From positions 2,104,501-2,168,500 of the forward strand of contig NZ_KE148312.1 of the NCBI RefSeq assembly GCF_000238055.2: a stretch of DNA of 64,000 nucleotides, given 5' to 3'. The position numbers and the translations under genes were made by a program. The notes beneath the pieces are model-generated. The model saw nothing but the letters and a program-made list of their open reading frames with translations. It was not told the DNA's origin and ran no database searches. The stretch comes from Oribacterium parvum ACB1. GTDB taxonomy: Bacteria > Bacillota > Clostridia > Lachnospirales > Lachnospiraceae. Positions 1 through 64,000 of the stretch are shown in pieces. Position 1 is the stretch's first letter, and each line of letters starts with the position of its first letter.

Positions 1-200
1 ACGGACAAGTCTGAGCTCTCTATTTCCGCACCACAGTTCGGACAGGTAAAAACCTTCGTTTTATATACTTCTTGCTCCAAACTTTCCGGAGTTCGATTAT
101 AAGTTGCCGGATCAAAATGCGTTTTACAGTTCACGCATTCCAGATCTTGACTGTCTATGGAAAATCGTACTTCTCCCCCGCAATTTGAACAATGCGCCAT
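1..200 (-). CDS. Zinc-ribbon protein, N-terminal fragment (gene runs off the window)
   Basis: Only the first 66 codons are inside the window; the rest lies to the left. The start is the ATG at 200, preceded by an AAGGAAAG ribosome site. The peptide begins MAHCSNCGGEVRF, followed by a second CVNC pair and a third CPNCGAE knuckle, so it carries at least three CxxC pairs typical of TFIIB/rubredoxin-like zinc ribbons. It starts 12 bases after the purA stop codon, so it is probably cotranscribed with purA. The C-terminal part decides what the protein is and cannot be seen; a membrane-associated zinc-ribbon protein is one possibility, but I infer no function. Confidence 0.75.
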   Translation of the reverse strand, partial: MAHCSNCGGEVRFSIDSQDLECVNCKTHFDPATYNRTPESLEQEVYKTKVFTCPNCGAEIESSDLS

Positions 201-212
201 AGGCTTTCCTTT

Positions 213-1499
213 CTAAATCTTCGGAGTTCTCTTTAACATTTCATGTCTTTCGGGACCATTGGAAACCATGGTAATCGGTACTTCAAGCTCCTTTTCAATA
301 AAGTCAATATAATCCTTACACTCCTTCGGTAATTCCTCATAGTTTCGGATTCCGCGAATATCACAGTGCCAGCCCTTAAGAACGGTATATACCGGCTTAG
401 CCTTACGAAGCAGGGGAGTAACAGGAAAGTCCTTTACTTCCTTTCCGTCAATCTCATAAGCGGTGCAAACCGGGATTTCTTCTAAGTAGCCTAAAGGATC
501 CAGTACCGTTAAGGCTACCTCGGTTGCCCCCTGCAAAGCACAGCCGTAACGGGACGCTACCGCATCATACCAGCCGACTCTTCTCGGACGACCTGTTGTT
601 GCGCCGTACTCCCCCTTGTCTCCTCCGCGCTTTCTAAGCTCCTCCGCTTCGTCTCCAAAGATTTCGGAAACGAATTCCCCTGCTCCTACAGCGGAAGAAT
701 ATGCCTTGGTTACACAGACCACACTGCTGATGGCATAGGGTGGAATTCCCGCTCCTACAGCACCGAAAGAAGCCAAAGTATGGCTGGAAGTCACCATCGG
801 GTAAATCCCGTGATCGGTATCCTTCATTGTCCCGAGCTGTCCCTCCAAGAGGATTTTCTTCCCTTCCTTGATTGCCTTTCTAAGGAAAAGGGAGGTATCG
901 CAAAGATAAGGGCGAATCAGCTCTCTCTCATTCTTAAGCTCAGAAAGAACGGTATCGTAGTCAAGACCTTTCTTTCCGTAAAGGCTCTCAAAAAGGGCAT
1001 TTTTAATCTCCAAAATCTTCTTTAGCTGCTCCTCTAAAATATCATCGTAATACAGCTCGTTGACCTGCAGGCCGATTTTCGCATACTTATCGGAGAAAAA
1101 CGGTGCAATGCCGGACTTGGTGGATCCGTAGCTCTTTTTCCCCAGTCTTTCTTCTTCATACTCATCCTGTAAAATATGATAGGGCATCAAGACCTGTACT
1201 CGGTCGGAAATATAAATCTTCGGTGTCGGTACACCGGCTTCCTCCAAAGCATGAAGCTCCTTTAAGAACTTCTGAATATCCAGCGCCACGCCGTTTCCCA
1301 AGATGGAAGTGACCTTCGGATTGAAGACTCCACTTGGAAGTAGGTGCAAAGAAAACCTGCCATAACTATTAATAATGGTGTGTCCTGCATTGGCACCACC
1401 CTGGAAACGCACTACGACGTCTGCATTCTCTGCAAGATAATCCGTGATCTTTCCTTTTCCTTCATCTCCCCAGTTTGCACCGACTATTGCCTGTACCAT
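213..1499 (-). CDS. purA: Adenylosuccinate synthetase
   Basis: PurA joins IMP and aspartate with GTP to form adenylosuccinate, the first committed step of AMP synthesis in the cytosol. The 428-residue length is normal for the family. The N-terminus has the diagnostic GANWGDEGKGK P-loop, then FQGGANAGHT. A central SSHTLASFGAVGAG stretch, TTGRPRRVGWYDA and the C-terminal TMVSNGPERHE guanine-binding region are all present. The ATG at 1499 has the family start (MVQAIVGANW). purB lies about 430 bases upstream with one small membrane-protein gene between, so both AMP-branch enzymes are together. No truncation or frameshift is seen. Confidence 0.98.
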   Translation of the reverse strand: MVQAIVGANWGDEGKGKITDYLAENADVVVRFQGGANAGHTIINSYGRFSLHLLPSGVFNPKVTSILGNGVALDIQKFLKELHALEEAGVPTPKIYISDRVQVLMPYHILQDEYEEERLGKKSYGSTKSGIAPFFSDKYAKIGLQVNELYYDDILEEQLKKILEIKNALFESLYGKKGLDYDTVLSELKNERELIRPYLCDTSLFLRKAIKEGKKILLEGQLGTMKDTDHGIYPMVTSSHTLASFGAVGAGIPPYAISSVVCVTKAYSSAVGAGEFVSEIFGDEAEELRKRGGDKGEYGATTGRPRRVGWYDAVASRYGCALQGATEVALTVLDPLGYLEEIPVCTAYEIDGKEVKDFPVTPLLRKAKPVYTVLKGWHCDIRGIRNYEELPKECKDYIDFIEKELEVPITMVSNGPERHEMLKRTPKI

Positions 1500-1659
1500 A
1501 AATTTCCCCTTTCAACTTTTTTTCAGAACATATTCTTTCAGAACGGTATAAGTTCTTATCCTATTATGTCATACACTATTATAAAACGTCTTTGTCCTCA
1601 AAAAGGATGCCTTAACAAAAACTATTATTGTACTCCTTTTCAAAAACCGTATCTCTTTT

Positions 1660-1842
1660 TTATTCCCTTCTGATTAGATTGGTTATCCACTGCAATACAT
1701 AAAAAACAGCGGGTACAACCATGAGCAGAAAGAGATGGGCAAGAAGCGATTCCTTACTACCTCCCGTAAAGGCAGTATAAAGAAAATGAAGCAAAGTCAC
1801 AAAAATAAACAACAATATCCCTATTGCCAGTATTCTTTTCAT
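1660..1842 (-). CDS. Small two-helix membrane protein of unknown function
   Basis: This 60-residue protein starts at an ATG preceded by GGAGGAA, an excellent ribosome site, which is the main reason to accept it. It has two hydrophobic segments, about residues 3-23 and 34-53, separated by a short polar loop (TGGSKES) and ending in a basic tail (NLIRRE). It resembles no family I can name. It sits between purB and purA on the same strand and may be cotranscribed, though nothing links it to purine synthesis. Small proteins of this layout are common in Firmicutes. Confidence 0.6.
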   Translation of the reverse strand: MKRILAIGILLFIFVTLLHFLYTAFTGGSKESLLAHLFLLMVVPAVFYVLQWITNLIRRE

Positions 1843-1929
1843 TCTTCCTCCATTTCCTTTTCCGCTTCTTTTTTTTGTGACTTAATTTCTTTAGTCAATT
1901 AATTCCTATTCTTTAATTATAGCATGATT

Positions 1930-3366
1930 TTACAGCGCAATCTCTACAGATAGATTAAGCTCTTCTTTATTTTCCTCTAAAATCGGCTGAATGTACTCGG
2001 AAATAAATTCCTCCACTTGTTCTTTTGCACGTCCGATATAAAGCTCCCCTCTCATGAGTCCCTGTATATCTTCCTCTGTAAGCGGAAAAGCATCATCCTT
2101 TACAATTCTTTCCAAGAGATCATTCTCCAGCCCCTCTTCCTTCACTCTCTTTCCGGCCTCCATGGAGTGCATACGGATTCGCTCATGAAGCTCCTGCCTG
2201 TCCCCGCCCTTTTTTACCGCGTCCATCAGGATATTTTCCGTAGCCATAAAGGGCAGTTCCTGTTGCAGATGCTTTTCAATCATCTTGGGATAGACCACGA
2301 GATTCTCAGCAACATTATAATATAAATCGAGTAAACCGTCACAAGCAAGAAAGGCTTCCGGAACGGAAAGTCTCTTGTTTGCCGAGTCATCCAGCGTTCT
2401 TTCAAACCACTGCGTAGATGCAGTAATGCTCGGATTCATGATTTCCGAAGAAATGAAGTTCGAAAGTGCCGCCATACGCTCCGCCCGCATCGGATTTCTC
2501 TTATAAGCCATGGCACTCGATCCTATCTGCTTCTTCTCAAAAGGCTCTTCCACCTCTTTTAAATGTTGTAAAAGCCTTAGGTCATTTGAGAACTTATGCG
2601 CGGACTGTGCAATGGCGGAAAGCACGGAAAGCACTCTAAAATCCACCTTGCGGGAATAGGTCTGTCCCGATACCGGATAGACTTTGGAAAATCCCATTTT
2701 CTTTGCAATCTTACGATCCAGCTCCTTGCACTTTTCGTGGTCTCCTTCAAAAAGTTCCAGGAAAGAAGCTTGTGTTCCGGTAGTCCCCTTACAACCTAAA
2801 AGCTTTAGGGAGGTAATACACTCTTCTATTTCACAAAAGTCGAGATATAAGTCATGAAGCCAAAGACTTGCCCTCTTTCCGAGTGTTACGGTCTGCGCCG
2901 CTTGAAAATGCGTGTATCCGAGCATAGGAAGTGCCCTATATTTCATCGCAAAGTCGGAAAGCACATTCATACAGTTTAAGAGCTTCTTTCGAATCAGCCG
3001 TAATCCCTCTCGCATCGTAATTAAGTCAGTATTGTCTCCTACATAGCAGGAAGTCGCTCCGAGATGAATAATCCCTTTTGCTTTCGGGCACTGAAGACCG
3101 TAGGCATAAACATGGCTCATCACATCGTGTCGAACCTCTTTTTCCCTTTGTTTTGCTTCTTCGTAATTGATATTTTCCGCATTTTCCCGAAGTTCTTTAA
3201 TCTGCTCCTCCGTTATGGGAAGTCCCAGCTCCTTCTCACTTTCCGCAAGAGCAATCCAGAGCTTTCGCCAGGTTTTAAACTTAAAGCTCAGAGAAAAAAT
3301 CTTCTGCATCTCGGGAGACGCATATCTGCCGGATAACGGACTTTCATAGCTTGAAAACGCTTCCAT
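1930..3366 (-). CDS. purB: Adenylosuccinate lyase
   Basis: PurB cleaves adenylosuccinate to AMP and fumarate and also acts on SAICAR in de novo purine synthesis. The 478-residue length fits the longer form of the family. The N-terminus has SPLSGRYASPEM; the fumarase/aspartase superfamily signature is seen as SSAMAYKRNPMRAERM near residue 285, and an HLGATSCYVGDNTD substrate loop lies near residue 100. One small difference from the usual SSAMPYKRNP is Ala in place of Pro. The ATG at 3366 follows AAAGGAAAGAGGA. It is the upstream gene of the purB-purA pair. Confidence 0.97.
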   Translation of the reverse strand: MEAFSSYESPLSGRYASPEMQKIFSLSFKFKTWRKLWIALAESEKELGLPITEEQIKELRENAENINYEEAKQREKEVRHDVMSHVYAYGLQCPKAKGIIHLGATSCYVGDNTDLITMREGLRLIRKKLLNCMNVLSDFAMKYRALPMLGYTHFQAAQTVTLGKRASLWLHDLYLDFCEIEECITSLKLLGCKGTTGTQASFLELFEGDHEKCKELDRKIAKKMGFSKVYPVSGQTYSRKVDFRVLSVLSAIAQSAHKFSNDLRLLQHLKEVEEPFEKKQIGSSAMAYKRNPMRAERMAALSNFISSEIMNPSITASTQWFERTLDDSANKRLSVPEAFLACDGLLDLYYNVAENLVVYPKMIEKHLQQELPFMATENILMDAVKKGGDRQELHERIRMHSMEAGKRVKEEGLENDLLERIVKDDAFPLTEEDIQGLMRGELYIGRAKEQVEEFISEYIQPILEENKEELNLSVEIAL

Positions 3367-3531
3367 TCCTCTTTCCTTTCTATTTTGTAGAACTGATAAA
3401 CATCCTTTTTCTTACAACTTTTCGAGTAGAACTTTGTATGCTTGATACAAGCATATCCTTATTGCCTATTTCGGATTCAAAAATCTCTATTCTTTTACGA
3501 ATATGCCGGCTATTCCTTTTTGGGAAGCTTC

Positions 3532-4287
3532 TTATCGTAGAACCGCGCCCATATCATATCTTCCCGGGGCTTTATCTTGAAGGAAAAATGCCGCTGTGAT
3601 TGCACCCTTTGCAAAGATTTTCCGACTGTAGGCCGTGTGCTCAATTTTTACAATCTCATCTTCTCCGGCAAAGATAACCTCATGAATTCCCGGAATTGTT
3701 CCTCCTCTTAAGGAGAGCATACCAATTTCCTGCCTATCTCTGGCCTGATGCCTTTCTTCTCTATCATAGACCTTATTCAGTGCTTCACCGATTCCCTCTT
3801 CAACCGCTTTTTCCAGCATAAGTGCGGTTCCGCTCGGCGCATCTTTTTTCCTTCTGTGGTGCGCTTCCACAATTTCAACATCGAAGCCTTCCCTATACAA
3901 CTTTGCTGCAGCGATACGAATAAGCTCCTCTAAGAGATTAACGCCTAGAGACATATTACCGGACTGCAAAATAGGGATGTGTTTGGATGCCTCCTCTATC
4001 TTCTTCTCTTGTTCCTCGGAAAGTCCCGTTGTACATAATACAAGAGCCTTCTTTTTCTCTACCGCATAGTCAAGAAGTCTGTTAACCGCTTCTCTAACGG
4101 AAAAATCAATAATTACATCAAAATCCTCTTCCACTTTGTAAATATCTTGATAAAGCGGAAAACCGAAATCCTTTGTATTCGCATTGGCATCTACTCCGGA
4201 AGTAATGACACAATCCTTCGTATTTTTTGCCACATCTATAACATTCATCCCCATAACACCGGATGCACCATGTAAAAGTATCTTCAT
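3532..4287 (-). CDS. dapB: 4-hydroxy-tetrahydrodipicolinate reductase
   Basis: DapB reduces the DapA product with NAD(P)H in the lysine/diaminopimelate pathway, which supplies peptidoglycan. The ATG at 4287 is chosen because it follows AAAGGAGAGGGAT and gives the family N-terminus MKILLHGASGVMG, a Rossmann GxxGxxG motif. The longer frame back to 4374 only translates the intergenic hairpin. The catalytic EAHHRRKKDAPSGTA motif is intact near residue 150. The length of 251 residues is normal. dapA lies upstream on the same strand, with a terminator-like hairpin in the 98-base gap. Confidence 0.96.
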   Translation of the reverse strand: MKILLHGASGVMGMNVIDVAKNTKDCVITSGVDANANTKDFGFPLYQDIYKVEEDFDVIIDFSVREAVNRLLDYAVEKKKALVLCTTGLSEEQEKKIEEASKHIPILQSGNMSLGVNLLEELIRIAAAKLYREGFDVEIVEAHHRRKKDAPSGTALMLEKAVEEGIGEALNKVYDREERHQARDRQEIGMLSLRGGTIPGIHEVIFAGEDEIVKIEHTAYSRKIFAKGAITAAFFLQDKAPGRYDMGAVLR

Positions 4288-4308
4288 ATCCCTCTCCTTT
4301 ACTCTATA

Positions 4309-4372
4309 AAAGAAAAAAAGCTGCGAAAAAGAAAATCCCCTCATCACTCTAAGAGTTTCTTCTCTTTTTCGC
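4309..4372 (-). terminator. Terminator-like hairpin between dapA and dapB
   Basis: The arms GCGAAAAAGA (4323-4332) and TCTTTTTCGC (4363-4372) pair perfectly over 10 bp. The loop contains a smaller palindrome, ACTCTAAGAGT. Read on the minus strand, the stem is followed by a T-rich run (complement of 4311-4320). It begins 14 bases after the dapA stop, so it could trim dapA transcripts or lower dapB expression. The stem is A/T-rich, so its strength is uncertain. Confidence 0.55.
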
Positions 4373-4385
4373 AAGCTATACTTTT

Positions 4386-5273
4386 CTATTTCAAAATACC
4401 GTAACGAATCATTTCTTCTTTTAAGACTTCCCTATGTTCTTTTTCCATTTCTGTCAGGGGCAGACGAAGCGGTCCAACATTCTTTCCCTGTAAATTCATA
4501 GCCGCCTTTACCGGAATAGGATTTACTTCACTAAACAAAGCATGAATTAGCGGTAAAGCCCGCAGTTGTTCTTTTCTTGCACCTTCTATATCTCCGGAAA
4601 ACCACTTTGCACAGATTTCATGCGTTTCCTTCGGTGCCACATTCGATAAAACGGAAATAACACCGACTCCGCCGGCTGCAAGAATCGGAAGAATCAAGCC
4701 GTCCTCTCCGGAATAAAGACAGAAATCCTCATCCACTATACGCATTAAGTCCAAGGTCTTTCCGACATCTCCTCCTGCATCCTTTACACCAATAATATTT
4801 TCCACATCATGATACAATGCCGCCATCGTTTTGGCCTCAATACTCACGCCTGTTCTTCCCGGAACATTGTAGGGAATGGCGGGAATGGATACAGACTCCG
4901 CAATTGCTTTAAAATGCTGATAAAGTCCATTTTGGGTTGCTTTATTGTAATACGGTGTAACCAAAAGAAGACCGTCCGCTCCAACTTCTTCCGCCTTCTT
5001 GGAAAGGTAAATAGCGGAATCCGTACAGTTTGATCCGGTACCGGCAATAACAGGAATACGGTGATTTACAACTTTCACGGTATGAGCAATAACTTCTATA
5101 TGCTCCTCTTCCGTTAATGTTGCCGCTTCTCCTGTGGTTCCCACAGAGATAATCGCATCCGTATCGCCAAGAATCTGCTCTTCTATAATTGACTCCAAAA
5201 CTTCAAAATTGACCGTTCCATCCTCATGCATAGGAGTAACCAGCGCTACTCCCGCCCCCTTAAATAAAGCCAT
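4386..5273 (-). CDS. dapA: 4-hydroxy-tetrahydrodipicolinate synthase
   Basis: DapA condenses pyruvate with aspartate semialdehyde, the branch point to lysine and diaminopimelate. The 295 residues follow the class I aldolase (TIM barrel) pattern. VGTTGEAATLTEEEH carries the pyruvate-binding threonines, the Tyr of IPYNVPGRTG is the proton-relay residue, and the Schiff-base lysine is in IIGVKDAGGD. The start MALFKGAGVALVTPM is typical and follows AGCGAGGTGAGTT. dapB lies downstream. Four AGTAAG motifs spaced exactly 20 bases sit just upstream and may bear on its control. Confidence 0.97.
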   Translation of the reverse strand: MALFKGAGVALVTPMHEDGTVNFEVLESIIEEQILGDTDAIISVGTTGEAATLTEEEHIEVIAHTVKVVNHRIPVIAGTGSNCTDSAIYLSKKAEEVGADGLLLVTPYYNKATQNGLYQHFKAIAESVSIPAIPYNVPGRTGVSIEAKTMAALYHDVENIIGVKDAGGDVGKTLDLMRIVDEDFCLYSGEDGLILPILAAGGVGVISVLSNVAPKETHEICAKWFSGDIEGARKEQLRALPLIHALFSEVNPIPVKAAMNLQGKNVGPLRLPLTEMEKEHREVLKEEMIRYGILK

Positions 5274-5282
5274 AACTCACCT

Positions 5283-5392
5283 CGCTTACTATTGTCCGTC
5301 TCGTCTTACTTTTTCTCACCCTATCTTACTCTTGATAAATCTGTCTTACTCTTGATGACTCTATTTCCCTTGACGACCGACCCTGTCTTACT
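5283..5392. repeat. AGTAAG motifs at 20-bp period upstream of dapA
   Basis: On the plus strand CTTACT occurs at 5285, 5305, 5325 and 5345, exactly 20 bases apart, and again at 5387. The flanks are partly shared (GTCTTACTCTTGAT and similar). The repeats fill the gap between the typA stop codon and the dapA ribosome site, so they overlap any dapA promoter. They could be a decayed tandem duplication or a set of binding sites on one face of the helix. Confidence 0.6.
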
Positions 5393-7220
5393 TTCTATTA
5401 AAACCGGCACGCTTTCTTGCCGTAGGATCCAGAATCTTCTTACGGATGCGCAGATTCTCGGGAGTTACTTCTAAAAGTTCATCCGTATCAATAAAGTCAA
5501 TACACTGCTCTAACGACATAATCTTCTTCGGAACCAGCTTTAATGCCTCATCGGAGCTGGAGGTTCTCGTATTACTTAAGTGCTTTGTCTTACAAACATT
5601 TAACTCAATATCCTCCGACTTCGGACTCTGCCCGATAACCATGCCGCTGTAGACCTTTTCTCCCGGTCCGATAAAGAGTATTCCTCTGTTCTGTGCCTGG
5701 AAAAGACCATAGGTCACCGCCTCACCTTGCTCAAAGGCGATTAAGGAGCCCTGGTGGCGGTAGTTTAAGTCTCCTCTGTATTCACCATAGCCTTCAAATT
5801 CCGTATTTAAAATTCCATTTCCTTTTGTATCGGTTAGGAACTCTCCTCGGTAACCGATGAGTCCGCGAGAAGGAATTTCAAACTCAAGTCTTGTATACCC
5901 GGATGCCAAAGGGCTCATCCCGTTTAAGGTACCCTTTCTCTGGGTTAATTTTTGTATTACCGCGCCGGTAGCCTCTTCCGGAACATCAATGTATGCAATC
6001 TCCATCGGCTCCAGCTGTTTTCCTGACTCGTCCGTCTTATAGATAACCTCCGCCTTGGAAACCGCAAATTCAAATCCCTCTCTACGCATGGTCTCTACCA
6101 AAACGGAAAGATGCAACTCTCCGCGTCCGGAAACCTTAAAGCAATCTGCGGATTCGGTCTCTTCTACACGAAGGGAAACGTCTGTATTCAGCTCTCTAAA
6201 AAGCCTGTCTCGGATATGGCGGGAAGTGACATACTTCCCTTCCGTTCCTGCAAGCGGAGAATCATTTACCATAAAGTCCATGGAAATCGTCGGCTCCGAA
6301 ATCTTCTGGAAAGGAAGCGGAGCAGGATTCTTCTCCGTACAAATGGTATCTCCCACATGAAGGTCTTCAATACCGGATACAGCCACGATATCTCCGAAGG
6401 AAGCCTCTTCCACATCCACTCTCTTTAAGCCGTCAAAGGAATAAAGCTTCGTGATACGTACTTTCTTTCGCTTGTCCGGATTATGATGATTCACCACCAA
6501 GGCATCCTGGTTTACCTTGATTTTTCCGTTCTCCACCTTACCGATTCCGATTCTTCCTACAAACTCATTGTAATCAATCGTGGAAACGAGAAACTGCGTT
6601 TCCTCATCCGGGTCTCCCTCCGGTGCCGGAATAAAGTCGATGATGCTCTCAAAAAGCGGTTTCATATCCACATCCGGATCTTCCAGATTTTTCTTCGCAT
6701 AGCCGTTTTTAGACGAAGCAAAGAGGAAGGGACAGTCAAGCTGCTCATCGGAAGCATTTAAGTCGAGCATCAGTTCTAAAACCTCGTCCACTACATCAGT
6801 GGGGCGAGCCTGCGGCTTATCAATCTTATTGACTACGACAAGAACAGGAAGACGAAGCTCTAAAGCTCTCTGCAATACAAAACGGGTTTGCGGCATCGGT
6901 CCTTCAAAGGCATCAACCAGTAATATGGCACCATCCACCATTTTTAAAATTCTCTCAACCTCGCCGCCGAAATCCGCGTGTCCCGGTGTATCGACAATAT
7001 TAATCTTTACCCCGTTATAGCTTACTGCAGTATTCTTCGCTAAAATCGTAATACCTCTTTCCCGTTCAATCGGGTTTGAATCCATTACACGAACACCGAT
7101 GTCCTGGTTATCACGAAATACACCGGACTGCTTTAAAAGCTCATCCACAAGGGTGGTCTTGCCATGGTCAACATGGGCAATAATGGCTACATTACGAACA
7201 TCTTCTCTCTTCTTTAACAT
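5388..7220 (-). CDS. typA: Ribosome-associated translational GTPase BipA/TypA
   Basis: TypA is an elongation-factor-like GTPase that binds the ribosome and aids assembly and stress adaptation. The 610-residue length is standard. The G1 motif AHVDHGKTT is at residues 15-23, followed by RGITI (G2), DTPGHADFGGEV (G3) and NKIDKPQARP (G4). A TypA-specific C-terminal region contains GLIGYRGEFLTDTKG and the basic end TARKRAGFNRK. The gene stands alone between dapA and the yigZ-like gene on the same strand. No irregularity is seen. Confidence 0.98.
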   Translation of the reverse strand: MLKKREDVRNVAIIAHVDHGKTTLVDELLKQSGVFRDNQDIGVRVMDSNPIERERGITILAKNTAVSYNGVKINIVDTPGHADFGGEVERILKMVDGAILLVDAFEGPMPQTRFVLQRALELRLPVLVVVNKIDKPQARPTDVVDEVLELMLDLNASDEQLDCPFLFASSKNGYAKKNLEDPDVDMKPLFESIIDFIPAPEGDPDEETQFLVSTIDYNEFVGRIGIGKVENGKIKVNQDALVVNHHNPDKRKKVRITKLYSFDGLKRVDVEEASFGDIVAVSGIEDLHVGDTICTEKNPAPLPFQKISEPTISMDFMVNDSPLAGTEGKYVTSRHIRDRLFRELNTDVSLRVEETESADCFKVSGRGELHLSVLVETMRREGFEFAVSKAEVIYKTDESGKQLEPMEIAYIDVPEEATGAVIQKLTQRKGTLNGMSPLASGYTRLEFEIPSRGLIGYRGEFLTDTKGNGILNTEFEGYGEYRGDLNYRHQGSLIAFEQGEAVTYGLFQAQNRGILFIGPGEKVYSGMVIGQSPKSEDIELNVCKTKHLSNTRTSSSDEALKLVPKKIMSLEQCIDFIDTDELLEVTPENLRIRKKILDPTARKRAGFNRK

Positions 7221-7297
7221 GAATTTTCACTTCCTGAACTAAATCGAATATACTTAAACTGCAACAAAATTATGCTTTATTTACTTTCCGCTTTAAC

Positions 7298-7927
7298 TTA
7301 TCGAGTATACCACCGGCATTTTTTTATTGCAAGGAAAACCACCTGCGTCCCATACTCTCGAATCTGCTTTTCAAAATCCGAGTATTTCTCTTCCTTTACC
7401 CGTATTTTAAGGACTACATTTTCCGTGAATTGCTTATCTAAAATAGGAATTTCCTGCTCCGTAAAGCTGTATTCCAGTTTTCCAAGAAGAGTATAAGGAA
7501 TCTGCAGTTCCAGCTCTCTACCCTCTATCCGTTCCAAAAAAATCGCCTTATCTAATGCGTTTTTTGCCGCATCGGAGTAGGCACGGGAAAGTCCTCCCGT
7601 ACCAAGCAGTGTTCCGCCAAAAATTCTGCTTACCACAAGAAGCGCATTTTTCAGCTTAAGCCCTTCCATTCTTTGCAAAATAGGCATGCCGGCGGTCTTA
7701 GCGGGCTCTCCGTCATCGCTCTGCTTTTTATGTTCCTGGACAATTCCTTCCCTCTCTTCCAGAAAGATATAGGCATAGCAGTGATGTCTTGCTTCTCTGT
7801 ATTTTTTCTTGCACTCTTCAAGATAGTGCTCTACATCCTCTTCTTTTTCCAGCGGAAAAAGCCCGGCATAAAAACCGGACTTTTTCACTTCTATCTCTCC
7901 AAAAAAGCATTCATTAATAAACTTCAT
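7298..7927 (-). CDS. YigZ/IMPACT family protein
   Basis: The 209 residues match the UPF0029 (IMPACT) family: an N-terminal domain with HHCYAYIF, the signature SDDGEPAKTAGMPIL, then VVSRIFGGTLLGTGGLSRAYSDAA, and a C-terminal EF-G-like domain from about residue 130. The eukaryotic homologue affects translation control through GCN1; the bacterial role is unsettled. The ATG at 7927 follows GAGGTG. It is in the same direction as typA but separated by about 70 bases. Confidence 0.93.
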   Translation of the reverse strand: MKFINECFFGEIEVKKSGFYAGLFPLEKEEDVEHYLEECKKKYREARHHCYAYIFLEEREGIVQEHKKQSDDGEPAKTAGMPILQRMEGLKLKNALLVVSRIFGGTLLGTGGLSRAYSDAAKNALDKAIFLERIEGRELELQIPYTLLGKLEYSFTEQEIPILDKQFTENVVLKIRVKEEKYSDFEKQIREYGTQVVFLAIKKCRWYTR

Positions 7928-7984
7928 TTCACCTCTAACGATATGGAAAAATAACTATGGAGTCCTGTTCTAAACTATCTTTTA

Positions 7985-10570
7985 TTAGTTAGAAGGACCT
8001 TTCTTTATTCCGGGTCCCTGTTCGGAAATGATGACTCTTCCGTTACTCAAGTTTTCCTCTTCATCGCCGCCTTCTTCCTCTGTCTCTTCAGGCTGATAGC
8101 GATAGTAATGGTCATCCGTATCCAAATCTCTTAAGTTCTCCGGAACAAGCATAGCTCCCCAAGAGGTATGATAGTCACACTTTTCTGTGGGTACAGTGCC
8201 TCTTGCAAAGAGCTCTGTAATCACTGCACTTCCTCTGTAGTCATTGTAGCAACCGGAAGTTGGAAGGAGTCCGGACTTTCGGCAGACCTTCTCTTCCACA
8301 ATGCTATCCGGTTTTTCGAAGCCGATATCGGCCTTTCCTTCATGAATCTTTGCCATGATTTTCCGCCAAATATCCTTATGGAAGCCGGTTCCTCCGTTAT
8401 ATTCTCCACTTCCTGCATCCTTTAAGACCTGATTTTCATCACAACCACCCCAGACTCCGGCAAGGTAATATGGTGTAAAACCGACAAACCAGATATCTCT
8501 GTTATTGCTTGTAGTTCCGGATTTTCCGGCTTGACTCATGCCGTCAAAATGAGCTCTTGTGGAGGTTGAGCTGACACGAACATCGGAAGCAAAAGCACGC
8601 TTGGATTCCATAGATTCCCGCATTGCATCCGTGAGGAGGTATGCCGTGCTTTCCTTCATAACCTGTGTCGCCTCATCCTCTGTGGTATCAATTAAAACCT
8701 TACCGTTCTGGTCTATGATTTTAGAGAAAAACTTAGCCTTTTGTAATTTTCCTCCATTGGCAATGACCCCATATGCCTGCGTCAATTCCAGGTTGGAAAC
8801 ACCGCGCGTCAATCCCCCCAGCGCCAACGCGGCATTTTCATCATCCTTTACCAAAGAAGTAATACCCAGAGATTCTGCATACTGATAGCCACGCTCCGGT
8901 TTTACCGTTTCCATAAGGCAACGCACCGCAACGATATTTAAGGAGTATACTATACCGTCCCGAATGCTTTGGAAACCAAGATATCCACCCGAATACCAGT
9001 TCTTAAAAGTCTTTTTTCCGACTGTGTACTCTGAATCATAGTAGGTAGAAGCAAGAGTTGCACCGTAGAGATCAATTGCCGGAGCAAAGGAACTTATGAC
9101 CTTAAAGGTGGATCCGGGCTGACGAAGCACATTCGATGCACGATTTAAAGTCTTACTCTGCTTTTTCTCGCCTCTTCCTCCTGTCAAAGCCAGGACTTCA
9201 CCGCTGTGAGGATCCATTAAGACAAAGGAGGCCTGAGGCTCCAAAACATAGTCTATCGTTTCTCCGAGAATGCGATCGGTGTCGATCGTAACCTTTGCCT
9301 TAAATTCGTCTATTCTTTTATTTGCCTGATCCTTAGAATTGTAAAGGCCGTTAAAACTGATGCCTTTTCCTTCCTTTAAATATTTTGCAATATCCTTCTC
9401 ACTGAAATTGACGATACTGCCGTCTTTATGTTGTAAGGTATAGCGCCAGGTAATCGAGTATTTTGCCGTATCGTAATTCTCCGGATCATTGATTTCTTTA
9501 TCCACAATCGCCTGTAAATCCGGGTCCTGATTGGCATAAATCGTTAAGCCGCCAGAATAAAGCAGCTTTGTCGCATCTTCTTTAGAATAGTTGAGCCTTT
9601 CCATAAAAGCATCCACTACCTGCTCCGTCAGTTCATCGGTGTAATACGAATACGGTTTATCTTCTCCGCTAGTCGAGAGATTCACATTCTGTATTCTCTC
9701 ATATACCGGATCCGCCAAGGCTTCATTATAGCGAGTTTCATCGATATAGCCCTGCTTTAGCATATTTTTTAAAACCTGCTTCCGTCTTGCGGCATTTTTA
9801 TCCGGATGCGTAATCGGGTTTAAGCCGGAAGGATTCTTAGTAATGGCAGCAATTACCGTTGATTCCGAAAGACTTAAGTTGCTTACCTCTTTATTAAAAT
9901 AACGTCTTGCTGCAACCTTCACTCCAAGTGTATTTGCCCCGAGATTAATGGTGTTTAAGTACTCGGTCAGAATGCTTTTTTTGATCTGCTTCTTCTCTAA
10001 TCCGGGCTGATCCTCCAGCTCCAGTGCCAGGTACTGCTCCTGAAACTTTCGAACATACTTTTCAAATTTTCCCTCGTGAAGACCTCCACCGAAAACATTG
10101 TTTTTTAGAAGCTGCTGCGTAATTGTCGATCCTCCTCCAGCTGAACTGTCGTCGGAAACCACACCTTTTACCGCACGCATAATAGAACGGAAATCGATTC
10201 CGTTATGACTCCAAAAGCGCTCATCCTCAATCGCAACAAAAGCATTGATCAGATCCTTCGGAAGCTCCTCATACGTTACCCTCTCTCTATTCGAGCCTTC
10301 CGTAACAAGAGTCGACATCAAATTTCCTTTTTTATCGTAAATCTTCGTAGCATAGGCAGTCGGTCCCACATGAATTTTTTGAATATCCGGTGCCGAATCC
10401 AAAATCCCTTTGAACATGCCATAAGAAAAAGATACACCTAAAAAAAGCGAAGCTACGAAACAGAACAAGATTACGGTTTTTATGATTCCCGTAAACCTGT
10501 GCCATATTCGTGCTCGCTTACTTTTCATTTCATATAAACGATTCTCTATACTGTATTTTGTGAACTTCAT
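7985..10570 (-). CDS. Class A penicillin-binding protein (PBP1A type)
   Basis: This bifunctional enzyme polymerises glycan strands and crosslinks peptidoglycan outside the membrane. Of 861 residues, about 28-52 form the membrane anchor. The glycosyltransferase-51 domain shows EDERFWSHNGID (about 115-126) and GGSTITQQLLKN. The transpeptidase domain has the SxxK motif in PGSTFK (about 485-490), SLN (about 553) and KSGTT (683-687). The C-terminus has a cysteine-bearing CRKSGLLPTSGC segment followed by an acidic tail. The ATG follows AAGGACGAAGA. It lies just downstream of the sigma/RsiV-like pair, which could relate to wall stress, though the 54-base gap does not prove cotranscription. Confidence 0.97.
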   Translation of the reverse strand: MKFTKYSIENRLYEMKSKRARIWHRFTGIIKTVILFCFVASLFLGVSFSYGMFKGILDSAPDIQKIHVGPTAYATKIYDKKGNLMSTLVTEGSNRERVTYEELPKDLINAFVAIEDERFWSHNGIDFRSIMRAVKGVVSDDSSAGGGSTITQQLLKNNVFGGGLHEGKFEKYVRKFQEQYLALELEDQPGLEKKQIKKSILTEYLNTINLGANTLGVKVAARRYFNKEVSNLSLSESTVIAAITKNPSGLNPITHPDKNAARRKQVLKNMLKQGYIDETRYNEALADPVYERIQNVNLSTSGEDKPYSYYTDELTEQVVDAFMERLNYSKEDATKLLYSGGLTIYANQDPDLQAIVDKEINDPENYDTAKYSITWRYTLQHKDGSIVNFSEKDIAKYLKEGKGISFNGLYNSKDQANKRIDEFKAKVTIDTDRILGETIDYVLEPQASFVLMDPHSGEVLALTGGRGEKKQSKTLNRASNVLRQPGSTFKVISSFAPAIDLYGATLASTYYDSEYTVGKKTFKNWYSGGYLGFQSIRDGIVYSLNIVAVRCLMETVKPERGYQYAESLGITSLVKDDENAALALGGLTRGVSNLELTQAYGVIANGGKLQKAKFFSKIIDQNGKVLIDTTEDEATQVMKESTAYLLTDAMRESMESKRAFASDVRVSSTSTRAHFDGMSQAGKSGTTSNNRDIWFVGFTPYYLAGVWGGCDENQVLKDAGSGEYNGGTGFHKDIWRKIMAKIHEGKADIGFEKPDSIVEEKVCRKSGLLPTSGCYNDYRGSAVITELFARGTVPTEKCDYHTSWGAMLVPENLRDLDTDDHYYRYQPEETEEEGGDEEENLSNGRVIISEQGPGIKKGPSN

Positions 10571-10624
10571 TCTTCGTCCTTAGTATGCAAAGTCAAATTT
10601 ACCGCATACCATTCTATCATAAGC

Positions 10625-11584
10625 CTAGCTCTCCTGCCATATACTCTTAGGCATAATAAATTGACTTTCTCCCATAGACATCGGTGCTACTTCTCCTTGG
10701 GGGAAGACCAAAACCAATTGATTATCCGCATTGATATAGAAGCTCTGCTCATCTCCAATTTCCTCAAAGCCCTCATTATCCTCGCCGTCACGGACAAAGT
10801 ATTTGTTTTCGGAACTTCTGTTATGTTCTTTAATCTGTCTTTTTACTTCGTCTGAGAGTATTTTCTTATAATCTGTCCTATCCAAAAAAAGTTCCGGGAG
10901 GCTTAGGAGCTTTCCGCTTTTTTTATCTACCGTATAATAGTGGTGAACGGTTTCCGAATCTCCTTCTTGCTTTAACACGGAAAGGGACAGAACATAGTAA
11001 TCTTCGGAGTTTAAAATCAAATCGGAGCTTACATCCAGATTTTTAAACTCGGTGCCGGCCAGCTCTTCCTTGAATTCTCGAATCCACTCTTCCGTCTTTT
11101 TCTCGATATCCAAATTGATCTTTTCTGCAGAATTTGCCTTTTCGGACTCTAGCGAAGCAGAACCGTTAGAAAGGCTTAAGTCTTCGCTTTCTGCCGCTTC
11201 ACCGGCCACCATTTTCTCTTCCTTTAAGGCATCTCCTTCCGCATCCAAGCCATCCACGGCAAGATAGGGAGTCTGAACCTTAGCAGAATGATTACCGTCA
11301 TTAAACGAATACTTCCGAAGGGTAATGAACTGGAAATATCGTCCAAGACCCGGAATCGCCTGTAGTGCATATGCACTTTGTTCCGAAACATTGGGAAGAA
11401 TCAGGGAAAGCATAAGGCAGGCCGCAACTGCAGTCTTAATAAAAGGATGTTTTACTCCTTTTCTTAGTTCCTTTCCGTGGAAAGAAAAAAGCTTTGTTTT
11501 GCTCTTCACGGCTTCCTCATCGGCTTCCAGAATAAAACGATCATCAATTTTTCCTATCGCATCTATCAGCTTCCAATCCTTCAT
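10625..11584 (-). CDS. RsiV-like anti-sigma factor (DUF3298 domain)
   Basis: The 319-residue protein has a cytoplasmic N-terminus of about 47 residues, one membrane segment (about 48-64, AAVACLMLSLILP) and an extracellular part. The C-terminal 130 residues fit the DUF3298 fold: HHYYTVDKKSGKLLSLPELF, then FYINADNQLVLVFPQGEVAP. This is the pattern of Bacillus RsiV, which holds its ECF sigma factor inactive and, in Bacillus, senses lysozyme. Its ATG overlaps the sigma-gene stop by 4 bases (ATGA), showing translational coupling. An acidic Ser/Glu/Ala-rich linker lies between the membrane and the domain. The trigger here is not known. Confidence 0.85.
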   Translation of the reverse strand: MKDWKLIDAIGKIDDRFILEADEEAVKSKTKLFSFHGKELRKGVKHPFIKTAVAACLMLSLILPNVSEQSAYALQAIPGLGRYFQFITLRKYSFNDGNHSAKVQTPYLAVDGLDAEGDALKEEKMVAGEAAESEDLSLSNGSASLESEKANSAEKINLDIEKKTEEWIREFKEELAGTEFKNLDVSSDLILNSEDYYVLSLSVLKQEGDSETVHHYYTVDKKSGKLLSLPELFLDRTDYKKILSDEVKRQIKEHNRSSENKYFVRDGEDNEGFEEIGDEQSFYINADNQLVLVFPQGEVAPMSMGESQFIMPKSIWQES

Positions 11585-12141
11585 AGTAACCCTTCTTTTT
11601 CCAGCTTCTTCTTTAAAGCATCTCTCATACGATAAAGACTCACCTTCACCTTACTTTCGCTTGCATTAAAGCGCTCCGCTATCTCTTTAATCTCCTCATG
11701 ATAAAAATATCGGCGAATAAAGAAAACTCGACTCTCTTTCTTTTGTTCTCCGAGAAATGCATTGATAGCCGCAACAAGAGCATCTTCATTGATATGCTCT
11801 TCTACATTATTAATAGAAAGCTGTATATCTTCTCCGAGTTCGTCTATACTTTCTATAAAATCATTTCCCGCACGCTTTTTAGCATGCAACATCTTTAATC
11901 GATTAATCGCAAAATTTCTCACAATTTTTGCACAATAAGCCTTTAAAAACAGGGGTTTCTCCGGAGGAATTGCATTCCAGACGCTTAGCCAGGTATCGTT
12001 AAGGATTTCTTCCACATCTTCCTTTTGCGATAAAATCTGTCCTGCTATTTTTCCGCAGTACGCCTTATATTGCTCCTGCAAACGGAGAATCCCCTCTTCA
12101 CTTCGTGCAAAAAACAAATCTATGATCTGCTGATCTTCCAT
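11581..12141 (-). CDS. ECF-type RNA polymerase sigma factor (SigV/RpoE-like)
   Basis: The 186-residue protein shows region 2 (ILNDTWLSVWNAIPPEKPLFLKAYCAKI, residues about 47-74, quoted only by ends here: ILNDTW to YCAKI) and region 4 with a helix-turn-helix (EIKEIAERFNASESKVKVS). No region 1.1 or 3 is present, as in ECF factors. The ATG at 12141 is preferred over the in-frame GTG at 12147 because AGGTGAG lies just before it. It overlaps the RsiV-like gene by 4 bases. Such pairs usually control their own operon plus envelope-defence genes; no ECF promoter could be placed confidently in the window. Confidence 0.92.
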   Translation of the reverse strand: MEDQQIIDLFFARSEEGILRLQEQYKAYCGKIAGQILSQKEDVEEILNDTWLSVWNAIPPEKPLFLKAYCAKIVRNFAINRLKMLHAKKRAGNDFIESIDELGEDIQLSINNVEEHINEDALVAAINAFLGEQKKESRVFFIRRYFYHEEIKEIAERFNASESKVKVSLYRMRDALKKKLEKEGLL

Positions 12142-12239
12142 ACTCACCTACAAATTTTTCTGATTTTCATTCCATTCTTATGTAAGAGAATAAGAAAAAA
12201 ATTTGTCCGAAGTGTGAACCGATTATGCTTTTCTACAGA

Positions 12240-12647
12240 TTAGGCTTTTTCTACAGAAAGAACTTCTCCTGTGAAGGCATCTGCCTCGGAAAGTTCTCCG
12301 GTGTAATGTACAACAACTTCATCTCCGTCCTTTACCTCGCTAAGTCCCTCCGGCTTTTTGTCAAAGCTTAGTGCATAGGACTTTCCATCCTCCGTGGTTA
12401 CGGTAAACATGAAGTCTTTGATTTCGGAAATCTTACCCTTCAATTCTTCCCCATCCGTTTTCTTTTCTTCCGCTTTTTCTGTTTCCTTTGCAGTCTCGGA
12501 AGCAGCCACAGTTGTATTCTTCTCAGCAGCACTGCTTCCGCCCTTAGCTCCACATGCCATCATGGATGCCCCCATGAGAACGGAAAGGGAAAGGACAGCT
12601 GCCTTCTTCCATAAAGCATTCTTTTCAGTTAAAGTGTTTTTTTTCAT
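12240..12647 (-). CDS. Small lipoprotein of unknown function
   Basis: The ATG at 12647 is chosen because it has GGAGG eight bases upstream and begins a clean signal peptide; the longer frame to 12713 has none. The lipobox ends ASMMAC with the lipidated Cys at about residue 32. Then comes a low-complexity Ala/Glu/Lys linker and a compact domain of about 65 residues (from GKISEIKDFMFTV to the end) that looks like a small beta-barrel. No named family is recognised. It sits between rho and the sigma gene on the same strand. Confidence 0.82.
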   Translation of the reverse strand: MKKNTLTEKNALWKKAAVLSLSVLMGASMMACGAKGGSSAAEKNTTVAASETAKETEKAEEKKTDGEELKGKISEIKDFMFTVTTEDGKSYALSFDKKPEGLSEVKDGDEVVVHYTGELSEADAFTGEVLSVEKA

Positions 12648-12755
12648 TTTTTTATCCTCCATCTCTAACAAGCGGTTAAGCCGCTCTTTCTGTGGATCCA
12701 TTTTTTTATCCACATATATAGAGACAGAGGATATCTGTAAAGGTTACATTTATTT

Positions 12756-14507
12756 TTAAAAATTTTTCTTATTAACTCGAACGTAGACATTCTCATTTCG
12801 TTCCGTAGAAGGTCTGTCCATGGAACTTATGCTTCTTCCCCTTACCAGAGTTTCGCAAAGCTTAATGTTGTTTAGGGTTCTGTCAAAAAGAGACAAAGTG
12901 TCTTCCACAGCGCTCTTTTTATCAGAGGAAAGTTCACGATGTAAAAAATCTGCCGCATCCTTCTCTAACGGACTAAGCAAAAGGTCATCCCTTCTGGTGC
13001 CGGATTTTTGAATATCGATTGCCGGGAAAATGCGTCTTTCCTGCAGTTCACGATTCAATACCAGTTCCATATTGCCCGTTCCCTTAAATTCCTCATAAAT
13101 CACATCATCCATACGGGATCCGGTATCCACCAAAGCAGTGGCCAAAATGGTAAGACTTCCGCCCTCACGGATATTTCTTGCCGCGCCGAAGAAACGCTTC
13201 GGCATGTGCAATGCCGCTGAATCCATACCGCCGGAGAGAATCTTTCCGGAAGAAGGAACAATCAGATTATAGGCTCTTGCCAGCCTTGTAATACTGTCTA
13301 AAAGGATACACACATCCTGTCCCTGTTCAACCAGACGCTTTGCTCTTTCGATGGTCATCTCCGCTACTCTCTTATGATGTTCCGGAAGTTCATCAAAGGT
13401 GGAATAAATAACCTGTACCTTATCTCCCACTACTTCTTCCATCATATCCGTTACTTCTTCCGGCCTCTCGTCAATCAGAAGAATCATAAGAGTCATATCG
13501 GGTTCATTTTTCAAAATAGACTGTGCAATCTGCTTTAGCAAAGTGGTTTTTCCGGCCTTAGGAGGAGAAACAATCATTCCTCTCTGTCCTTTTCCAATCG
13601 GAGCTAAGAGATCCAAGACCCGAAGTGAGGTGGAAACACGCTTTCCTTCTCTTTCCATGGGAATACGCTCATCCGGAAAGATAGGAGTCAGCTTGTCGAA
13701 ATCGGAACGACCGAAAATTGCGGAAAGGGGAAGTGAATTTACTCTTTCAATGTAAAGCAATGCACTGTAACGTTCTTGCGGATTTCTGGACTTGGCATAG
13801 CCGTAAAGCATATCTCCCGTCTTCAGATGGAAACGGCGAATCATCAGATTGTTTACATAGACATCTTGGTCTCCCGGAAGAAAATTCTCCGAACGGATAA
13901 AACCGTAGCCTTCCGGCATGATTTCCAAAATACCGTGAACAGCCCTTGCATCGGCATCTCTCGGTCCTTCTTTTTTGACGGATTCCTCTTTGGGGGTCTG
14001 AAGCGGAAGATTTTCCGCAGAATAGGAAGCGAAGTTTTCTTCAACTGCCATCTTTGTAGAAATGGGAGAAAGATTAGCTTCGGAGCTCAACTCTACTTTC
14101 TCCTCAGTAGAAGTTTCTGTAGGAAGCCCTGTTTCATCTATGGACAGAGAAGTTTCTTGAACAGATGATTCCTTCTTTTTGACAGCTACCGTTTTCGCTT
14201 TTATCGGACTTTCCTTCTTTTTTTCCGGTTTTTCCTTCTGTTTTTCCGGCTTTTCCGTCGCTTTTTCCGAACTTGGATGAGCTTTTGTAGAAGCTCCTTT
14301 ATCCTCTTCAGAACCATCCTTAGACTTAGCCGTTGTTTTCTTCACGGTTGATTTCTTTGTTCCGGCTGCTTTACTACTCTTTTTCACTTCTTTTTCCAAA
14401 GCGGATTCTGCGGAAACAAGCTCTGCCGTCTCCGCTTTCTTGGGTCGTCCCCTTCTTTTCTTTTCCGCTGTTACAGTCTCACCGGCTTCCCTGTTCATTT
14501 CATCCAT
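12756..14507 (-). CDS. rho: Transcription termination factor Rho
   Basis: Rho is a hexameric RNA-dependent ATPase that stops untranslated transcripts. The core shows the cold-shock RNA-binding domain ([20 protein letters not shown]), the Walker [14 protein letters not shown], the Walker B region [13 protein letters not shown] and [12 protein letters not shown] choose the ATG at 14507 because GAGGAG lies nine bases before it; in-frame alternatives are GTG 14549 and ATG 14534. The protein is about 583 residues because of a roughly 170-residue Lys/Glu/Ser/Thr-rich N-terminal extension, beginning with an AT-hook-like KKRRGRPKK. Such extensions occur in several Firmicutes and Actinobacteria and may bind RNA or alter phase behaviour. 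Confidence 0.96.
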
Positions 14508-14863
14508 GGAATTATTCTCCTCTGTTCCTTCCATCTTTACTCTACTCACTCCTTCAAGTACTCTATTTTATCGGCAAAAATATAGCATTAGATAATGCTT
14601 TGCTCTTGATTCTTCTCAGTTTCCTGATTTCTTTCCGGTTTAGATAGAAATGAATCGATAATTGAACTAGGGAGATCCTTTTCTTTACAAAGAATGATTT
14701 CGAATCTGAAAGAGGAGCAATATTTTACAGATAAAAACTGCCGATTATATCGGCGAAATATACCTTAGTACAAAAAATAAATTTGGATTGTATAACTTGA
14801 GCTTTCATTTTATCAAAATAAAATGAAAAAGAAAATACCCTTGTTACACAATCCACCCGTAAA
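14508..14863 (-). other. 356-base intergenic region between addA and rho
   Basis: No gene is seen. It holds two hairpins on the minus strand and a possible rho promoter. A 15-base palindrome at 14740-14754 (GCCGAT-3-ATCGGC) contains TATAAT on the minus strand with TTGTAC 18 bases upstream, and the same palindrome is followed by a T-rich stretch, so it may act as operator, promoter or weak terminator. The remaining roughly 200 bases before rho form a leader with no clear structure that I can resolve. Confidence 0.5.
14768..14854 (-). terminator. Probable addAB terminator with nested hairpin
   Basis: On the minus strand GGATTGTGTAAC pairs with GTTATACAATCC (14843-14854 with 14785-14796; 11 Watson-Crick pairs plus one G-U). 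Inside lies a second perfect 11-bp hairpin, TTTCATTTTAT with ATAAAATGAAA (14803-14828). The outer stem is followed by AAATTTATTTTTTG. It starts 10 bases past the addA stop codon. Confidence 0.5.
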
Positions 14864-17800
14864 TCACAGCTCTACTTCTTTTCCGAGAGCAAAAGAATAG
14901 AGCACCCTTCTTTTCACTTTTATCCCTATTATAGCTTCCAATGCCGCACTATATAGTTCCATCTGCTTTCTGTAACGCTCGACAAGCTCCGCTGCGTTCC
15001 CTACCCGATCGGTTTTATAGTCAACAAGGATTATCCCGTCCTCTTCAACAATAAAAGCATCAATGATTCCTTGCAGGAGAACCTCTTCTCTTTCCTCCCC
15101 CTTTTGGAAAAGCTCCTTATAAGGAAGTGCCTGCATAAAATGTTTTTCGCGGAACAGTCGCTTCTCTCGAAAAGCTTCTTTCATTTTGATGCCCAAGGGA
15201 GATGCTAAATATTTTTCCAGTTTGCCTCTATGAATGAGTTCCAGCTCCTCTTCTTCCAATATATCCGGAAGCTGTTCTAATCCCTTATTATAGTCAAATA
15301 AAGCCAAAGCATGGTGAAAGCTGTCTCCAATCCGTGCTCCGCGGCTTTTCTCTTTTTTCTCGGAATAAGAATGAAATTCCGTATCTTCATTCGGAAGTTC
15401 TTGAATTTGAATCACTTCCGTTTTCTCTTTTTTTTCAAGCGAGCGCATCTCCTCCTTAAGCTTCTCCATCGCTTCTTCCTTCAAAAGGGATACCGCATAT
15501 TTCGGATAAAGATGTGTACTCTCTTCATGTGGGTAAACATAATGAAAATCCTTGTCCCAGCATTCTTCCTCTATCGTCTTTTCTTTTGGACTCCGCAAAA
15601 ATTGGTAAAGTGCCTTTTCAACGTCTATCGCTTCTTCTTTCTCCTTTTCTGCTTCATCCTTTATTGTTTCCTGCGTGAGCAGACTAAGTTTCAAAGGAGA
15701 ATGCTCCAGTCCCTGAAAAATCACCTTAGAAAATGCCAGCATAAGAAAATCCAAATAAGAGTTTGCTCCCCTTAAGTCCTCTATACTTAAATCCTGCTTA
15801 GCGGCAAACTTTTTTTCCAGCTTGGAAAAGCTGCTGCAGCTTGCCGTCATAATCAGCTTTTCCTCAGCTCTTGTCATTGCAACATAGAGAAGCCGAAGCT
15901 CCTCTCCCAGATTCTCTTCATTGATTTTCTCTTTAATAGCCGTTCTATGTAATGAAGGATATTTTATCCTCTCCTCCAAATCAATATAATCCGAGGCCAT
16001 GCCCAGTTGCTCATCAAGAAGGATGGTTTCCCTGCTATCCATCTTGTTAAAGCTCTTTTGCAATAGGGAAAGAAAAACCACCTTAAACTGCAAGCCCTTG
16101 GAGTGATGAATGGACATAATGCGAAGAAGATTGTCATTTTCCGAATAAACACTCGCTTCTCCCTCGTCATAATCCTTCTTTCTCGCTTTTTCAATATAGC
16201 GGATAAAATGGAACAAACCGCTATAGCTTCCTTTTTCGAATTTCTTCGCATCATCAATTAATCGGTCCAGATTCGCCTTTCTCTTCTCTCCCATGGGAAG
16301 GCTCTGAACATAAAGATAGTAGGAGCTTTCCTCATAAAGCATATACAGGAGTTCATGGATGCGTAAATTTCTGGATAAAATTCGATATCTTTCCAGACTC
16401 CGGCAAAAATGCTCCCATTTTCCATCCAATTCAGAAGGATAATCCGCTTTATTTTTGCCGACTCCACTTTCTTTCGGATTATGAGCCGATTCGCTACCTT
16501 TTTCTTCTCCTTCCGAGGAAGAGTTTCTCCCTACTTCCATGGAAGAATTTTTCTTTTCTTCCGAAAAACAAGCAAAAGCAGAGACCAGACTGCCATATTT
16601 TATAGTAAGAAAGCTAAGTTCTTCATCCGTAAAGGAGTACATAGGAGAACGAAGAACTGCCGCAAGAGCGATATCCTGCTTCGGATTGTCAATCACGGAA
16701 AGCATGGACAACAGCGTTTCCACCTCAGGCTGAGAATAGTATCCGCCTGCACTCTCTGCATAAGAGGGGATCCCTTCCTCCGTAAATACTTCCACCATAT
16801 CCTTTGCGGATTTTTTGGGAGAACGAAGAAGAATCACCATATCTTTATATTCTATTCCCTGATGATGCAATTCCTTGATTTTCTGTGCAATCATCCTGCA
16901 TTCCAGCTTAAGAGCGCTTTCTTCAGAATCTTCCGTTTCCGTGAGAAGAAGCTCTGCTTGATCGTCTACCCCCTCTTTTTCCTCTCTTCCTAAGAAAAGA
17001 CTGCTTTCTCTGTCATACTCTATACCGCCCAAGTCCTTTTTCATGATTTTATAGAAGCAGGCGTTGACGACATCAATAACTCCCTTAAAAGAACGGAAAT
17101 TCTTCTGCAAAAAAATCTTTGGATAATTTTCATCATAATACTTTACAAGGAAAAGCTCCGGTCTTGCCAATCGGAAACGGTAGATGCTTTGCTTCACATC
17201 TCCTACCTGAAAGACATTCCCCGTAGAAAAACGCTCTTTGGAAAGCGCTTTTACAATATATTCCTGCACCATATTAGAGTCCTGATACTCATCCACAAGA
17301 ATCTCTGAAAGCTCCCCCGCAAGTTCATTTGCTATGGCACTGTATACTTTTTCTCCCTCCTGCTCCTCATAAAGGAGCTTCAGTGCAAAGTGCTCCAAAT
17401 CAGAAAAATCCAGGATATTTCTTTCCCGCTTTTCCTCCTGATATCGCTCCAAAAAGAGAAGACTTAAACGAATCGCTTCCTGCAATCGTTTTCTTCCCTC
17501 TGTTTCCATTTTATCTTCTATATCTTCCGGTAAAATGCTGTAATTCTTCTGCCAGTTTTGAATTACCGCCTTCACAAGGTCTCGTTTTGCCTTGACCTCG
17601 TCCTTTCGTTCGGCCTTGGAATTCTTTAAACGCCCGAATTCGATTGCCTGTATTTTTTTTAAGAGAAGATGAAGAACTTCTCCCTGTTCTTCCTCATTCT
17701 TTATCTCGGAAAGGGCCAAGAGTGTTTCATACTCGTCTTCCAATCTTTCCTTATACTCCATCGGCCCGCCTTCTTCATCACATAGCAAAAGGCCGTCACG

Positions 17801-18469
17801 AAGAATATTCTTTAATTCCAGAATACTTGCTCGTATACGATGCAGATGGTATCCCTTCCAGTTTACTTCGGAATCCTTTTCCAGATTTTTTAAGTACTCT
17901 TCCGGGAAGGGGTTCGAGGTCGCAAGGCGATAGAGCTTTAAAATGATTTCCTGTATACCCTTATCCTGTTTTCCGCTGGAAAACTGATCCACAAAGGAGA
18001 GGAAGCGCTCCTCGCTCTTACTGTATTCCTCCTCCAGTAATTCTTCTATGATATCCTCCTGAAGGAGAGAAAGCTCATTCTCTTCTCCGATACGAAAATT
18101 GGGTTCTATTCCGAGACTGCTGTAATTTTCTTGAATGAGTTTTTTACAAAAAGAGTCAATGGTGCTGATTTTCGCTGTAGAAAGAAGTGTTATTTCTCTT
18201 TGGAGAAAACTGTCCTTCGTTTCACTATAGACCTCTGTCAGTCTTAGCTTAATTCTTTCCTTCATTTCCGCCGCTGCAGCTTCTGTAAAGGTCATTAAAA
18301 CAAGAGAGGAAAGGCTGATCGGATTGTCCTTATCCAAGATGCGATCAATAACATGCTCTACGAGTACCGCCGTTTTTCCCGAACCCGCCGCTGCGGAAAC
18401 CAAGAGATTCCCATCACGATGAGAAATTACACTCTGCTGTTCTTCTGTCCACCTTGGCATCTTACTCAT
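14864..18469 (-). CDS. addA: ATP-dependent helicase/nuclease subunit A
   Basis: AddA is the UvrD-like helicase and nuclease subunit of AddAB, which resects double-strand breaks and makes the 3' end for RecA. The 1201-residue length is typical. Helicase motif I (SAAAGSGKTAVLVEH) is at residues about 26-40, motif II is VDEYQDSN, and late helicase motifs include RIMSIHHSKGLQFKVVFLS and LRLLYVAMTRAEEKL. The C-terminal RecB-type nuclease has LVDYKTDRV followed by YRKQMELYSAAL. Its ATG overlaps the addB stop by 8 bases, so the two subunits are coupled. A Ser/Glu-rich insert lies between helicase blocks. Confidence 0.97.
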   Translation of the reverse strand: MSKMPRWTEEQQSVISHRDGNLLVSAAAGSGKTAVLVEHVIDRILDKDNPISLSSLVLMTFTEAAAAEMKERIKLRLTEVYSETKDSFLQREITLLSTAKISTIDSFCKKLIQENYSSLGIEPNFRIGEENELSLLQEDIIEELLEEEYSKSEERFLSFVDQFSSGKQDKGIQEIILKLYRLATSNPFPEEYLKNLEKDSEVNWKGYHLHRIRASILELKNILRDGLLLCDEEGGPMEYKERLEDEYETLLALSEIKNEEEQGEVLHLLLKKIQAIEFGRLKNSKAERKDEVKAKRDLVKAVIQNWQKNYSILPEDIEDKMETEGRKRLQEAIRLSLLFLERYQEEKRERNILDFSDLEHFALKLLYEEQEGEKVYSAIANELAGELSEILVDEYQDSNMVQEYIVKALSKERFSTGNVFQVGDVKQSIYRFRLARPELFLVKYYDENYPKIFLQKNFRSFKGVIDVVNACFYKIMKKDLGGIEYDRESSLFLGREEKEGVDDQAELLLTETEDSEESALKLECRMIAQKIKELHHQGIEYKDMVILLRSPKKSAKDMVEVFTEEGIPSYAESAGGYYSQPEVETLLSMLSVIDNPKQDIALAAVLRSPMYSFTDEELSFLTIKYGSLVSAFACFSEEKKNSSMEVGRNSSSEGEEKGSESAHNPKESGVGKNKADYPSELDGKWEHFCRSLERYRILSRNLRIHELLYMLYEESSYYLYVQSLPMGEKRKANLDRLIDDAKKFEKGSYSGLFHFIRYIEKARKKDYDEGEASVYSENDNLLRIMSIHHSKGLQFKVVFLSLLQKSFNKMDSRETILLDEQLGMASDYIDLEERIKYPSLHRTAIKEKINEENLGEELRLLYVAMTRAEEKLIMTASCSSFSKLEKKFAAKQDLSIEDLRGANSYLDFLMLAFSKVIFQGLEHSPLKLSLLTQETIKDEAEKEKEEAIDVEKALYQFLRSPKEKTIEEECWDKDFHYVYPHEESTHLYPKYAVSLLKEEAMEKLKEEMRSLEKKEKTEVIQIQELPNEDTEFHSYSEKKEKSRGARIGDSFHHALALFDYNKGLEQLPDILEEEELELIHRGKLEKYLASPLGIKMKEAFREKRLFREKHFMQALPYKELFQKGEEREEVLLQGIIDAFIVEEDGIILVDYKTDRVGNAAELVERYRKQMELYSAALEAIIGIKVKRRVLYSFALGKEVEL

Positions 18470-21400
18470 CCCCCTTTCTCGTCGCTTTCTTTTTCGCTTC
18501 TGTTTCTTGTTTTGCTTCCGAATCTTGTTCCGCTTTAGCTCCTGTTTTCCCTTCCTCTTTCATTTTCACTTCTGCATCTTTTAGAATTTCCGTCCAAAAT
18601 TCTTCTTCCGTCTTATCTTCCAATCGACGATAGCGGAAGTTCGGGATATTTTCATCAAAGCCGCAGATGCTGTGATAGGGACAGTAGGAGCAAGCTGTCT
18701 GCTCATTTCCCTCTTCCATGGGAAAAATGTCTTTTTCACCCGCCTTAATTCTTCTATGTTCTTCCCGCATTTTCTTCTTTGCATAGGAAAGAAGGGCGTC
18801 AAACTTTTCCTTGGAAACCGCAGCGCCCTTTTCTTCTACCGCTCCATTTTTCACCTGAACAGGAAGACATAGACTTTCTCCGGCATCCAGCTTTTCCAAA
18901 TGGGACAAGCTTTCCTCGGAAATATTGACAAGTCCCTTCGGCTTTAAGGCCTTTAGGCGTTCCTTTTCTGCATCCTTCTCCGGATCGTAAGGAAGGGCAG
19001 GATTATCCATCGTAAAATAAAACATGGCAGAAGGAAGAATCTCCATATCTTTATGTTTTTTTCCTTCTTCTCTCAGTACATAGTCCATATATAAAGGAAG
19101 CTGTAAATCAAGACCTGCAAACAGGCGCTTTAAGGAAAAGTCCTTTTTTCCACTCTTGTAGTCAAGAACCTTTAAGAAAAGAGTCTTTTGATCCTCCGTA
19201 AGAAAGCTGTCCACTCTGTCGATTCTTCCCCTGAGACTTAATCCGTCTTCTTCAAAATAAAAGTCCTGCTCTATTGCTTTAGGTCGTAAATCCCCTGCAA
19301 GAAGTTGTTTTCCCAAAGCCCAAAGAATCCTTTTTCCATTTTGTGAAAGCTTTCGAAGCAGATACTGATTCCGTCCCCCTTCCTGAAAAACGGCAAATTG
19401 AGGGTCCAGCATACTCTCTTCAATCACCTCTTTCAGAATCTTCTCCATCTTTTCTCCAAAGAATTCCGCATCATTTCCGCTTTTTAGCATTCGTTTAAAG
19501 AAAAGCTCTACCATCTTGTGGTAAAGGTTTCCAATGTCAAAGGCCTGTACTTCCTTTGTTTTTCTTTCTTTCAGTTTTAATCCGTATTGCAAGAAATGGG
19601 CAAAAGGACAGGCAGTGAAAAGCTCCATTCTGGTTACGGAGCCTTTTATGGTTTCTCCATACAAAGCTTTACTGAGTTCTGTCGAAAGAGCTTCTTTTCT
19701 ATTTTCAAAGAATAAGGCATCCAGCAGCTTCTCTACCTTCTCACGGTATTCTTCCTTATTCCAAAGGTAATGCAATAAACTGAAGGCTTCCGTCTTAAAA
19801 CGGTGTTCCAGTTCAAGCTTTTCTTGGAAAATTCTCTTCTTACACATTGCAGGAAGTTCTCTCGCCAGTTCCTCCCTTGCTTTCTTTTCATTGTAAATCT
19901 CTCTTTTTTCCTTAAGGGAATAGGAAGCTTTCAGCCACGGAAACAGCTCTTTTAATTCTAAAATATAGGAACTTGGCTTACCGCTTTTTCCGTCTCGTAA
20001 CGCGCGGGGATAGGACAAGTAAAGCTCCTGACTCGGCGTTAGAAAGGCCTTATATACATAGTATTTCTCAATATAACCTTCTTCCCACGCTAAAGGAGAT
20101 AGACGATAGCCTTTATCTCTTAGGAACTCTCTTTCCTTTTCACTGAGAATATTCTTGCTTCCGGGGGGGGCCGGAAGAAACTCGGAGTTTAGACCGAGAA
20201 ATAAAAAGGCTTTCGGATTGTGAAAGCGAGACCGTCTTAAATCTCCTACAACCAGCTGATCAAGAGTTGCGGGAATCTGTCTTAACTTTTCTACAGAGAA
20301 AGCAAGGTCAAAAAGCAGGGCAAAGGATTTTTTAGAAACGGGAATCTCCCCCAGGCTTTCTCTCATTCTATCCATGATTTCATGGATTTCTTCTATGCTT
20401 CTGTGATAGCTTTCCCGTCTGTTTTCCATGCCTTCCGCATCTAAGAAAGAAAGGGATTCTTCCACTCTTTCCGCCAAATCTGTATTTTGCAAAAGACGAA
20501 AAAGACAGTCCATTCGTTCCTTTAAGAGAGAGGCATCGGCATTTTCCTCATAAAAATGAAAGAGAAATTCCAAGTCCTGACACAATACTTTTATCTCTAC
20601 GCTATACTGCTCTTTAAGCACGTTCATCTCTTTTACGGAAGTCAAGTCTTTGTCATCAGTCTGCTCTTTGTCTTCAGTCTGCTCTTTGTCATCAGTCGAA
20701 TCTTTATCATCAGTCGAATCTTCACCGACAGTTGATTTCTTCTCACGGACACTTTCTCCGCCTGCAGTTCCATCCTTTACAACTGCAGGAATATCCAGTA
20801 AGGACTGAAAGGCTTTTTTCCCTTTTAGTCCTCTTGCTCTGGCAATGTTCTCCCACTCATCAAGTAAACTTTCAGCCTCTTTTCCCCTATAGGGAAAGGA
20901 GCGAAGATAACGGAAAACGCTATCGAAAAGAAAATCCTTTTCCGTAAGCAAAAGTGCAGAACGAATCACTTTTCCATAGGGAGAGTCAAAAAGCTGTATA
21001 TCTTCTTCCAAAAAAAATGGAATCTGTAAATCCTTCCATCTGCTAAAAAGAATATCTCTATAGCTTTCTATATCCGGAATAATAACGGAGATATCCCTAT
21101 AACGATAGCCCTTGTCCTTTACCAAATGATGAATGTAGGCTCCTGCATCCTCGACCTCTCTTTGAATATCCGGAGCCTCTCGAAGGAGAATTCCCTGCTC
21201 TACAGAGGAAAAGCTCTTTCCCGTAGCAAAATCATCACAAATCTTCTGCAATACGGGAATGTCTCTAAAGCGGGGATAGGGAACTCCCGCCTCTCTCTTT
21301 TCTCCGCTGATACTGTCAAAGAGATTTAGGTTCACTGCGGGAAGAAGCTTCACATTCAGCTGATGTGCTAAACCTTCAACAGACTCCACAGCATCCTTGG

Positions 21401-22169
21401 TCAGATAAAACAGAGAGGAGGAATCATGCTTATCATAGAGATTTCCCTCTTCACGACTTCGAATCTCCAAAGAAATAAGGATGCTGTTTTTTCTCTCAAA
21501 AAGCAGTTCCAGACAATGCAACTGGCTAGGGGTAAATCCGGTGAAACCGTCCAAAATGAAAGTGGCGTTTTCAAGGCTCGGATCTTCTACAATTTGCTCT
21601 AAAGCAAGACCGGCAATGCCTTCCTCCGTGAATTTTCGGTGCTCGGAAAGCCATTGTAAAAAACCCTCATAGAGAAGGGCTATGTCTTGCATTTTCATCC
21701 TGCTGAGCTTCTTCTCCGTCTTTTCAGCAGCATCACTAAGGTCTGTCGGGCTAATGTCATATTGCATGCACTCGGAGATTAAAGACTTACATTCTTCCAA
21801 AAAACCAAGATGCTCAAGTTCTCCTCGAAAATACTGTAAAGAAGAGGAATGGTTTAATTTTTCCGCAACAAGAGAAAGCACCATGATTTTCCCCATCTCA
21901 TCGAGGGACTTCGGTACTTTTTTGTTCACATGAGAGAAGCTTGCATAATAGAGCCTTTGGAAGCTCAAAACATCAAGATTTAGAATTCCTTTTCCCTTGT
22001 TTTTTTCATGCATTACAATCCTTTTTTGCATGGCAAGGGTATCCTGCTCCGGAACGAGGTAATAGACATTGTGATTTAAGTCCTTCCCCGCCTCTTCCAA
22101 GGCCTTCCGAATACAAAACTCCGTCTTACCCGACCCGCTTGCCCCGAAAACGAATTGCAATGTAGACAT
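18462..22169 (-). CDS. addB: ATP-dependent helicase/nuclease subunit B
   Basis: AddB is the structural, Chi-recognising partner of AddA with a second nuclease domain. The ATG at 22169 follows GAAGGAGCACAGT and gives the conserved start MSTLQFVFGASGSGKTEFC, which includes a P-loop. The C-terminal nuclease has VLDYKSGKKDFS, and the 4Fe-4S cluster cysteines are visible as one Cys in ELFTACPFAHFL and three in CSYCPYHSIC. At 1235 residues it is slightly long because of an acidic repeat insert around residue 490 and a Lys/Glu-rich C-terminal tail. It is the first gene of addB-addA. Confidence 0.96.
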   Translation of the reverse strand: MSTLQFVFGASGSGKTEFCIRKALEEAGKDLNHNVYYLVPEQDTLAMQKRIVMHEKNKGKGILNLDVLSFQRLYYASFSHVNKKVPKSLDEMGKIMVLSLVAEKLNHSSSLQYFRGELEHLGFLEECKSLISECMQYDISPTDLSDAAEKTEKKLSRMKMQDIALLYEGFLQWLSEHRKFTEEGIAGLALEQIVEDPSLENATFILDGFTGFTPSQLHCLELLFERKNSILISLEIRSREEGNLYDKHDSSSLFYLTKDAVESVEGLAHQLNVKLLPAVNLNLFDSISGEKREAGVPYPRFRDIPVLQKICDDFATGKSFSSVEQGILLREAPDIQREVEDAGAYIHHLVKDKGYRYRDISVIIPDIESYRDILFSRWKDLQIPFFLEEDIQLFDSPYGKVIRSALLLTEKDFLFDSVFRYLRSFPYRGKEAESLLDEWENIARARGLKGKKAFQSLLDIPAVVKDGTAGGESVREKKSTVGEDSTDDKDSTDDKEQTEDKEQTDDKDLTSVKEMNVLKEQYSVEIKVLCQDLEFLFHFYEENADASLLKERMDCLFRLLQNTDLAERVEESLSFLDAEGMENRRESYHRSIEEIHEIMDRMRESLGEIPVSKKSFALLFDLAFSVEKLRQIPATLDQLVVGDLRRSRFHNPKAFLFLGLNSEFLPAPPGSKNILSEKEREFLRDKGYRLSPLAWEEGYIEKYYVYKAFLTPSQELYLSYPRALRDGKSGKPSSYILELKELFPWLKASYSLKEKREIYNEKKAREELARELPAMCKKRIFQEKLELEHRFKTEAFSLLHYLWNKEEYREKVEKLLDALFFENRKEALSTELSKALYGETIKGSVTRMELFTACPFAHFLQYGLKLKERKTKEVQAFDIGNLYHKMVELFFKRMLKSGNDAEFFGEKMEKILKEVIEESMLDPQFAVFQEGGRNQYLLRKLSQNGKRILWALGKQLLAGDLRPKAIEQDFYFEEDGLSLRGRIDRVDSFLTEDQKTLFLKVLDYKSGKKDFSLKRLFAGLDLQLPLYMDYVLREEGKKHKDMEILPSAMFYFTMDNPALPYDPEKDAEKERLKALKPKGLVNISEESLSHLEKLDAGESLCLPVQVKNGAVEEKGAAVSKEKFDALLSYAKKKMREEHRRIKAGEKDIFPMEEGNEQTACSYCPYHSICGFDENIPNFRYRRLEDKTEEEFWTEILKDAEVKMKEEGKTGAKAEQDSEAKQETEAKKKATRKGDE
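20649..20722. repeat. In-frame 18-bp tandem repeats inside addB
   Basis: Two copies of an 18-base unit (TCAGTCTGCTCTTTGTCT type) are followed by two of a related unit (CATCAGTCGAATCTTTAT). They encode a run of acidic six-residue units such as STDDKD and EQTEDK. The unit length is a multiple of three, so copy changes would keep the frame. Confidence 0.8.
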
Positions 22170-22261
22170 ACTGTGCTCCTTCTTTTTTGCTGCGATTTGT
22201 TTTTCCACTCTTATCTAATGGAAAAGCGGAATAAAAGAGGGTTTTCTGAAATATTACCGTT

Positions 22262-23314
22262 CTAGGCAAAGGCCTCCAGCATCTTCCTCTTTACCTCCTC
22301 TTTTTCCTTAATTTCTCCGAAGTAAAGTTCCCTTCCTAAAACTTTTTCTTCCGGATAGCCCGCTTTCAGATTTTCTTCCGGATAGCCTATTTCCAGATAC
22401 TCTTCTATAAAGCCTGTTTTCAGATACTCTTCCAGAAAGCCTGTTTTCAGATTCTCTTCCGTAATAAGAATTTTTTTCTTTTTTCTAAAAAAAAGCTCCG
22501 GATAAAAATAATAGAGGACGGTCGTCATATCCCAGTTGTAAAAGCCTTTTATGCCGTACTCCCTGTCGTTATAGGCAAACCAATCACTCTCTTTCTTTAA
22601 AATATATTGGCCGATGCTTGAATTTTCAAGTCTCTCTTTGAAATCGGAATAAGAGGTCATAACCGCGAGGCAGGCATTTCCCGTAATGATATGAAGATTC
22701 TCTCCATTTTGGAGAACGAGAGTAGATGCCTTATAGTCTACAGAGAAATTGAGCTCCTTCATTTCCTTTTTTTCGAAAATGAGCGGTGCGGTAATTCCTC
22801 CCATAAAGTAGATTCCCTTAATCAGACAAAAGAATTCCGGATCCAAAACAAAAGCTCCCGCAATATTCGTTAGAGAGCCGGTCACAATCAAATCAATTTC
22901 ATGCGGATAGGCTCTGGCAAGCTTTACAAGATTTCGGGAGCTTTCCGAGTCCCAGTCTTCCGGTTTTAATCCTCCAAGCCATAAGGGAATATCCTCTCTA
23001 TTCCTTTCCCTAAGCATAGTCCTTGTATTTTCATAAACGACCTTGGTTCGGTTGTTTCCAAAGCTTGCACTGACGGCCAGAAGCTCGATGTCCTCTCTTC
23101 CGAGAAGATAGAGGAGGCACAGCCCGTCATCCATATCACAGCCCGGGATTCCCATGGTATTGTCACAGTCAAAAATGATTTTTCGCTTATTTTCGTTTTG
23201 CCTTGCTCTATTTTGCATTTCCATTTTTTCTGTTTCTATATTTTGCGTTTCTATTTTTTCTATTTCCGTTTTTTCTGTTTCTATCTTTTCTATTTCTATC
23301 TTTTCTGTTTCCAC
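22262..23314 (-). CDS. Inosine/uridine-preferring nucleoside hydrolase family protein
   Basis: The core fits the IUNH family, which cleaves ribonucleosides to base and ribose. The metal-binding aspartates appear in IIFDCDNTMG and CDMDDGLCLLYLLG, LLAVSASFGNN follows, then VTGSLTNIA, the ELNFSVDYKAS substrate loop and a C-terminal YNWDMTTV. The usual contiguous DTDPGxDDA is spread out, so substrate preference is unclear. The GTG start at 23314 follows GGAGG by seven bases and lies 2 bases after the ABC ATPase stop. Both ends carry low-complexity repeats: Glu/Ile/Lys/Thr units over about the first 35 residues and four copies of a ten-residue Glu/Tyr/Gly unit near residue 300. Confidence 0.82.
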   Translation of the reverse strand: METEKIEIEKIETEKTEIEKIETQNIETEKMEMQNRARQNENKRKIIFDCDNTMGIPGCDMDDGLCLLYLLGREDIELLAVSASFGNNRTKVVYENTRTMLRERNREDIPLWLGGLKPEDWDSESSRNLVKLARAYPHEIDLIVTGSLTNIAGAFVLDPEFFCLIKGIYFMGGITAPLIFEKKEMKELNFSVDYKASTLVLQNGENLHIITGNACLAVMTSYSDFKERLENSSIGQYILKKESDWFAYNDREYGIKGFYNWDMTTVLYYFYPELFFRKKKKILITEENLKTGFLEEYLKTGFIEEYLEIGYPEENLKAGYPEEKVLGRELYFGEIKEKEEVKRKMLEAFA

Positions 23315-23316
23315 CT

Positions 23317-24489
23317 TTAGTCCTCCAAAACCTCTTCTTTAGAAAATAGAATAACTCCCTTTTCCGCTTGCAGTACCATCCTATACGGAACTTGCTCTAA
23401 ATCCTCAGGTCTGTCTGATAAATTGTGAAGAACAAGACCGTTTTCATTTTCCCAAAAAACTCTCCAGCTGTCTCCAATACACTGGGAGCTTATCGGATAA
23501 AAAAGAGAGGCGCTGCTATAAGCTTGCACTTTTTCCCTTGAATCGATTGCTTCTTCCGGAAAATGCATCTCTTCCGCATCTGATTTTTGCAGAGCATCTG
23601 ATTTTTGCAGAGCTCCCGACGCTTTCTGAAACTTGAGTTGTCTCTCCCTTAGGAAAAGATAGTACTCCCCGTCCGGCTTGTCCGCTACAACAAGAGACTG
23701 CGCTGTGCACGAGTGATCGTCGTTAGGAATAGGAAAAAAAGGCATCTTAAATTCTCCCCTTTCCACCCTTCCTAAAATAAAGTTGGCTTCCCCCATAAAT
23801 TTTGCCGCATAGACGGTTTTCGGGGCATAGAAAAGCTCTTCTCCTCTTCCGCATTGCAGAACTTCTCCCTCTTTCATTAAAGCAATTCGGTCGGAAAGGC
23901 GCAGGGCTTCCTCATGGTCATGTGTGACAAGCAAAACGGAAAGACCTCTCTTCTCCCGCAAATGAAGGAGAAGCTCTCCCATTTCCTTTCGAAGATTCGG
24001 GTCCAAAGACGAAAACGGCTCGTCCAGAAGGAGCAGTTCCGCATTCTGGGCAAGTGCTCTCGCAATGGCCACCCTCTGCTTCTGTCCTCCGGAAAGACTT
24101 TCTATCGTCCTCCTCGAAAAACCCTCGAGGCTTACAAGAGATAGAAGCTCTTCCACTATTTTCCGTTCTTCCGTCTTGTTCTTTTTTTGAAAATGCAGAG
24201 GAAAGGCAATGTTTTCTCCAACCGTAAGGTGCGGAAATAAACGAAGGTCCTGGAAAACCACCGTACAATCTCTTTTTTCGGGAGGAAGCTCAGTCAGATC
24301 TCTTCCGTTCAGAAAAACTCTCCCCGAAGAACTCGGAATGAGCCCCAGTACAGCTTTAATCAAGGTACTCTTCCCACAACCGCTGACACCGAGAAGACTG
24401 AAAATTTCGCCTTTTTGTATTTCTAAGGAACAGTTCTTTACAATAGAACTCCCTTCCAAATATACATTCAGATTTTCTATTTTCAACAT
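23317..24489 (-). CDS. ABC transporter ATP-binding protein (YnjD-like)
   Basis: The first 240 residues are a standard importer ATPase: Walker A LLGVSGCGKST, Q-loop VVFQDLRLFPHL, signature LSGGQKQRVAIARAL, Walker B LLLLDEPFSSLD and switch histidine in LLVTHDHEEAL. A C-terminal extension of about 150 residues looks like the TOBE-type regulatory region of the MalK/PotA group, with a small duplicated unit (ALQKSD twice). It overlaps the upstream permease gene by 7 bases. With the two permeases and the YnjB-like binding protein it forms one importer. The solute cannot be told from sequence. Confidence 0.93.
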   Translation of the reverse strand: MLKIENLNVYLEGSSIVKNCSLEIQKGEIFSLLGVSGCGKSTLIKAVLGLIPSSSGRVFLNGRDLTELPPEKRDCTVVFQDLRLFPHLTVGENIAFPLHFQKKNKTEERKIVEELLSLVSLEGFSRRTIESLSGGQKQRVAIARALAQNAELLLLDEPFSSLDPNLRKEMGELLLHLREKRGLSVLLVTHDHEEALRLSDRIALMKEGEVLQCGRGEELFYAPKTVYAAKFMGEANFILGRVERGEFKMPFFPIPNDDHSCTAQSLVVADKPDGEYYLFLRERQLKFQKASGALQKSDALQKSDAEEMHFPEEAIDSREKVQAYSSASLFYPISSQCIGDSWRVFWENENGLVLHNLSDRPEDLEQVPYRMVLQAEKGVILFSKEEVLED

Positions 24490-25280
24490 ACTTTTTCCCT
24501 CCTTTTTAAGCCCCGTATCAGCATTTCCATAAGAAGAAAGAGTAGGAAGCTGCTCAGTAAAAAGAGCAGTCCGTAAACGCTCGCGAGATTCCTTTCTCCA
24601 CTTTGGATAAAGGGCACCATAATAAGACTTAAAGTCTTCAGCTTCCCTCCGCCAAGAAGCACCGTTAAGATGTACTGGCTCATGGAAAGAATAAAGGACA
24701 TCATAAATGCAGGAATAAGGTAGGGGAAAAGCAAGGGAATTGTCACCTTAAACAGCAAATAGAAGCCGCTCGCCCCGAATACTCTTCCCTGCTCCTCCAA
24801 GCGTTTGATGTTATTTCGCATTCCCTCCGTAAGATAACTTGTTGCATACGGCAGGCTGTACAGCACGTGCGATAGAAAGACCGAAAGGTAGGCATTTTTA
24901 AAGGGAAGGCGTAGAAAAAGAATCTGTGCTCCCATGGCAAAAACCGAAGACGGAATCATAAAAGGAAGGAATATACAAAAAGAAAGCAAGCTACTCTCTT
25001 TGTGTTCACTTTGCCATTTTGCGGTGCAATAGGCAGCCATTATAGTGCATAAAGACACCATGACGGAAAAAAAGATACTGAATAGGCAATTTAAAAAAAG
25101 AGCCTTTCTTTGAAAGAGAATACTTCGAATCGCTCTCAAAGAGTAGTTTCCGGGGAGTATCCCCGGCCATGTGTAGCGCTCGGAAAAGCTCAGTAAAATA
25201 AGGACTAAAAAAGGAAAAACAATCGAAAACAGAAACAATATGCGTATCAGCTGATACGCCAGATTTTTCTTTACAAGCAT
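24483..25280 (-). CDS. ABC transporter permease, second subunit
   Basis: The 265-residue membrane protein has about six hydrophobic segments and the cytoplasmic EAA-type loop in RVFGASGFYLLFKVTIPLL (about residues 163-181), which contacts the ATPase. It follows the other permease gene by 2 bases and overlaps the ATPase gene by 7, so translation is coupled. In E. coli YnjC the two permease halves are fused in one protein; here they are separate genes. It belongs to the type I importer group (sulfate/molybdate/iron/thiamine-like). Confidence 0.9.
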   Translation of the reverse strand: MLVKKNLAYQLIRILFLFSIVFPFLVLILLSFSERYTWPGILPGNYSLRAIRSILFQRKALFLNCLFSIFFSVMVSLCTIMAAYCTAKWQSEHKESSLLSFCIFLPFMIPSSVFAMGAQILFLRLPFKNAYLSVFLSHVLYSLPYATSYLTEGMRNNIKRLEEQGRVFGASGFYLLFKVTIPLLFPYLIPAFMMSFILSMSQYILTVLLGGGKLKTLSLIMVPFIQSGERNLASVYGLLFLLSSFLLFLLMEMLIRGLKRREKVC

Positions 25281-25282
25281 AG

Positions 25283-26113
25283 TTATCCTTTCTTCTTCGG
25301 TAAAAAGCGGAAATAAAAGAAGGAAAGCAGGAGCGAAAAAAGGAGCATGATTCCGTTATAGCTTAGTGCAGTAGGGCGATTCATAAATCCTCTTTGCAGT
25401 TCCTGATAGGCCAGGACGCTAAGGGCCCTCTCCGTTGTATTTCCAAGAAGATAGGGAAGATCAAAGCTTCCGAAGGAAAAGGAGAAAATAATAAAAAAAG
25501 CCGCAAGATATTGCCGAATCGATAAAGGCAGCGTTATAAAAAAGAAGCTGTATAAGGGACTCGCTCCCATTGTTCTCGCGGCTTCTCCCAACTTTCCGTC
25601 CACCGAATAGGCGAGCGGTAAAGCGAAAAAAAGCATAAAGGGTAATTCCTTCCAGATGTAACCAAGGATCACACCAACTCCAAAACGGTCATAGACGAAC
25701 TCCGGAAAAGCACTTTGATCGGAAATAAGTTTTAACGCATAAAAAATCCTTGCCATAAATCCGTTTTGCGAAAGGAAAAAGAGTAGAAAAAGCGCTACCA
25801 AGCTATGCGGCATAATAATTGCAAGCTGTAATATCGACTTTAACCTGTTCCAATTTTCCGAAAAATGTAAAATCAGAAAAGAACAAAGAATCGCAAGAAG
25901 GAGCGTAAAAAGGGAGGATAAAAAGGAAATCCGTAATGTATAGAAAATAGAGGGGAGCGTATCCCCTCTAGTAAAAATCTCCTTATAATGCGCAATACTC
26001 CCATGTCCCTCTACAGTAAAACTTTCCCAAAGACCCCAAAACAAAGCCAGTAGAAAAAGCAGTGTAAAGAAAATCTGAGGCAAGAGATACAGAAAGGAGA
26101 AATTCTTTTTCAT
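25283..26113 (-). CDS. ABC transporter permease, first subunit
   Basis: The 276-residue protein has about six membrane segments beginning at residue 7 and a clear EAA motif, GEAARTMGASPLYSFFFITL, around residues 177-196. It lies 1 base after the binding-protein stop codon and 2 bases before the next permease. A segment with SFSFGSFDLPYLLG is typical of permeases in this import class. It should pair with the neighbouring permease as a heterodimer. Confidence 0.9.
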   Translation of the reverse strand: MKKNFSFLYLLPQIFFTLLFLLALFWGLWESFTVEGHGSIAHYKEIFTRGDTLPSIFYTLRISFLSSLFTLLLAILCSFLILHFSENWNRLKSILQLAIIMPHSLVALFLLFFLSQNGFMARIFYALKLISDQSAFPEFVYDRFGVGVILGYIWKELPFMLFFALPLAYSVDGKLGEAARTMGASPLYSFFFITLPLSIRQYLAAFFIIFSFSFGSFDLPYLLGNTTERALSVLAYQELQRGFMNRPTALSYNGIMLLFSLLLSFFYFRFLPKKKG

Positions 26114-26114
26114 C

Positions 26115-27416
26115 TTACTGTCCTACTACTTCTTCCTGCCAGATTTCCTCGATAATCGGAACGAGACCTGCGGGCATTTCCGGAAGACGCTTGTTTAAAA
26201 GCTCGCTCTGCGGAAGAACACCCTCTCCGAGATCCACCTTGGAAAACTCCTCCTGCATCTCTTTCGAAAGTTTGACATTGTCGAGTACCGGAATGGTCTT
26301 TAAAGTCTCATAGCGGTTTAACTGTACTTCGGGTGCCATCATTGCATTGATTGCCACTTCAGCAGCAGCTCTGTGCTTTGCATTCTTGGAGATAGCAATG
26401 TAGTTCGTGTTTCCGATTGTTCCCTTGTCGAAAAGGAAAGTCTTCGTATCAGGGGAGAAGCTTCCGTCCTTGATGCCGTTTGCTACAATATATGCGGAAT
26501 AGCTCATACCCATAATGAGTTCTCCGTCGGAGTACATGTTCATCATCGTCGGTGCGGACTCCGGATAAGTCTTTCCTTCTTTCCAAAGATAGGGAGCAAG
26601 CTCCTTTAAGTACTCCATAGCAGGCTTAACAAGCTCTCTTACCGCTTCCTTATCTTCCTTAACGGTCTGGAACTGCTCTACTCCCACAATATCATAGATT
26701 ACATTGCGGACGAAGGCGGAACCGGTAAAGTCGGGAAGTGCCGGATACGTAATCTTTCCGGGGTTGGCCTTTGCAAACTCCAAAAGCTCTGCAGTATTCT
26801 TCGGAAACTCTCCAACCTTGCTATCACCGTATAAAACAAGTTGCGCCTTACCGTATGGCGCTTCATAGCCCTCTATCGGATAAGAGAAGTCTGCCTTGGT
26901 TTCCGGATCATCCTGATTGATATACTCCTTAAAGTTCGGCAAATCCGCTGTAAACGGACCATAGAGATAATCGTTTTCCTTAGCTGTCTTAAAGTTCTCT
27001 CCGTTAATCCAGATCATGTCAATATCGGATTCTGTACTGCCGGCCTTCTTCTCTGCGGAAAGCTGGGTCAAAATATCTTCAATCCCCATGGGAACACGAT
27101 TCAGGGTGATATCATAATTCTTCTTCAAATACTCTGCATAAAAGCCGTCCAACCACTGGTTTAAACGGTCATCTCCGCCCCATCCGTAAAAGTTTACGGT
27201 CTGTCCCTTTGCTTCCTCTACAAGCTTGTCAAAGGTTTCTGAACCGGTTTCCTCTTTTTTCTCTTCCGCCTTACTCTCTTCAACCGCCTTAGTTTCCTCT
27301 GCCTTAGCCGTAGTAGCGGAGGTTTCCGCTTTCTTTCCGCCGCAAGCGGATAAAGCGAGCACTCCTGCCATAGCCATTGCTGTAAGGCGAGAAATCATTC
27401 GTACATTCTTTTTCAT
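26115..27416 (-). CDS. ABC transporter substrate-binding lipoprotein, YnjB family
   Basis: The 433-residue precursor has a lipobox (VLALSACGG, Cys at about residue 25), an Ala/Glu/Lys linker and a periplasmic-type binding domain. The YnjB (COG4134) signs are strong: NFYGWGGDDRLNQWLDGF near residue 75, DIDMIWINGENFKTAKEN, LYGPFTADLPN, then APYGKAQLVLYGD and PGKITYPALPDFTGSAFV. The family is widespread but its ligand is not established to my knowledge. The gene starts a tightly packed series SBP-permease-permease-ATPase-nucleoside hydrolase. The TVP38 and rhodanese genes upstream match the neighbour types in E. coli ydj-ynj. Confidence 0.9.
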   Translation of the reverse strand: MKKNVRMISRLTAMAMAGVLALSACGGKKAETSATTAKAEETKAVEESKAEEKKEETGSETFDKLVEEAKGQTVNFYGWGGDDRLNQWLDGFYAEYLKKNYDITLNRVPMGIEDILTQLSAEKKAGSTESDIDMIWINGENFKTAKENDYLYGPFTADLPNFKEYINQDDPETKADFSYPIEGYEAPYGKAQLVLYGDSKVGEFPKNTAELLEFAKANPGKITYPALPDFTGSAFVRNVIYDIVGVEQFQTVKEDKEAVRELVKPAMEYLKELAPYLWKEGKTYPESAPTMMNMYSDGELIMGMSYSAYIVANGIKDGSFSPDTKTFLFDKGTIGNTNYIAISKNAKHRAAAEVAINAMMAPEVQLNRYETLKTIPVLDNVKLSKEMQEEFSKVDLGEGVLPQSELLNKRLPEMPAGLVPIIEEIWQEEVVGQ

Positions 27417-27441
27417 ACTCTTTCTACTCCTTATTTTCTAG

Positions 27442-28161
27442 TTATCCTATATTTTGATTCTGTTTTTCCTTACTCTTCTGTCTTTCCGTATAAACCTGTT
27501 TACCGAGGCCGATAAGAAATGCCAAGGCAAAGAGAATTAAAAGTCCTGTTACAAGGAGCTTTGCTCCTCCTGTCAAAAATCCTCCTACATAGGAATAAAC
27601 CAAGGTTGCCGGAAGCTGCCCAAGACCTGTTGCCACCCAGAATCCCAAGAAGGATACGGAGCTTAAACCTGCGGCATAACTTACGATATCAAAGGAAATA
27701 AATGGAAGCAATCTTGCAATTAAGATACTTTGCTTACCGTGTCTCTCGAAAAATTCATCTATGCTCTTTAAAGCACCCTTAGAGGTCAGCTTCTCTACCG
27801 GTTCTCTTCCCAAAGTTCTTGCAATAAAGAAGCATAGTGCGGCACCGGCCATAGCACTGCTCCAGGAAAGTAAAGCACCCTTCCAAAAACCGAACAGCGC
27901 AGCATTGGCAAAGGTGATCAAAAAGGCGGGAAGCGGTGCTACAACAGACTGTAAGACCATGAGTAAAAAGGAAATGGCTGCAGCATAGGGCCCGTAAGAC
28001 GCTACAAAGTCCTTAACTTTTTGAAAGTCTCCCGTGGCAAAAACACGGAAGACTTCCTTCAAGAACATTCTAAACGGTGCGTATAAAAAGTACAGAGCCA
28101 CAACTGCAATCACTCCAAGGAACAGAAAAATTCTGTCTCTTAGGAAAGATTTTTTAGTCAT
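27442..28161 (-). CDS. TVP38/TMEM64 (VTT domain) membrane protein, copy B
   Basis: The 239-residue membrane protein belongs to the DedA-related VTT family. It shows the family core from ANAALFGFWKGALLSW through FFIARTLGREPVEKL, then RLLPFISFDIVSYAAGLSSV and GQLPATLVYSYVG. Members are thought to handle lipids or small solutes; this subgroup (YdjX/YdjZ-like) has no settled role. Its ATG overlaps the stop of the rhodanese lipoprotein by one base, so the two proteins are made together. It lies 25 bases before the YnjB-like gene. A second copy is at 32981-33694. Confidence 0.92.
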   Translation of the reverse strand: MTKKSFLRDRIFLFLGVIAVVALYFLYAPFRMFLKEVFRVFATGDFQKVKDFVASYGPYAAAISFLLMVLQSVVAPLPAFLITFANAALFGFWKGALLSWSSAMAGAALCFFIARTLGREPVEKLTSKGALKSIDEFFERHGKQSILIARLLPFISFDIVSYAAGLSSVSFLGFWVATGLGQLPATLVYSYVGGFLTGGAKLLVTGLLILFALAFLIGLGKQVYTERQKSKEKQNQNIG

Positions 28162-28958
28162 TACTTATCTCCCTTGGAAAAATCATACTCCACTTCCTTG
28201 GTGCCGTCTAAGCAATTCCATACATTGGTATAGCCCTTGCTTGCAATATACTCTGCAGCTACCGCGGAACGGTTTCCGGAATAGCAATGGGTAATGATTA
28301 AGGTGTTTTTGTCATCCGGAAGAATAGCATCGATGGTTGCCGGATCCTCGGAATTGACATTGACAGCAGTAGCAAAATGTCCTGCTTCAAAGTCCTTTGC
28401 CTCTCTTGCATCCACTACAAGGGCGTCTTTCGCCTTCTCCATAAGCTCCTTTGCACGGATATTGCCGAAGGTCTTTAAATCATAGGAAAACTTCTTTACC
28501 CCTTCTCCGTTAAACACCTTGGTAAAACCGTTAGAAACCAGAATATCGGCAGCCTCTCCTGACATCTTCCCCGAATTGCAATACAGAATGACATTCTTAT
28601 CTTTCCAATCTTCAATCTCGGAAAGATGGTCTTTAATAGTATCCAGCGGCATATTAATAGCAAAATTGATATGTCCCTTAGCGTATTCCTCTGCACTACG
28701 AACATCGATAATCAGATAGTTCTCTTTTTCCTTCTTATCTTCTACGATCTTCTTAATGGCATCGCCCTTTATTTCTTTTACTTCCGCTTTGGCGCTGTCC
28801 GTTTTCTCATCCTTTTTCTCTTCCGCCTTCTCACTTCCCTCGGAAGCTGCGGAAGTCTCCTGCTTGGTCTCCGTCTTTGTGCTGCCACCGTTTCCACAGG
28901 CAGTAAGAGAAAGTCCCATAGCAAGGAATGCTGCTAATGCCAAACTTTTCTTTTTCAT
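28161..28958 (-). CDS. Exported lipoprotein with two rhodanese domains (copy B)
   Basis: The ATG at 28958 follows AAGGAGG by five bases and opens a lipoprotein signal (LSLTAC, Cys21); the longer frame to 29033 lacks a signal start. Two rhodanese domains follow: residues about 62-160 with YCNSGKMS (Cys127) and about 165-262 with HCYSGNRS (Cys225). Both active-site cysteines are present. Each has the DVR/DAR and GHI/GHF landmarks (LIIDVRSAEEYAKGHI). Rhodaneses move sulfane sulfur through a Cys persulfide. The protein should face the outside of the membrane, which is unusual for sulfur relay to cytosolic enzymes. It is coupled to the TVP38 gene. Confidence 0.93.
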   Translation of the reverse strand: MKKKSLALAAFLAMGLSLTACGNGGSTKTETKQETSAASEGSEKAEEKKDEKTDSAKAEVKEIKGDAIKKIVEDKKEKENYLIIDVRSAEEYAKGHINFAINMPLDTIKDHLSEIEDWKDKNVILYCNSGKMSGEAADILVSNGFTKVFNGEGVKKFSYDLKTFGNIRAKELMEKAKDALVVDAREAKDFEAGHFATAVNVNSEDPATIDAILPDDKNTLIITHCYSGNRSAVAAEYIASKGYTNVWNCLDGTKEVEYDFSKGDK

Positions 28959-29100
28959 ACTATCCTCCTTATTGTGTCTAAATTGCATACAACAGTTCCG
29001 TATTTTATCATACATTTTAGAAAATAAGAACAATTATTTCTTTTATTACAGATTATGATTTATAATAATTATCTTTATTTATCTATAAAACTTATAACTA

Positions 29101-30201
29101 TCAATTCCGATAACTTTTTATTTGAGACTCCCGAAACAATTCTTCCACGGAAGATAAAAACGGATCCGTGAGATAAGCCTTGATTTTCCGAAAGGTATCT
29201 TCATTTTGAATATCTCGCCCCTTTTGGTATTCGGCGTAGGCATAGGCACACCAGGAAAGGCCTCTTATACAATTAAAGAGGATAAAGAGCTCGGTCTGTT
29301 CTTCTATGCCGGAAAAGCTCCTTCTTCCTGCCAAGGCTTCCTTGTAAGCATGAAAGAACAGAGCTTTGTCCTTTTCATGGAGAATACAATCCGTCTTCCA
29401 AAAACTGGTAGTCGGTGCCAGGAAATGTCCAAGGTCCTGCGCAAAATGAGCATAGAGCGGTTTTTCCCAGTCGATAAGATAACTGCTGATAACCGCCTCA
29501 GGCTTTTCCTCTAACTTTTTTTCTTCATTCCGGATAAGAAAGTTCCCTGAGTTTAATTCGGTATTGATAATGCAAAAATCTTTGGAAAAAAGTGTTTTGG
29601 CATATTTTCGCTCAAGATCCACTCCCTTCTTCCAGAGAGTATGAGTTCGATTGTAGATTTCCTCCTCCATAAAGGGGCTTAGCTCATAGCATCTTAATAA
29701 AGAGGCGGATTCCGAGAGCATCGCATACAGAGGATTTTCAGGAGAAAGAAGTCGAAGCTCTCCCCGGTCCTTTTCCCTCGCGTACTCGGTACTATGGATA
29801 TCCGCAAGGATTTGCCCTGCAACGGAAAGATCCGTTTCATAGCGAAGCGCCCTTCCCTCCAAAAAATCCATAAGAAGAATGCCCTTATCGCCCTTTTCCT
29901 CTACATAATAGACCTTGGGAACTCTCCCGCTTTTTTCGAGAAGAGAAAGAGCATGCGCTTCATAGGAAATCTGCTTTTTGAGATGCATTTGCGAGCCGTG
30001 ATTGACTCGTAAAACATATTTTTTTCCGCTTTCCGGATGGCTAAAGACAAAGTTCTCGTTGTACTCGCCCCTTGCCAAAAACTCGTACTCCTCTATAACC
30101 TCCATAGGAAGGTGCAAAGCCTCTCTATAGGCTCTCTCCGAAATTCTCTCCAATAAGTCCGGCTCTTTAGCGAATGTCTCTATATTCTTTTGCAAGTGCA
30201 T
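29101..30201 (-). CDS. APH/choline-kinase-fold phosphotransferase
   Basis: The 366-residue protein fits the phosphotransferase (APH) superfamily: YVLRVNHGSQMHLKKQISYE gives the ATP-binding lysine region, KGILLMDFLEG the hinge, and SYLIDWEKPLYAHFAQDLGHFL the metal-binding Asp and following helix. The catalytic loop, usually HGDxxxxN, reads INTELNSGNFLI (about residue 210), so the usual His and Asp are replaced by Asn and Glu. It may be a variant kinase or a weak one. The start overlaps the end of the fused transferase gene by 35 bases, implying linked function. The substrate is probably a sugar or nucleoside product of that enzyme; this is inference. Confidence 0.8.
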   Translation of the reverse strand: MHLQKNIETFAKEPDLLERISERAYREALHLPMEVIEEYEFLARGEYNENFVFSHPESGKKYVLRVNHGSQMHLKKQISYEAHALSLLEKSGRVPKVYYVEEKGDKGILLMDFLEGRALRYETDLSVAGQILADIHSTEYAREKDRGELRLLSPENPLYAMLSESASLLRCYELSPFMEEEIYNRTHTLWKKGVDLERKYAKTLFSKDFCIINTELNSGNFLIRNEEKKLEEKPEAVISSYLIDWEKPLYAHFAQDLGHFLAPTTSFWKTDCILHEKDKALFFHAYKEALAGRRSFSGIEEQTELFILFNCIRGLSWCAYAYAEYQKGRDIQNEDTFRKIKAYLTDPFLSSVEELFRESQIKSYRN

Positions 30202-31819
30202 TGATATCCTCTCCCTTTCTGTATCTTGCCCGAAGGCGATTCATTTTCCACATAATAAGTAGCTTATGGAAAAAGCTTCCGCTAAATCGCCTTTCGCTGG
30301 TAATCAGTCTCTTCTTGCAAAGTCCCATGGGAATCCCCCGGCTTTTTAAGTTTAGTGAAAACTGATAATCCTCCATTAAGGGAATATCCGGAAAGCCGCC
30401 CATTTGAAAGAAAAGTTCTCTTCCTAGGAAAATCCCTTGGTCACCGAACATCACCTTCCTGTCATAAACTCTGTGATTACTGATAAAACTGCAAATCATC
30501 ATAAGAGGCGTAGACGGGCTGAAACGAATGCCGAAGCAGGCCACCGGTGTTTTTCGTAGAGCTTCTCGGATTTCTTCCAAAAAGCCCTTCGGTAAAATAG
30601 AGTCGCAGTGCAGGAAGAATAAAATATCCCCGCTTGCCACTTTTGCTACGGTATTCATCTGCTTGGCTCTTCCTTTCGGACAAGGCACGACCCTGTACTC
30701 TCCGGAAAAATGATTTTCCCCGCCGTCAGCAAAGAGAATCTCTGCCTGCTTCTTATATGGACGAAGTTGCTCTTCCATGTTAGAAAGCGTATCTCCCTCC
30801 TTATAGCAGGGAATGATAATGGAAATCTTCGCCTGTCTTAGAATTTCTCTCCCGATAAAGGAGTCCTGCAGAGCTTTGTTATAAGGAATGAGCTGTCTGT
30901 AGGCTGCGATGTCCTCCCTGTCATCAATGTCCCGCCTTTTCTTTAAGAGAAGAAGCGGAAAGCGGGTAGCATAGAGAGCCGTTTTCGTGTATTCGAAAAT
31001 ATCGGCTTCCTGTTCCTGCTTCTCTCTTTTCGCACATTCCGGCTTCATTAAACGATTCTGCTCCGGATTCACTTTGCAATCATCCCTTTTCTTTCCAAGT
31101 GAAAAGATCTTATCAAGCTCGGAAGATTTCACCCTGCTCTGCAAGCCGATTCCGTAATATCCTCCGTCAAGGCTCTCTCCGAGTACATTTTTCCCGGATC
31201 GCCCTGCAGAAAAGACTTTACAAAAGCTATCTTCGGAAAGAAACGGAATATCCGCTCCGACAAGATAAGAAAAGCTGTAGCCCTCTTGAAAAGTATAGAG
31301 AAAGGCATTTTTCATTTTTAGGAAAATATTTTCTCCCTCCTGTGACACAAACTCGGCATCGGGAAAGAGATTTCTAAGCATTTTCATTTCTGCAATGTCT
31401 TTTTTTATGTCTTCTTTACTTCCCTCTTTCCTTTCTTCTTTACTTTCTTCTTTTCTTCCCTCTTGTTCTTTAGTACTTTCTTTTTTCCCCGGGTCAAATG
31501 CGCCCTCTACTACTTCATTAGCAGTAGCAGAGGAAAAAAAGAGAAAGAGCTTGACCTCCTTCTCTCTTCGATGGAAGTTCCGATAGAGCTTCGCAAAATC
31601 TTGGAGCAAAGCAAGGTGTATATCCCTTGCTCCTTTCTTTCCAAGATACGGAATCAATCTGGTCTTCGTCTTCCCGGCAATCGGAAGCCTCGTAAAGAGT
31701 ATGAGAGCCTGCTTCGATGTTCGGGTCTTAGCAAAAAGCATTTTCGGAGCGTGCAATATCTTATTCTTAACAGGTGACGCAGGCAAGGCCTTAGACATCT
31801 TGTTTACTTTCGTCAGCAT
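30167..31819 (-). CDS. Fused DUF2064 nucleotidyltransferase-like and family 2 glycosyltransferase
   Basis: The ATG at 31819 is chosen because AAAGGAG precedes it by nine bases; the longer frame to 32245 only overlaps the Fe-S gene. The 550-residue protein has two domains. Residues about 36-235 are DUF2064/TIGR04282 (CofC-like): LILFTRLPIAGKTKTRL, LVGADIPFLSEDSF and LGESLDGGYYGIGL. Residues about 330-550 are TIGR04283 glycosyltransferase 2: ISIIIPCYKEGDTL, FADGGE, PKGRAKQMN, FLHCDSILPKG and DQGIFLGRELF. These families were first named rSAM/selenodomain-associated transferases 1 and 2 and are now often annotated as arsenosugar glycosyltransferases. A Lys/Glu-rich insert sits at about 109-145. 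No ArsS or ArsM gene is nearby. Confidence 0.9.
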   Translation of the reverse strand: MLTKVNKMSKALPASPVKNKILHAPKMLFAKTRTSKQALILFTRLPIAGKTKTRLIPYLGKKGARDIHLALLQDFAKLYRNFHRREKEVKLFLFFSSATANEVVEGAFDPGKKESTKEQEGRKEESKEERKEGSKEDIKKDIAEMKMLRNLFPDAEFVSQEGENIFLKMKNAFLYTFQEGYSFSYLVGADIPFLSEDSFCKVFSAGRSGKNVLGESLDGGYYGIGLQSRVKSSELDKIFSLGKKRDDCKVNPEQNRLMKPECAKREKQEQEADIFEYTKTALYATRFPLLLLKKRRDIDDREDIAAYRQLIPYNKALQDSFIGREILRQAKISIIIPCYKEGDTLSNMEEQLRPYKKQAEILFADGGENHFSGEYRVVPCPKGRAKQMNTVAKVASGDILFFLHCDSILPKGFLEEIREALRKTPVACFGIRFSPSTPLMMICSFISNHRVYDRKVMFGDQGIFLGRELFFQMGGFPDIPLMEDYQFSLNLKSRGIPMGLCKKRLITSERRFSGSFFHKLLIMWKMNRLRARYRKGEDINALAKEYRDIR

Positions 31820-31889
31820 TTTCTTTGCTCCTTTCGACTTCTCTTCTCCATCTACAGTCTCCGCTCTTTTTTCTTTTGGCTTTATTCCT

Positions 31890-32861
31890 TTAATAAAACT
31901 TGTGCTTAAGCCGATTCCAAAAGGAGTGACTGTAATCCGCTTTTTCTCCGGTTTCCAAAATGAGGGGCAGAAAATGCTCGCTCTCGCCGAATCTTGCAAA
32001 CTGCCCGATACAGGTTGCGCAGTAGCTGATGAGCTTCTTCTCCTTCGACCGACTTTCCGCCATTTCCTTGGAAAGCATAGGTTCCTGAATGAAGGCACAG
32101 CCTCCCATACCGCAGCACTGCAGATTTTTCTTTTCGGAAAGCTCTCCCGAAAGAAAGGGAGAAAGCTTCGGAAGCCAACGTTTATCCTCTCTGTCGGGAC
32201 AGGGGAAGAAGCACTCGTACTCTTCCGTAGAAAGCTTTTTTCCAATATTTAATGCAGAAAGCTTCTCATAAATGGTGGTGATTTTAACATTCAGCTTATC
32301 CCCAAAGTGATAAAAACAGTTTGGGCAAACAAGGATAATTTCTTCAATTCCGCGCCTTTTAAAATCCTGATTTAGCCGTGTGAAGATGGCTTCCGCTTCC
32401 TTCGTAAGACCCAGCTCTTCAATCGGCTTCCCGCAGCAATCGTAGTAGGGTTCAATTCCTTCCTTCTGTAGCAGTGCAACCAGCTTGTCTAAGGTTTTCG
32501 GATAATAGGCAGGAAAATTACAGCCGGGAAAAAGAACGGTCTTACAGCCCTTCGCCTTTCTGTGATTTTGAAATAGATAGTTCTTTTTTTCCAAAAGGAT
32601 ACCGCTATAGCCCCTTTTTTTTAAGCCGTACTTTCCCTCGCTCACCTCTTCCTTTCTGTAGTCGAGAATAAGGCCTCTTCCGTCAATCCCCTTCGGGCAA
32701 ACCCGGGTACATTCTCCGCAAAGATAGCAGTGATAGGCAAGTGCTTTCAGCTTCTCGCTGTCTCCTATACAAATATCGTATTTTGTTAAAAACTTGCACT
32801 TCCTCTTACAAGCGTTGCAATGGATGCATTCTTCCACCCTTTTATGAATTTCCTTCTTCAT
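31890..32861 (-). CDS. 4Fe-4S and CCG-domain oxidoreductase subunit (HdrD/GlpC-like)
   Basis: The 323-residue protein has two 4Fe-4S motifs at its N-terminus, CIHCNACKRKC (about residues 12-22) and CYLCGECTRVCP (about 45-56). Two cysteine-rich CCG-type units follow (PGCNFP with CCGKP, and PCPDRED with CCGMGG), as in HdrB/HdrD, GlpC and LutA. It probably passes electrons or carries a cluster for thiol/disulfide chemistry. No flavin partner is adjacent. It lies between a TVP38 gene and the fused transferase gene on the same strand, 70 bases before the latter. An electron donor and acceptor cannot be named. Confidence 0.85.
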   Translation of the reverse strand: MKKEIHKRVEECIHCNACKRKCKFLTKYDICIGDSEKLKALAYHCYLCGECTRVCPKGIDGRGLILDYRKEEVSEGKYGLKKRGYSGILLEKKNYLFQNHRKAKGCKTVLFPGCNFPAYYPKTLDKLVALLQKEGIEPYYDCCGKPIEELGLTKEAEAIFTRLNQDFKRRGIEEIILVCPNCFYHFGDKLNVKITTIYEKLSALNIGKKLSTEEYECFFPCPDREDKRWLPKLSPFLSGELSEKKNLQCCGMGGCAFIQEPMLSKEMAESRSKEKKLISYCATCIGQFARFGESEHFLPLILETGEKADYSHSFWNRLKHKFY

Positions 32862-32980
32862 TTTTCTCTTACCATGATCCTCATTTTTCCTCTTACCCCG
32901 TTTCTACTTTGGTAAGCGGATAGCTTATCTTTTACTTAATTTGCACTATATTTTATGATTATTACTATTTATTTTATATC

Positions 32981-33694
32981 CTATATACTATTTTCTTTTA
33001 TATCATTTACACCGCTTTCCTTTACGCTATCTTTTTCTACTGCATTTTTCTTTTTAAAGAGAAAAGACGCCAGAAGAAGCAATACTAAAATCCCAAGCGA
33101 AATTCCGAAGTAAAGTATGGGATTCTTTTTCTCCGTAAGACCGGCAAAGGCTACGGTATACATTGCCGTCCCCGGAATCATAAAAAGGAAGCTCGATAAA
33201 AAATAAAGAGAAAAGGGGATATCCGTGATACCGTAAGCATAGTTTTGCAGGTTAAAGGGAAAAACCGGTATGGTTCTCGTCAAAAAGAGGAGAAGTAAGA
33301 GATTCCGCTTCTCACCAGAAAAGAAATATTTCTTTATGTAAGGATTCTTCTCCAGTTTAGGCTTAATAGCATCATGGAGAAAGTATCTCCCCATAAGAAA
33401 AGAGATTCCTGCGGAAATGCTGGCGGAAAGAGCGCAGAGTATCGTTCCCCAAAAAGCATGAAAGACTGTCCCGGCGATAAGTGCATAAGTAATTCCGGGT
33501 AGAGCCAAAAAAGCTCCCGCAAGAGCACAAAGCACAAGATAAAGAAAAGCGGAAAAAATGAAATTTTCCTCCGCTTTGTCCTGCAAGAAACGAAGGACAT
33601 TTCCCTGAAAAATCTCTTTTACCGGAAGAAAAAATAAGGCGAGTAAAAAGAGAAGAAGGAAAAAAAGAAAAATCCAAAGCTTTTTATTTTTCAT
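32981..33694 (-). CDS. TVP38/TMEM64 (VTT domain) membrane protein, copy A
   Basis: The 237-residue protein has six or so membrane segments and the VTT core: LPGITYALIAGTVFHAFWGT, then SFLMGRYFLHDAIKP and LTRTIPVFPFNLQNYAYG, with FMIPGTAMYTV. A polar, Lys/Glu-rich C-terminus follows. The ATG overlaps the end of the preceding membrane-protein gene by 11 bases. Copy B at 27442-28161 is also beside a rhodanese lipoprotein, so the pairing is repeated in this locus, as with ydjX and ydjZ in E. coli. Confidence 0.9.
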   Translation of the reverse strand: MKNKKLWIFLFFLLLFLLALFFLPVKEIFQGNVLRFLQDKAEENFIFSAFLYLVLCALAGAFLALPGITYALIAGTVFHAFWGTILCALSASISAGISFLMGRYFLHDAIKPKLEKNPYIKKYFFSGEKRNLLLLLFLTRTIPVFPFNLQNYAYGITDIPFSLYFLSSFLFMIPGTAMYTVAFAGLTEKKNPILYFGISLGILVLLLLASFLFKKKNAVEKDSVKESGVNDIKENSI

Positions 33695-34169
33695 GCCATG
33701 TCCCCTTCCTTAAATATGTCGAGAGGAATAGCACGGAAAAGATCTGCATAAGGACGTGCACAATAAGGCTTGCCGTATATTCTCTTCCGGGAGATCCCAC
33801 AAGAGAAAAAAAGTAAAGAAAAGAATACAGGATAAGCACTGTACTGTAAGAAACGGGAAAAAGTGGAAAAGCCTCTTTTTCTCCCCTCTCTCTTAGTATC
33901 TTTCCTCCGAAACAGGTGAAAAGTCTCTTTATTATAAGAAAAAGCACTAAAGTAAGAAGCAGTAAAATCACTAAAACACCCCACTGTAAAAGGGAAAAGA
34001 ATCCCAGCTCCTTTCCGCTCCATTTCTCCCGAAAGTAGACCATATAACGCGCCATACCCATTTTTCGCATTGTAAAATAGCGAAGAATGTAAAGGGCAAG
34101 AAGCATGAGTATTGTTCCTAAAAAGAATATCTTTTGTATTATTAACAGTATTATTTTTCTCATTTTCAT
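33684..34169 (-). CDS. Small four-helix membrane protein of unknown function
   Basis: The 161-residue product is strongly hydrophobic, with membrane segments at about 5-27, 59-83, 105-125 and 132-153. No family is recognised. I prefer this frame over the overlapping one at 33691-34227 because its residues give coherent membrane helices and its end overlaps the TVP38 start by 11 bases in a coupled arrangement. The start could be ATG 34169 or two codons later, as AGGG lies just upstream. It may be an accessory to the TVP38 protein. Confidence 0.65.
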   Translation of the reverse strand: MKMRKIILLIIQKIFFLGTILMLLALYILRYFTMRKMGMARYMVYFREKWSGKELGFFSLLQWGVLVILLLLTLVLFLIIKRLFTCFGGKILRERGEKEAFPLFPVSYSTVLILYSFLYFFSLVGSPGREYTASLIVHVLMQIFSVLFLSTYLRKGTWHEK

Positions 34170-34178
34170 CCCTATAAA

Positions 34179-34220
34179 ATAGCACAGAAAGTCTAAAACC
34201 GCCTCTACTTTCTGTGCTAT
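34179..34220 (-). terminator. Hairpin after the first rhodanese gene
   Basis: Perfect 14-bp arms ATAGCACAGAAAGT (34179-34192) and ACTTTCTGTGCTAT (34207-34220) enclose a 14-base loop. On the minus strand the stem is followed by TTTATAGG, only moderately T-rich. It could end the rhodanese transcript or reduce read-through to the membrane-protein genes. Confidence 0.6.
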
Positions 34221-34335
34221 CCCGCAATACGCTTAATCTAATCTATAGTTTTATCTACTGTATTACTTTATCTAATATATTGCTTTACCCAATACATCTC
34301 TTTATGAATACTGCAGTTTATAAAGCTTCATCAAT

Positions 34336-35466
34336 TTATTTCTTTGCCGCCTTATCCGTAGGAAGATCCTTAACCTGCACTTCCTTATAATCGGAAGAGC
34401 CCGGCTCGCCAAGCTGAACCTTGTTCTCCGGATCCATCTGCCACTGGAACCAGCCGCCGTCATAGAGGTAAGCATTCTTAAAGCCATTCTCATGGGCAAT
34501 CAGGAAGGGAACGGAAGCTCTCCAACCTGTTCCACAGTAGAAAGCAATATCGTTTTTCTCAAGAGAGAGTCCGCTTTCCCCAAGATACTCTTCAAGCTTT
34601 GCAAGGTCAACTACCGTACCGTCCGCATTGTTGTAGGATCCGTCATCGGTATCATGTCCCCAAACAGCGCCTAAAGGCTCACCTGCTCTATCAATGTAGG
34701 AATAGCCGGAGGTTTTTCCTAAGAACTCATCCTTGGAACGGATGCTGACAAGTTTAAACTTTGCATCGTCCTTTATCTTCTCTTTTACTTCATCTATGCT
34801 GAGAACATACTCGGGATGAGCGGGAATCTTTACACCGAAATCTTCTTTCGTTGCTGCCGGCTCATTGACCTGTTTCTCTGTCTCAAATCCTTCCTTCACC
34901 CATGCGTCAATACCGCCGCTTAAATTCTTAACATCTTCTACACCGGCCCAGAGAAGAACGGTTGCCAGTCTGTCATCAGCCGTATTTTCCGGCGTATTTC
35001 CATAGGTCACAACAATGGTATCCTTCGTGATACCATAGTTCTTTAAGAGTTTTTCAATTTCTTCCGGACTACGGAAGTTCCATGTCTTTTCTTCCTCGAT
35101 ATCGTCCGTATTGACGTGAAAGGCTCCGGGAATATGTGCCTTATTGTAATCTTCATCCGCGTCCACAGGCCCCCATGCAGCTTCCAAGACCTTTACGTCT
35201 TTCCCGGAATCCAGTAAAGCTTTTACATAATCGGCAGAAACATAGACAGTCTCCTCCTTTACGGAAGAAAGCTCCGCAGCTTCTTTCTCTCCTGCCTTTT
35301 CCGTTTCCCCTGCCTTCTCCGTTTCCGTAGCTTTCTCACTTGCCGCTTCTGTAGACATTTCACTGCTTACAGCACTTGTCTCCGCTTTTTTTGCATTTCC
35401 ACAGGCAGAAAGGGCTGCCGTAAGAAATACTGCAGACAGAATGATTTTTCCATAGTTCTTTTTCAT
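34336..35466 (-). CDS. Exported rhodanese lipoprotein, YnjE-like (copy A)
   Basis: The 376-residue precursor has a lipobox (AALSAC, Cys22), a Thr/Glu/Lys-rich linker with a small tandem repeat (TEKAGE units), and two rhodanese domains. The first (about 72-200) keeps the HIPGAFHVN landmark but reads VTYGNT where the active Cys should be, so it is probably inactive. The second (about 218-345) has FYCGTGWRAS with Cys311. The CGTGWR loop resembles that of E. coli YnjE, a thiosulfate sulfurtransferase-type protein. A strong promoter lies upstream at 35535-35563, so this gene opens the locus. Confidence 0.92.
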   Translation of the reverse strand: MKKNYGKIILSAVFLTAALSACGNAKKAETSAVSSEMSTEAASEKATETEKAGETEKAGEKEAAELSSVKEETVYVSADYVKALLDSGKDVKVLEAAWGPVDADEDYNKAHIPGAFHVNTDDIEEEKTWNFRSPEEIEKLLKNYGITKDTIVVTYGNTPENTADDRLATVLLWAGVEDVKNLSGGIDAWVKEGFETEKQVNEPAATKEDFGVKIPAHPEYVLSIDEVKEKIKDDAKFKLVSIRSKDEFLGKTSGYSYIDRAGEPLGAVWGHDTDDGSYNNADGTVVDLAKLEEYLGESGLSLEKNDIAFYCGTGWRASVPFLIAHENGFKNAYLYDGGWFQWQMDPENKVQLGEPGSSDYKEVQVKDLPTDKAAKK

Positions 35467-35534
35467 AAATCTCCCTCTTTTCCGATACTATACAGTTTTT
35501 TTTAAAAAGAAAACTATTTTTCATCAACTTTGCC

Positions 35535-35563
35535 ATTATAGGAAGATTATTTAACTTTAGCAA
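35535..35563 (-). promoter_or_regulatory. Sigma-A promoter of the rhodanese locus
   Basis: On the minus strand TTGCTA (35558-35563) and TATAAT (35535-35540) are 17 bases apart. The -10 is a perfect consensus. It lies about 70 bases upstream of the rhodanese start. Confidence 0.8.
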
Positions 35564-35649
35564 GAAAATTGATTATTATATTATTTTATAGCACAGAGTG
35601 TTTATTGTATTTCCGAATAAGTATATCATGCTTTTTTATAACACTCGGT

Positions 35650-35684
35650 ATAAAAAAAGTATCGCAGCTAATCCCGCGATACTT
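35650..35684 (-). terminator. Terminator after rplT
   Basis: On the minus strand AAGTATCGC and GCGATACTT form a 9-bp stem with a 10-base loop, followed by seven T residues (complement of 35652-35658). It sits about 35 bases past the rplT stop and ends the infC-rpmI-rplT transcript. Confidence 0.88.
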
Positions 35685-35717
35685 CTTCTTAATCACAAAT
35701 GTCAAACGACAGTTTTC

Positions 35718-36068
35718 TTATAACTTAGCCTTTGCACTATCGCACAATGCCTTGAATCCTTCCGGATCTGCAATTGCCACTTCGGAAAGCATCTTTCTGT
35801 TCATCTCGATGCCTGCACTCTTTAAGCCGAACATAAGCTTGGAGTAAGAAAGACCGTTTAATCTTGCAGCTGCATTGATTCTGGCAATCCATAGCTGTCT
35901 GAACTGTCTCTTTCTTTCCTTACGACCCTTATAAGCCTCTGTAAGAGCACGCATAACACTCTGCTTTGCAATTCTATACTGCTTGGATCTTGCGCCTCTA
36001 TATCCCTTAGCTAATTTTAATACACGATTGTGCTTTTTCTTTGCGTTTAAGCCACCTTTAATTCTCAT
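35718..36068 (-). CDS. rplT: 50S ribosomal protein L20
   Basis: L20 binds 23S rRNA early in large-subunit assembly and, in several Firmicutes, represses its own operon by binding the leader. The 116 residues match the family: [20 protein letters not shown] at the N-terminus (quoted to residue 20), [38 protein letters not shown] and [14 protein letters not shown]. It is the last gene of infC-rpmI-rplT, followed by a clear terminator. Confidence 0.98.
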
Positions 36069-36094
36069 TTCATCCTCCTATTCTTACTCACACA

Positions 36095-36298
36095 TTACAG
36101 ATAAGGAAGAATCTTCTTCATTACCTTTTCATTGGTATGGTCAACTACGATGTCTTTTCTCAAGTTTCTCTTTCTCTTGGTAGACTTCTTGGTAAGGATG
36201 TGAGACTTAAATGCCTTATTTCTTACTAACTTTCCTGTACCGGTTAACTTAAAGCGCTTCTTTGCAGCTCTCTTTGTTTTCAGCTTTAACTTTGCCAT
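36095..36298 (-). CDS. rpmI: 50S ribosomal protein L35
   Basis: The 67-residue basic protein has the L35 pattern: [20 protein letters not shown], then [17 protein letters not shown] and a C-terminal VMKKILPYL. It sits 26 bases before rplT and 17 bases after infC, in the standard order. Nothing unusual is seen. Confidence 0.97.
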
Positions 36299-36315
36299 AT
36301 TTGCCTCCTGTGAAT

Positions 36316-36837
36316 TTACTTTTTAGGGCTTAAAACCACTGCCATATTTCTTCCTTCCACCTTTGCAGCCTTATCGACAATTGCAATGTCGGAAAGCTTC
36401 TCTCCAAAATCATCCAGGATATACTTGGACTGGTTCATTCTGGACATCTCTCTTCCACGGAAACGCAAAGCAATCTTGACTTTATTGCCCTTTTCCAAGA
36501 ACTTTCTTGCTGCTGAAAGCTTCGTATTCAAATCATTGGTATCAATGTTCGGTGTCATACGAATTTCTTTCAATTCAGTGGTGTGCTGGTTCTTTTTGGC
36601 CTCTTTTTCCTTACGCAAGAGTTCATAACGATACTTACCGTAGTCCGCTATACGCACTACAGGGGGTGTTGCCGTTGCTGCAATCTTAATGAGATCCAAA
36701 TCCGCCTCTCTCGCCAGCTGCTGTGCATCCCGTACGGGCATAACACCGAGCTGTTCTCCTTCGGCACCGATAACTCTAACCTCTTTGTCCCTTATCTGCT
36801 CGTTAATTTCCAGTTCCGTATTCTTTTTAGCTGCCAT
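36316..36837 (-). CDS. infC: Translation initiation factor IF-3
   Basis: IF-3 keeps ribosomal subunits apart and checks the initiator tRNA-codon match. The N-domain shows [20 protein letters not shown] and the C-domain starts after the linker [10 protein letters not shown], with [28 protein letters not shown] and a [15 protein letters not shown] end. I take ATG 36837 because AGAGGAG lies just upstream; the frame extends to an ATG at 36855 with no ribosome site. The spacing is short (3 bases), so the true start could be elsewhere. A long leader with an attenuator precedes it. Confidence 0.96.
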
Positions 36838-36929
36838 AAGCTCCTCTCTGCACATGAATTTTGCTACATTTAAACGAAATGCCGTAATAGCAAGACGTTA
36901 TAGAGATATGCTCTTTCGAGCAAAATCCA

Positions 36930-37053
36930 CATAAAAATATGGTGGATTGAAAGCCAATCCACCATTGAAAATATACAGAGTAAATAATCAATTTAAACCC
37001 GGGTCAGCTTGACTGCCGAGGTGAGGTGGATACCTACTTTCCTGTCATAAGAC
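36930..37053 (-). promoter_or_regulatory. infC-rpmI-rplT leader with attenuator (L20-leader type)
   Basis: The minus-strand leader contains a terminator hairpin, TGGTGGATTG pairing with CAATCCACCA (36940-36964), followed by a T-rich run. About 65 bases upstream lies ATCCACC (complement of 37025-37031), identical to part of the 3' arm, so it can pair with GGTGGAT and prevent the terminator. This matches the autoregulatory leaders known for this operon in Firmicutes, where L20 is the ligand; binding here is inferred. Confidence 0.8.
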
Positions 37054-37059
37054 TGTAAC

Positions 37060-37088
37060 AGTCTAACAAGAAAAGAACTGCTTGTCAA
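37060..37088 (-). promoter_or_regulatory. Promoter of infC-rpmI-rplT
   Basis: On the minus strand TTGACA (37083-37088) and TAGACT (37060-37065) are separated by 17 bases. The -35 is perfect. The predicted start is about 37053, giving a leader of about 215 bases. Confidence 0.85.
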
Positions 37089-37103
37089 TGCTTTATTTTA
37101 GCG

Positions 37104-37571
37104 CTAATCAAACTTTCCGCTATACTTGTCAATCTTCCCCTCCGCGGCATCCTGAAAGATTTCATCCATGGTGCGCCATGCCAAAACCGCACACTTTACA
37201 CGGGCGGGCATGTGAGAAATATCCTCCAAAATTCCCGCCTCTTCGAGTTCTTCTTTCTCTTCTTCCGTAATCTTTCCGCGAATCATACGAAGAAAAATTT
37301 CGGAAAGACGGAGAGCCTCGTCCTTCTTCTTTCCGGTAATCAGGTCGCACATGATGTCACTGCTCGCCTGAGAAATGGCACATCCGTCTCCATCAAAGCT
37401 CGCTTCCACAATATTTTCATCCTGATCAAGCTTCAGATACAGGACAATATCATCTCCACAACTTGGATTTACTCCTTCCAGAGAAAAATCCGCGTTCTCC
37501 ATCTTGTACTTATGAAGAGGACGGATATTGTGCTCCGTCAATATTTCGTTGTAATAGGTATTATTCGCCAT
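37104..37571 (-). CDS. sufU: Fe-S cluster assembly sulfurtransferase SufU
   Basis: SufU is a zinc protein that takes sulfur from the SufS persulfide and passes it to SufB. The 155-residue sequence has the three zinc cysteines: NPSCGDDI, GCAISQASSDIM and KCAVLAWRTM. An IscU-like fold is expected. It overlaps the sufS stop by 11 bases and ends the sufCBDSU operon. The SufU rather than SufE form is the Firmicute arrangement. Confidence 0.95.
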   Translation of the reverse strand: MANNTYYNEILTEHNIRPLHKYKMENADFSLEGVNPSCGDDIVLYLKLDQDENIVEASFDGDGCAISQASSDIMCDLITGKKKDEALRLSEIFLRMIRGKITEEEKEELEEAGILEDISHMPARVKCAVLAWRTMDEIFQDAAEGKIDKYSGKFD

Positions 37572-38793
37572 ATCCCATCGCTCCTCTGATTGTTTTTAAA
37601 GCGGCCAAAAAGGCATCTACATCCTCTTTGGTATTGTATAAGCCGAGGCTTACCCTACTGGTACTAGGCGTCCCCATAAACTTCATAAGAGGCTGCGCAC
37701 AGTGGTGTCCTGCTCGAATACAGACTTTATGAGAGTCCATAATTTCCGCAATATCATGAGGATGTACCCCGTCAATCGTAAAGGTCATGATTCCGTGGTG
37801 ATTTTTTCCCTTCTCGGACCCCAAGATATGCACATGGGGAATTTCCTTCATCCCTGCCATAAGATATTCGGAAAGCTCTTTTTCTCTCTCTTCGATAAAA
37901 GAAAATCCAAGCTTCTCTATATACTGAATAGCCGCTTCCAAACCGACAGCTCCGCCAACATTTACGGTACCGGCTTCGAATTTATGGGGAAGCTCAGCCC
38001 AAGTGGCATCTTCCTTCGTAACATACTCAATCATCTCTCCGCCAAAGAGGAAGGGAGGCATTTTTTCCAGTAATTCCTTCTTTCCATAAACCGCACCGAT
38101 TCCCATCGGACCGTAAACTTTATGGCCGGAAAAGGCTAAAAAGTCCACATCCATGGCCTGTACGTCCACCTTTCTGTGCGGCACGGACTGCGCACCGTCA
38201 CAGACAAAAATAGCATTGTTTTCATGAGTCAGCTTTACAAAAGTCTCGATATCCTGTCGATTTCCCAGAACATTGGAAACTTCCGCCATGGCTACAATTT
38301 TCACCTTATCATTCAGTGCCTTTTTAAAGCTTTCCAAAGAAATGAGTCCTTCTTCATTCGGCTCCAGGAAGGTGAGCTTAGCGCCCTTTTCTTTTGCAAT
38401 CTGCTGCCAAGGAATCAGGTTACTGTGATGCTCCATGATGGTAATCAGGATCTCATCTCCCTCTTTCAAAAAGGCTCTTCCGTAGCTTTGCGCAACGAGG
38501 TTTAAGCCCTCCGTCGCATTTCGTACAAAGATAATTTCCTCCGCGCTTTTGGCATTTAGAAAGTTCTGCACGGATACTCTCGCTTTCTCATAGGCTTCCG
38601 TCGCCTTAAGGGAGAGCTCATAGAGTCCGCGAAGCGGATTGGCGTTTTCCGTCTCATAATAATTTTTCATAGCTTCCAGCACTGTATAGGGTTTCTGTGT
38701 GGTGGCAGCATTGTCCAGATAGAAAAAGTCAGCGCTTTTAAAAATGGGAAAATCCGCTTTTATCCTTGCAATCTCTTTTTCTCTCTCTTCCAT
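37561..38793 (-). CDS. sufS: Cysteine desulfurase SufS
   Basis: SufS is a PLP enzyme that removes sulfur from cysteine as a persulfide. The 410 residues show FYLDNAATTQKP at the N-terminus, the GDEILITIMEHHSNLIPWQ segment, the PLP lysine in FSGHKVYGPMGIG, and the catalytic Cys in IRAGHHCAQPLM near residue 365. It overlaps sufD by one base and sufU by 11 bases. Confidence 0.97.
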   Translation of the reverse strand: MEEREKEIARIKADFPIFKSADFFYLDNAATTQKPYTVLEAMKNYYETENANPLRGLYELSLKATEAYEKARVSVQNFLNAKSAEEIIFVRNATEGLNLVAQSYGRAFLKEGDEILITIMEHHSNLIPWQQIAKEKGAKLTFLEPNEEGLISLESFKKALNDKVKIVAMAEVSNVLGNRQDIETFVKLTHENNAIFVCDGAQSVPHRKVDVQAMDVDFLAFSGHKVYGPMGIGAVYGKKELLEKMPPFLFGGEMIEYVTKEDATWAELPHKFEAGTVNVGGAVGLEAAIQYIEKLGFSFIEEREKELSEYLMAGMKEIPHVHILGSEKGKNHHGIMTFTIDGVHPHDIAEIMDSHKVCIRAGHHCAQPLMKFMGTPSTSRVSLGLYNTKEDVDAFLAALKTIRGAMGYGE

Positions 38794-39851
38794 TAGTCCT
38801 CCTCACTCCTCTTTTCCCGAAGCTCCGCTTCTATATATTCTTCTACCTTTTTATCCATAATACCGTGGATTGCGCTTTCCATTCGAGCCTCCGCTATCAG
38901 CTCATAAGCCGCCTCCAAAGAAAGTCCGCGGCTTTCCATATAGAAAAGACTCTCTTCATCAAGTCTTCCGATACTTGCCCCGTGATTTCCTTCCACATCA
39001 TCCTCATCACAAAGAATAACGGGAATCGTCTGATTCACTACGGAGTCGTCCATAAGAAGCACATTTTCCTGCTCCGTACCGGAAGCTCCCTTTGCGCCAT
39101 GTTTTAAATCAATGGTGCCGCGGAATATTTTCACCGCATCTTCCCGCAGTACACCGTCAGCTACGATATTGGAAATCGTCTTTTTCCCCCTGTGATTCAC
39201 TACAAGATTAAAATCCGCTTTTTCTTTTTGAGAGAGCACATAGTCAAGATGCAAGTCTGCCTCGGACTTATCTCCGTTTAAATCAATCTGGTAGGAAATA
39301 TGATGGCTCTTTCCGGAGAGAAGAAGGGAAGTCAGTTTCAGCTTCGCCTTTTCTTCCAAAACAAAGGAAAAATCCTGTAAATGTGCAAAGTCCTTCGCAT
39401 TCTTTACAGCAATAACGAGGTCCAGCTTGGCATTTTTCTTTAAAAGGAATTTTTCCTGCAAAAAAGCCATATTCTTGGACTCTTTCAAGGATTCAATCGC
39501 TAAAAAGAGCTTGAGTCTTGCCCCCTCTTCCACCGTAAAACAGTAAGCGGAGTGCTCCACCGCATTTTCCCCGTTTCGAAAATGCATGCGAATATATTCA
39601 GGGCTCTCCTCTCCTTCTTTTAGTACAAAGGACTGCACAGGAAGTCTTTCCTCACGGAAATAATCGTCCAGTGCCGTACTCATGCTGCCGGAAAAGTCAT
39701 TCTCTTCCGTAAGCCTCTTTGGAAGCTTTCCTTCTACGGAAGGCTGATACGTTGTAAGTTCTCCCGGTATTTCGAGCTTTGCCTCGTTCATTTTCAACCA
39801 GCGAAAGGTAGGCACAGGCATTTTATTGATTATAAATTGATTCTCTTTCAT
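38793..39851 (-). CDS. sufD: Fe-S cluster assembly protein SufD
   Basis: SufD partners SufB and SufC in the scaffold complex. The ATG at 39851 follows GGAAGGAGGATAGG; the frame extends to 39881 inside sufB without a better site. The 352-residue protein has the SufBD beta-helix core (residues about 100-310) and the family end: CDEDDVEGNHGASIGRLDEE, then FYMESRGLS. The N-terminal part is less conserved. It lies between sufB and sufS in the operon. Confidence 0.93.
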   Translation of the reverse strand: MKENQFIINKMPVPTFRWLKMNEAKLEIPGELTTYQPSVEGKLPKRLTEENDFSGSMSTALDDYFREERLPVQSFVLKEGEESPEYIRMHFRNGENAVEHSAYCFTVEEGARLKLFLAIESLKESKNMAFLQEKFLLKKNAKLDLVIAVKNAKDFAHLQDFSFVLEEKAKLKLTSLLLSGKSHHISYQIDLNGDKSEADLHLDYVLSQKEKADFNLVVNHRGKKTISNIVADGVLREDAVKIFRGTIDLKHGAKGASGTEQENVLLMDDSVVNQTIPVILCDEDDVEGNHGASIGRLDEESLFYMESRGLSLEAAYELIAEARMESAIHGIMDKKVEEYIEAELREKRSEED

Positions 39852-39864
39852 CCTATCCTCCTTC

Positions 39865-41280
39865 CTAGCCGATGGCTCCAACCATTTCCAAACGAATCAA
39901 ATTGTTCATTTCCACCGCATACTCTAAGGGAAGCTCCTTGGAAACCGAATCCGCAAAACCGCTTACGATAAGAGACTTTGCTTCTTCTTCCGAGATTCCT
40001 CTACTCATCAGGTAGAAAACCGCATCATCGGAAATTCTTCCGATCTTCGCCTCGTGTCCCACATCGGCCTTGTTGGTACGTACATCAATAGCCGGTACGG
40101 TATCGGAACGGGACTCGTCATCGAGCATCAAGGACTGACAGGAAACGGCAGACTTCGCATTCTTTGCCTGATTCTGAATCACTACAGCAGAGCGATAAGT
40201 GGAAATGCCGCCGCCCTTCGAAATCGAACGGGTATTGATAAAGGAGCTGGTGTCCTTCCCGATATGCACCATCTTTGCTCCGGTATCAAGATTCTGTCCC
40301 TTTCCGGCGAAAGTCACTCCTGTGAACTGGGAACGCGCATTGTCTCCCTTTAAAATGGTCATCGGGTAAAGATAGGAAACATGGGAACCGAAAGAGCCGG
40401 AAACCCATTCCATAATCCCGTTCTCCTCTACCTTTGCCCTCTTTGTATTTAGGTTATACATATTCTTGGACCAGTTCTCAATGGTGGAGTAGCGAAGCTT
40501 CGCATTTTTCCCGACAAAGAGCTCCACACAGCCTGCATGGAGGTTCGCCACATTGTACTTCGGTGCAGAGCAGCCCTCAATAAAATGAAGCTGTGCACCC
40601 TCATCCACAATAATCAGGGTATGCTCAAACTGCCCCGCTCCCTTCGCATTTAAGCGGAAATAGGACTGCAGGGGGATTTCCACATTGACCCCCTTCGGAA
40701 CATAGACGAAGGATCCGCCTGACCAAACCGCTCCGTGAAGTGCGGCAAACTTGTGGTCTGTCGGTGGCACCAGTTTCATGAAGTGCTCTTCAATCATTTT
40801 TCCATAGGGACCATGCAATGCAGACTCAATATCAGTATAAATAACGCCCTGTCTTGCCACCTCTTCCTGGAGATTATGATAAACGAGCTCCGAGTCATAC
40901 TGCGCTCCTACTCCGGCAAGGCTCTTTCTTTCTGCCTCAGGAATCCCGAGCTTCTCAAAGGTATTCTTAATATCTTCCGGCACCTCTTCCCAGCTCTGAG
41001 ACATTTCCGTATTCGGTTTTACATAGGTCACGATATTGTCTACATTGAGACCTGAAATATCCGGCCCCCAGTTCGGCATTTCAGACTTATGGTAAATTTC
41101 TAAGGATTTTAAACGAAAATCCCGCATCCACTTGGGATCCTTTTTCTTCTCGGAAATCTCGAGAACGATATCCTCGGTCAATCCCTCTTTTATCTTATAG
41201 AACTCTCCTTCTTTTTCCTCATAGCGGAAATCATAGAGGGAGCGATCGATGTCTTCAACTATTGCTCTGTCTTTTGCCAT
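39865..41280 (-). CDS. sufB: Fe-S cluster assembly protein SufB
   Basis: SufB is the scaffold on which SUF clusters form. The 471 residues show family landmarks: GLNVDNIVTYVKPNTEMSQS, AALHGAVWSGGSFVYVPKGV, EGCSAPKYNVANLHAGCVEL with the key Cys, WVSGSFGSHVSYLYP and DVRTNKADVGHEAKIGRISD. The Cys in VSCQSLMLDD is also conserved in the family. It starts 3 bases after the sufC stop, giving tight coupling. Confidence 0.98.
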   Translation of the reverse strand: MAKDRAIVEDIDRSLYDFRYEEKEGEFYKIKEGLTEDIVLEISEKKKDPKWMRDFRLKSLEIYHKSEMPNWGPDISGLNVDNIVTYVKPNTEMSQSWEEVPEDIKNTFEKLGIPEAERKSLAGVGAQYDSELVYHNLQEEVARQGVIYTDIESALHGPYGKMIEEHFMKLVPPTDHKFAALHGAVWSGGSFVYVPKGVNVEIPLQSYFRLNAKGAGQFEHTLIIVDEGAQLHFIEGCSAPKYNVANLHAGCVELFVGKNAKLRYSTIENWSKNMYNLNTKRAKVEENGIMEWVSGSFGSHVSYLYPMTILKGDNARSQFTGVTFAGKGQNLDTGAKMVHIGKDTSSFINTRSISKGGGISTYRSAVVIQNQAKNAKSAVSCQSLMLDDESRSDTVPAIDVRTNKADVGHEAKIGRISDDAVFYLMSRGISEEEAKSLIVSGFADSVSKELPLEYAVEMNNLIRLEMVGAIG

Positions 41281-41283
41281 ACT

Positions 41284-42027
41284 TTAACCCTCTAAGAAGG
41301 ACTCAAAGCCCTCATCATTAATCTTATTGACCAGACTGCCGTCTCCGGTAGCCTTGATTTTCCCGTTTACAATGACATGTGTCTTATCCACGCTAAGTGC
41401 CTCCAGGATTCTTGTGGAGTGGGTAATGATAAGAAGCGCGCCATCCATATTTTTCTGATATGCCTTTACGCCTTCGGACACCGTACGAACTGCGTCCACA
41501 TCCAGTCCGGAGTCGGTTTCATCCAGAATGGCGAGCTCCGGCTTTAGCATAAGGAGTTGTAAAATCTCAGCTTTCTTCTTCTCTCCGCCGGAGAAACCTA
41601 CATTTAAGTCTCTTTCCGCATAACTGTGATCCATACCCAAGATATCCATGGAAGCCTTCAGCTCCTTACGGAAGTCCCATAGACGGATTCTCTTTCCGAA
41701 TCTTTGCTCCATAGCGGAACGGATAAAGTTTCCAAGGCTTACTCCCGGTACTTCAAGCGGATTTTGGAAGGAAAGGAAAATGCCTCTCTTCGCCCTCTTA
41801 TCCACCGCCTCGGCAGTGATATTCTCACCGTTAAATACGATTTCTCCTCCGGTAATGATGTAGCGGGGATTTCCCATAATGGCATTTCCGAGGGTGGACT
41901 TTCCTGCCCCGTTCGGTCCCATTAAAACATGGGTCTCTCCTTTATTTATAGTCAAATTAACCGCATCGAGAATGGCCTTCTCTTCTACGGAAACAGATAA
42001 ATTTTTGATGTCCAGCAAATCTGCCAT
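41284..42027 (-). CDS. sufC: Fe-S cluster assembly ATPase SufC
   Basis: SufC is the ABC-type ATPase that drives SufBCD. In 247 residues it has Walker A MGPNGAGKSTLGNAI, signature NVGFSGGEKKKAEILQLLML (20 residues), Walker B LAILDETDSGLDVDAV and the switch His in LIITHSTRIL. It has no membrane partner, as expected. The start follows GGAGG. It opens the operon, with a promoter at 42147-42175 and a 26-codon leader ORF between promoter and gene. Confidence 0.98.
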   Translation of the reverse strand: MADLLDIKNLSVSVEEKAILDAVNLTINKGETHVLMGPNGAGKSTLGNAIMGNPRYIITGGEIVFNGENITAEAVDKRAKRGIFLSFQNPLEVPGVSLGNFIRSAMEQRFGKRIRLWDFRKELKASMDILGMDHSYAERDLNVGFSGGEKKKAEILQLLMLKPELAILDETDSGLDVDAVRTVSEGVKAYQKNMDGALLIITHSTRILEALSVDKTHVIVNGKIKATGDGSLVNKINDEGFESFLEG

Positions 42028-42041
42028 AATTCCTCCATCTA

Positions 42042-42122
42042 CTAATGCCGCCTTACGTTTAAGCGATATGTATTATTCCATAATTTATTTAGCAGTAAGT
42101 TGAGTACAAAATACAATAACAT
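42042..42122 (-). CDS. Possible 26-residue leader peptide upstream of sufC
   Basis: An ATG at 42122 has a near-perfect ribosome site (GGGAGG, five bases upstream) and opens a frame of 26 codons ending in two consecutive stop codons, 14 bases before the sufC ATG. The peptide begins MLLYFVLNLLLNKLW and ends with a basic stretch RLNVRRH; seven of its residues are Leu. It sits downstream of the suf promoter, so it lies in the suf mRNA. It could be a regulatory leader peptide or a small membrane-associated peptide. No homologue is known to me. Confidence 0.5.
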   Translation of the reverse strand: MLLYFVLNLLLNKLWNNTYRLNVRRH

Positions 42123-42146
42123 CTCTTCCTCCCTTACATTCCCCGC

Positions 42147-42175
42147 ATTATAAAGCAGTAGCTTTGCTGTGACAA
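42147..42175 (-). promoter_or_regulatory. Promoter of the suf operon
   Basis: On the minus strand TTGTCA (42170-42175) and TATAAT (42147-42152) are 17 bases apart. It lies between the structured RNA terminator and sufC, giving a leader of about 110 bases that contains the small ORF. Confidence 0.82.
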
Positions 42176-42207
42176 TAGTATTCCTAGTAATTTTATAGGA
42201 TTATAAG

Positions 42208-42410
42208 AAAAAAAACATGGAGTCGAAAAAAAATACACTTTTCCACACTGTATGGCTCAGAATCGGGGCACGCTCTCGCTAACCTCGCCACGTAGGGGAT
42301 ACTAAGCGAAAAACTGCATTTCATTTGTTTTTCGCAAGTACCCACGGGCTCAGATTGCCCCTCTTCAGAGCCATACAGTATGATAATCTACAGATATATT
42401 TTTCGACTCC
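42208..42410 (-). ncRNA. Rod-shaped structured RNA candidate, about 195 nt (possibly 6S-like)
   Basis: The region folds into a long interrupted hairpin. Outer arms GGAGTCG/CGACTCC (42219-42225 with 42404-42410) extend through A/T pairs. Inward come a perfect 12-bp stem, ACTGTATGGCTC with GAGCCATACAGT (42247-42258 with 42368-42379), GGGGC with GCCCC (42265-42269 with 42357-42361), an asymmetric bubble, and an apical stem GCGAAAAAC with GTTTTTCGC (42306-42314 with 42327-42335). On the minus strand the outer stem is followed by eight T residues, a terminator. A promoter-like site ends about seven bases before the first stem base. Length, rod shape and internal bubble recall 6S RNA, but I cannot confirm its consensus. 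An imperfect palindromic mobile repeat is the main alternative. Confidence 0.55.
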
Positions 42411-42416
42411 AAGCTT

Positions 42417-42444
42417 TTTATGACACAGTCTTCAGAGAAATCAA
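42417..42444 (-). promoter_or_regulatory. Possible promoter of the structured RNA
   Basis: On the minus strand TTGATT (42439-42444) and CATAAA (42417-42422) are 16 bases apart, inside the last codons of the DUF1667 gene. The predicted start falls at the base of the RNA's outer stem. Each hexamer matches consensus at four of six positions. Confidence 0.4.
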
Positions 42445-42774
42445 ATGCACTCCTGTATTTAAAAAGTTTTCTACAAGGATGTCTCCTATTCGGATGGGTT
42501 TTGGGATGCGGAAGTTTTTACAGAACGCTTCCGCTTCAGCGAATTTTTCCTTAGGAATCAGGCCTTCGGTACGGACGGGAAGGAGCTCCTTTTCTCCGAT
42601 TATTTTGATTTCTCCTAAAAATTTCTTTTCCTTTGCGAGGGCCTCTTCTATGGCTGCTTCCTTTCCTCTATGGCAGGAATTCCCGTAAACGGCATAAACC
42701 TCATGATCATCATGCTCTACACTGATAAAACAATTTCTTCTGCACACTGTGCAGGTGGTATTGGTTACTTGCAT
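42418..42774 (-). CDS. DUF1667 protein
   Basis: The 118-residue protein has the DUF1667 pattern: a cysteine cluster near the N-terminus (CTVCRRNC, residues about 8-15, and NSCHRGK at about 33) and LLPVRTEGLIPKEKF in the middle. The cysteines suggest a metal or cluster site. In many Clostridia DUF1667 goes with a glycerol-3-phosphate dehydrogenase and an NAD(P)/FAD oxidoreductase. Here it follows glpK by 47 bases, but neither oxidoreductase is present. A structured RNA starts 8 bases after its stop. Confidence 0.88.
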   Translation of the reverse strand: MQVTNTTCTVCRRNCFISVEHDDHEVYAVYGNSCHRGKEAAIEEALAKEKKFLGEIKIIGEKELLPVRTEGLIPKEKFAEAEAFCKNFRIPKPIRIGDILVENFLNTGVHLISLKTVS

Positions 42775-42821
42775 TTTTCCTCGTTTCTATTTGCTCTTTT
42801 ATTTCTCTATTTTTCTCTTTC

Positions 42822-44318
42822 CTACTCCGGCTTATTATAATCGCTTAAGCTTTTCTTTAATGCCTTTTTCCATTCGGAGAGTTTCATTTCTCTTTCCTCT
42901 CGAAGCATTTTCGGGAAGAATTCCATTTCCACATGGTGCCTTTCCTCAAGGCTCTCCATAGAAGGATAAAAACCGCAATAAAGACCGGCGAGATACGCCG
43001 CGCCTAATGCCGTAGTTTCAATGCAGACCGGTCGAATCACCGAAGCCTGCATAATATCCGCTTGAAATTGCATGAGAAAATTATTGCCGGAGGCTCCTCC
43101 ATCTACGCGAAGACTTCTCAGTCTTTGTCCGGTATCCTGTTCCATGGCATTTAGTAAATCTCTGCTCTGAAAGGCAATCGATTCTAAAGCAGCACGAATA
43201 AGGTGATTTTTATTTACTCCCCGGGTAAGACCGGTAATGGATCCTCTTGCCTCCGGGTCCCAATACGGTGCTCCTAACCCTGTAAAAGCAGGTACGATAT
43301 AGCAACCGTGCGTATCCTTTACCTTAGTCGCAAAATATTCCGAATCTTTAGAATCATCCAGAAGATGCAATTCATCCCTTAACCACTGGATCACGGCTCC
43401 CGCAACATAGACAGAACCCTCCAGCGCATAGAAGACTTTATCGTTAATGCCAAAAGCAATCGTACTAAGCAGTCCGTGATGAGAAGGGACGCAGTCTTCC
43501 CCCGTATTCATGAGCATAAAACAGCCCGTGCCGTATGTATTTTTCACATCGCCTTTTTGAAAACAGCATTGTCCGAAAAGTGCCGCCTGTTGGTCTCCTG
43601 CCACTCCGCAGATTGGAATTTTTCTTCCGAAATATTCCTCGTCCGTCTCTCCGAAAAAGGAAGAAGAAGGGCGAACCTCAGGAAGCATGGCCTTGGGAAT
43701 TCGGAAAAGCGCGCAAAGCTCCGTATCCCATTCGAGGCTATGGATATTAAATAAAAGCGTTCTGCTCGCATTACTATAGTCGGTAACGAAGCATCTTCCT
43801 TTGGTTAAATTATAAATCAGCCAGGTATCCACAGTTCCGAAGCAAAGCTCTCCACTTTCCGCTCTTTCCCTTGCTCCCTCCACATGGTCTAAAATCCAGG
43901 AAAGCTTGGTTGCGGAAAAATAGGGATCAAAGACCAATCCCGTCTTCTCTTTAATAAGCTCTATGGTAGAGGGATCTTCCTTTGTCATCTTCTCTATCAT
44001 TTCCGTGGTTCTTCTGCACTGCCAAACAATGGCCGGATATATCGGGAGACCTGTTGCCCGATCCCAAACCAGAGTCGTTTCTCTTTGGTTCGTGATGCCG
44101 ATAGCCTTAATTTTAGAAGGGCTGACTCCCGACTTCTCTATCGCTTCTCTTGCCGCAGCAAGCTCTGCCTGCCAGATTTCATTTCCATGATGTTCTACAT
44201 AGCCCGCCTTCGGATAGTACTGTGGGAATTCCTTTTGAGCGGAAGAAACGGGTCTTCCCTCTTCGTTAAAAAGTATCGCTCTTGTGCTTGTTGTTCCCGC
44301 ATCGAGTGCCAGTATCAT
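42822..44318 (-). CDS. glpK: Glycerol kinase
   Basis: GlpK phosphorylates glycerol to glycerol-3-phosphate in the cytosol. The 498 residues have the FGGY kinase layout: [18 protein letters not shown] at the N-terminus, [40 protein letters not shown] and the ATP-site [20 protein letters not shown] (20 residues). The family HPr-phosphorylated histidine loop was not confirmed. It lies 30 bases after an aminotransferase gene and is followed by DUF1667. No glycerol facilitator or dehydrogenase is in the window. Confidence 0.97.
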
Positions 44319-44348
44319 AATCTTTTCCTCTTTTTTTAATCCACTTTT

Positions 44349-45422
44349 TTATAATAATCCGCGATTTTGTAAATCTTGAAAGGCTTTCACTAAGATGCTG
44401 TTATCTTTGTGACTTAGCGCTCCGATGTGCCCGACACGGAAGATTTTCTCTTTCATATCTCCACCATTCGGACAAATCCAAATCCCGTATTCCTCCTTAA
44501 GACGGAGAACTATTTCATAAGCATTTCCCACAATCGGATGCAGGGGAGTTACCGCATTGGCAGGACTTTCAGACACAAATTCAAAGGGCAAATTCTTTAC
44601 TTTCTCTCGAAAATCCTCAGCCTGCAAGGCTACTCTTTCCACTTCTTTCTCTACACCGCCCAGTCTCTCAATTTCCTTAAGTCTCGCATGAATTTGTAAA
44701 AGAATCCCGACTGCCGGAGTGAAGGGCGTCTGCCCTCTCTCCTGATTTTTCAACATGTCCTGTAAATTAAAATACATGCTTTTTGTTTTTAGATCGTTCA
44801 CTCTCTCTACCGCTTTTTCCGATAAGACGATAATGGAAATGCCCGGAGGACAGGCTAAAACCTTCTGAGATCCCGTTATCATAATATCCGCTTTTACTTT
44901 ATCCATGTCAAAAGGATCCGCCAGAAAAGAAGATACACAATCACAGACAAAAAACAAATGATTTTTCTCGCAAAATGCCCCAAGCATTTCGGTATCATAT
45001 AGTACTCCTGTCGAGGTTTCATCCACATTGACAAGAAGTCCCGTAAAGCCCTGCCCGTCATACTCGTAGAGTTTTTCTTTGCTGAGCTTTTTTCCATGCT
45101 CGAGTTCAATCTGAACATAGGGAATTTCATGGATTTCACAAAGACGTACAAAGCGCTCTCCAAAACTTCCTCCGTTAATCACTAAAAGCTTGTCTTCCTT
45201 TGTGAAGCAGTTCATCACCACGGCTTCCATGGAGCCCGTGCTGGAACAAGTCATAAAGACAGCTCGAGCATTCCGCCCTGCCTTACTGTACTTTAAGATA
45301 TATTTTTCATTTTCCAGCATGATTTCGGAGAACTCCGAAGTTCTGAAATAGGGTACCTGCTCTGCTCCGACTGAAAGTATTTCCTCCGATGCCATCACCG
45401 GACCAACCGTAAAATTAATCAT
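44349..45422 (-). CDS. Class V aminotransferase (alanine-glyoxylate / phosphonate type)
   Basis: The 357-residue PLP enzyme belongs to fold type I, class V. It begins [16 protein letters not shown], has [18 protein letters not shown] for phosphate binding, [13 protein letters not shown] with the cofactor Asp, and the PLP lysine in [13 protein letters not shown] near residue 190. Close relatives include alanine-glyoxylate, serine-pyruvate and 2-aminoethylphosphonate aminotransferases; I cannot tell which. It sits between a radical SAM gene and glpK on the same strand. No phosphonate genes are near. Confidence 0.85.
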
Positions 45423-45460
45423 TGCTTCTCCTTTAAAAAAATTTTCCTTTAAACCGGTTT

Positions 45461-46366
45461 CTAGACGGAAAACTCCGGTATAAAGCTTTCCTTCGCGCTT
45501 TCCCCCTCTTGGATAAACGCATTCTCCATTCCTAAAGAAAGGGCGTAATCTACAAGCTTTTGATATTCCTTTCCGAAGACCTTCCTATCTATCTCCGGAA
45601 AACGAGCTAAATCACCAAAAGGAGTATACTGCGAAAGAAGACTGTATAGTATATGATTTCCATATCGACCGAAACTGTATTTTAATATTTGTTTTCCCTG
45701 ATATACCTGCCCCGGAAGGAGAAGATGGCGAAGAATGACTCCTTTTTTTAAGATTTCCCCTTCAAACAGGAACTCCGGGCATTGTCGAACGGCTTCTTCC
45801 AAGGCTTCTTTTGCAATCTCCGGATAATTTTTCGCCCTTGAATAACGCGCAGAAATTTCCTCTTCCCAGTACTTAAAGTCCATAAGGTAAATGTCTATTA
45901 AGCCTTCAAACTCCTGTAAAACCCGAGCTCTTTGGTATCCCGAAGAATTCCAGACAAAGGGAAGGCTAAAGCCTCTCTCCCGGGCAAGCTGCATGGCGTC
46001 TCTAACACTTCTACTATAGTGCTCCGCCGTTACAAAATTGATGTTATAACAGCCCTCGTTTTCTAAGCGATAAAATAGTTCTACTAACTCTTCTACACTT
46101 ATTTCCTTCCCGGATTCTTTTCGGGAAAGCTTCTGATTCTGACAATATACACAGGAAAGTCCGCAGGAGGAAAAGAAAATGGTTCCGCTTCCCTTCGTCC
46201 CGCTAAGGCAGGGCTCTTCCCAGAAATGGGCTGCTGCACGACCGATATGCATGCTTGTTCCGGCCTTACAAAAGCCCCTCTGCCCCTCTTCTCTATTTAC
46301 TTTGCATTCCCTCCCGCAAAGCACACAGGAGCGGTAAGAGAGATTTTCTTCTATATCCATTTGCAT
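45461..46366 (-). CDS. PflA-like radical SAM protein (COG1313 type)
   Basis: The 301-residue protein has an N-terminal Cys pair region ([12 protein letters not shown] and GFCKAG) and the radical SAM motif in [12 protein letters not shown] (CxxxCxxC) near residue 68. [14 protein letters not shown] and IYLMDFKYW fit the PflA-related COG1313 family, whose members are predicted activases or modifying enzymes without a known substrate. It is the first gene of the operon with the aminotransferase and glpK, 38 bases before the former. An AGGGAAA sequence precedes the ATG. Confidence 0.88.
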
Positions 46367-46568
46367 TAATCGTTTCCCTAGTTCTAAATTACTGCTTCTA
46401 CATTACACTTTCCACTATCCAAACCAGATATCTCAGGCTCCGACTTCGTCTTTTGTTAAAAGCAAATATTGCTCGCTTTGCAATCCGTACTCATTATACA
46501 GTAAAAGTTCAGTCTACAGAATTTGACAATCCTGATTTTCTCTACAAGCTATGTCAAAGTCGTCGTTC

Positions 46569-46597
46569 TTGTGTATTTTATCGAAAACTGTTAAAAT
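46569..46597 (+). promoter_or_regulatory. Probable ppiB promoter
   Basis: TTGTGT (46569-46574) and TAAAAT (46592-46597) are 17 bases apart, about 40 bases before the ppiB start. The rest of the 269-base divergent region upstream (from 46367) holds nothing else I can support. Confidence 0.55.
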
Positions 46598-46635
46598 CCC
46601 CTTGTTATATTGATTTTATATGAAGGAGAAATAAA

Positions 46636-47121
46636 ATGGCAAATCCTATTGTACGAATTACCATGGATAGTAGCAAGACTATTCGATTAGAATTATACCC
46701 CGAAATCGCGCCAATTACGGTGGAAAATTTCCTTGACTTAGTAAACAAAGGTTTTTATAACGGCTTAACTTTCCATCGCATTATTCCGGGTTTCATGATT
46801 CAGGGCGGAGATCCCTCCGGAAACGGAACAGGCGGTCCGGGATACAGCATTAAAGGTGAGTTTAAATCGAACGGTGTAAATAACACAATGAAACATGAGC
46901 GAGGCGTAATCTCCATGGCGAGAGCCTTTGATCCGAACTCTGCAGGTTCGCAGTTCTTTATCATGCATAAGGATGCACCGCACTTAGACGGAGAATATGC
47001 CGCTTTCGGTAAGGTAATTGAAGGACTGGAAGCCGTGGATGAGATTGCTTCCGTAGAAACAGGATTCCAAGATGCACCGGTTAAAAAAGTAGTGATGGAA
47101 AAGGTGGAAGTGGAATCATAA
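46636..47121 (+). CDS. ppiB: Peptidyl-prolyl cis-trans isomerase, cyclophilin type
   Basis: The 161-residue cytosolic cyclophilin speeds proline isomerisation during folding. It has the family core: [20 protein letters not shown], then [51 protein letters not shown] (20 residues) and [13 protein letters not shown]. No signal peptide is present. It is a single plus-strand gene divergent from the radical SAM operon, with GAAGGAG upstream. Confidence 0.97.
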
Positions 47122-47193
47122 AAAACCGTTTCAGCTTTTTGTAAGCCCGTTTTGTCCTATAAGCAAAAATCAGCAATGAAATAGGAAATATAC

Positions 47194-47218
47194 AAAAAGC
47201 CCCCTCGAAAGAGGGGGC
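47194..47218 (-). terminator. Terminator of rnpB
   Basis: GCCCCCTC and GAGGGGGC form a perfect 8-bp GC-rich stem with a four-base loop. On the minus strand it is followed by TTTTTG. It directly follows the 3' end of the RNase P RNA. Confidence 0.93.
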
Positions 47219-47550
47219 TAAAGTATTGCTGTAAGCCGGGTTATGTTGAAAATGGTCATCTATCTAGGACTTACGTCACCATAAGTCTCAAGCGGTCTAC
47301 CCGAGAGCAGACGAGCAGCCTTATGCTCTCTGTTGACCTTGCTTCGGATGGGGTTTACATTGCATTTCCTGTTACCAGGAAACCGGTGATCTCTTACATC
47401 GCCTTTTCACCCTTACCGTATAAACGGCGGTTATTTTCTGTTGCACTTTCCTGTGAGTCGCCTCAACCTGACGTTATCAGGCATCCTGCTCTATGAAGCC
47501 CGGACTTTCCTCTCCCGGTTTCCCGGCAGCGACCATTCACAATACTTTAG
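47216..47550 (-). ncRNA. rnpB: RNase P RNA, bacterial class A
   Basis: This is the catalytic RNA that cuts tRNA 5' leaders. The P1 helix CTAAAGTATTG/CAATACTTTAG closes the molecule. Near the 5' end is GAGGAAAGTCCGGGCTTCAT, the P4 5' strand region, and AGTGCAACAGAAAATAACCG is the expected P10-J11/12 segment. ACCCGGCTTACAG near the 3' end holds the P4 3' strand. The features fit the class A layout rather than Bacillus class B. A promoter and a terminator flank it, so it is made independently of ptsI. Confidence 0.95.
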
Positions 47551-47556
47551 GCTCCT

Positions 47557-47585
47557 AGTGTACTTCAGGATACTTTTCCCGTCAA
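47557..47585 (-). promoter_or_regulatory. Promoter of rnpB
   Basis: On the minus strand TTGACG (47580-47585) and TACACT (47557-47562) are 17 bases apart, just after the ptsI stop. The predicted start is close to 47550, at the RNase P RNA 5' end. Confidence 0.8.
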
Positions 47586-47592
47586 CGAAATC

Positions 47593-49257
47593 CTATTCTT
47601 CCTTTTGACTTTCGCTTTCCAGTATTCTTCCCTTAAGCGGAAGGATTGACGGCACATTAACGGAAAGTTTTGTCACTCCAATTGATAAGAAAAAGGGAAG
47701 CAAAGAAGAATCTGCCGCCATCTCTCCACAAATTCCGATAGGAATTCCGATTTTATGCGATTTTTCCACTATTTTACGAATTGCCTTAAGAACGGCAGGA
47801 TGATGAGCCAAATGCACTTCTCCATTAGTCCCGTTTTCTCTATCCATAGCCATAAGATACTGGCTTAAGTCATTGCTTCCTATCGAAAAGAAATCCACTT
47901 CCTTTGCAATATCTTCCAGAATAAATAAGAGAGCAGGAACTTCTACCATAATTCCCAGCGATATTTTTTCCGAATATGCTTGTCCTTCTTGCATTAATTC
48001 TTCTTTGCACTGTTCTATTATCTTCTTGGTTTCCAAGACTTCTTCAATTGAAGAAATCATCGGAAGAAGGATGGACAGATTTCCATATAGGGATGCACGA
48101 AGCAATGCACGAATCTGTGCTTTGAATAAAGCTCTTTCCCGTAAGCATAAGCGAATTCCTCTTATCCCCAAGGCGGGATTCTTTTCCTTTTCCTGTAAAA
48201 GATAAGGTACTTCTTTGTCCGCTCCTATATCGAAAACACGGACTACCACCTCTTTTTCCTTCATCTTTTCTAAAACTTCTCTATATAACAAGAATTGCTC
48301 CTCTTCTGAGGGGGCTGCATTCCTGTTCATATATAAAAATTCGGATCGAAAGAGGCCTATTCCGTCCGCCCCATTTTCCAACGCAACTTCTGCGCCCGTT
48401 TCATCTGCGATATTGGCAAAAACCTGCATGATTTTTCCGTCTTTACTGATGCACTGCTTATTTTTTAAATCGTGCAATGCCTTTCTTTTCTCTTCCTCCT
48501 TAGCTTGCTTTAGCCGATACTCCTCTAAAAGATCCTTATCCGGATCCAGAAAGGCTGTTCCGCTAAATCCATCCAAAATACAAAGCCTTCCTTCCATTTC
48601 CGGAGAAATCTCCTGACACTGTACCAAAGCAGGAATCCCTATAGAACGGGAAAGAATCGCGGTATGACTGAACAAGGAGCCCTCTCTTGTAACAAAGCCG
48701 AGAAAAGTATTTTTTCGATATCGCATCGTGTCGGAAGGACTTAAGTCCTCTCCCATCAAGATAAAGGGCGTACTTTCCTCGTCATCCTTGATTCCTCTAA
48801 GGCAAGAAAGCAAAATATGTCGAAGATCCTCTAAGTCCCTTTTTCTTTCCCTAAAATACATATCATCCGAATCGGAAAAATGAGCTAATTGAGCAGAAAA
48901 TACGGACTGTATGGCAAAATCCGCAGAACTGCCCTTCTGAATTTCCCGACAGATCATTTTGTGTAGCTCAACATCTTTCAAAATCAAAGCATGGAAAGCA
49001 AAGATTGACGCACTGTCTTTATCTGTTTCCTGCAGTGCCCTTTTATAAAAGGTATTTTCCTTCTCAATTGCCTGTTCAATAGCCCGCTCCAATATATGTA
49101 TTTCATTTTCCGGAAAAATAGTTCCGGAAGCGCCAAGCTTATCTTTGCTTGTTTCTTCCGGCTTTGCGGAAAAAGTCTCTTGTTCTTCTTCCAACCTGTA
49201 TTTTATTCTACCAATTGCAATTCCGGGAAATACGGAAATCCCATGCAGCAATTCCAT
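47593..49257 (-). CDS. ptsI: Phosphoenolpyruvate-protein phosphotransferase (enzyme I)
   Basis: Enzyme I moves phosphate from PEP to HPr and starts PTS sugar uptake. I choose ATG 49257 because it aligns with the family start (MELLHGISVFPGIAIGR); in-frame TTG 49281 and ATG 49269 are alternatives and ribosome sites are weak. The phospho-histidine is in REGSLFSHTAILSRSIGIPA (20 residues), a looser version of the GGxTSHxAI motif. The PEP domain has GADGIGLFRSEFLYM, SIGSNDLSQYLMAMDR and the catalytic Cys in GICGEMAADSSLLP. It follows the amylosucrase-like gene closely and is probably in its operon. No HPr gene is in the window. Confidence 0.95.
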   Translation of the reverse strand: MELLHGISVFPGIAIGRIKYRLEEEQETFSAKPEETSKDKLGASGTIFPENEIHILERAIEQAIEKENTFYKRALQETDKDSASIFAFHALILKDVELHKMICREIQKGSSADFAIQSVFSAQLAHFSDSDDMYFRERKRDLEDLRHILLSCLRGIKDDEESTPFILMGEDLSPSDTMRYRKNTFLGFVTREGSLFSHTAILSRSIGIPALVQCQEISPEMEGRLCILDGFSGTAFLDPDKDLLEEYRLKQAKEEEKRKALHDLKNKQCISKDGKIMQVFANIADETGAEVALENGADGIGLFRSEFLYMNRNAAPSEEEQFLLYREVLEKMKEKEVVVRVFDIGADKEVPYLLQEKEKNPALGIRGIRLCLRERALFKAQIRALLRASLYGNLSILLPMISSIEEVLETKKIIEQCKEELMQEGQAYSEKISLGIMVEVPALLFILEDIAKEVDFFSIGSNDLSQYLMAMDRENGTNGEVHLAHHPAVLKAIRKIVEKSHKIGIPIGICGEMAADSSLLPFFLSIGVTKLSVNVPSILPLKGRILESESQKEE

Positions 49258-49285
49258 CTTCTTACACATTCCCCAATCCAAGCTG

Positions 49286-51424
49286 TTAGAAACCGGTCTT
49301 TAACCAAACAAAATCATGAGAAGGAATAATCAAGTCTCTCGCCTTCATTTTCTTGCCGGTCAACATATTTACATAATCCTCCACCTCGGAAACATACGCA
49401 ACTTCCGTATTGACAGAGAAATTATAGAAGCAAAGAAGCTTTACTCCCTCAAAATATCTGCCAAAAGCCAAAACATGACTGTTTTTTGTATCAATAATCC
49501 ATGTATCCGCCTTATTGGAAAAAGCTATATTTTTCCTTCTTAATTTCTCAAGCTTCAATATTCCGGAATAAATTCTCTCTTCTACCGTACCGACAGTCTG
49601 CCTTTTCTCCGCCTTCTTCCAAGAGAAAGCCCCTCGATGCAAATAACGCGAATCCGTTTTCTTGATAGGATCATCATGGTAACTGTAATCATTTTCCAAG
49701 GCTATCTCATCACCGGAGTAGAGAACCGGAATACCGGAGAGACTCAGAAGAAAAGCATGGAGCATGATATCCAATCGTATAGCATCCTCCATCTTCTGCT
49801 TATTGCCTTCCTTTCCAGCCGCCTCTATTCCGCAAAGGGATGCGGTTGTTCCGCAGAGTCTTGCATCTCCGCGAAGAGGATCGTCATTATAGAGTTCGCC
49901 TCTGGCCTCGGATAAATCCGTAAATCCGCGGAAATAGGCATTTAAGTACGCTTTATGAGGAATTTCTTCCATCCCGAAGTTTCGTAAGAAGGCATAATCC
50001 AAGCCCCAGCCTATATCATCATGGCAACGCAGATAATTCAAGAATACCTTATCTTTTGGCAAGGCAAAAATTTGTCCCAACTGATGTTGTAAGAGTCTGG
50101 TATCCTGTGTTGCCAGTGTATGCCATGTGCTGGCCATCGTGGTCACATTATAAAGAAGATGACATTCCGGCTTTTCCTCAGTTCCGAAGTAAGGCAGTAC
50201 CTTCGTCGGATCCATCACAACCTCTCCAAGAAGCAGAACTCCGGGAGCTACTATTTCCATAGCCATACGGAAAAGACGAATCAGGGTATGCACCTCCGGA
50301 AGATTTCTACAGCAAGTTCCGAGTCTCTTCCAGATATAAGGTACTGCATCTAAACGAAATACATCCGTACCCATGTTGCAAAGATACAAAATATTATCCA
50401 GCATATCGTTAAATACAGTCGGATTGGCATAGTTTAAATCCCACTGATACGGATAAAACGTGGTCATAACCACTTTCTTTATCTCATCACAATAGGTAAA
50501 GTTTCCCGGGGCAGACTCGGGAAAGACTTGCGGAACCGTTTTCTCGAATTCATTGGGAATAACCCAGTTCGGAAAAATAAAATAGCGATCCTGATACTCC
50601 TTCTCTCCCTTCCTTGCTCTCTTAGCCCACTCATGCTCTTCCGAAGTATGATTCATGACAAAGTCCAAACCGATACTGATTCCTTCTCTGTGACACGCCT
50701 TCGATAAGGAACGAAGATCTCCCATTGTGCCGATTTCTGCCTGTATCTTCTGGAAATCGGAAACGGCATAGCCTCCATCAGACTTGTCCTTAGGACTCTC
50801 CAAGATAGGCATCAACTGTAAATAATTGAATCCGCTTTCCTTAATATAATCAAGGTGCTCCTCTACCCCCTTCAAGTTGTTCGCAAAATTGTTCACGTAG
50901 AGCAAAACACCATACTGATCTTTCCCTTTATACCAGTCCGGATCCGCCATCCTCTGCTCATCAAGAAGAAGTAAATCTTCCTCACGACTCAGAGCATATT
51001 TTTCAAGCAGGGACAGAAAGTAGGAAAATGCTTCTTCATCGCCCCTATATAGTTCAAAGTACAACCACTTCATTTCATCAAAATAGGAATTTAGTCGATT
51101 CTGATAAGACTCCAAAGCCCTTTCCTTTATCGATTTAACTTTTTTCGGACGCTTTACCTTCGGCTCGGCTGCCTTTTTTTCTGTAGGCTTTTTCGTGACA
51201 GACTTTGCCGTAGTTTTTTTTGTGTCAGACTTTTTCGTAGTATCTTTCGTGTCAGACTTTGCCATAGTATCTTCAGTGTCAGACTTTGCCATAGTATCTT
51301 TCGTGTCAGACTTTGCCGTAGTCGCCTTTTTTACACTTGTCTTAGTGCTACTAAGCTTTTCTTTATCATCCTTAACCGCCTCTGCTTTTTCCGCCTCTTT
51401 TTCTTTAACAGACTTCGACTTCAT
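49286..51424 (-). CDS. Amylosucrase-like GH13 enzyme
   Basis: The ATG at 51424 follows AGGAGGGGAAAG. After about 100 Lys/Thr/Asp-rich residues the protein is a GH13 enzyme of the amylosucrase/sucrose hydrolase group: NYLQLMPILESPKDKSDGGY, IGLDFVMNHTSEEHEWA, the nucleophile Asp in TDVFRLDAVPYIWK, the acid Glu in LLLGEVVM and CHDDIGWG for the transition-state Asp. Amylosucrase splits sucrose, releases fructose and builds alpha-glucan; hydrolysis is the alternative. The divergent ROK kinase could use the fructose. The N-terminal tail has tandem eight-residue units (KSDTKDTM type). Confidence 0.88.
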   Translation of the reverse strand: MKSKSVKEKEAEKAEAVKDDKEKLSSTKTSVKKATTAKSDTKDTMAKSDTEDTMAKSDTKDTTKKSDTKKTTAKSVTKKPTEKKAAEPKVKRPKKVKSIKERALESYQNRLNSYFDEMKWLYFELYRGDEEAFSYFLSLLEKYALSREEDLLLLDEQRMADPDWYKGKDQYGVLLYVNNFANNLKGVEEHLDYIKESGFNYLQLMPILESPKDKSDGGYAVSDFQKIQAEIGTMGDLRSLSKACHREGISIGLDFVMNHTSEEHEWAKRARKGEKEYQDRYFIFPNWVIPNEFEKTVPQVFPESAPGNFTYCDEIKKVVMTTFYPYQWDLNYANPTVFNDMLDNILYLCNMGTDVFRLDAVPYIWKRLGTCCRNLPEVHTLIRLFRMAMEIVAPGVLLLGEVVMDPTKVLPYFGTEEKPECHLLYNVTTMASTWHTLATQDTRLLQHQLGQIFALPKDKVFLNYLRCHDDIGWGLDYAFLRNFGMEEIPHKAYLNAYFRGFTDLSEARGELYNDDPLRGDARLCGTTASLCGIEAAGKEGNKQKMEDAIRLDIMLHAFLLSLSGIPVLYSGDEIALENDYSYHDDPIKKTDSRYLHRGAFSWKKAEKRQTVGTVEERIYSGILKLEKLRRKNIAFSNKADTWIIDTKNSHVLAFGRYFEGVKLLCFYNFSVNTEVAYVSEVEDYVNMLTGKKMKARDLIIPSHDFVWLKTGF
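51195..51330. repeat. In-frame 24-bp tandem repeats in the amylosucrase N-terminal tail
   Basis: Near-identical 24-base units containing GTGTCAGACTTTGCC recur about five times. They encode Ala-Lys-Ser-Asp-Thr-containing units in a charged tail. Unit length is a multiple of three. Confidence 0.8.
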
Positions 51425-51686
51425 CTTTCCCCTCCTAAGAATCCGATACGTAGTATAACGAGCCTTATTATACCCTAAAAAAAATTGCACAACAAGCCAA
51501 AAGGAAAGGACATTTTTTAGTGAATCCTCTCCTCTTTGCGATTGCATTTTTCCCCTTACTTATATAAACTAATACAGAAAAAGGAAGGTCGGTCAAAGTA
51601 ATAAATTATACATAAATAATAAAAAGAGGACATTTCCGATAAAGCATTTCCATTATGAACTACTTTTAGAAAATCGAGGTGAATCT

Positions 51687-52562
51687 ATGATTTATGGTGC
51701 ATTAGAAGCGGGCGGAACAAAGATGATTTGCGCTATTTGTAAGGAAAACGGAGAAATCATTGAACAATGCTCCATTCCTACAGTCAGCCCCGACGAAACC
51801 ATTCCGGCCATTATTGCCTATTTCAAAGATAAAGGGATAGCCGCTTTAGGTATTGCATGCTTCGGACCGATTGACCTGCATAAATCTTCCCCCACCTATG
51901 GCTATATCACCAGTACTCCTAAGGTAAAATGGCAGAATTATCCTATTTTGCCCGTTATTCAAAAGGCACTTTCCGTTCCCTGCGGTTTTGACACCGATGT
52001 AAACGGTTCCTTGCTGGGGGAAGTTTCTTACGGCGCAAGCCGCGGAATAGAAAATGCGGTTTATATTACGATAGGGACCGGGATCGGTGGAGGAGTGCTC
52101 AGTAATGGCAAGTTGCTTCACGGGATGTTGCATCCTGAACTGGGGCATATGACTATGATTCCCCACGAGAGAGATCATTTTCAAGGAATCTGTCCCTTTC
52201 ATAAGAATTGCCTGGAAGGTATGGCGTCGGGTCCTGCAATGGAAGTTCGTTACGGAAAAAAGGCCGATACCCTTTCCGAAATTCCTATGGTTTGGGAAAT
52301 GGAAGCCTACTATATCGGACAAGCTTTATGCAATATCATCCTGACTTTAAGTCCGGAGAGAATCATACTGGGAGGCGGAGTCATGCATCAGGAACAGCTC
52401 TTCCCTCTGATTCGTGCCGAAGTAAAAAAACAGCTGAATGGATATTTACAAACGGAGGAACTGAACGATATAGACCATTACATTGTTCCGGCAAGTCTGA
52501 ATGACAATCAAGGTGTACTGGGATGCCTGCAGCTGGCAATCAATGCAAAAAAAGGACTGTAA
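51687..52562 (+). CDS. ROK family sugar kinase, probable fructokinase
   Basis: The 291-residue protein has GALEAGGTKMICAI for ATP binding, TIGTGIGGGVLSNGKLLHGM (20 residues), the zinc-binding HPELGHM with CPFHKNCLEGMASGPAM, and an ILGGGVMHQ end. EAGGTK and this zinc motif are typical of ROK fructokinases rather than glucokinases. It starts with GAGGTGAATCT before the ATG. The divergent amylosucrase-like enzyme releases fructose, so a role in sucrose use is likely. ClC follows on the same strand 5 bases later. Confidence 0.9.
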   Translation: MIYGALEAGGTKMICAICKENGEIIEQCSIPTVSPDETIPAIIAYFKDKGIAALGIACFGPIDLHKSSPTYGYITSTPKVKWQNYPILPVIQKALSVPCGFDTDVNGSLLGEVSYGASRGIENAVYITIGTGIGGGVLSNGKLLHGMLHPELGHMTMIPHERDHFQGICPFHKNCLEGMASGPAMEVRYGKKADTLSEIPMVWEMEAYYIGQALCNIILTLSPERIILGGGVMHQEQLFPLIRAEVKKQLNGYLQTEELNDIDHYIVPASLNDNQGVLGCLQLAINAKKGL

Positions 52563-52567
52563 GAACC

Positions 52568-53827
52568 ATGAAGGAGCTGGAGAAAAAACTAATATCAACC
52601 TATGGAAATGGTATAAAGTGGCTTGCTATCGGACTGTTTACCGGAGGGGTAGTCGGAACGGTTTCCGCCTATTTTGCTAAAGGTATTCAGATTGTAGGAG
52701 GACTTAGAGCTGCAAACCCTAAGCTTATCGGTCTCCTTCCCTTGGCAGGTCTTATCATTGTCCTGTCCTATCGTCTCTTTTCAGTAAAAAATCCGAAGGG
52801 AACAAACCTTGTTTTGGAGTCCATTCAGAACGGGGAAACGCTCCCTTCCTATATGGCTCCTCTCATTGTTTTCGCTACTCTTATCTCCCATTTCTTCGGA
52901 GCATCCGTAGGACGAGAGGGGGCCGCTTTACAGCTGGGTTCTTCAATGGGGTCCACAATCGGAAAGTTTCTCCATATTAAAGAACAGGAAAGACGCAGAA
53001 TGATGATGTGCGGTATGAGTGCCGCTTTTTCCGGCTTATTCGGAACACCTCTTGCCGCTGCAGTTCTTTCCATGGAAATCTGTACCGTAGGACATATGTA
53101 CTATACGGCATTGTTGCCTTGCACTATTTCTGCCTTGGTCGCCCATTTCTTTGCAGAAAAAGTGGTGATGGTCAGTGAACCGGAGCTTAACTTAACTACG
53201 GTTTCAGAAATCACTTGGAAATCAGCACTGGCCTGTATTGCACTCGCTATTATTGCTTCTCTCGTCAGCATTCTTTTCATCGTAACTGCTCACAAGGTAA
53301 AAGCAATCTTTACCAAATATGTTCAGAATAATTACATTCGCATCTTCCTAAGCGGATCTATCATTGTCCTTGCTACATTACTTCTTGGAAATACCGATTA
53401 TAACGGAACCGGAATGGAAATCATCGTAAAAACAATAAGCGAACCGGGCTACAAGGTTTTTGCCCTCGCCTTTTTACTTAAGATTCTTTTTACCGCCGTA
53501 TCCTTAGGCGGTGGATATCAGGGTGGAGAAATTGTCCCTTCCCTTTTTATCGGAGCCACCTTAGGAAATGCTCTAACAGTTTTTTTACCGTTGGAACCCG
53601 GCCTTTGTGCGGCACTCGGTATGGCCTCCGTTTTTTGTGCTGTAACCAATTGTCCGCTTGCCACCTTGCTCATCTGCTTTGAGCTATTCGGCTTTCAGGC
53701 ATCTTCCTATTTTATTCTGGCAATTGCAATAAGCTATCTCTGCTCAGGAAATTACGGACTCTATCACACACAAAAAATACTCTTCTCCAAGACGGAAGAG
53801 AAAGAAATCAACGAACTGGCACATTAG
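52568..53827 (+). CDS. ClC-family chloride channel or antiporter
   Basis: I choose ATG 52568, 5 bases after the ROK stop; the frame extends to 52523 inside the ROK gene. The 419-residue membrane protein has the ClC selectivity segments GASVGREGAALQLGSSMGS (about residue 115) and GGGYQGGEIVPSLFIGATLG (about 330), the latter a GxFxP-type motif with Ile-Val-Pro. FSGLFGTPLAAAVLSMEI is the family's middle signature. The exact transported ion (chloride or fluoride) is not shown by sequence. The close spacing to the kinase suggests cotranscription only. Confidence 0.92.
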   Translation: MKELEKKLISTYGNGIKWLAIGLFTGGVVGTVSAYFAKGIQIVGGLRAANPKLIGLLPLAGLIIVLSYRLFSVKNPKGTNLVLESIQNGETLPSYMAPLIVFATLISHFFGASVGREGAALQLGSSMGSTIGKFLHIKEQERRRMMMCGMSAAFSGLFGTPLAAAVLSMEICTVGHMYYTALLPCTISALVAHFFAEKVVMVSEPELNLTTVSEITWKSALACIALAIIASLVSILFIVTAHKVKAIFTKYVQNNYIRIFLSGSIIVLATLLLGNTDYNGTGMEIIVKTISEPGYKVFALAFLLKILFTAVSLGGGYQGGEIVPSLFIGATLGNALTVFLPLEPGLCAALGMASVFCAVTNCPLATLLICFELFGFQASSYFILAIAISYLCSGNYGLYHTQKILFSKTEEKEINELAH

Positions 53828-53834
53828 AAAATGC

Positions 53835-54056
53835 TTAAGACTTCGTGATTTTTTTTACAAAGCTCACATCATCGGGAAGAACACGCATATTGCTGACCTT
53901 TTCTTCTTCTCCTGGTCGCATGATTTTCAGTTCCAAAATACTCCCTTCCGGAAGTCCCTTAGAAAATTCCGTAGCCAAAAATTTAGCCACCTTCGGGTGG
54001 TTCTTTTTAAATGTTTCAAGGTCTCTTGCAAATTGCATCATTTCTATCGGATTCAT
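53835..54056 (-). CDS. Small cytosolic protein of unknown function
   Basis: The 73-residue product has a helical N-terminal half (MMQFARDLETFKKNHPKVAK, 20 residues) and a short beta-rich C-terminal half (SILELKIMRPGEEEKVSNMR). It has no membrane segment. The amino-acid composition and charge pattern look like a real folded protein, and an A/G-rich sequence (GAGGACGGGAAG) lies before the ATG. It converges with ClC. I do not recognise a family. Confidence 0.65.
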   Translation of the reverse strand: MNPIEMMQFARDLETFKKNHPKVAKFLATEFSKGLPEGSILELKIMRPGEEEKVSNMRVLPDDVSFVKKITKS

Positions 54057-54313
54057 CTTCCCGTCCTCTCTCTATACCGAAAATATATTCTATATATTAT
54101 TTTTTTCGAAAGCTTTTAAATATCATTCCGTTTGATTATAGCTTATAAGATGAAAAAATAAAATGAATTATCCGGCTATATTCATCTTCTCCTATTCCTA
54201 TTCATCTACAAACCGGAATATTCCCTTTGATCCTGATTTTATGCTATACTGTTTTGGTTTTAGAATGAACTGCTGGAGTTTTCTTCGGCTAAAACATTTA
54301 CCAAGGAAATACT

Positions 54314-55462
54314 ATGTCGAAAATAAGAGAAATCAGCCCCGAAGAATGGGAAAAAGAAGAATATAAGAATTTTACCGCAATTGATATCCGTGATGAAGCG
54401 GAATATGAACTGGGACATATAGATAATGCACTATGGATGTCTATCTCTGATTTACTTCGTGAAGACAGAGCCTTGGATAAGTCCAAGGCCTATTTGCTCT
54501 ACTGCAAATACGGAACCATCTCCAGAGAGCTCGGAGAAAGACTTCTGGATGAAGGATACCGGGTAGCGAACTTAAGCGGAGGCTACGGGCAGTACATTCT
54601 TATGAAGATTAAATCAGCCTCGGAAAACGAACGTAGAGAGGAAATCGAAAAGAGCCTTCGTAAAAAATTTAAAAAATCTGTTTTTACGCCCTTCGCAAAG
54701 GCTATCAATGATTTTGCATTGATACAAGAGGGAGACAATATCTGTGTCTGTATCTCCGGCGGAAAAGACTCCATGATTATGGCAAAACTCTTCCAGGAAT
54801 TAAAAAGACACAATAAATTTCCCTTTAGCGTGCAATTCCTCTGCATGGACCCCGGCTATAACGAATATAACCGGAAAATCATTGAAGAGAACGCAAAGCT
54901 TCTCGGTATTCCCCTTCAATTTTTTGAAAGTGATATCTTTGAGTCCGTCTTTGAAATCGAGTCCTCTCCCTGCTACGTCTGTGCAAGAATGAGGAGAGGC
55001 CACCTATATTCGAAGGCAAAGGAACTGGGCTGTAACAAGATTGCCCTCGGGCATCATTTTGATGATGTGATCGAAACCGTACTTATGGGTATGCTTTACA
55101 GTGGACAATTCCAAGCTATGATGCCGAAACTGCACTCCACGAACTTTCCGGGCATGGAGCTTATCCGCCCCCTCTACTATGTGCGTGAGGACGATATCAA
55201 GCATTGGCGAGACTATAATAAACTGAATTTTATCCAATGTGCCTGCAAGTTTACGGAGACTTGTTCTACCTGTCATACGGACGGAACCACAAGCTCTAAA
55301 CGCTTAGAAACAAAGAAATTGATTGCTGAGCTGAAAAAGACCAATCCCTTTATTGAAAAAAATATCTTCCGGTCTACCGAAAATGTTTCCAAGCAGACTA
55401 TTCTCGGGCTAAAGGATAAGGGGGTAAAGCACTCCTTCCTGGAGTGGTATGATGAGGAATAA
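54314..55462 (+). CDS. Rhodanese-TtcA fusion (tRNA thiolation ATPase)
   Basis: Residues 1-95 are a rhodanese domain with AIDIRDEAEYELGHI and the active Cys64 in LLYCKYGT. Residues about 120-382 are a TtcA-type PP-loop enzyme: SGGKDSM (148-154), CYVCARMRRG (the CxxC pair), GHHFDDVIETVLMGMLYSGQ (20 residues) and a second Cys cluster CACKFTETC. TtcA makes 2-thiocytidine in tRNA from a persulfide donor. The fusion provides its own sulfur carrier. It converges with the nucleoside kinase gene. The exact tRNA base is an inference. Confidence 0.9.
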   Translation: MSKIREISPEEWEKEEYKNFTAIDIRDEAEYELGHIDNALWMSISDLLREDRALDKSKAYLLYCKYGTISRELGERLLDEGYRVANLSGGYGQYILMKIKSASENERREEIEKSLRKKFKKSVFTPFAKAINDFALIQEGDNICVCISGGKDSMIMAKLFQELKRHNKFPFSVQFLCMDPGYNEYNRKIIEENAKLLGIPLQFFESDIFESVFEIESSPCYVCARMRRGHLYSKAKELGCNKIALGHHFDDVIETVLMGMLYSGQFQAMMPKLHSTNFPGMELIRPLYYVREDDIKHWRDYNKLNFIQCACKFTETCSTCHTDGTTSSKRLETKKLIAELKKTNPFIEKNIFRSTENVSKQTILGLKDKGVKHSFLEWYDEE

Positions 55463-55475
55463 GAGTATATTCCTC
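55454..55475. terminator. Hairpin between the convergent ttcA-like and kinase genes
   Basis: GAGGAATA (55454-55461) pairs with TATTCCTC (55468-55475). The plus-strand stop codon lies in the stem, which is followed by TTCTT. It may end transcription from either side. Confidence 0.45.
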
Positions 55476-55478
55476 TTC

Positions 55479-57134
55479 TTATCCTACATGCAAGCACGAA
55501 CCACCGATAAACTCTCGAAGTATGGAGTTTTGCGGTATGGACTCCGGACTGAGCGCCAAAACATAGTCCAAGAACTTTAAGAGTCGCTTTGCCTCCTGAT
55601 AGTTGGGACTGTCTTCCGCAATTTGAAACAAAAGAGGTTCCGCAAAGACCTTCAAGACCGGAAGCTCATAAATCAAAGCGGAATTCACCATCACATCCGC
55701 CTTTTCCTGATAGGGGAAAATGTTCTTGTCCTCTCCCCTGCGTACACTTTTCCAAATAGAAATGGTATCCTCTGCGGAATATCCGCGTGTTCGGTTATCC
55801 CGAACCATACGGCGAAGAAGCCTTACATCCGTAGTCGGAATGCGGTTGTGTTCATCGATATTTAAAGGTGTCAGTGCGGAAATATAGATACGATACTTAC
55901 TGTCCTCCGGAAGGGATGCGGACATCTGATCATTTAAACAGTGAATTCCTTCAATGACAAGGATATCCTCTTTTCCAAGGCTTAGATAATCTCCCTTATA
56001 TTCTCGCTTTCCGCTAAAGAAATTGTAACGCGGCAGCTCTACCCTCTTTCCGGACAGAAGCCCGAGCATATCTTCATTAAATTGTGGAAGGTCTACATTT
56101 TCAATGGACTCGAAGTCATAATTTCCTTCTTCATCTCTGGGAGCCTGATCTCTACCTCTAAAGTAGTTATCGACTGAAATGGCATGCGGTTTTTTCCCAA
56201 GTGCAGAAAGCTGAATACTTAAGCGCTTGGCAAAGCTGGTCTTTCCCGAAGAAGACGGTCCGGCAATTAAAACCAGACGTTTTTTCTTTTTTACAATTTC
56301 CATTGCCATATTTCCGATTTGCTTTTCAAAAAAAGCTTCTTGCATGAGAATCAGGGAGTCCGGATCTCCGGAAACAATTTTCTGATTCAGTGCCCCGATA
56401 TTCTTTATCCCTACTTCCGTTGCCCACTTGGAAGAGGACTTCTGCACCTGATAGAGCTTATCCATCGGACGAAATTCAGCCAATTCTCCGGGATTATCCT
56501 CCTTTGGAAGTAGCAAAATAAATCCATTTCCATAAGGAAACAAATCAAATTTTGTAATATAGCTTGTATTCAGAAGCATATAGCCGTAGAAATAGTCCTG
56601 AAAATTGCCTAAAGAATAGATGTTCACCCTGCTGGTCATACGGAAGCGGAAGAGCTGCTCCTTGGAATGCATTCCGAGACGATGGAAAAGCTTCCGTGCC
56701 TCTTCGGTCGAAACATTTCTCTTCATTATAGGCATTTCCGCCTTAACATAGTCCTGCATGGTGGATTTCACTTTGGATAGCAATTCCGTCGTAAGCTTCT
56801 GCTCGCCAGAAATATAGCCGTAAAATCCGCCGCCAAGTGTGTAATCAATCGTTACATTAAAGCCCTTCACTCCTTTACAGTGATGAAAAAAAGCCTTTAA
56901 AAGCATAAAAACAGCGGAACGCTGATAGCTCTGTAAACCGATGCGATTTTGGATTGTTATCCATTCAATCTCGCAGTCCTCTTCCGGCACCTTCTTATGC
57001 AGCTCATATATCTTACTTCCCACCTTGGCTAAAAGTAACGGATACTTTTCCTGATCCGAAAAAAGAGGCACTATGTCTTGAAATCGGCTCCCCTTTTCCA
57101 CTTCGATGCTTTTCCCCTTTGATGTCACCTTCAT
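55479..57134 (-). CDS. Nucleoside kinase with TGS-like and uridine kinase domains
   Basis: The 551-residue protein begins with a TGS-like region (MKVTSKGKSIEVEKGSRFQD) and a segment like the second additional domain of threonyl-tRNA synthetase (FFHHCKGVKGFN, FHRLGM), then a uridine kinase/phosphoribulokinase domain from about residue 285: VLIAGPSSSGKTSFAKRLSI (P-loop), SVDNYFRGRDQAPRDEEGNY, DILVIEGIHCLND and RRMVRDNRTRGYS. This architecture is common in Clostridia and Thermotogae and is annotated nucleoside kinase. The ATG follows AAAGGAGAGCAGT. The substrate base is not shown. Confidence 0.92.
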   Translation of the reverse strand: MKVTSKGKSIEVEKGSRFQDIVPLFSDQEKYPLLLAKVGSKIYELHKKVPEEDCEIEWITIQNRIGLQSYQRSAVFMLLKAFFHHCKGVKGFNVTIDYTLGGGFYGYISGEQKLTTELLSKVKSTMQDYVKAEMPIMKRNVSTEEARKLFHRLGMHSKEQLFRFRMTSRVNIYSLGNFQDYFYGYMLLNTSYITKFDLFPYGNGFILLLPKEDNPGELAEFRPMDKLYQVQKSSSKWATEVGIKNIGALNQKIVSGDPDSLILMQEAFFEKQIGNMAMEIVKKKKRLVLIAGPSSSGKTSFAKRLSIQLSALGKKPHAISVDNYFRGRDQAPRDEEGNYDFESIENVDLPQFNEDMLGLLSGKRVELPRYNFFSGKREYKGDYLSLGKEDILVIEGIHCLNDQMSASLPEDSKYRIYISALTPLNIDEHNRIPTTDVRLLRRMVRDNRTRGYSAEDTISIWKSVRRGEDKNIFPYQEKADVMVNSALIYELPVLKVFAEPLLFQIAEDSPNYQEAKRLLKFLDYVLALSPESIPQNSILREFIGGSCLHVG

Positions 57135-57220
57135 ACTGCTCTCCTTTCTATTTCTTTCCGCTTACTATTTTCATTGCATTACCGTATTTTTATATTGTAT
57201 AGACATACTATCGGCTAATC

Positions 57221-58006
57221 TTAGCATATTTTTCCCGGAAATCGAATTTCTTCTTCCACAATCTCTATCTCCGGAAAATGTCGGCGAATTAAATCGCTCA
57301 TATAAGAAACAAAGAAATGCTCCAAGCCGTAATGCCCTGCATTGATTAGGCTTAATCCCTTTTCCATGCTGTCAACCGCATCATGATGTCCGAAATCCCC
57401 GCTGATATAGGCATCCACGTCAGAAGGTAGGGAGGGCAAAAAACTTTTTCCGGAACCCGGACAGACTGCAATCTTCCGGATTGTCCTTCCGCTGTCAAAA
57501 TACTCGATATAGGGTAAGGCACATTTTTCCTTCACGTATCTTGCAAGATCCGCACAGGAAAGCGACCTATCCAAATGTGTATAAAAGCCGATTCCCTGCT
57601 CTTCTCCGTCCATCGTGGAGGGTACAGCCTCCATAACGCCCTCTTTCTTCCATTCAAGTATTTCCGCAACAAGATCCGCCATTCCTCTTTTTACACTGTC
57701 AAAATTTGTGTGCATAGAAAAAACCGATATCCCATTCTCAATCAGAGTAATGATTTTATTTCCCTGCAAATCCTCCCCCGTCACAGCCTTTATTCCTTTA
57801 AAAATAAAGGGGTGGTGACTAAGAATAAAATCACAGCCTTCTTCTATTGCTTTTTTCACAGCAAAACTGTCTACGTCAAGACAGAGATAAACTCTTCTTA
57901 CTTCGCCCTCTCTCTTTCCAAGGAGAAGGCCTACATTGTCCCAATCTTCTGCAAGATTTTTCGGAGCAAGTTCCTCTAAAAATTGGATCAATCCCTCTTT
58001 TTGCAT
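57221..58006 (-). CDS. Nif3-like dinuclear metal-centre protein
   Basis: The 261-residue protein fits the Nif3/YqfO family: FLEELAPKNLAEDWDNVGLL (20 residues), ILSHHPFIFKG with metal-binding His, VFSMHTNFDS, and GDFGHHDAVDSMEKGL at the C-terminus. The biochemical role is debated; some members act as GTP cyclohydrolase-like enzymes. I choose ATG 58006 because AGGGAG precedes it; TTG 58033 overlapping the trmK stop is the alternative. It follows trmK as in most Firmicutes. Confidence 0.93.
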   Translation of the reverse strand: MQKEGLIQFLEELAPKNLAEDWDNVGLLLGKREGEVRRVYLCLDVDSFAVKKAIEEGCDFILSHHPFIFKGIKAVTGEDLQGNKIITLIENGISVFSMHTNFDSVKRGMADLVAEILEWKKEGVMEAVPSTMDGEEQGIGFYTHLDRSLSCADLARYVKEKCALPYIEYFDSGRTIRKIAVCPGSGKSFLPSLPSDVDAYISGDFGHHDAVDSMEKGLSLINAGHYGLEHFFVSYMSDLIRRHFPEIEIVEEEIRFPGKIC

Positions 58007-58029
58007 TTTTCTCCCTCTATATATCCGAT

Positions 58030-58773
58030 TCAAGTCTTATTCCGTGGTGTTCTGTAATACAGTAAAGCCTTATTAACCAGCTCCAACTTCTCTTTGACTT
58101 CTTTTATCTGTTTCTTTTCCAATATCTCCTTATATTGCTTCTCTTCCTTTTCCAGCATTCGCTTTAGTACCGGATCTTTCTCTTGTAAAGGAAGCCAGCC
58201 ATATTCCCATTCTACAGCCGTTCTACAGAACTCCTTTTTGTCTTCCTTTTTTTTCAGTTCGTTTTCCCGTTCTTCTTGTTTTTCTTCCTGTTCTATTTCT
58301 TGACTCTCAGGAGATTGTTTTTTCCTTGCAAGAAAAAGTCTGTAAAATTTTCCTCCTTCTTCCAGATATTCTTCCTTTACAATCTTCATTCTATCGAAAA
58401 GAAAACGACGAAATTTTGCAAAGTCGGATTGGGGGGAAAGTACGGCAAAAGAAAACTCCTCTATCCGATTTTCCAAGATTTCCGTCATGAGGGGACCGCC
58501 CATGCCGGAAATCAGGACAGATTCTGCCTCAAACGACTTTATGGGTTCTAAGCCGTCTCCGAGTCTACATTCTATCCTGTCCGTAAGACCTTCACGCAAA
58601 ATATTTTTTTTAGCACTTTCCAGTGGAGCTTGTCCTATATCGCAGGCAATGATTTTCTCCGCCTTTCCGGCCTTTGCAAGAAGAATGGAAGTATAGCCAT
58701 GATCACACCCGATATCTGCGACAGAACGTGCTCCGGGAAACAATTCTACCAGTTTTTCTATTCGTTTACTCAA
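58030..58773 (-). CDS. trmK: tRNA (adenine-N1)-methyltransferase TrmK
   Basis: TrmK methylates A22 in tRNA. The 247 residues show the SAM-binding motif VADIGCDHGYTSILLAKAG, IACDIGQAPL, then CRLGDGLEPIK and LISGMGGPLMTEILEN. A highly charged coiled-coil-like insert with Glu/Lys/Gln runs occupies about residues 170-195 and a second charged helix ends the protein. The start is TTG at 58773 after GGAGG. The usual upstream gene in Firmicutes is rpoD; here a 180-base repeat-rich gap separates trmK from dnaG instead. Confidence 0.93.
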   Translation of the reverse strand: MSKRIEKLVELFPGARSVADIGCDHGYTSILLAKAGKAEKIIACDIGQAPLESAKKNILREGLTDRIECRLGDGLEPIKSFEAESVLISGMGGPLMTEILENRIEEFSFAVLSPQSDFAKFRRFLFDRMKIVKEEYLEEGGKFYRLFLARKKQSPESQEIEQEEKQEERENELKKKEDKKEFCRTAVEWEYGWLPLQEKDPVLKRMLEKEEKQYKEILEKKQIKEVKEKLELVNKALLYYRTPRNKT

Positions 58774-58804
58774 AGCCCCTCCGTATACATATTCTTTTCT
58801 ACAT

Positions 58805-58895
58805 GCTTTTTATATGTTTTTCTTTTTGTTTTTCTTTTTGTTTTTCTTTTTGTTTTTCTATTTGGTTTTCTTTCTGGTTTTCTATTTGGTTTTTT
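58805..58895. repeat. 12-bp TTTTTCTTTTTG repeats between dnaG and trmK
   Basis: About four close copies of TTTTTCTTTTTG are followed by degenerate ones (TTTCTATTTGG type) on the plus strand. They fill the gap where rpoD would be expected. On the minus strand they are A-rich and lie in the probable dnaG-trmK mRNA. Confidence 0.85.
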
Positions 58896-58952
58896 TGCCT
58901 TAATATCCTATTTCTTTGTCTTTTTTTATTTTTCACATACTGGAAATTGCAT

Positions 58953-60686
58953 CTATAGCGAAAAATGCTCCCACTTATCCCGTTCTTTAAAGCAATGGGA
59001 TAACCCTTCCGCATCTGTTACTTCCTTGATTTCCTTTTCTATCTTCTGCAATTTTAACTGGCGAATATAGTCGGATAAAAGCTTTTTTTCCTCATCCTTT
59101 TCCAAATCCATGTGATACAAGTCTCCATGATACAGTTTCACAAGCTTTTGGTATTTTTCTTCTTCATTTTGATAGCTGTCCAAAATTGCCTTTGCGGACA
59201 GCCCGGATAAAAGCTTAAGATAGATTTCCTTTGCAAAGTCTCCTTGAAAATCTACTTCTTCTATATATTTTTTTGCCAAATCGACAAATTCATTTCTTTG
59301 CATCAAAACGGAAAGAAATTCTTCTTCTAACGGAGAATTCCATCTTTCTTCCCTCTTTTTTTCCTGTCTACCCGCATTTTTCCGTAAGCCAAAGGAAAGT
59401 TGCGTCTTTTCTTCTTCTTTATCCACAAGGTGTTGCAGATTTTCCGCCTTCAGCATCTGTTCTCTGGCTACCGCCTTCAGATAATTTTCTCGCTCTACCG
59501 GGTCGGAAAAACTTGTTCTTAAAAGCTCGGCAATGCTTTCCATGTATTTCTGCATTCCTGCGGGATCATGGAGGTCAAACTCGGTCTTCTTCTCTTCCAC
59601 TTCCCAAAGAAAGGCATTCTTTGCTTCCTCAATTCGCTTTTCAAAGGCTTCCTTTCCTTCCGCCTTTAAAAACTCATCCGGATCCTTATAGGGACTTAAG
59701 CGAATAACCTTCCCCTCCAATTTCTTTTCCCGCAAAATAGAAATCGCTCTTTTACAGGCCTTCTTTCCCGCACCGTCACTGTCAAAGCAGAGGTAGATAA
59801 GGGAATTAAAGCGTTTCATAAGATCCGCCTGCTGTTCCGTAAATGCCGTTCCAAGAGCTGCTACCGCCTCCGGAAATCCCCATTGATGCAGGGAAATCAC
59901 ATCCATATAGCCTTCGCAGAGAATAAAATAATTTGCTCTGGATTTTCTCGAAAAATTAAGGGCAAAAAGGTTTCTGGACTTCTCGAAAAGCTTGGTTTCC
60001 GGAGAGTTTAAATACTTGGGTTCCCCGTCTCCCATCACTCTTCCTCCAAAGCCGATAACCCGATTATGTAAATCCATAATGGGGAAGATCAGACGATTGA
60101 AGAATTTATCATAGACTCCATTTTCCTTAAAGCTGAATAATCCTGATTCCTGTAAAACTTGGTCCTTAAAGCCCAAGGACTTACAATATTGATAGAGACT
60201 GTCTCTTTCCTTTCCGGCATAACCTAAGCCAAAGTGCGTAATACTTTCACCGCTCAGCTTTCTTTTTGCGCAATAAGCAAGTCCCTGCTTACCTTTTTCA
60301 CTGCGAAGTTGCTTTACATAAAACAGTGCCGCCTGCTTATTAATCTCCAGTATCTTGTAGCGAAGATCCTCTTCACCCTTATCTCTTTTTTCTTCCTTCG
60401 GAAGTGTAATATTTGCCCGCTCTGCAAGCTCCTCTAAAGCCTCCACAAAGCTTAAGTTCTCATATTCCATCAAAAAGCGGATACTGTCTCCCGCCTTGCC
60501 GCAACCGAAGCAGTAGAAAATTTGCTTTCCGGGAGAGACGGAAAAGGAAGCCGTTTTTTCTCCATGGAAAGGACAGAGACCGAAGTAGCTCGATCCCTTT
60601 TTCTTCAGGTGAACATATTGTCCAACTAAGTCTACTATATCCGTTTTTTGACGAACTTCCTCGACAATATCCTCTCCGTAATACAT
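58953..60686 (-). CDS. dnaG: DNA primase
   Basis: DnaG makes RNA primers at the replication fork. I choose ATG 60686, which follows GAAGGAG and gives the family start MYYGEDIVEEVRQKTDIVDL. The zinc ribbon is CPFHGEKTASF followed by FYCFGCGKAGD, the TOPRIM domain starts at about residue 255 with ILCEGYMDVISLHQ and has CFDSDGAGKKA, and a 180-residue helicase-binding C-domain ends the protein. The 577-residue length is normal. dgt lies upstream, trmK downstream; the usual rpoD is absent. Confidence 0.97.
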   Translation of the reverse strand: MYYGEDIVEEVRQKTDIVDLVGQYVHLKKKGSSYFGLCPFHGEKTASFSVSPGKQIFYCFGCGKAGDSIRFLMEYENLSFVEALEELAERANITLPKEEKRDKGEEDLRYKILEINKQAALFYVKQLRSEKGKQGLAYCAKRKLSGESITHFGLGYAGKERDSLYQYCKSLGFKDQVLQESGLFSFKENGVYDKFFNRLIFPIMDLHNRVIGFGGRVMGDGEPKYLNSPETKLFEKSRNLFALNFSRKSRANYFILCEGYMDVISLHQWGFPEAVAALGTAFTEQQADLMKRFNSLIYLCFDSDGAGKKACKRAISILREKKLEGKVIRLSPYKDPDEFLKAEGKEAFEKRIEEAKNAFLWEVEEKKTEFDLHDPAGMQKYMESIAELLRTSFSDPVERENYLKAVAREQMLKAENLQHLVDKEEEKTQLSFGLRKNAGRQEKKREERWNSPLEEEFLSVLMQRNEFVDLAKKYIEEVDFQGDFAKEIYLKLLSGLSAKAILDSYQNEEEKYQKLVKLYHGDLYHMDLEKDEEKKLLSDYIRQLKLQKIEKEIKEVTDAEGLSHCFKERDKWEHFSL

Positions 60687-60770
60687 GAATGCTCCTTCAA
60701 AAGCTACACCAAGTCCCAACCGCAAAAGCCTATTTTTCTTATGCGTAAAAAATCCATTTATTCTTTAAAC

Positions 60771-61805
60771 TTAGTCCTTCGCCCATGCCTTTGGAACATA
60801 GTACTCCATAAACTTATGATTGCAATACTCATCCGTCATACCGGAAATATAGTCGCAAACCACTCTTTCCAAGTGTTCTTTTTCGGAAATACTCTTGTCC
60901 TTTAAGCTATTTTCATACAAAAAACGGTATTCCTCCGTCAGCTTCTCCGAATGCTCCATATAAAAGGTAAAGAGAAGAAGAAGCATGCCTTCTACCTTCC
61001 ATTCCTCTTCCTTTGCTTCACTTTTTTTATAGACATGACTAAACATCCACTTACGAAGTCCCTGCATAGCCTCACCCACCGCCGGTTCCATACGCAGACT
61101 GTCTTTCCCGATAGAAGAAAAAATAACAGAACGAATCAAGGTATCGATTCTCTCTTTTACACTTCTTCCAAGAACTAAGCGAAACTCTTCCGGCAAATCT
61201 TCCTCAGTGATAATTCCACCTCTTATACTGTCATCCACATCGTGGTTTAAGTAAGCGATTTTATCAGCAAGACGAACCGCCTGCGCTTCCAAGGTCTTTG
61301 GATGCCCGGAGCTTCTATGATTTAAAATCCCGTCTCGCACTTCCTTTGATAAATTTAAGCCTCTTCCGTTTTTTTCTAAAACTTCAACAACACGGATACT
61401 CTGTTCCACATGAGAAAAACCGAAGGAACAAATCTTATTCAAGGCTCTTTCTCCCGCATGGCCGTAAGGTGTATGCCCAAGGTCATGCCCGAGGGCAATC
61501 GCCTCCGTCAAATCTTCATTTAAGCGAAGAGCCTTTGCAATGCTTCTCGCAATCTGGCTCACTTCCAGAGTATGGGTGAGTCTTGTTCTATAGTGGTCTC
61601 CCTCCGGTTGGATAAAAACCTGTGTCTTATGCTTTAGGCGGCGGAAGGCCTTGGAATGGAGTATCCTGTCCCGGTCTCTTTGGAAAATGGTACGAATATC
61701 GTCCTCCTCTTCCGGAAAATCCCGCCCCAAAGAATTCATGCTTAAAAAAGCATAAGGGGAGAGTGTATTCTTCTCCAATTCCTCCATTTCTTCCCGTATC
61801 GTCAT
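60771..61805 (-). CDS. dgt: Deoxyguanosinetriphosphate triphosphohydrolase-like protein
   Basis: The 344-residue HD-domain protein hydrolyses dNTPs to nucleosides and triphosphate, or is predicted to. It has RLTHTLEVSQIARSIAKALR (20 residues), the HD pair in ALGHDLGHTPYGHAGERALN (20 residues) and AVRLADKIAYLNHDVDD. An AFRRLKHKTQVF segment fits the dGTPase family. The ATG follows ATAGGAGTCTT. It is immediately upstream of dnaG, the common Firmicute order. Confidence 0.95.
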   Translation of the reverse strand: MTIREEMEELEKNTLSPYAFLSMNSLGRDFPEEEDDIRTIFQRDRDRILHSKAFRRLKHKTQVFIQPEGDHYRTRLTHTLEVSQIARSIAKALRLNEDLTEAIALGHDLGHTPYGHAGERALNKICSFGFSHVEQSIRVVEVLEKNGRGLNLSKEVRDGILNHRSSGHPKTLEAQAVRLADKIAYLNHDVDDSIRGGIITEEDLPEEFRLVLGRSVKERIDTLIRSVIFSSIGKDSLRMEPAVGEAMQGLRKWMFSHVYKKSEAKEEEWKVEGMLLLLFTFYMEHSEKLTEEYRFLYENSLKDKSISEKEHLERVVCDYISGMTDEYCNHKFMEYYVPKAWAKD

Positions 61806-61920
61806 AAGACTCCTATCCTATTTTTATAAAACAATTTCTTTTCTAAAGAACTGTTTTACGAAAATAAACTGTCAAACACGAATTACATGAAAAACCTACA
61901 ATATCATCTTCAAGCCTTAA

Positions 61921-63273
61921 TTAAAATAATCCCTGTAAAAGTAATATCAGAATCAAAATTGGTAATACAAAAATGAAATATGGCTTTAAAGCCTTGGGCA
62001 TCTTGATGCCTTCTCCCTTATTGCACTCTTCAATATACTTATCAAACCCGAAGCCCCACTTACTTACACAGAAAAGGAGATAAATAAGGGATCCTATAGG
62101 AAGAATCAGATTACTTACAATAAAGTCTTCGGAATCAAGAACATCTCTTCCGCCGATAAGCTTTAAGTCCTGCCATAAATTATACCCTAAAATACAGGGA
62201 ATGCTCATTACAAATATAAAAATACAGTTGATTATCACCGCTTTTTTTCTATCCCAACGGAAATTATCAATACTGGTGGAAATTAAGTTCTCAAAAACTG
62301 CAATAACCGTGGAAAAGCTTGCAAATGTCATAAAGAGGAAGAAAAGGGCTCCCCAAACTCTTCCAAACTGCATATGCATGAAAACTTTCGGTAAGGTAAA
62401 GAAGATAAGGGGTGGACCTGCATTTGGCTCTACACCGAAACTAAAACAAGCCGGGAAAATAATGAGTCCTGCAATAATCGCTACAAAGGTATCCAATGCA
62501 CAAATCTTCACTCCTTCACTGACCAAGGTGTATTCATCAGACATATAGGAGCCGAAAATTTCCATTGCCGCAACGCCCAAGGACAGAGTGAAGAATGCCT
62601 GGTTCATTGCCGCAGAAATCACATGATATAAACCGATTTCCTTTACCTTCTCCACATTCGGAAGAAGATAGAACTTTGCCCCCTCCACAGCACCGGGTAA
62701 AAGCAGACTATGTACGGCAAGGAGTACTATCAGGATAAATAAAGCACTCATCATAACGGTAGTCACCTTCTCGAGGCCCTTCTGCAAGCCTAAGGAGCAA
62801 ATCATAAAACCGCCGATAACTGTGATTCCCATACAAAGCGTCATTTCTTCCGGACGACTAAGCATAGCAACGAAGATTCCTTCTACCTGACTCGGCTCAA
62901 TATTTTCAAAGCTCTTAAACAAGAATTTAAAGAAATAGGAAAGCATCCAGCCTGAAACCGTTGTGTAGTACATCATCAAAAGATAGCAACCGAAAATACA
63001 AACATAGCCGTGAATATGCCACTTTGTACCTTCCGGCTCCAGCTTTTTATACGCTTTTACCACAGATTTTCTGCTGGCTCTTCCTACTGCAAGCTCCATA
63101 GTAAGAATAGGAAGCCCCATCATCAGGAGAAATAAGAGATAAAAGAGGACAAAAATTCCTCCTCCATTTTGTCCCACAAGATACGGAAACTTCCATACAT
63201 TTCCGATTCCGATTGCGCAGCCGGCACTCACTAAGATAAAGCCGAGTCTGGACTTAAAATTCTCTCTTCCCAT
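61921..63273 (-). CDS. Sodium-dependent transporter of the NSS (SNF) family
   Basis: The 450-residue membrane protein has about 11-12 helices. The NSS signature is seen as GCAIGIGNVWKFPYLVGQNG (20 residues) near residue 18, which includes the unwound sodium/substrate site, followed by GLPILTMELAVGRASRKS. A later SLGVAAMEIFGSYM and FASFSTVIAVFENL complete the sodium site region. Bacterial members move amino acids with sodium. It lies downstream of the tRNA-Pro terminator. The amino acid cannot be named. Confidence 0.93.
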   Translation of the reverse strand: MGRENFKSRLGFILVSAGCAIGIGNVWKFPYLVGQNGGGIFVLFYLLFLLMMGLPILTMELAVGRASRKSVVKAYKKLEPEGTKWHIHGYVCIFGCYLLMMYYTTVSGWMLSYFFKFLFKSFENIEPSQVEGIFVAMLSRPEEMTLCMGITVIGGFMICSLGLQKGLEKVTTVMMSALFILIVLLAVHSLLLPGAVEGAKFYLLPNVEKVKEIGLYHVISAAMNQAFFTLSLGVAAMEIFGSYMSDEYTLVSEGVKICALDTFVAIIAGLIIFPACFSFGVEPNAGPPLIFFTLPKVFMHMQFGRVWGALFFLFMTFASFSTVIAVFENLISTSIDNFRWDRKKAVIINCIFIFVMSIPCILGYNLWQDLKLIGGRDVLDSEDFIVSNLILPIGSLIYLLFCVSKWGFGFDKYIEECNKGEGIKMPKALKPYFIFVLPILILILLLQGLF

Positions 63274-63414
63274 AAATCCCTTACTTCCCTTCCTAAAAAT
63301 GATTTCATAGACTTTCTTAAAAGCTGTTCAAGTAAAATCAACAAAATTCAGCACTCCGGGATAGCAGAATCCGCTCTTATATACGAGCATTCTGTCCGGA
63401 AGCGTAGAACTTGT

Positions 63415-63450
63415 AACAAGACGTCTCAGGCTTCGCCTGAGCCACTTGTT
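63415..63450 (-). terminator. Hairpin upstream of the NSS transporter
   Basis: AACAAG (63415-63420) pairs with CTTGTT (63445-63450), and inside CTCAGGC pairs with GCCTGAG around a three-base loop. No strong T-run follows, so it may be a leader structure or a secondary terminator behind the tRNA. Confidence 0.4.
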
Positions 63451-63456
63451 AAGAAT

Positions 63457-63490
63457 AAAAAACAGGAGATGTCATACATCTCCTGTTTTT
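63457..63490 (-). terminator. Terminator after tRNA-Pro
   Basis: ACAGGAGATG and CATCTCCTGT form a perfect 10-bp stem that extends through A/T pairs. On the minus strand it is followed by TTTTTT. It lies 6 bases after the tRNA. Confidence 0.9.
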
Positions 63491-63495
63491 CGAAG

Positions 63496-63569
63496 TCGAT
63501 GCGACTGGATTCGAACCAGCGACCTCTGCGTCCCGAACGCAGCGCTCTACCAAGCTGAGCCACGCATCG
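63496..63569 (-). tRNA. tRNA-Pro, anticodon CGG
   Basis: The 74-base molecule folds fully: acceptor CGATGCG/CGCATCG, D stem GCTC/GAGC, anticodon stem CTGCG/CGCAG with loop TTCGGGA (anticodon CGG, reads CCG), variable AGGTC, and T arm GCTGG-TTCGAAT-CCAGT. The discriminator base is A. The CCA end is not encoded. It has its own promoter and terminator. CGG is the rarer proline anticodon and helps read CCG, which is not heavily used in this A/T-leaning genome. Confidence 0.97.
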
Positions 63570-63649
63570 TTATTGGATAGATCAAACGAAAGAAACCGGG
63601 TTCGCAATCTATTCTATATCGGAATAAGATTAAGATAATCTTACTTCCT

Positions 63650-63677
63650 GACCAGTGAGCTTGTAAGCTCACTAGTC
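63650..63677 (-). promoter_or_regulatory. Stable hairpin at the 5' end of the tRNA-Pro transcript
   Basis: On the minus strand GACTAGTGAGCTT pairs with AAGCTCACTGGTC: 13 pairs including one G-U, around a two-base centre. It starts about five bases after the -10 element, so nearly all of it is transcribed first and lies about 80 bases before the mature tRNA. Confidence 0.7.
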
Positions 63678-63681
63678 AAGG

Positions 63682-63710
63682 ATTATAATCTTTCTCTGCA
63701 CTCCTGTCAA
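63682..63710 (-). promoter_or_regulatory. Consensus promoter of tRNA-Pro
   Basis: On the minus strand TTGACA (63705-63710) and TATAAT (63682-63687) are 17 bases apart, a perfect match to the sigma-A consensus in both hexamers and spacing. Confidence 0.95.
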
Positions 63711-63720
63711 TCCATAATTT

Positions 63721-64000
63721 TTACTGTTCTGCAGACTCTTGCTGCGTAGCAACATCTGCCTGCGGCATAGCCTTCGCTAAAGCGTCTCTGTTAGACTGCA
63801 CAATGCTCCTAGAGTCCGTAAGAGAAGATTTTAACTCATTTAAATGTCCAGTTGCGGTATCCAAAGAGCGAGAAATAATGGTTTCTAAGCTTGCCAGCAT
63901 CTCATCCGTATAACGAATTGCATTGCCTCTAATCTGATCAGCGTCTGCAACGGCATTGTTCACGATGATATCCGCCTGATTCTGCGCATCCTGTACCAAA
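63721..64000 (-). CDS. C-terminal part of a coiled-coil protein (partial)
   Basis: Only the last 92 or so residues are inside the window; the start is to the right. The segment is helical and Ala/Asp/Gln-rich (DAQNQADIIVNNAVADADQI, 20 residues), like the coiled coil of V-type ATPase subunit H-like or DivIVA-like proteins that are common and unassigned in Lachnospiraceae. It ends in a Gln/Glu tail (ATQQESAEQ). It lies just upstream of the tRNA-Pro promoter and is followed by no clear terminator of its own. Function is unknown. Confidence 0.65.
   Translation of the reverse strand, partial: LVQDAQNQADIIVNNAVADADQIRGNAIRYTDEMLASLETIISRSLDTATGHLNELKSSLTDSRSIVQSNRDALAKAMPQADVATQQESAEQ

Follow-up and report, generated by a model that had tools for sequence, protein, structure and literature searches.

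What might a run of genes for rhodaneses, membrane proteins, transferases, a kinase and an ABC importer accomplish together? The question is raised by a locus of Oribacterium parvum ACB1 (NZ_KE148312.1), in which positions 22262-35466 of the 64,000-nt stretch analysed here, hereafter the window, hold 13 minus-strand genes. An earlier sequence-only reading spoke of twelve genes; all those that it listed are present, on the minus strand and at the positions below, and its own list counts 13. Nearly all of its family calls are borne out by Pfam and NCBIfam profile matches.

34336..35466, minus strand: Rho1, exported lipoprotein with two rhodanese domains (PF00581 in two stretches)
33684..34169, minus strand: TM161, small membrane protein of 161 aa (profile built here)
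32981..33694, minus strand: TVP1, VTT/TVP38 membrane protein (PF09335, 73 bits)
31890..32861, minus strand: CCG Fe-S protein (PF02754, 52 bits; gathering 20.6)
30167..31819, minus strand: fused CofC-like nucleotidyltransferase and GT2 glycosyltransferase (TIGR04282/TIGR04283)
29101..30201, minus strand: APH/choline-kinase-fold kinase (PF01636, 49 bits; gathering 23.2)
28161..28958, minus strand: Rho2, exported lipoprotein with two rhodanese domains (PF00581 in two stretches)
27442..28161, minus strand: TVP2, VTT/TVP38 membrane protein (PF09335, 94 bits)
26115..27416, minus strand: YnjB substrate-binding lipoprotein (NF008633, 431 bits; cut-off 203)
25283..26113, minus strand: YnjC1 permease (PF00528, BPD_transp_1)
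24483..25280, minus strand: YnjC2 permease (PF00528, BPD_transp_1)
23317..24489, minus strand: YnjD ABC ATPase (PF00005, 129 bits)
22262..23314, minus strand: nucleoside hydrolase (NH) of a distinct subfamily (PF01156, 107 bits; gathering 34.2)

The spacing of these genes, -35 to +166 nt except for one overlap of -356, is operon-like; that overlap arises because the mechanical ORF of the fused gene, which extends to 32245, was counted from its first TTG. The probable start is the ATG near 31819, giving a protein of about 550 aa, and the Rho2 start is likewise read at 28958, while the ORF itself extends to a TTG at 29033. Promoter-like sites in the locus (18) do not exceed those in shuffled sequences (20.7, s.d. 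5.0); two of them lie upstream of Rho1, in a scan that is as a whole no richer than the shuffles. Rfam at gathering threshold finds no RNA in the locus. TM161 matches no Pfam or NCBIfam family, and its relatives occupy the equivalent place in other loci, being tagged by HMM in 28 of 81 kinase loci including the window (best 80 of 280 relatives).

The NH has the family, the catalytic Asp cluster and the GN and ELN positions of inosine-uridine nucleoside hydrolases such as RihA, but it differs from them in an insert in the first Asp loop (DxDxxxDD) and in a Trp at the equivalent of His241, which we take to be the leaving-group His of these enzymes; the Trp-Asp pair is invariant in 20 aligned rows. 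The kinase shares its fold with choline kinase, N-acetylhexosamine 1-kinase and methylthioribose kinase, but carries NTExNSxN (15-row and 59-row alignments) in place of their HxDxxxxN, presumably the usual loop motif of this fold. Its predicted model (pLDDT 91.9) lies nearest to choline kinases (Z 22-23), followed by N-acetylhexosamine 1-kinase (Z 20.7); methylthioribose kinase stands at Foldseek rank 29 and is absent from the 50 fold-comparison matches listed, and a PDB sequence search gave no match up to E 0.1. The YnjB model (pLDDT 86.3) has sugar- and glycoside-binding proteins at Z 26-28, and no single substrate stands out in the fold-neighbour lists of either model. The fused protein passes TIGR04283 (187 bits, cut-off 182) and falls below the cut-off of TIGR04282 (94 bits against 134), with motifs retained and a long charged insert. 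The CofC motifs FTRxPxxGxTKTR, GxDxP and DGGY are kept in at least 90% of 67 CofC domains, and the GT2 motifs HxDS, GDQG and EDY in at least 90% of 68 GT2 domains. Rho1 has the lipobox LSAC and, from its translation, a catalytic-type Cys only in the second rhodanese domain. Rho2 and the CCG protein resemble the rhodanese 'near glyco' (rhoda_near_glyco, NF045521) and the dicluster protein 'near Sec' (NF045663), both below cut-off (88 bits against 145, and 103 bits against 530), the CCG protein matching only the C-terminal part (model 304-638 of 759).

Do these genes belong together? The sequence-only reading regarded them as a single system, an idea that was to fail if they did not co-occur in relatives. 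It survived this check: among 145 related genomes, YnjB is found in 11 and the TIGR04283 transferase in 9, with both in 7 (p=5e-8), and the two are adjacent in 6 of these 7. The gene set also recurs, in changed order, in other genera and families, confirming that 22262-35466 is a real recurring module and not a set of chance neighbours. In a survey anchored on the kinase (best 80 of 280 relatives, 81 loci with the window), genes were tagged by HMMs built here, with thresholds set without calibration, because single-linkage clustering merged fused genes. CofC-GT2 fusions occur in the window, in the O. sinus locus (L140 = L027) and in other kinase loci, and one organism (L026 = L216) has an NH-CofC fusion; these fusions tie the hydrolase, the nucleotidyltransferase and the glycosyltransferase to one another. 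Unrelated genes lying side by side by accident would fit the differing order from locus to locus, but the co-occurrence and the fusions contradict this explanation, to which we give almost no credence. Genes read as rplT and addB flank the locus both in the window and in O. sinus. Neither gene was found beside the locus of Oribacterium oral taxon 078 (L024, L166) in the stretches examined, and in other members of the genus no rplT was found near addB, with flanks of about 1.5 kb or less that are uninformative on insertion or loss. None of the literature matches listed is a paper on this module, which may be described in one of two studies of selenoprotein neighbourhoods (PMC12013261, PMC9879109).

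The kinase loci (best 80 of 280) have a common back half, comprised of the kinase, the CofC-like nucleotidyltransferase, GT2, the Fe-S CCG protein, VTT proteins and rhodaneses, while the feeder is often either YnjBCD with NH, as in the window, or the radical-SAM protein ArsS with an AhpD-like protein. YnjB and ArsS stand together in only one of the 81 loci (p=3e-4; best 80 of 280), and NH is present in 32 of 39 YnjB-bearing loci versus 0 of 42 others in the same sample. The kinase tree requires at least six changes of feeder state, with just four pairs available to an independent-pairs test. The exchange is not universal: in 13 of 49 kinase loci with at least 8 kb on both sides (best 80 of 280) the HMMs detect neither YnjB nor ArsS (L186, among these 13, has two YnjC genes), and L103, outside the 81, has NH and the kinase-nucleotidyltransferase-glycosyltransferase trio without YnjB. 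Additionally, 33 YnjB loci reveal a third class, like E. coli ynj, in which a CDP-alcohol phosphatidyltransferase replaces the kinase. This enzyme occurs in 18 of the 33, in 17 of them without the kinase and in one together with it; YnjB need not import a nucleoside in those 17 loci, since the phosphatidyltransferase is there without the kinase. The kinase is found in 12 of the 33, including three loci without NH (L098, L102, L104) and two without GT2 (L118, L120).

The ArsS-bearing loci raise the possibility of arsenic. The 'arsenosugar / rSAM-selenodomain' clusters (TIGR04167, 04169, 04282, 04283) have the same kinase, CofC, GT2, CCG, VTT and rhodanese families, but ArsS, an AhpD-like and a C_GCAxxG protein in place of the YnjBCD and NH of the window. 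The module could thus be the ArsS-cluster pathway of arsenosugar metabolism fed by imported organoarsenic ribosides, in line with the feeder exchange and with the above-cut-off match to TIGR04283, whose NCBI family name refers to arsenosugar biosynthesis. The O. parvum genome, which is 99.86% complete, argues against it: the best match to ArsS (TIGR04167) reaches 28 bits against a cut-off of 300, and ArsM (NF008823) has no match at E 1e-10, so that plain arsenosugar synthesis, already doubted in the sequence-only reading, still looks unlikely. Moreover, a test of 14 ArsS-type genomes found ArsM in 2, which belong to a single species and one of which has it in pieces; several of the others are incomplete metagenome assemblies. 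Among YnjB-type genomes, ArsM was found in 5 of 30. We consider the organoarsenic route rather improbable. As 12 of those 14 ArsS-type genomes yielded no clear ArsM, the name arsenosugar, where it is applied to these bacteria, itself needs testing.

Of sulfur, selenium and arsenic, among which the sequence-only reading had left the choice open, it is selenium use that proved to be associated with the module, a relation that is new here. Among the 145 relatives, selD is present in 12 of 13 module genomes versus 35 of 132 others (p=5e-6) and selA in 9 of 13 versus 13 of 132 (p=4e-6); in a phylum sample the selD counts are 51/54 versus 210/344 (p=1.5e-7). The molybdenum-cofactor control moaC is not associated (6 of 13 versus 41 of 132, p=0.35). 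The tie is statistical, and the module is hosted mostly by selenium-using bacteria; O. parvum itself has selA and a selD with an in-frame TGA. An HMM-guided TGA scan gave six matches, three of which place a TGA (Sec) at the Rho1-equivalent active-site Cys; they come from two organisms, one represented by both L029 and L214, the other by L107. The matches in NH (L132, Trp position), CCG (L208) and GT2 (L176) were dropped as not lying at Cys positions, and a general search for Sec-bearing frames was discarded, yielding mostly wrong frames or copies of one organism. In the window, no HMM match crosses a TGA, and no gene extends meaningfully beyond a TGA stop.

These data invite a reading as organoselenium acquisition, in which YnjBCD would import a selenium-bearing nucleoside or sugar, NH would release the selenium part, the rhodaneses and the CCG protein would pass selenium towards SelD and the trio would recycle the sugar. 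Besides the association of selD and selA without moaC and the Sec rhodaneses of relatives, it draws on the neighbours of the 33 YnjB loci, where a LysR HMM tags 7, two tested members passing NF040786 (selenium LysR), and YedE-like gene pairs occur in 8, and on E. coli, where about 6 kb separate selD from ynjF. However, 13 of 22 selA genomes among the 145 relatives lack the module, the 81 kinase loci (best 80 of 280) have no YedE-like gene and one LysR, ArsS-type loci have the same trio without YnjBCD, and selenium supply requires no glycosyltransferase. We regard selenium acquisition as unlikely.

The module probably imports a sugar-bearing compound, cleaves it and attaches the sugar to another molecule. 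Specifically, we tentatively favor one modular pathway of riboside import, base removal and sugar re-attachment by kinase, nucleotidyltransferase and glycosyltransferase, which falls short of an even chance in our estimate. From the observed gene content, families, co-occurrence, feeder exchange, fusions and selenium association we infer its substrates, product and order of steps. A riboside or nucleoside-like compound would enter via YnjBCD; an importer of a nucleoside- or sugar-linked compound, as first suggested from sequence, is still the best reading, given the YnjB model near sugar binders and the NH in most YnjB-bearing kinase loci. The dedicated nucleoside hydrolase would then cut off the base, the APH-fold kinase phosphorylate the freed sugar, the CofC-like half make an NDP-sugar, and the GT2 half pass that sugar on to an acceptor molecule, which may be a lipid. 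The two VTT proteins may move this lipid, or a sulfur or selenium species, across the membrane, and the exported rhodaneses and the CCG Fe-S protein may serve the same product by handling sulfane sulfur or selenium. ArsS would replace the first two steps in sister loci; its published chemistry is the adenosylation of arsenic, so both feeders could supply a ribose-type sugar to the same trio. The kinase model counts against the pathway, being nearest to choline kinases and not to sugar-1-kinases. So do the 13 kinase loci with neither feeder, the kinase-bearing YnjB loci that lack NH or GT2, L103, the 17 YnjB loci with the phosphatidyltransferase but no kinase, and the statistical nature of the selenium tie. 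If true, the reading joins three orphan groups, namely E. coli ynj-type operons, the TIGR04282/04283 transferases and the variant nucleoside hydrolase with its kinase, into one modular, testable pathway tied to selenium use.

The kinship to E. coli ydjXYZ-ynjABCDE, recognised early, holds: with ynjF, the operon resembles the window in the YnjBCD importer, two VTT/DedA proteins, a rhodanese and an adjoining Fe-S protein. An excerpt of PMC3688515 reports its activation by FNR. E. coli alone has YdjY, the AhpD-like YnjA, one long YnjC and the CDP-alcohol phosphatidyltransferase YnjF, and neither the annotation nor the HMM tagging of its 26-kb stretch shows a kinase, CofC, GT2 or nucleoside hydrolase. 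HMMs that detect the E. coli YnjF and YdjY (L139) find neither in window positions 12000-47000; an AhpD HMM has no match in the window and also misses E. coli YnjA. The K-12 record names YnjE a molybdopterin synthase sulfurtransferase, and this name, the rhodaneses and the ynj kinship would suit sulfur supply to molybdopterin as proposed for YnjE. Molybdopterin synthesis is cytoplasmic, whereas the rhodaneses are exported, and moaC is associated neither with the module, as given above, nor with TIGR04283 genomes (5 of 9 versus 42 of 136, p=0.15), making this role highly improbable. Returning to the modular sugar pathway, we can picture, as a speculation more doubtful than its core, a selenium-dependent route of gut and mouth anaerobes to a new ribose-glycosylated, probably membrane-bound metabolite, with import plus base removal and radical-SAM adenosylation as interchangeable feeders; many 'arsenosugar' annotations in Clostridia would then be wrong, and E. 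coli ynj would be a third variant with a phosphatidyl-linked product. The E. coli variant opens part of the question to work in a laboratory strain.

Family searches and translations place thirteen minus-strand genes at 22262-35466, encoding a rhodanese (Rho1), TM161, TVP1 (VTT family), a CCG Fe-S protein, a fused CofC-like nucleotidyltransferase and GT2 glycosyltransferase (TIGR04282 and TIGR04283), an APH-fold kinase, Rho2, TVP2, YnjB, two YnjC proteins, YnjD and a nucleoside hydrolase (NH). The sequence-only reading had the coordinates and strand right and nearly all families as named, but gave the count as twelve, while its own list runs to thirteen. The intergenic gaps span -35 to +166 nt, and one overlap of -356 is due solely to a remote TTG start of the CofC-GT2 gene. 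From our reading of translations rather than family searches, the upstream flank appears to hold infC, rplT and SUF genes and the downstream flank addB/addA.

The same reading had proposed a single system, and co-occurrence across genomes supports this idea. Among 145 related genomes, host included, YnjB (NF008633) occurs in 11 and the TIGR04283 transferase in 9, jointly in 7 (p = 5e-8; 5e-7 with the host removed); the two lie in one neighbourhood in six of the seven joint genomes and on two contigs in G073. The phylum-wide sample of 398 genomes gave YnjB in 31, TIGR04283 in 30 and both in 7 (p = 0.005, or 0.015 without the host), again as neighbours in 6/7 and on two contigs in the other (G230). 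The overlap is modest at this depth because each family also occurs in other module types. The locus is a real, recurring module, apparently without an earlier study, and a new variant of the ynj-type and ArsS-type neighbourhoods.

A scan with the kinase alignment returned 280 relatives, of which the best 80 were taken as loci and, together with the window, mapped with our own HMMs. GT2 was found in 68 of these 81 loci and in 43 of the 49 with at least 8 kb on both sides, CofC in 66 and 42, VTT in 64 and 41, CCG in 60 and 39, rhodanese in 54 and 37, YnjB in 39 and 24, NH in 32 and 23, and ArsS in 15 and 13 (TM161 in 24 of the 49); contig ends truncate many of the loci, and the frequencies are those of loci picked by similarity to the window kinase, not of bacteria at large. 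The putative input half of the module, or feeder, is often either YnjBCD with NH or the radical-SAM protein ArsS (TIGR04167), which is accompanied by an AhpD-like gene in 14/15 loci and by C_GCAxxG in 14/15. YnjB and ArsS meet in one of the 81 loci (L192, which holds ArsS, AhpD-like and C_GCAxxG genes as well as YnjBCD and NH), and NH without YnjB in none; outside this set, L103 carries NH, kinase, CofC and GT2 but no YnjB within 18 kb, in a genome (G277) that is not one of the phylum-sample genomes with YnjB. Thirteen of the 49 loci have neither feeder by HMM, one of them (L186) with two YnjC genes. On the kinase tree, with feeder states scored as YnjB (or two YnjC) versus ArsS, at least six changes of state are required among 51 labelled rows; only 27 of the 73 inner branches carry a star, and the independent-pairs test had only four pairs. 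The window kinase groups with the kinases from Oribacterium sinus DSM 17245 and from Oribacterium oral taxon 078 (99*). At L107, L110, L112 and L115 no ArsS was tagged, and the TIGR04283/04282 pair adjoins a radical SAM protein resembling BioB (family F19; L110 member tested), which may be a third feeder.

Additionally, we mapped 33 further YnjB loci: 11 came from the relatives, where ten genomes besides the host have YnjB, and 22 from the phylum sample (22 of 30 other YnjB genomes). A CDP-alcohol phosphatidyltransferase was present in 18, the kinase in 12 and both in one (L102; p = 1.2e-4), with NH in 12, GT2 in 10 and ArsS in none. The one phosphatidyltransferase tested shows similarity to archaetidyl- and phosphatidylinositol-phosphate synthases but does not reach their cut-offs. 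Loci with the phosphatidyltransferase make up a third class beside the two feeder types, and by annotation and HMM tags the E. coli K-12 stretch ydjXYZ-ynjABCDE-ynjF (L139) has this arrangement; its ydjXYZ-ynjABCD part is FNR-activated (PMC3688515), in line with anaerobic use.

Alignments of NH show that the Asp cluster and the GN and ELN positions are kept, that the first Asp loop holds an insert, and that an invariant Trp occupies the position of the leaving-group His in known enzymes. The kept ELN argues against specificity for 5'-modified ribosides. The kinase loop reads NTExNSxN for HxDxxxxN, with N213, T214, E215, N217 and N220 unchanged in all 59 rows, and the predicted model (pLDDT 91.9) is nearest to choline kinases (Z 22-23), with N-acetylhexosamine 1-kinase at Z 20.7. 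CofC motifs are conserved in 67 domains and GT2 motifs in 68. The YnjB model (pLDDT 86.3) is nearest to sugar and glycoside binders (Z 26-28), with iron, polyamine and sugar-phosphate binders among the first Foldseek rows. NH-CofC fusions (in one organism) and CofC-GT2 fusions point to a route shared by hydrolase, nucleotidyltransferase and glycosyltransferase, the simplest reading.

The trio of kinase, nucleotidyltransferase and glycosyltransferase is a textbook series for salvage and transfer. We infer a mechanism, substrate and product included, in which a base-bearing compound would enter via YnjBCD and NH would supply free sugar to this series, which in ArsS loci would be fed from an adenosylated product. 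The final product may be lipid-bound, which would fit the DedA family, as this counts undecaprenyl-phosphate flippases and putative flippases of phospholipids among its members (PMC10127716). ArsS adenosylates arsenic, as stated in a review (PMC12159101).

The sequence-only reading had left sulfur, selenium or arsenic as candidates and noted the absence of ArsM and ArsS; that absence was borne out, as the best ArsS match in the host scores 28 bits (cut-off 300) and no ArsM match was found there. Among the genomes of 14/15 ArsS loci and 30/39 YnjB loci, clear ArsM matches occur in 2/14 and 5/30, absences being soft where assemblies are incomplete, as several are; the two ArsS-type cases, L199 and L203 (the latter split into two pieces that stay below cut-off), are both Clostridioides/Metaclostridioides mangenotii. 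Since ArsM matches are few, the family name 'arsenosugar' has a slender basis for these bacteria, unless an outside source provides methylated arsenic. All six ArsM matches above cut-off, five with loci (L220-L224), each contain one TGA, possibly marking ArsM selenoproteins.

The element tracked by module presence is selenium rather than arsenic. Counting as module genomes those with YnjB and/or TIGR04283, selD (TIGR00476; 47/145 relatives) is in 12/13 module genomes versus 35/132 others (p = 5e-6; the exception, G061, is 84% complete), within the host genus in 3/3 versus 3/14 (p = 0.03), and across the phylum sample (261/398) in 51/54 versus 210/344 (p = 1.5e-7; exceptions G313, G405 and G411). 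Likewise, selA (TIGR00474; 22/145) is in 9/13 versus 13/132 (p = 4e-6), and in 8/9 TIGR04283 genomes versus 14/136 others (p = 7e-7). The equally frequent moaC (47/145) is not associated (6/13 versus 41/132, p = 0.35), making enrichment for any accessory gene an unlikely cause; these tests control kinship between genomes only in part. Both selA and selD are present in the host, the latter with one in-frame TGA, and the host thus very likely decodes selenocysteine.

YedE and a LysR group are proposed selenium genes in PMC5322559. Among the 33 YnjB loci, our LysR HMM tags seven, two tested members scoring 275 and 265 against the selenium-metabolism LysR cut-off of 250, and eight hold split YedE-like sulfur/selenium transporter genes, one half of each kind testing below the full-length cut-off. 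Counting against the selenium tie, none of the 81 kinase loci has a YedE-like gene and one has the LysR. The YedE-like halves adjoin at L098, L102, L108, L119-L121, L123 and L124, in reversed order relative to the full-length model (one member per half examined). An HMM-guided scan found TGA at the rhodanese active-site Cys in two organisms, and a review (PMC13188914) lists rhodanese and TIGR04167 selenoproteins.

Within the window lie short tandem repeats (12-54 bp) and one RNA gene:
20628-20732, tandem repeat
22347-22461, tandem repeat
23196-23313, tandem repeat
23576-23613, tandem repeat
31410-31487, tandem repeat
51176-51322, tandem repeat
47216-47548, minus strand, RNase P class A RNA
Those repeats that were compared with translations add charged, low-complexity stretches to the AddB-like protein, NH (both ends), YnjD and the CofC part; those in NH are absent from its aligned relatives.
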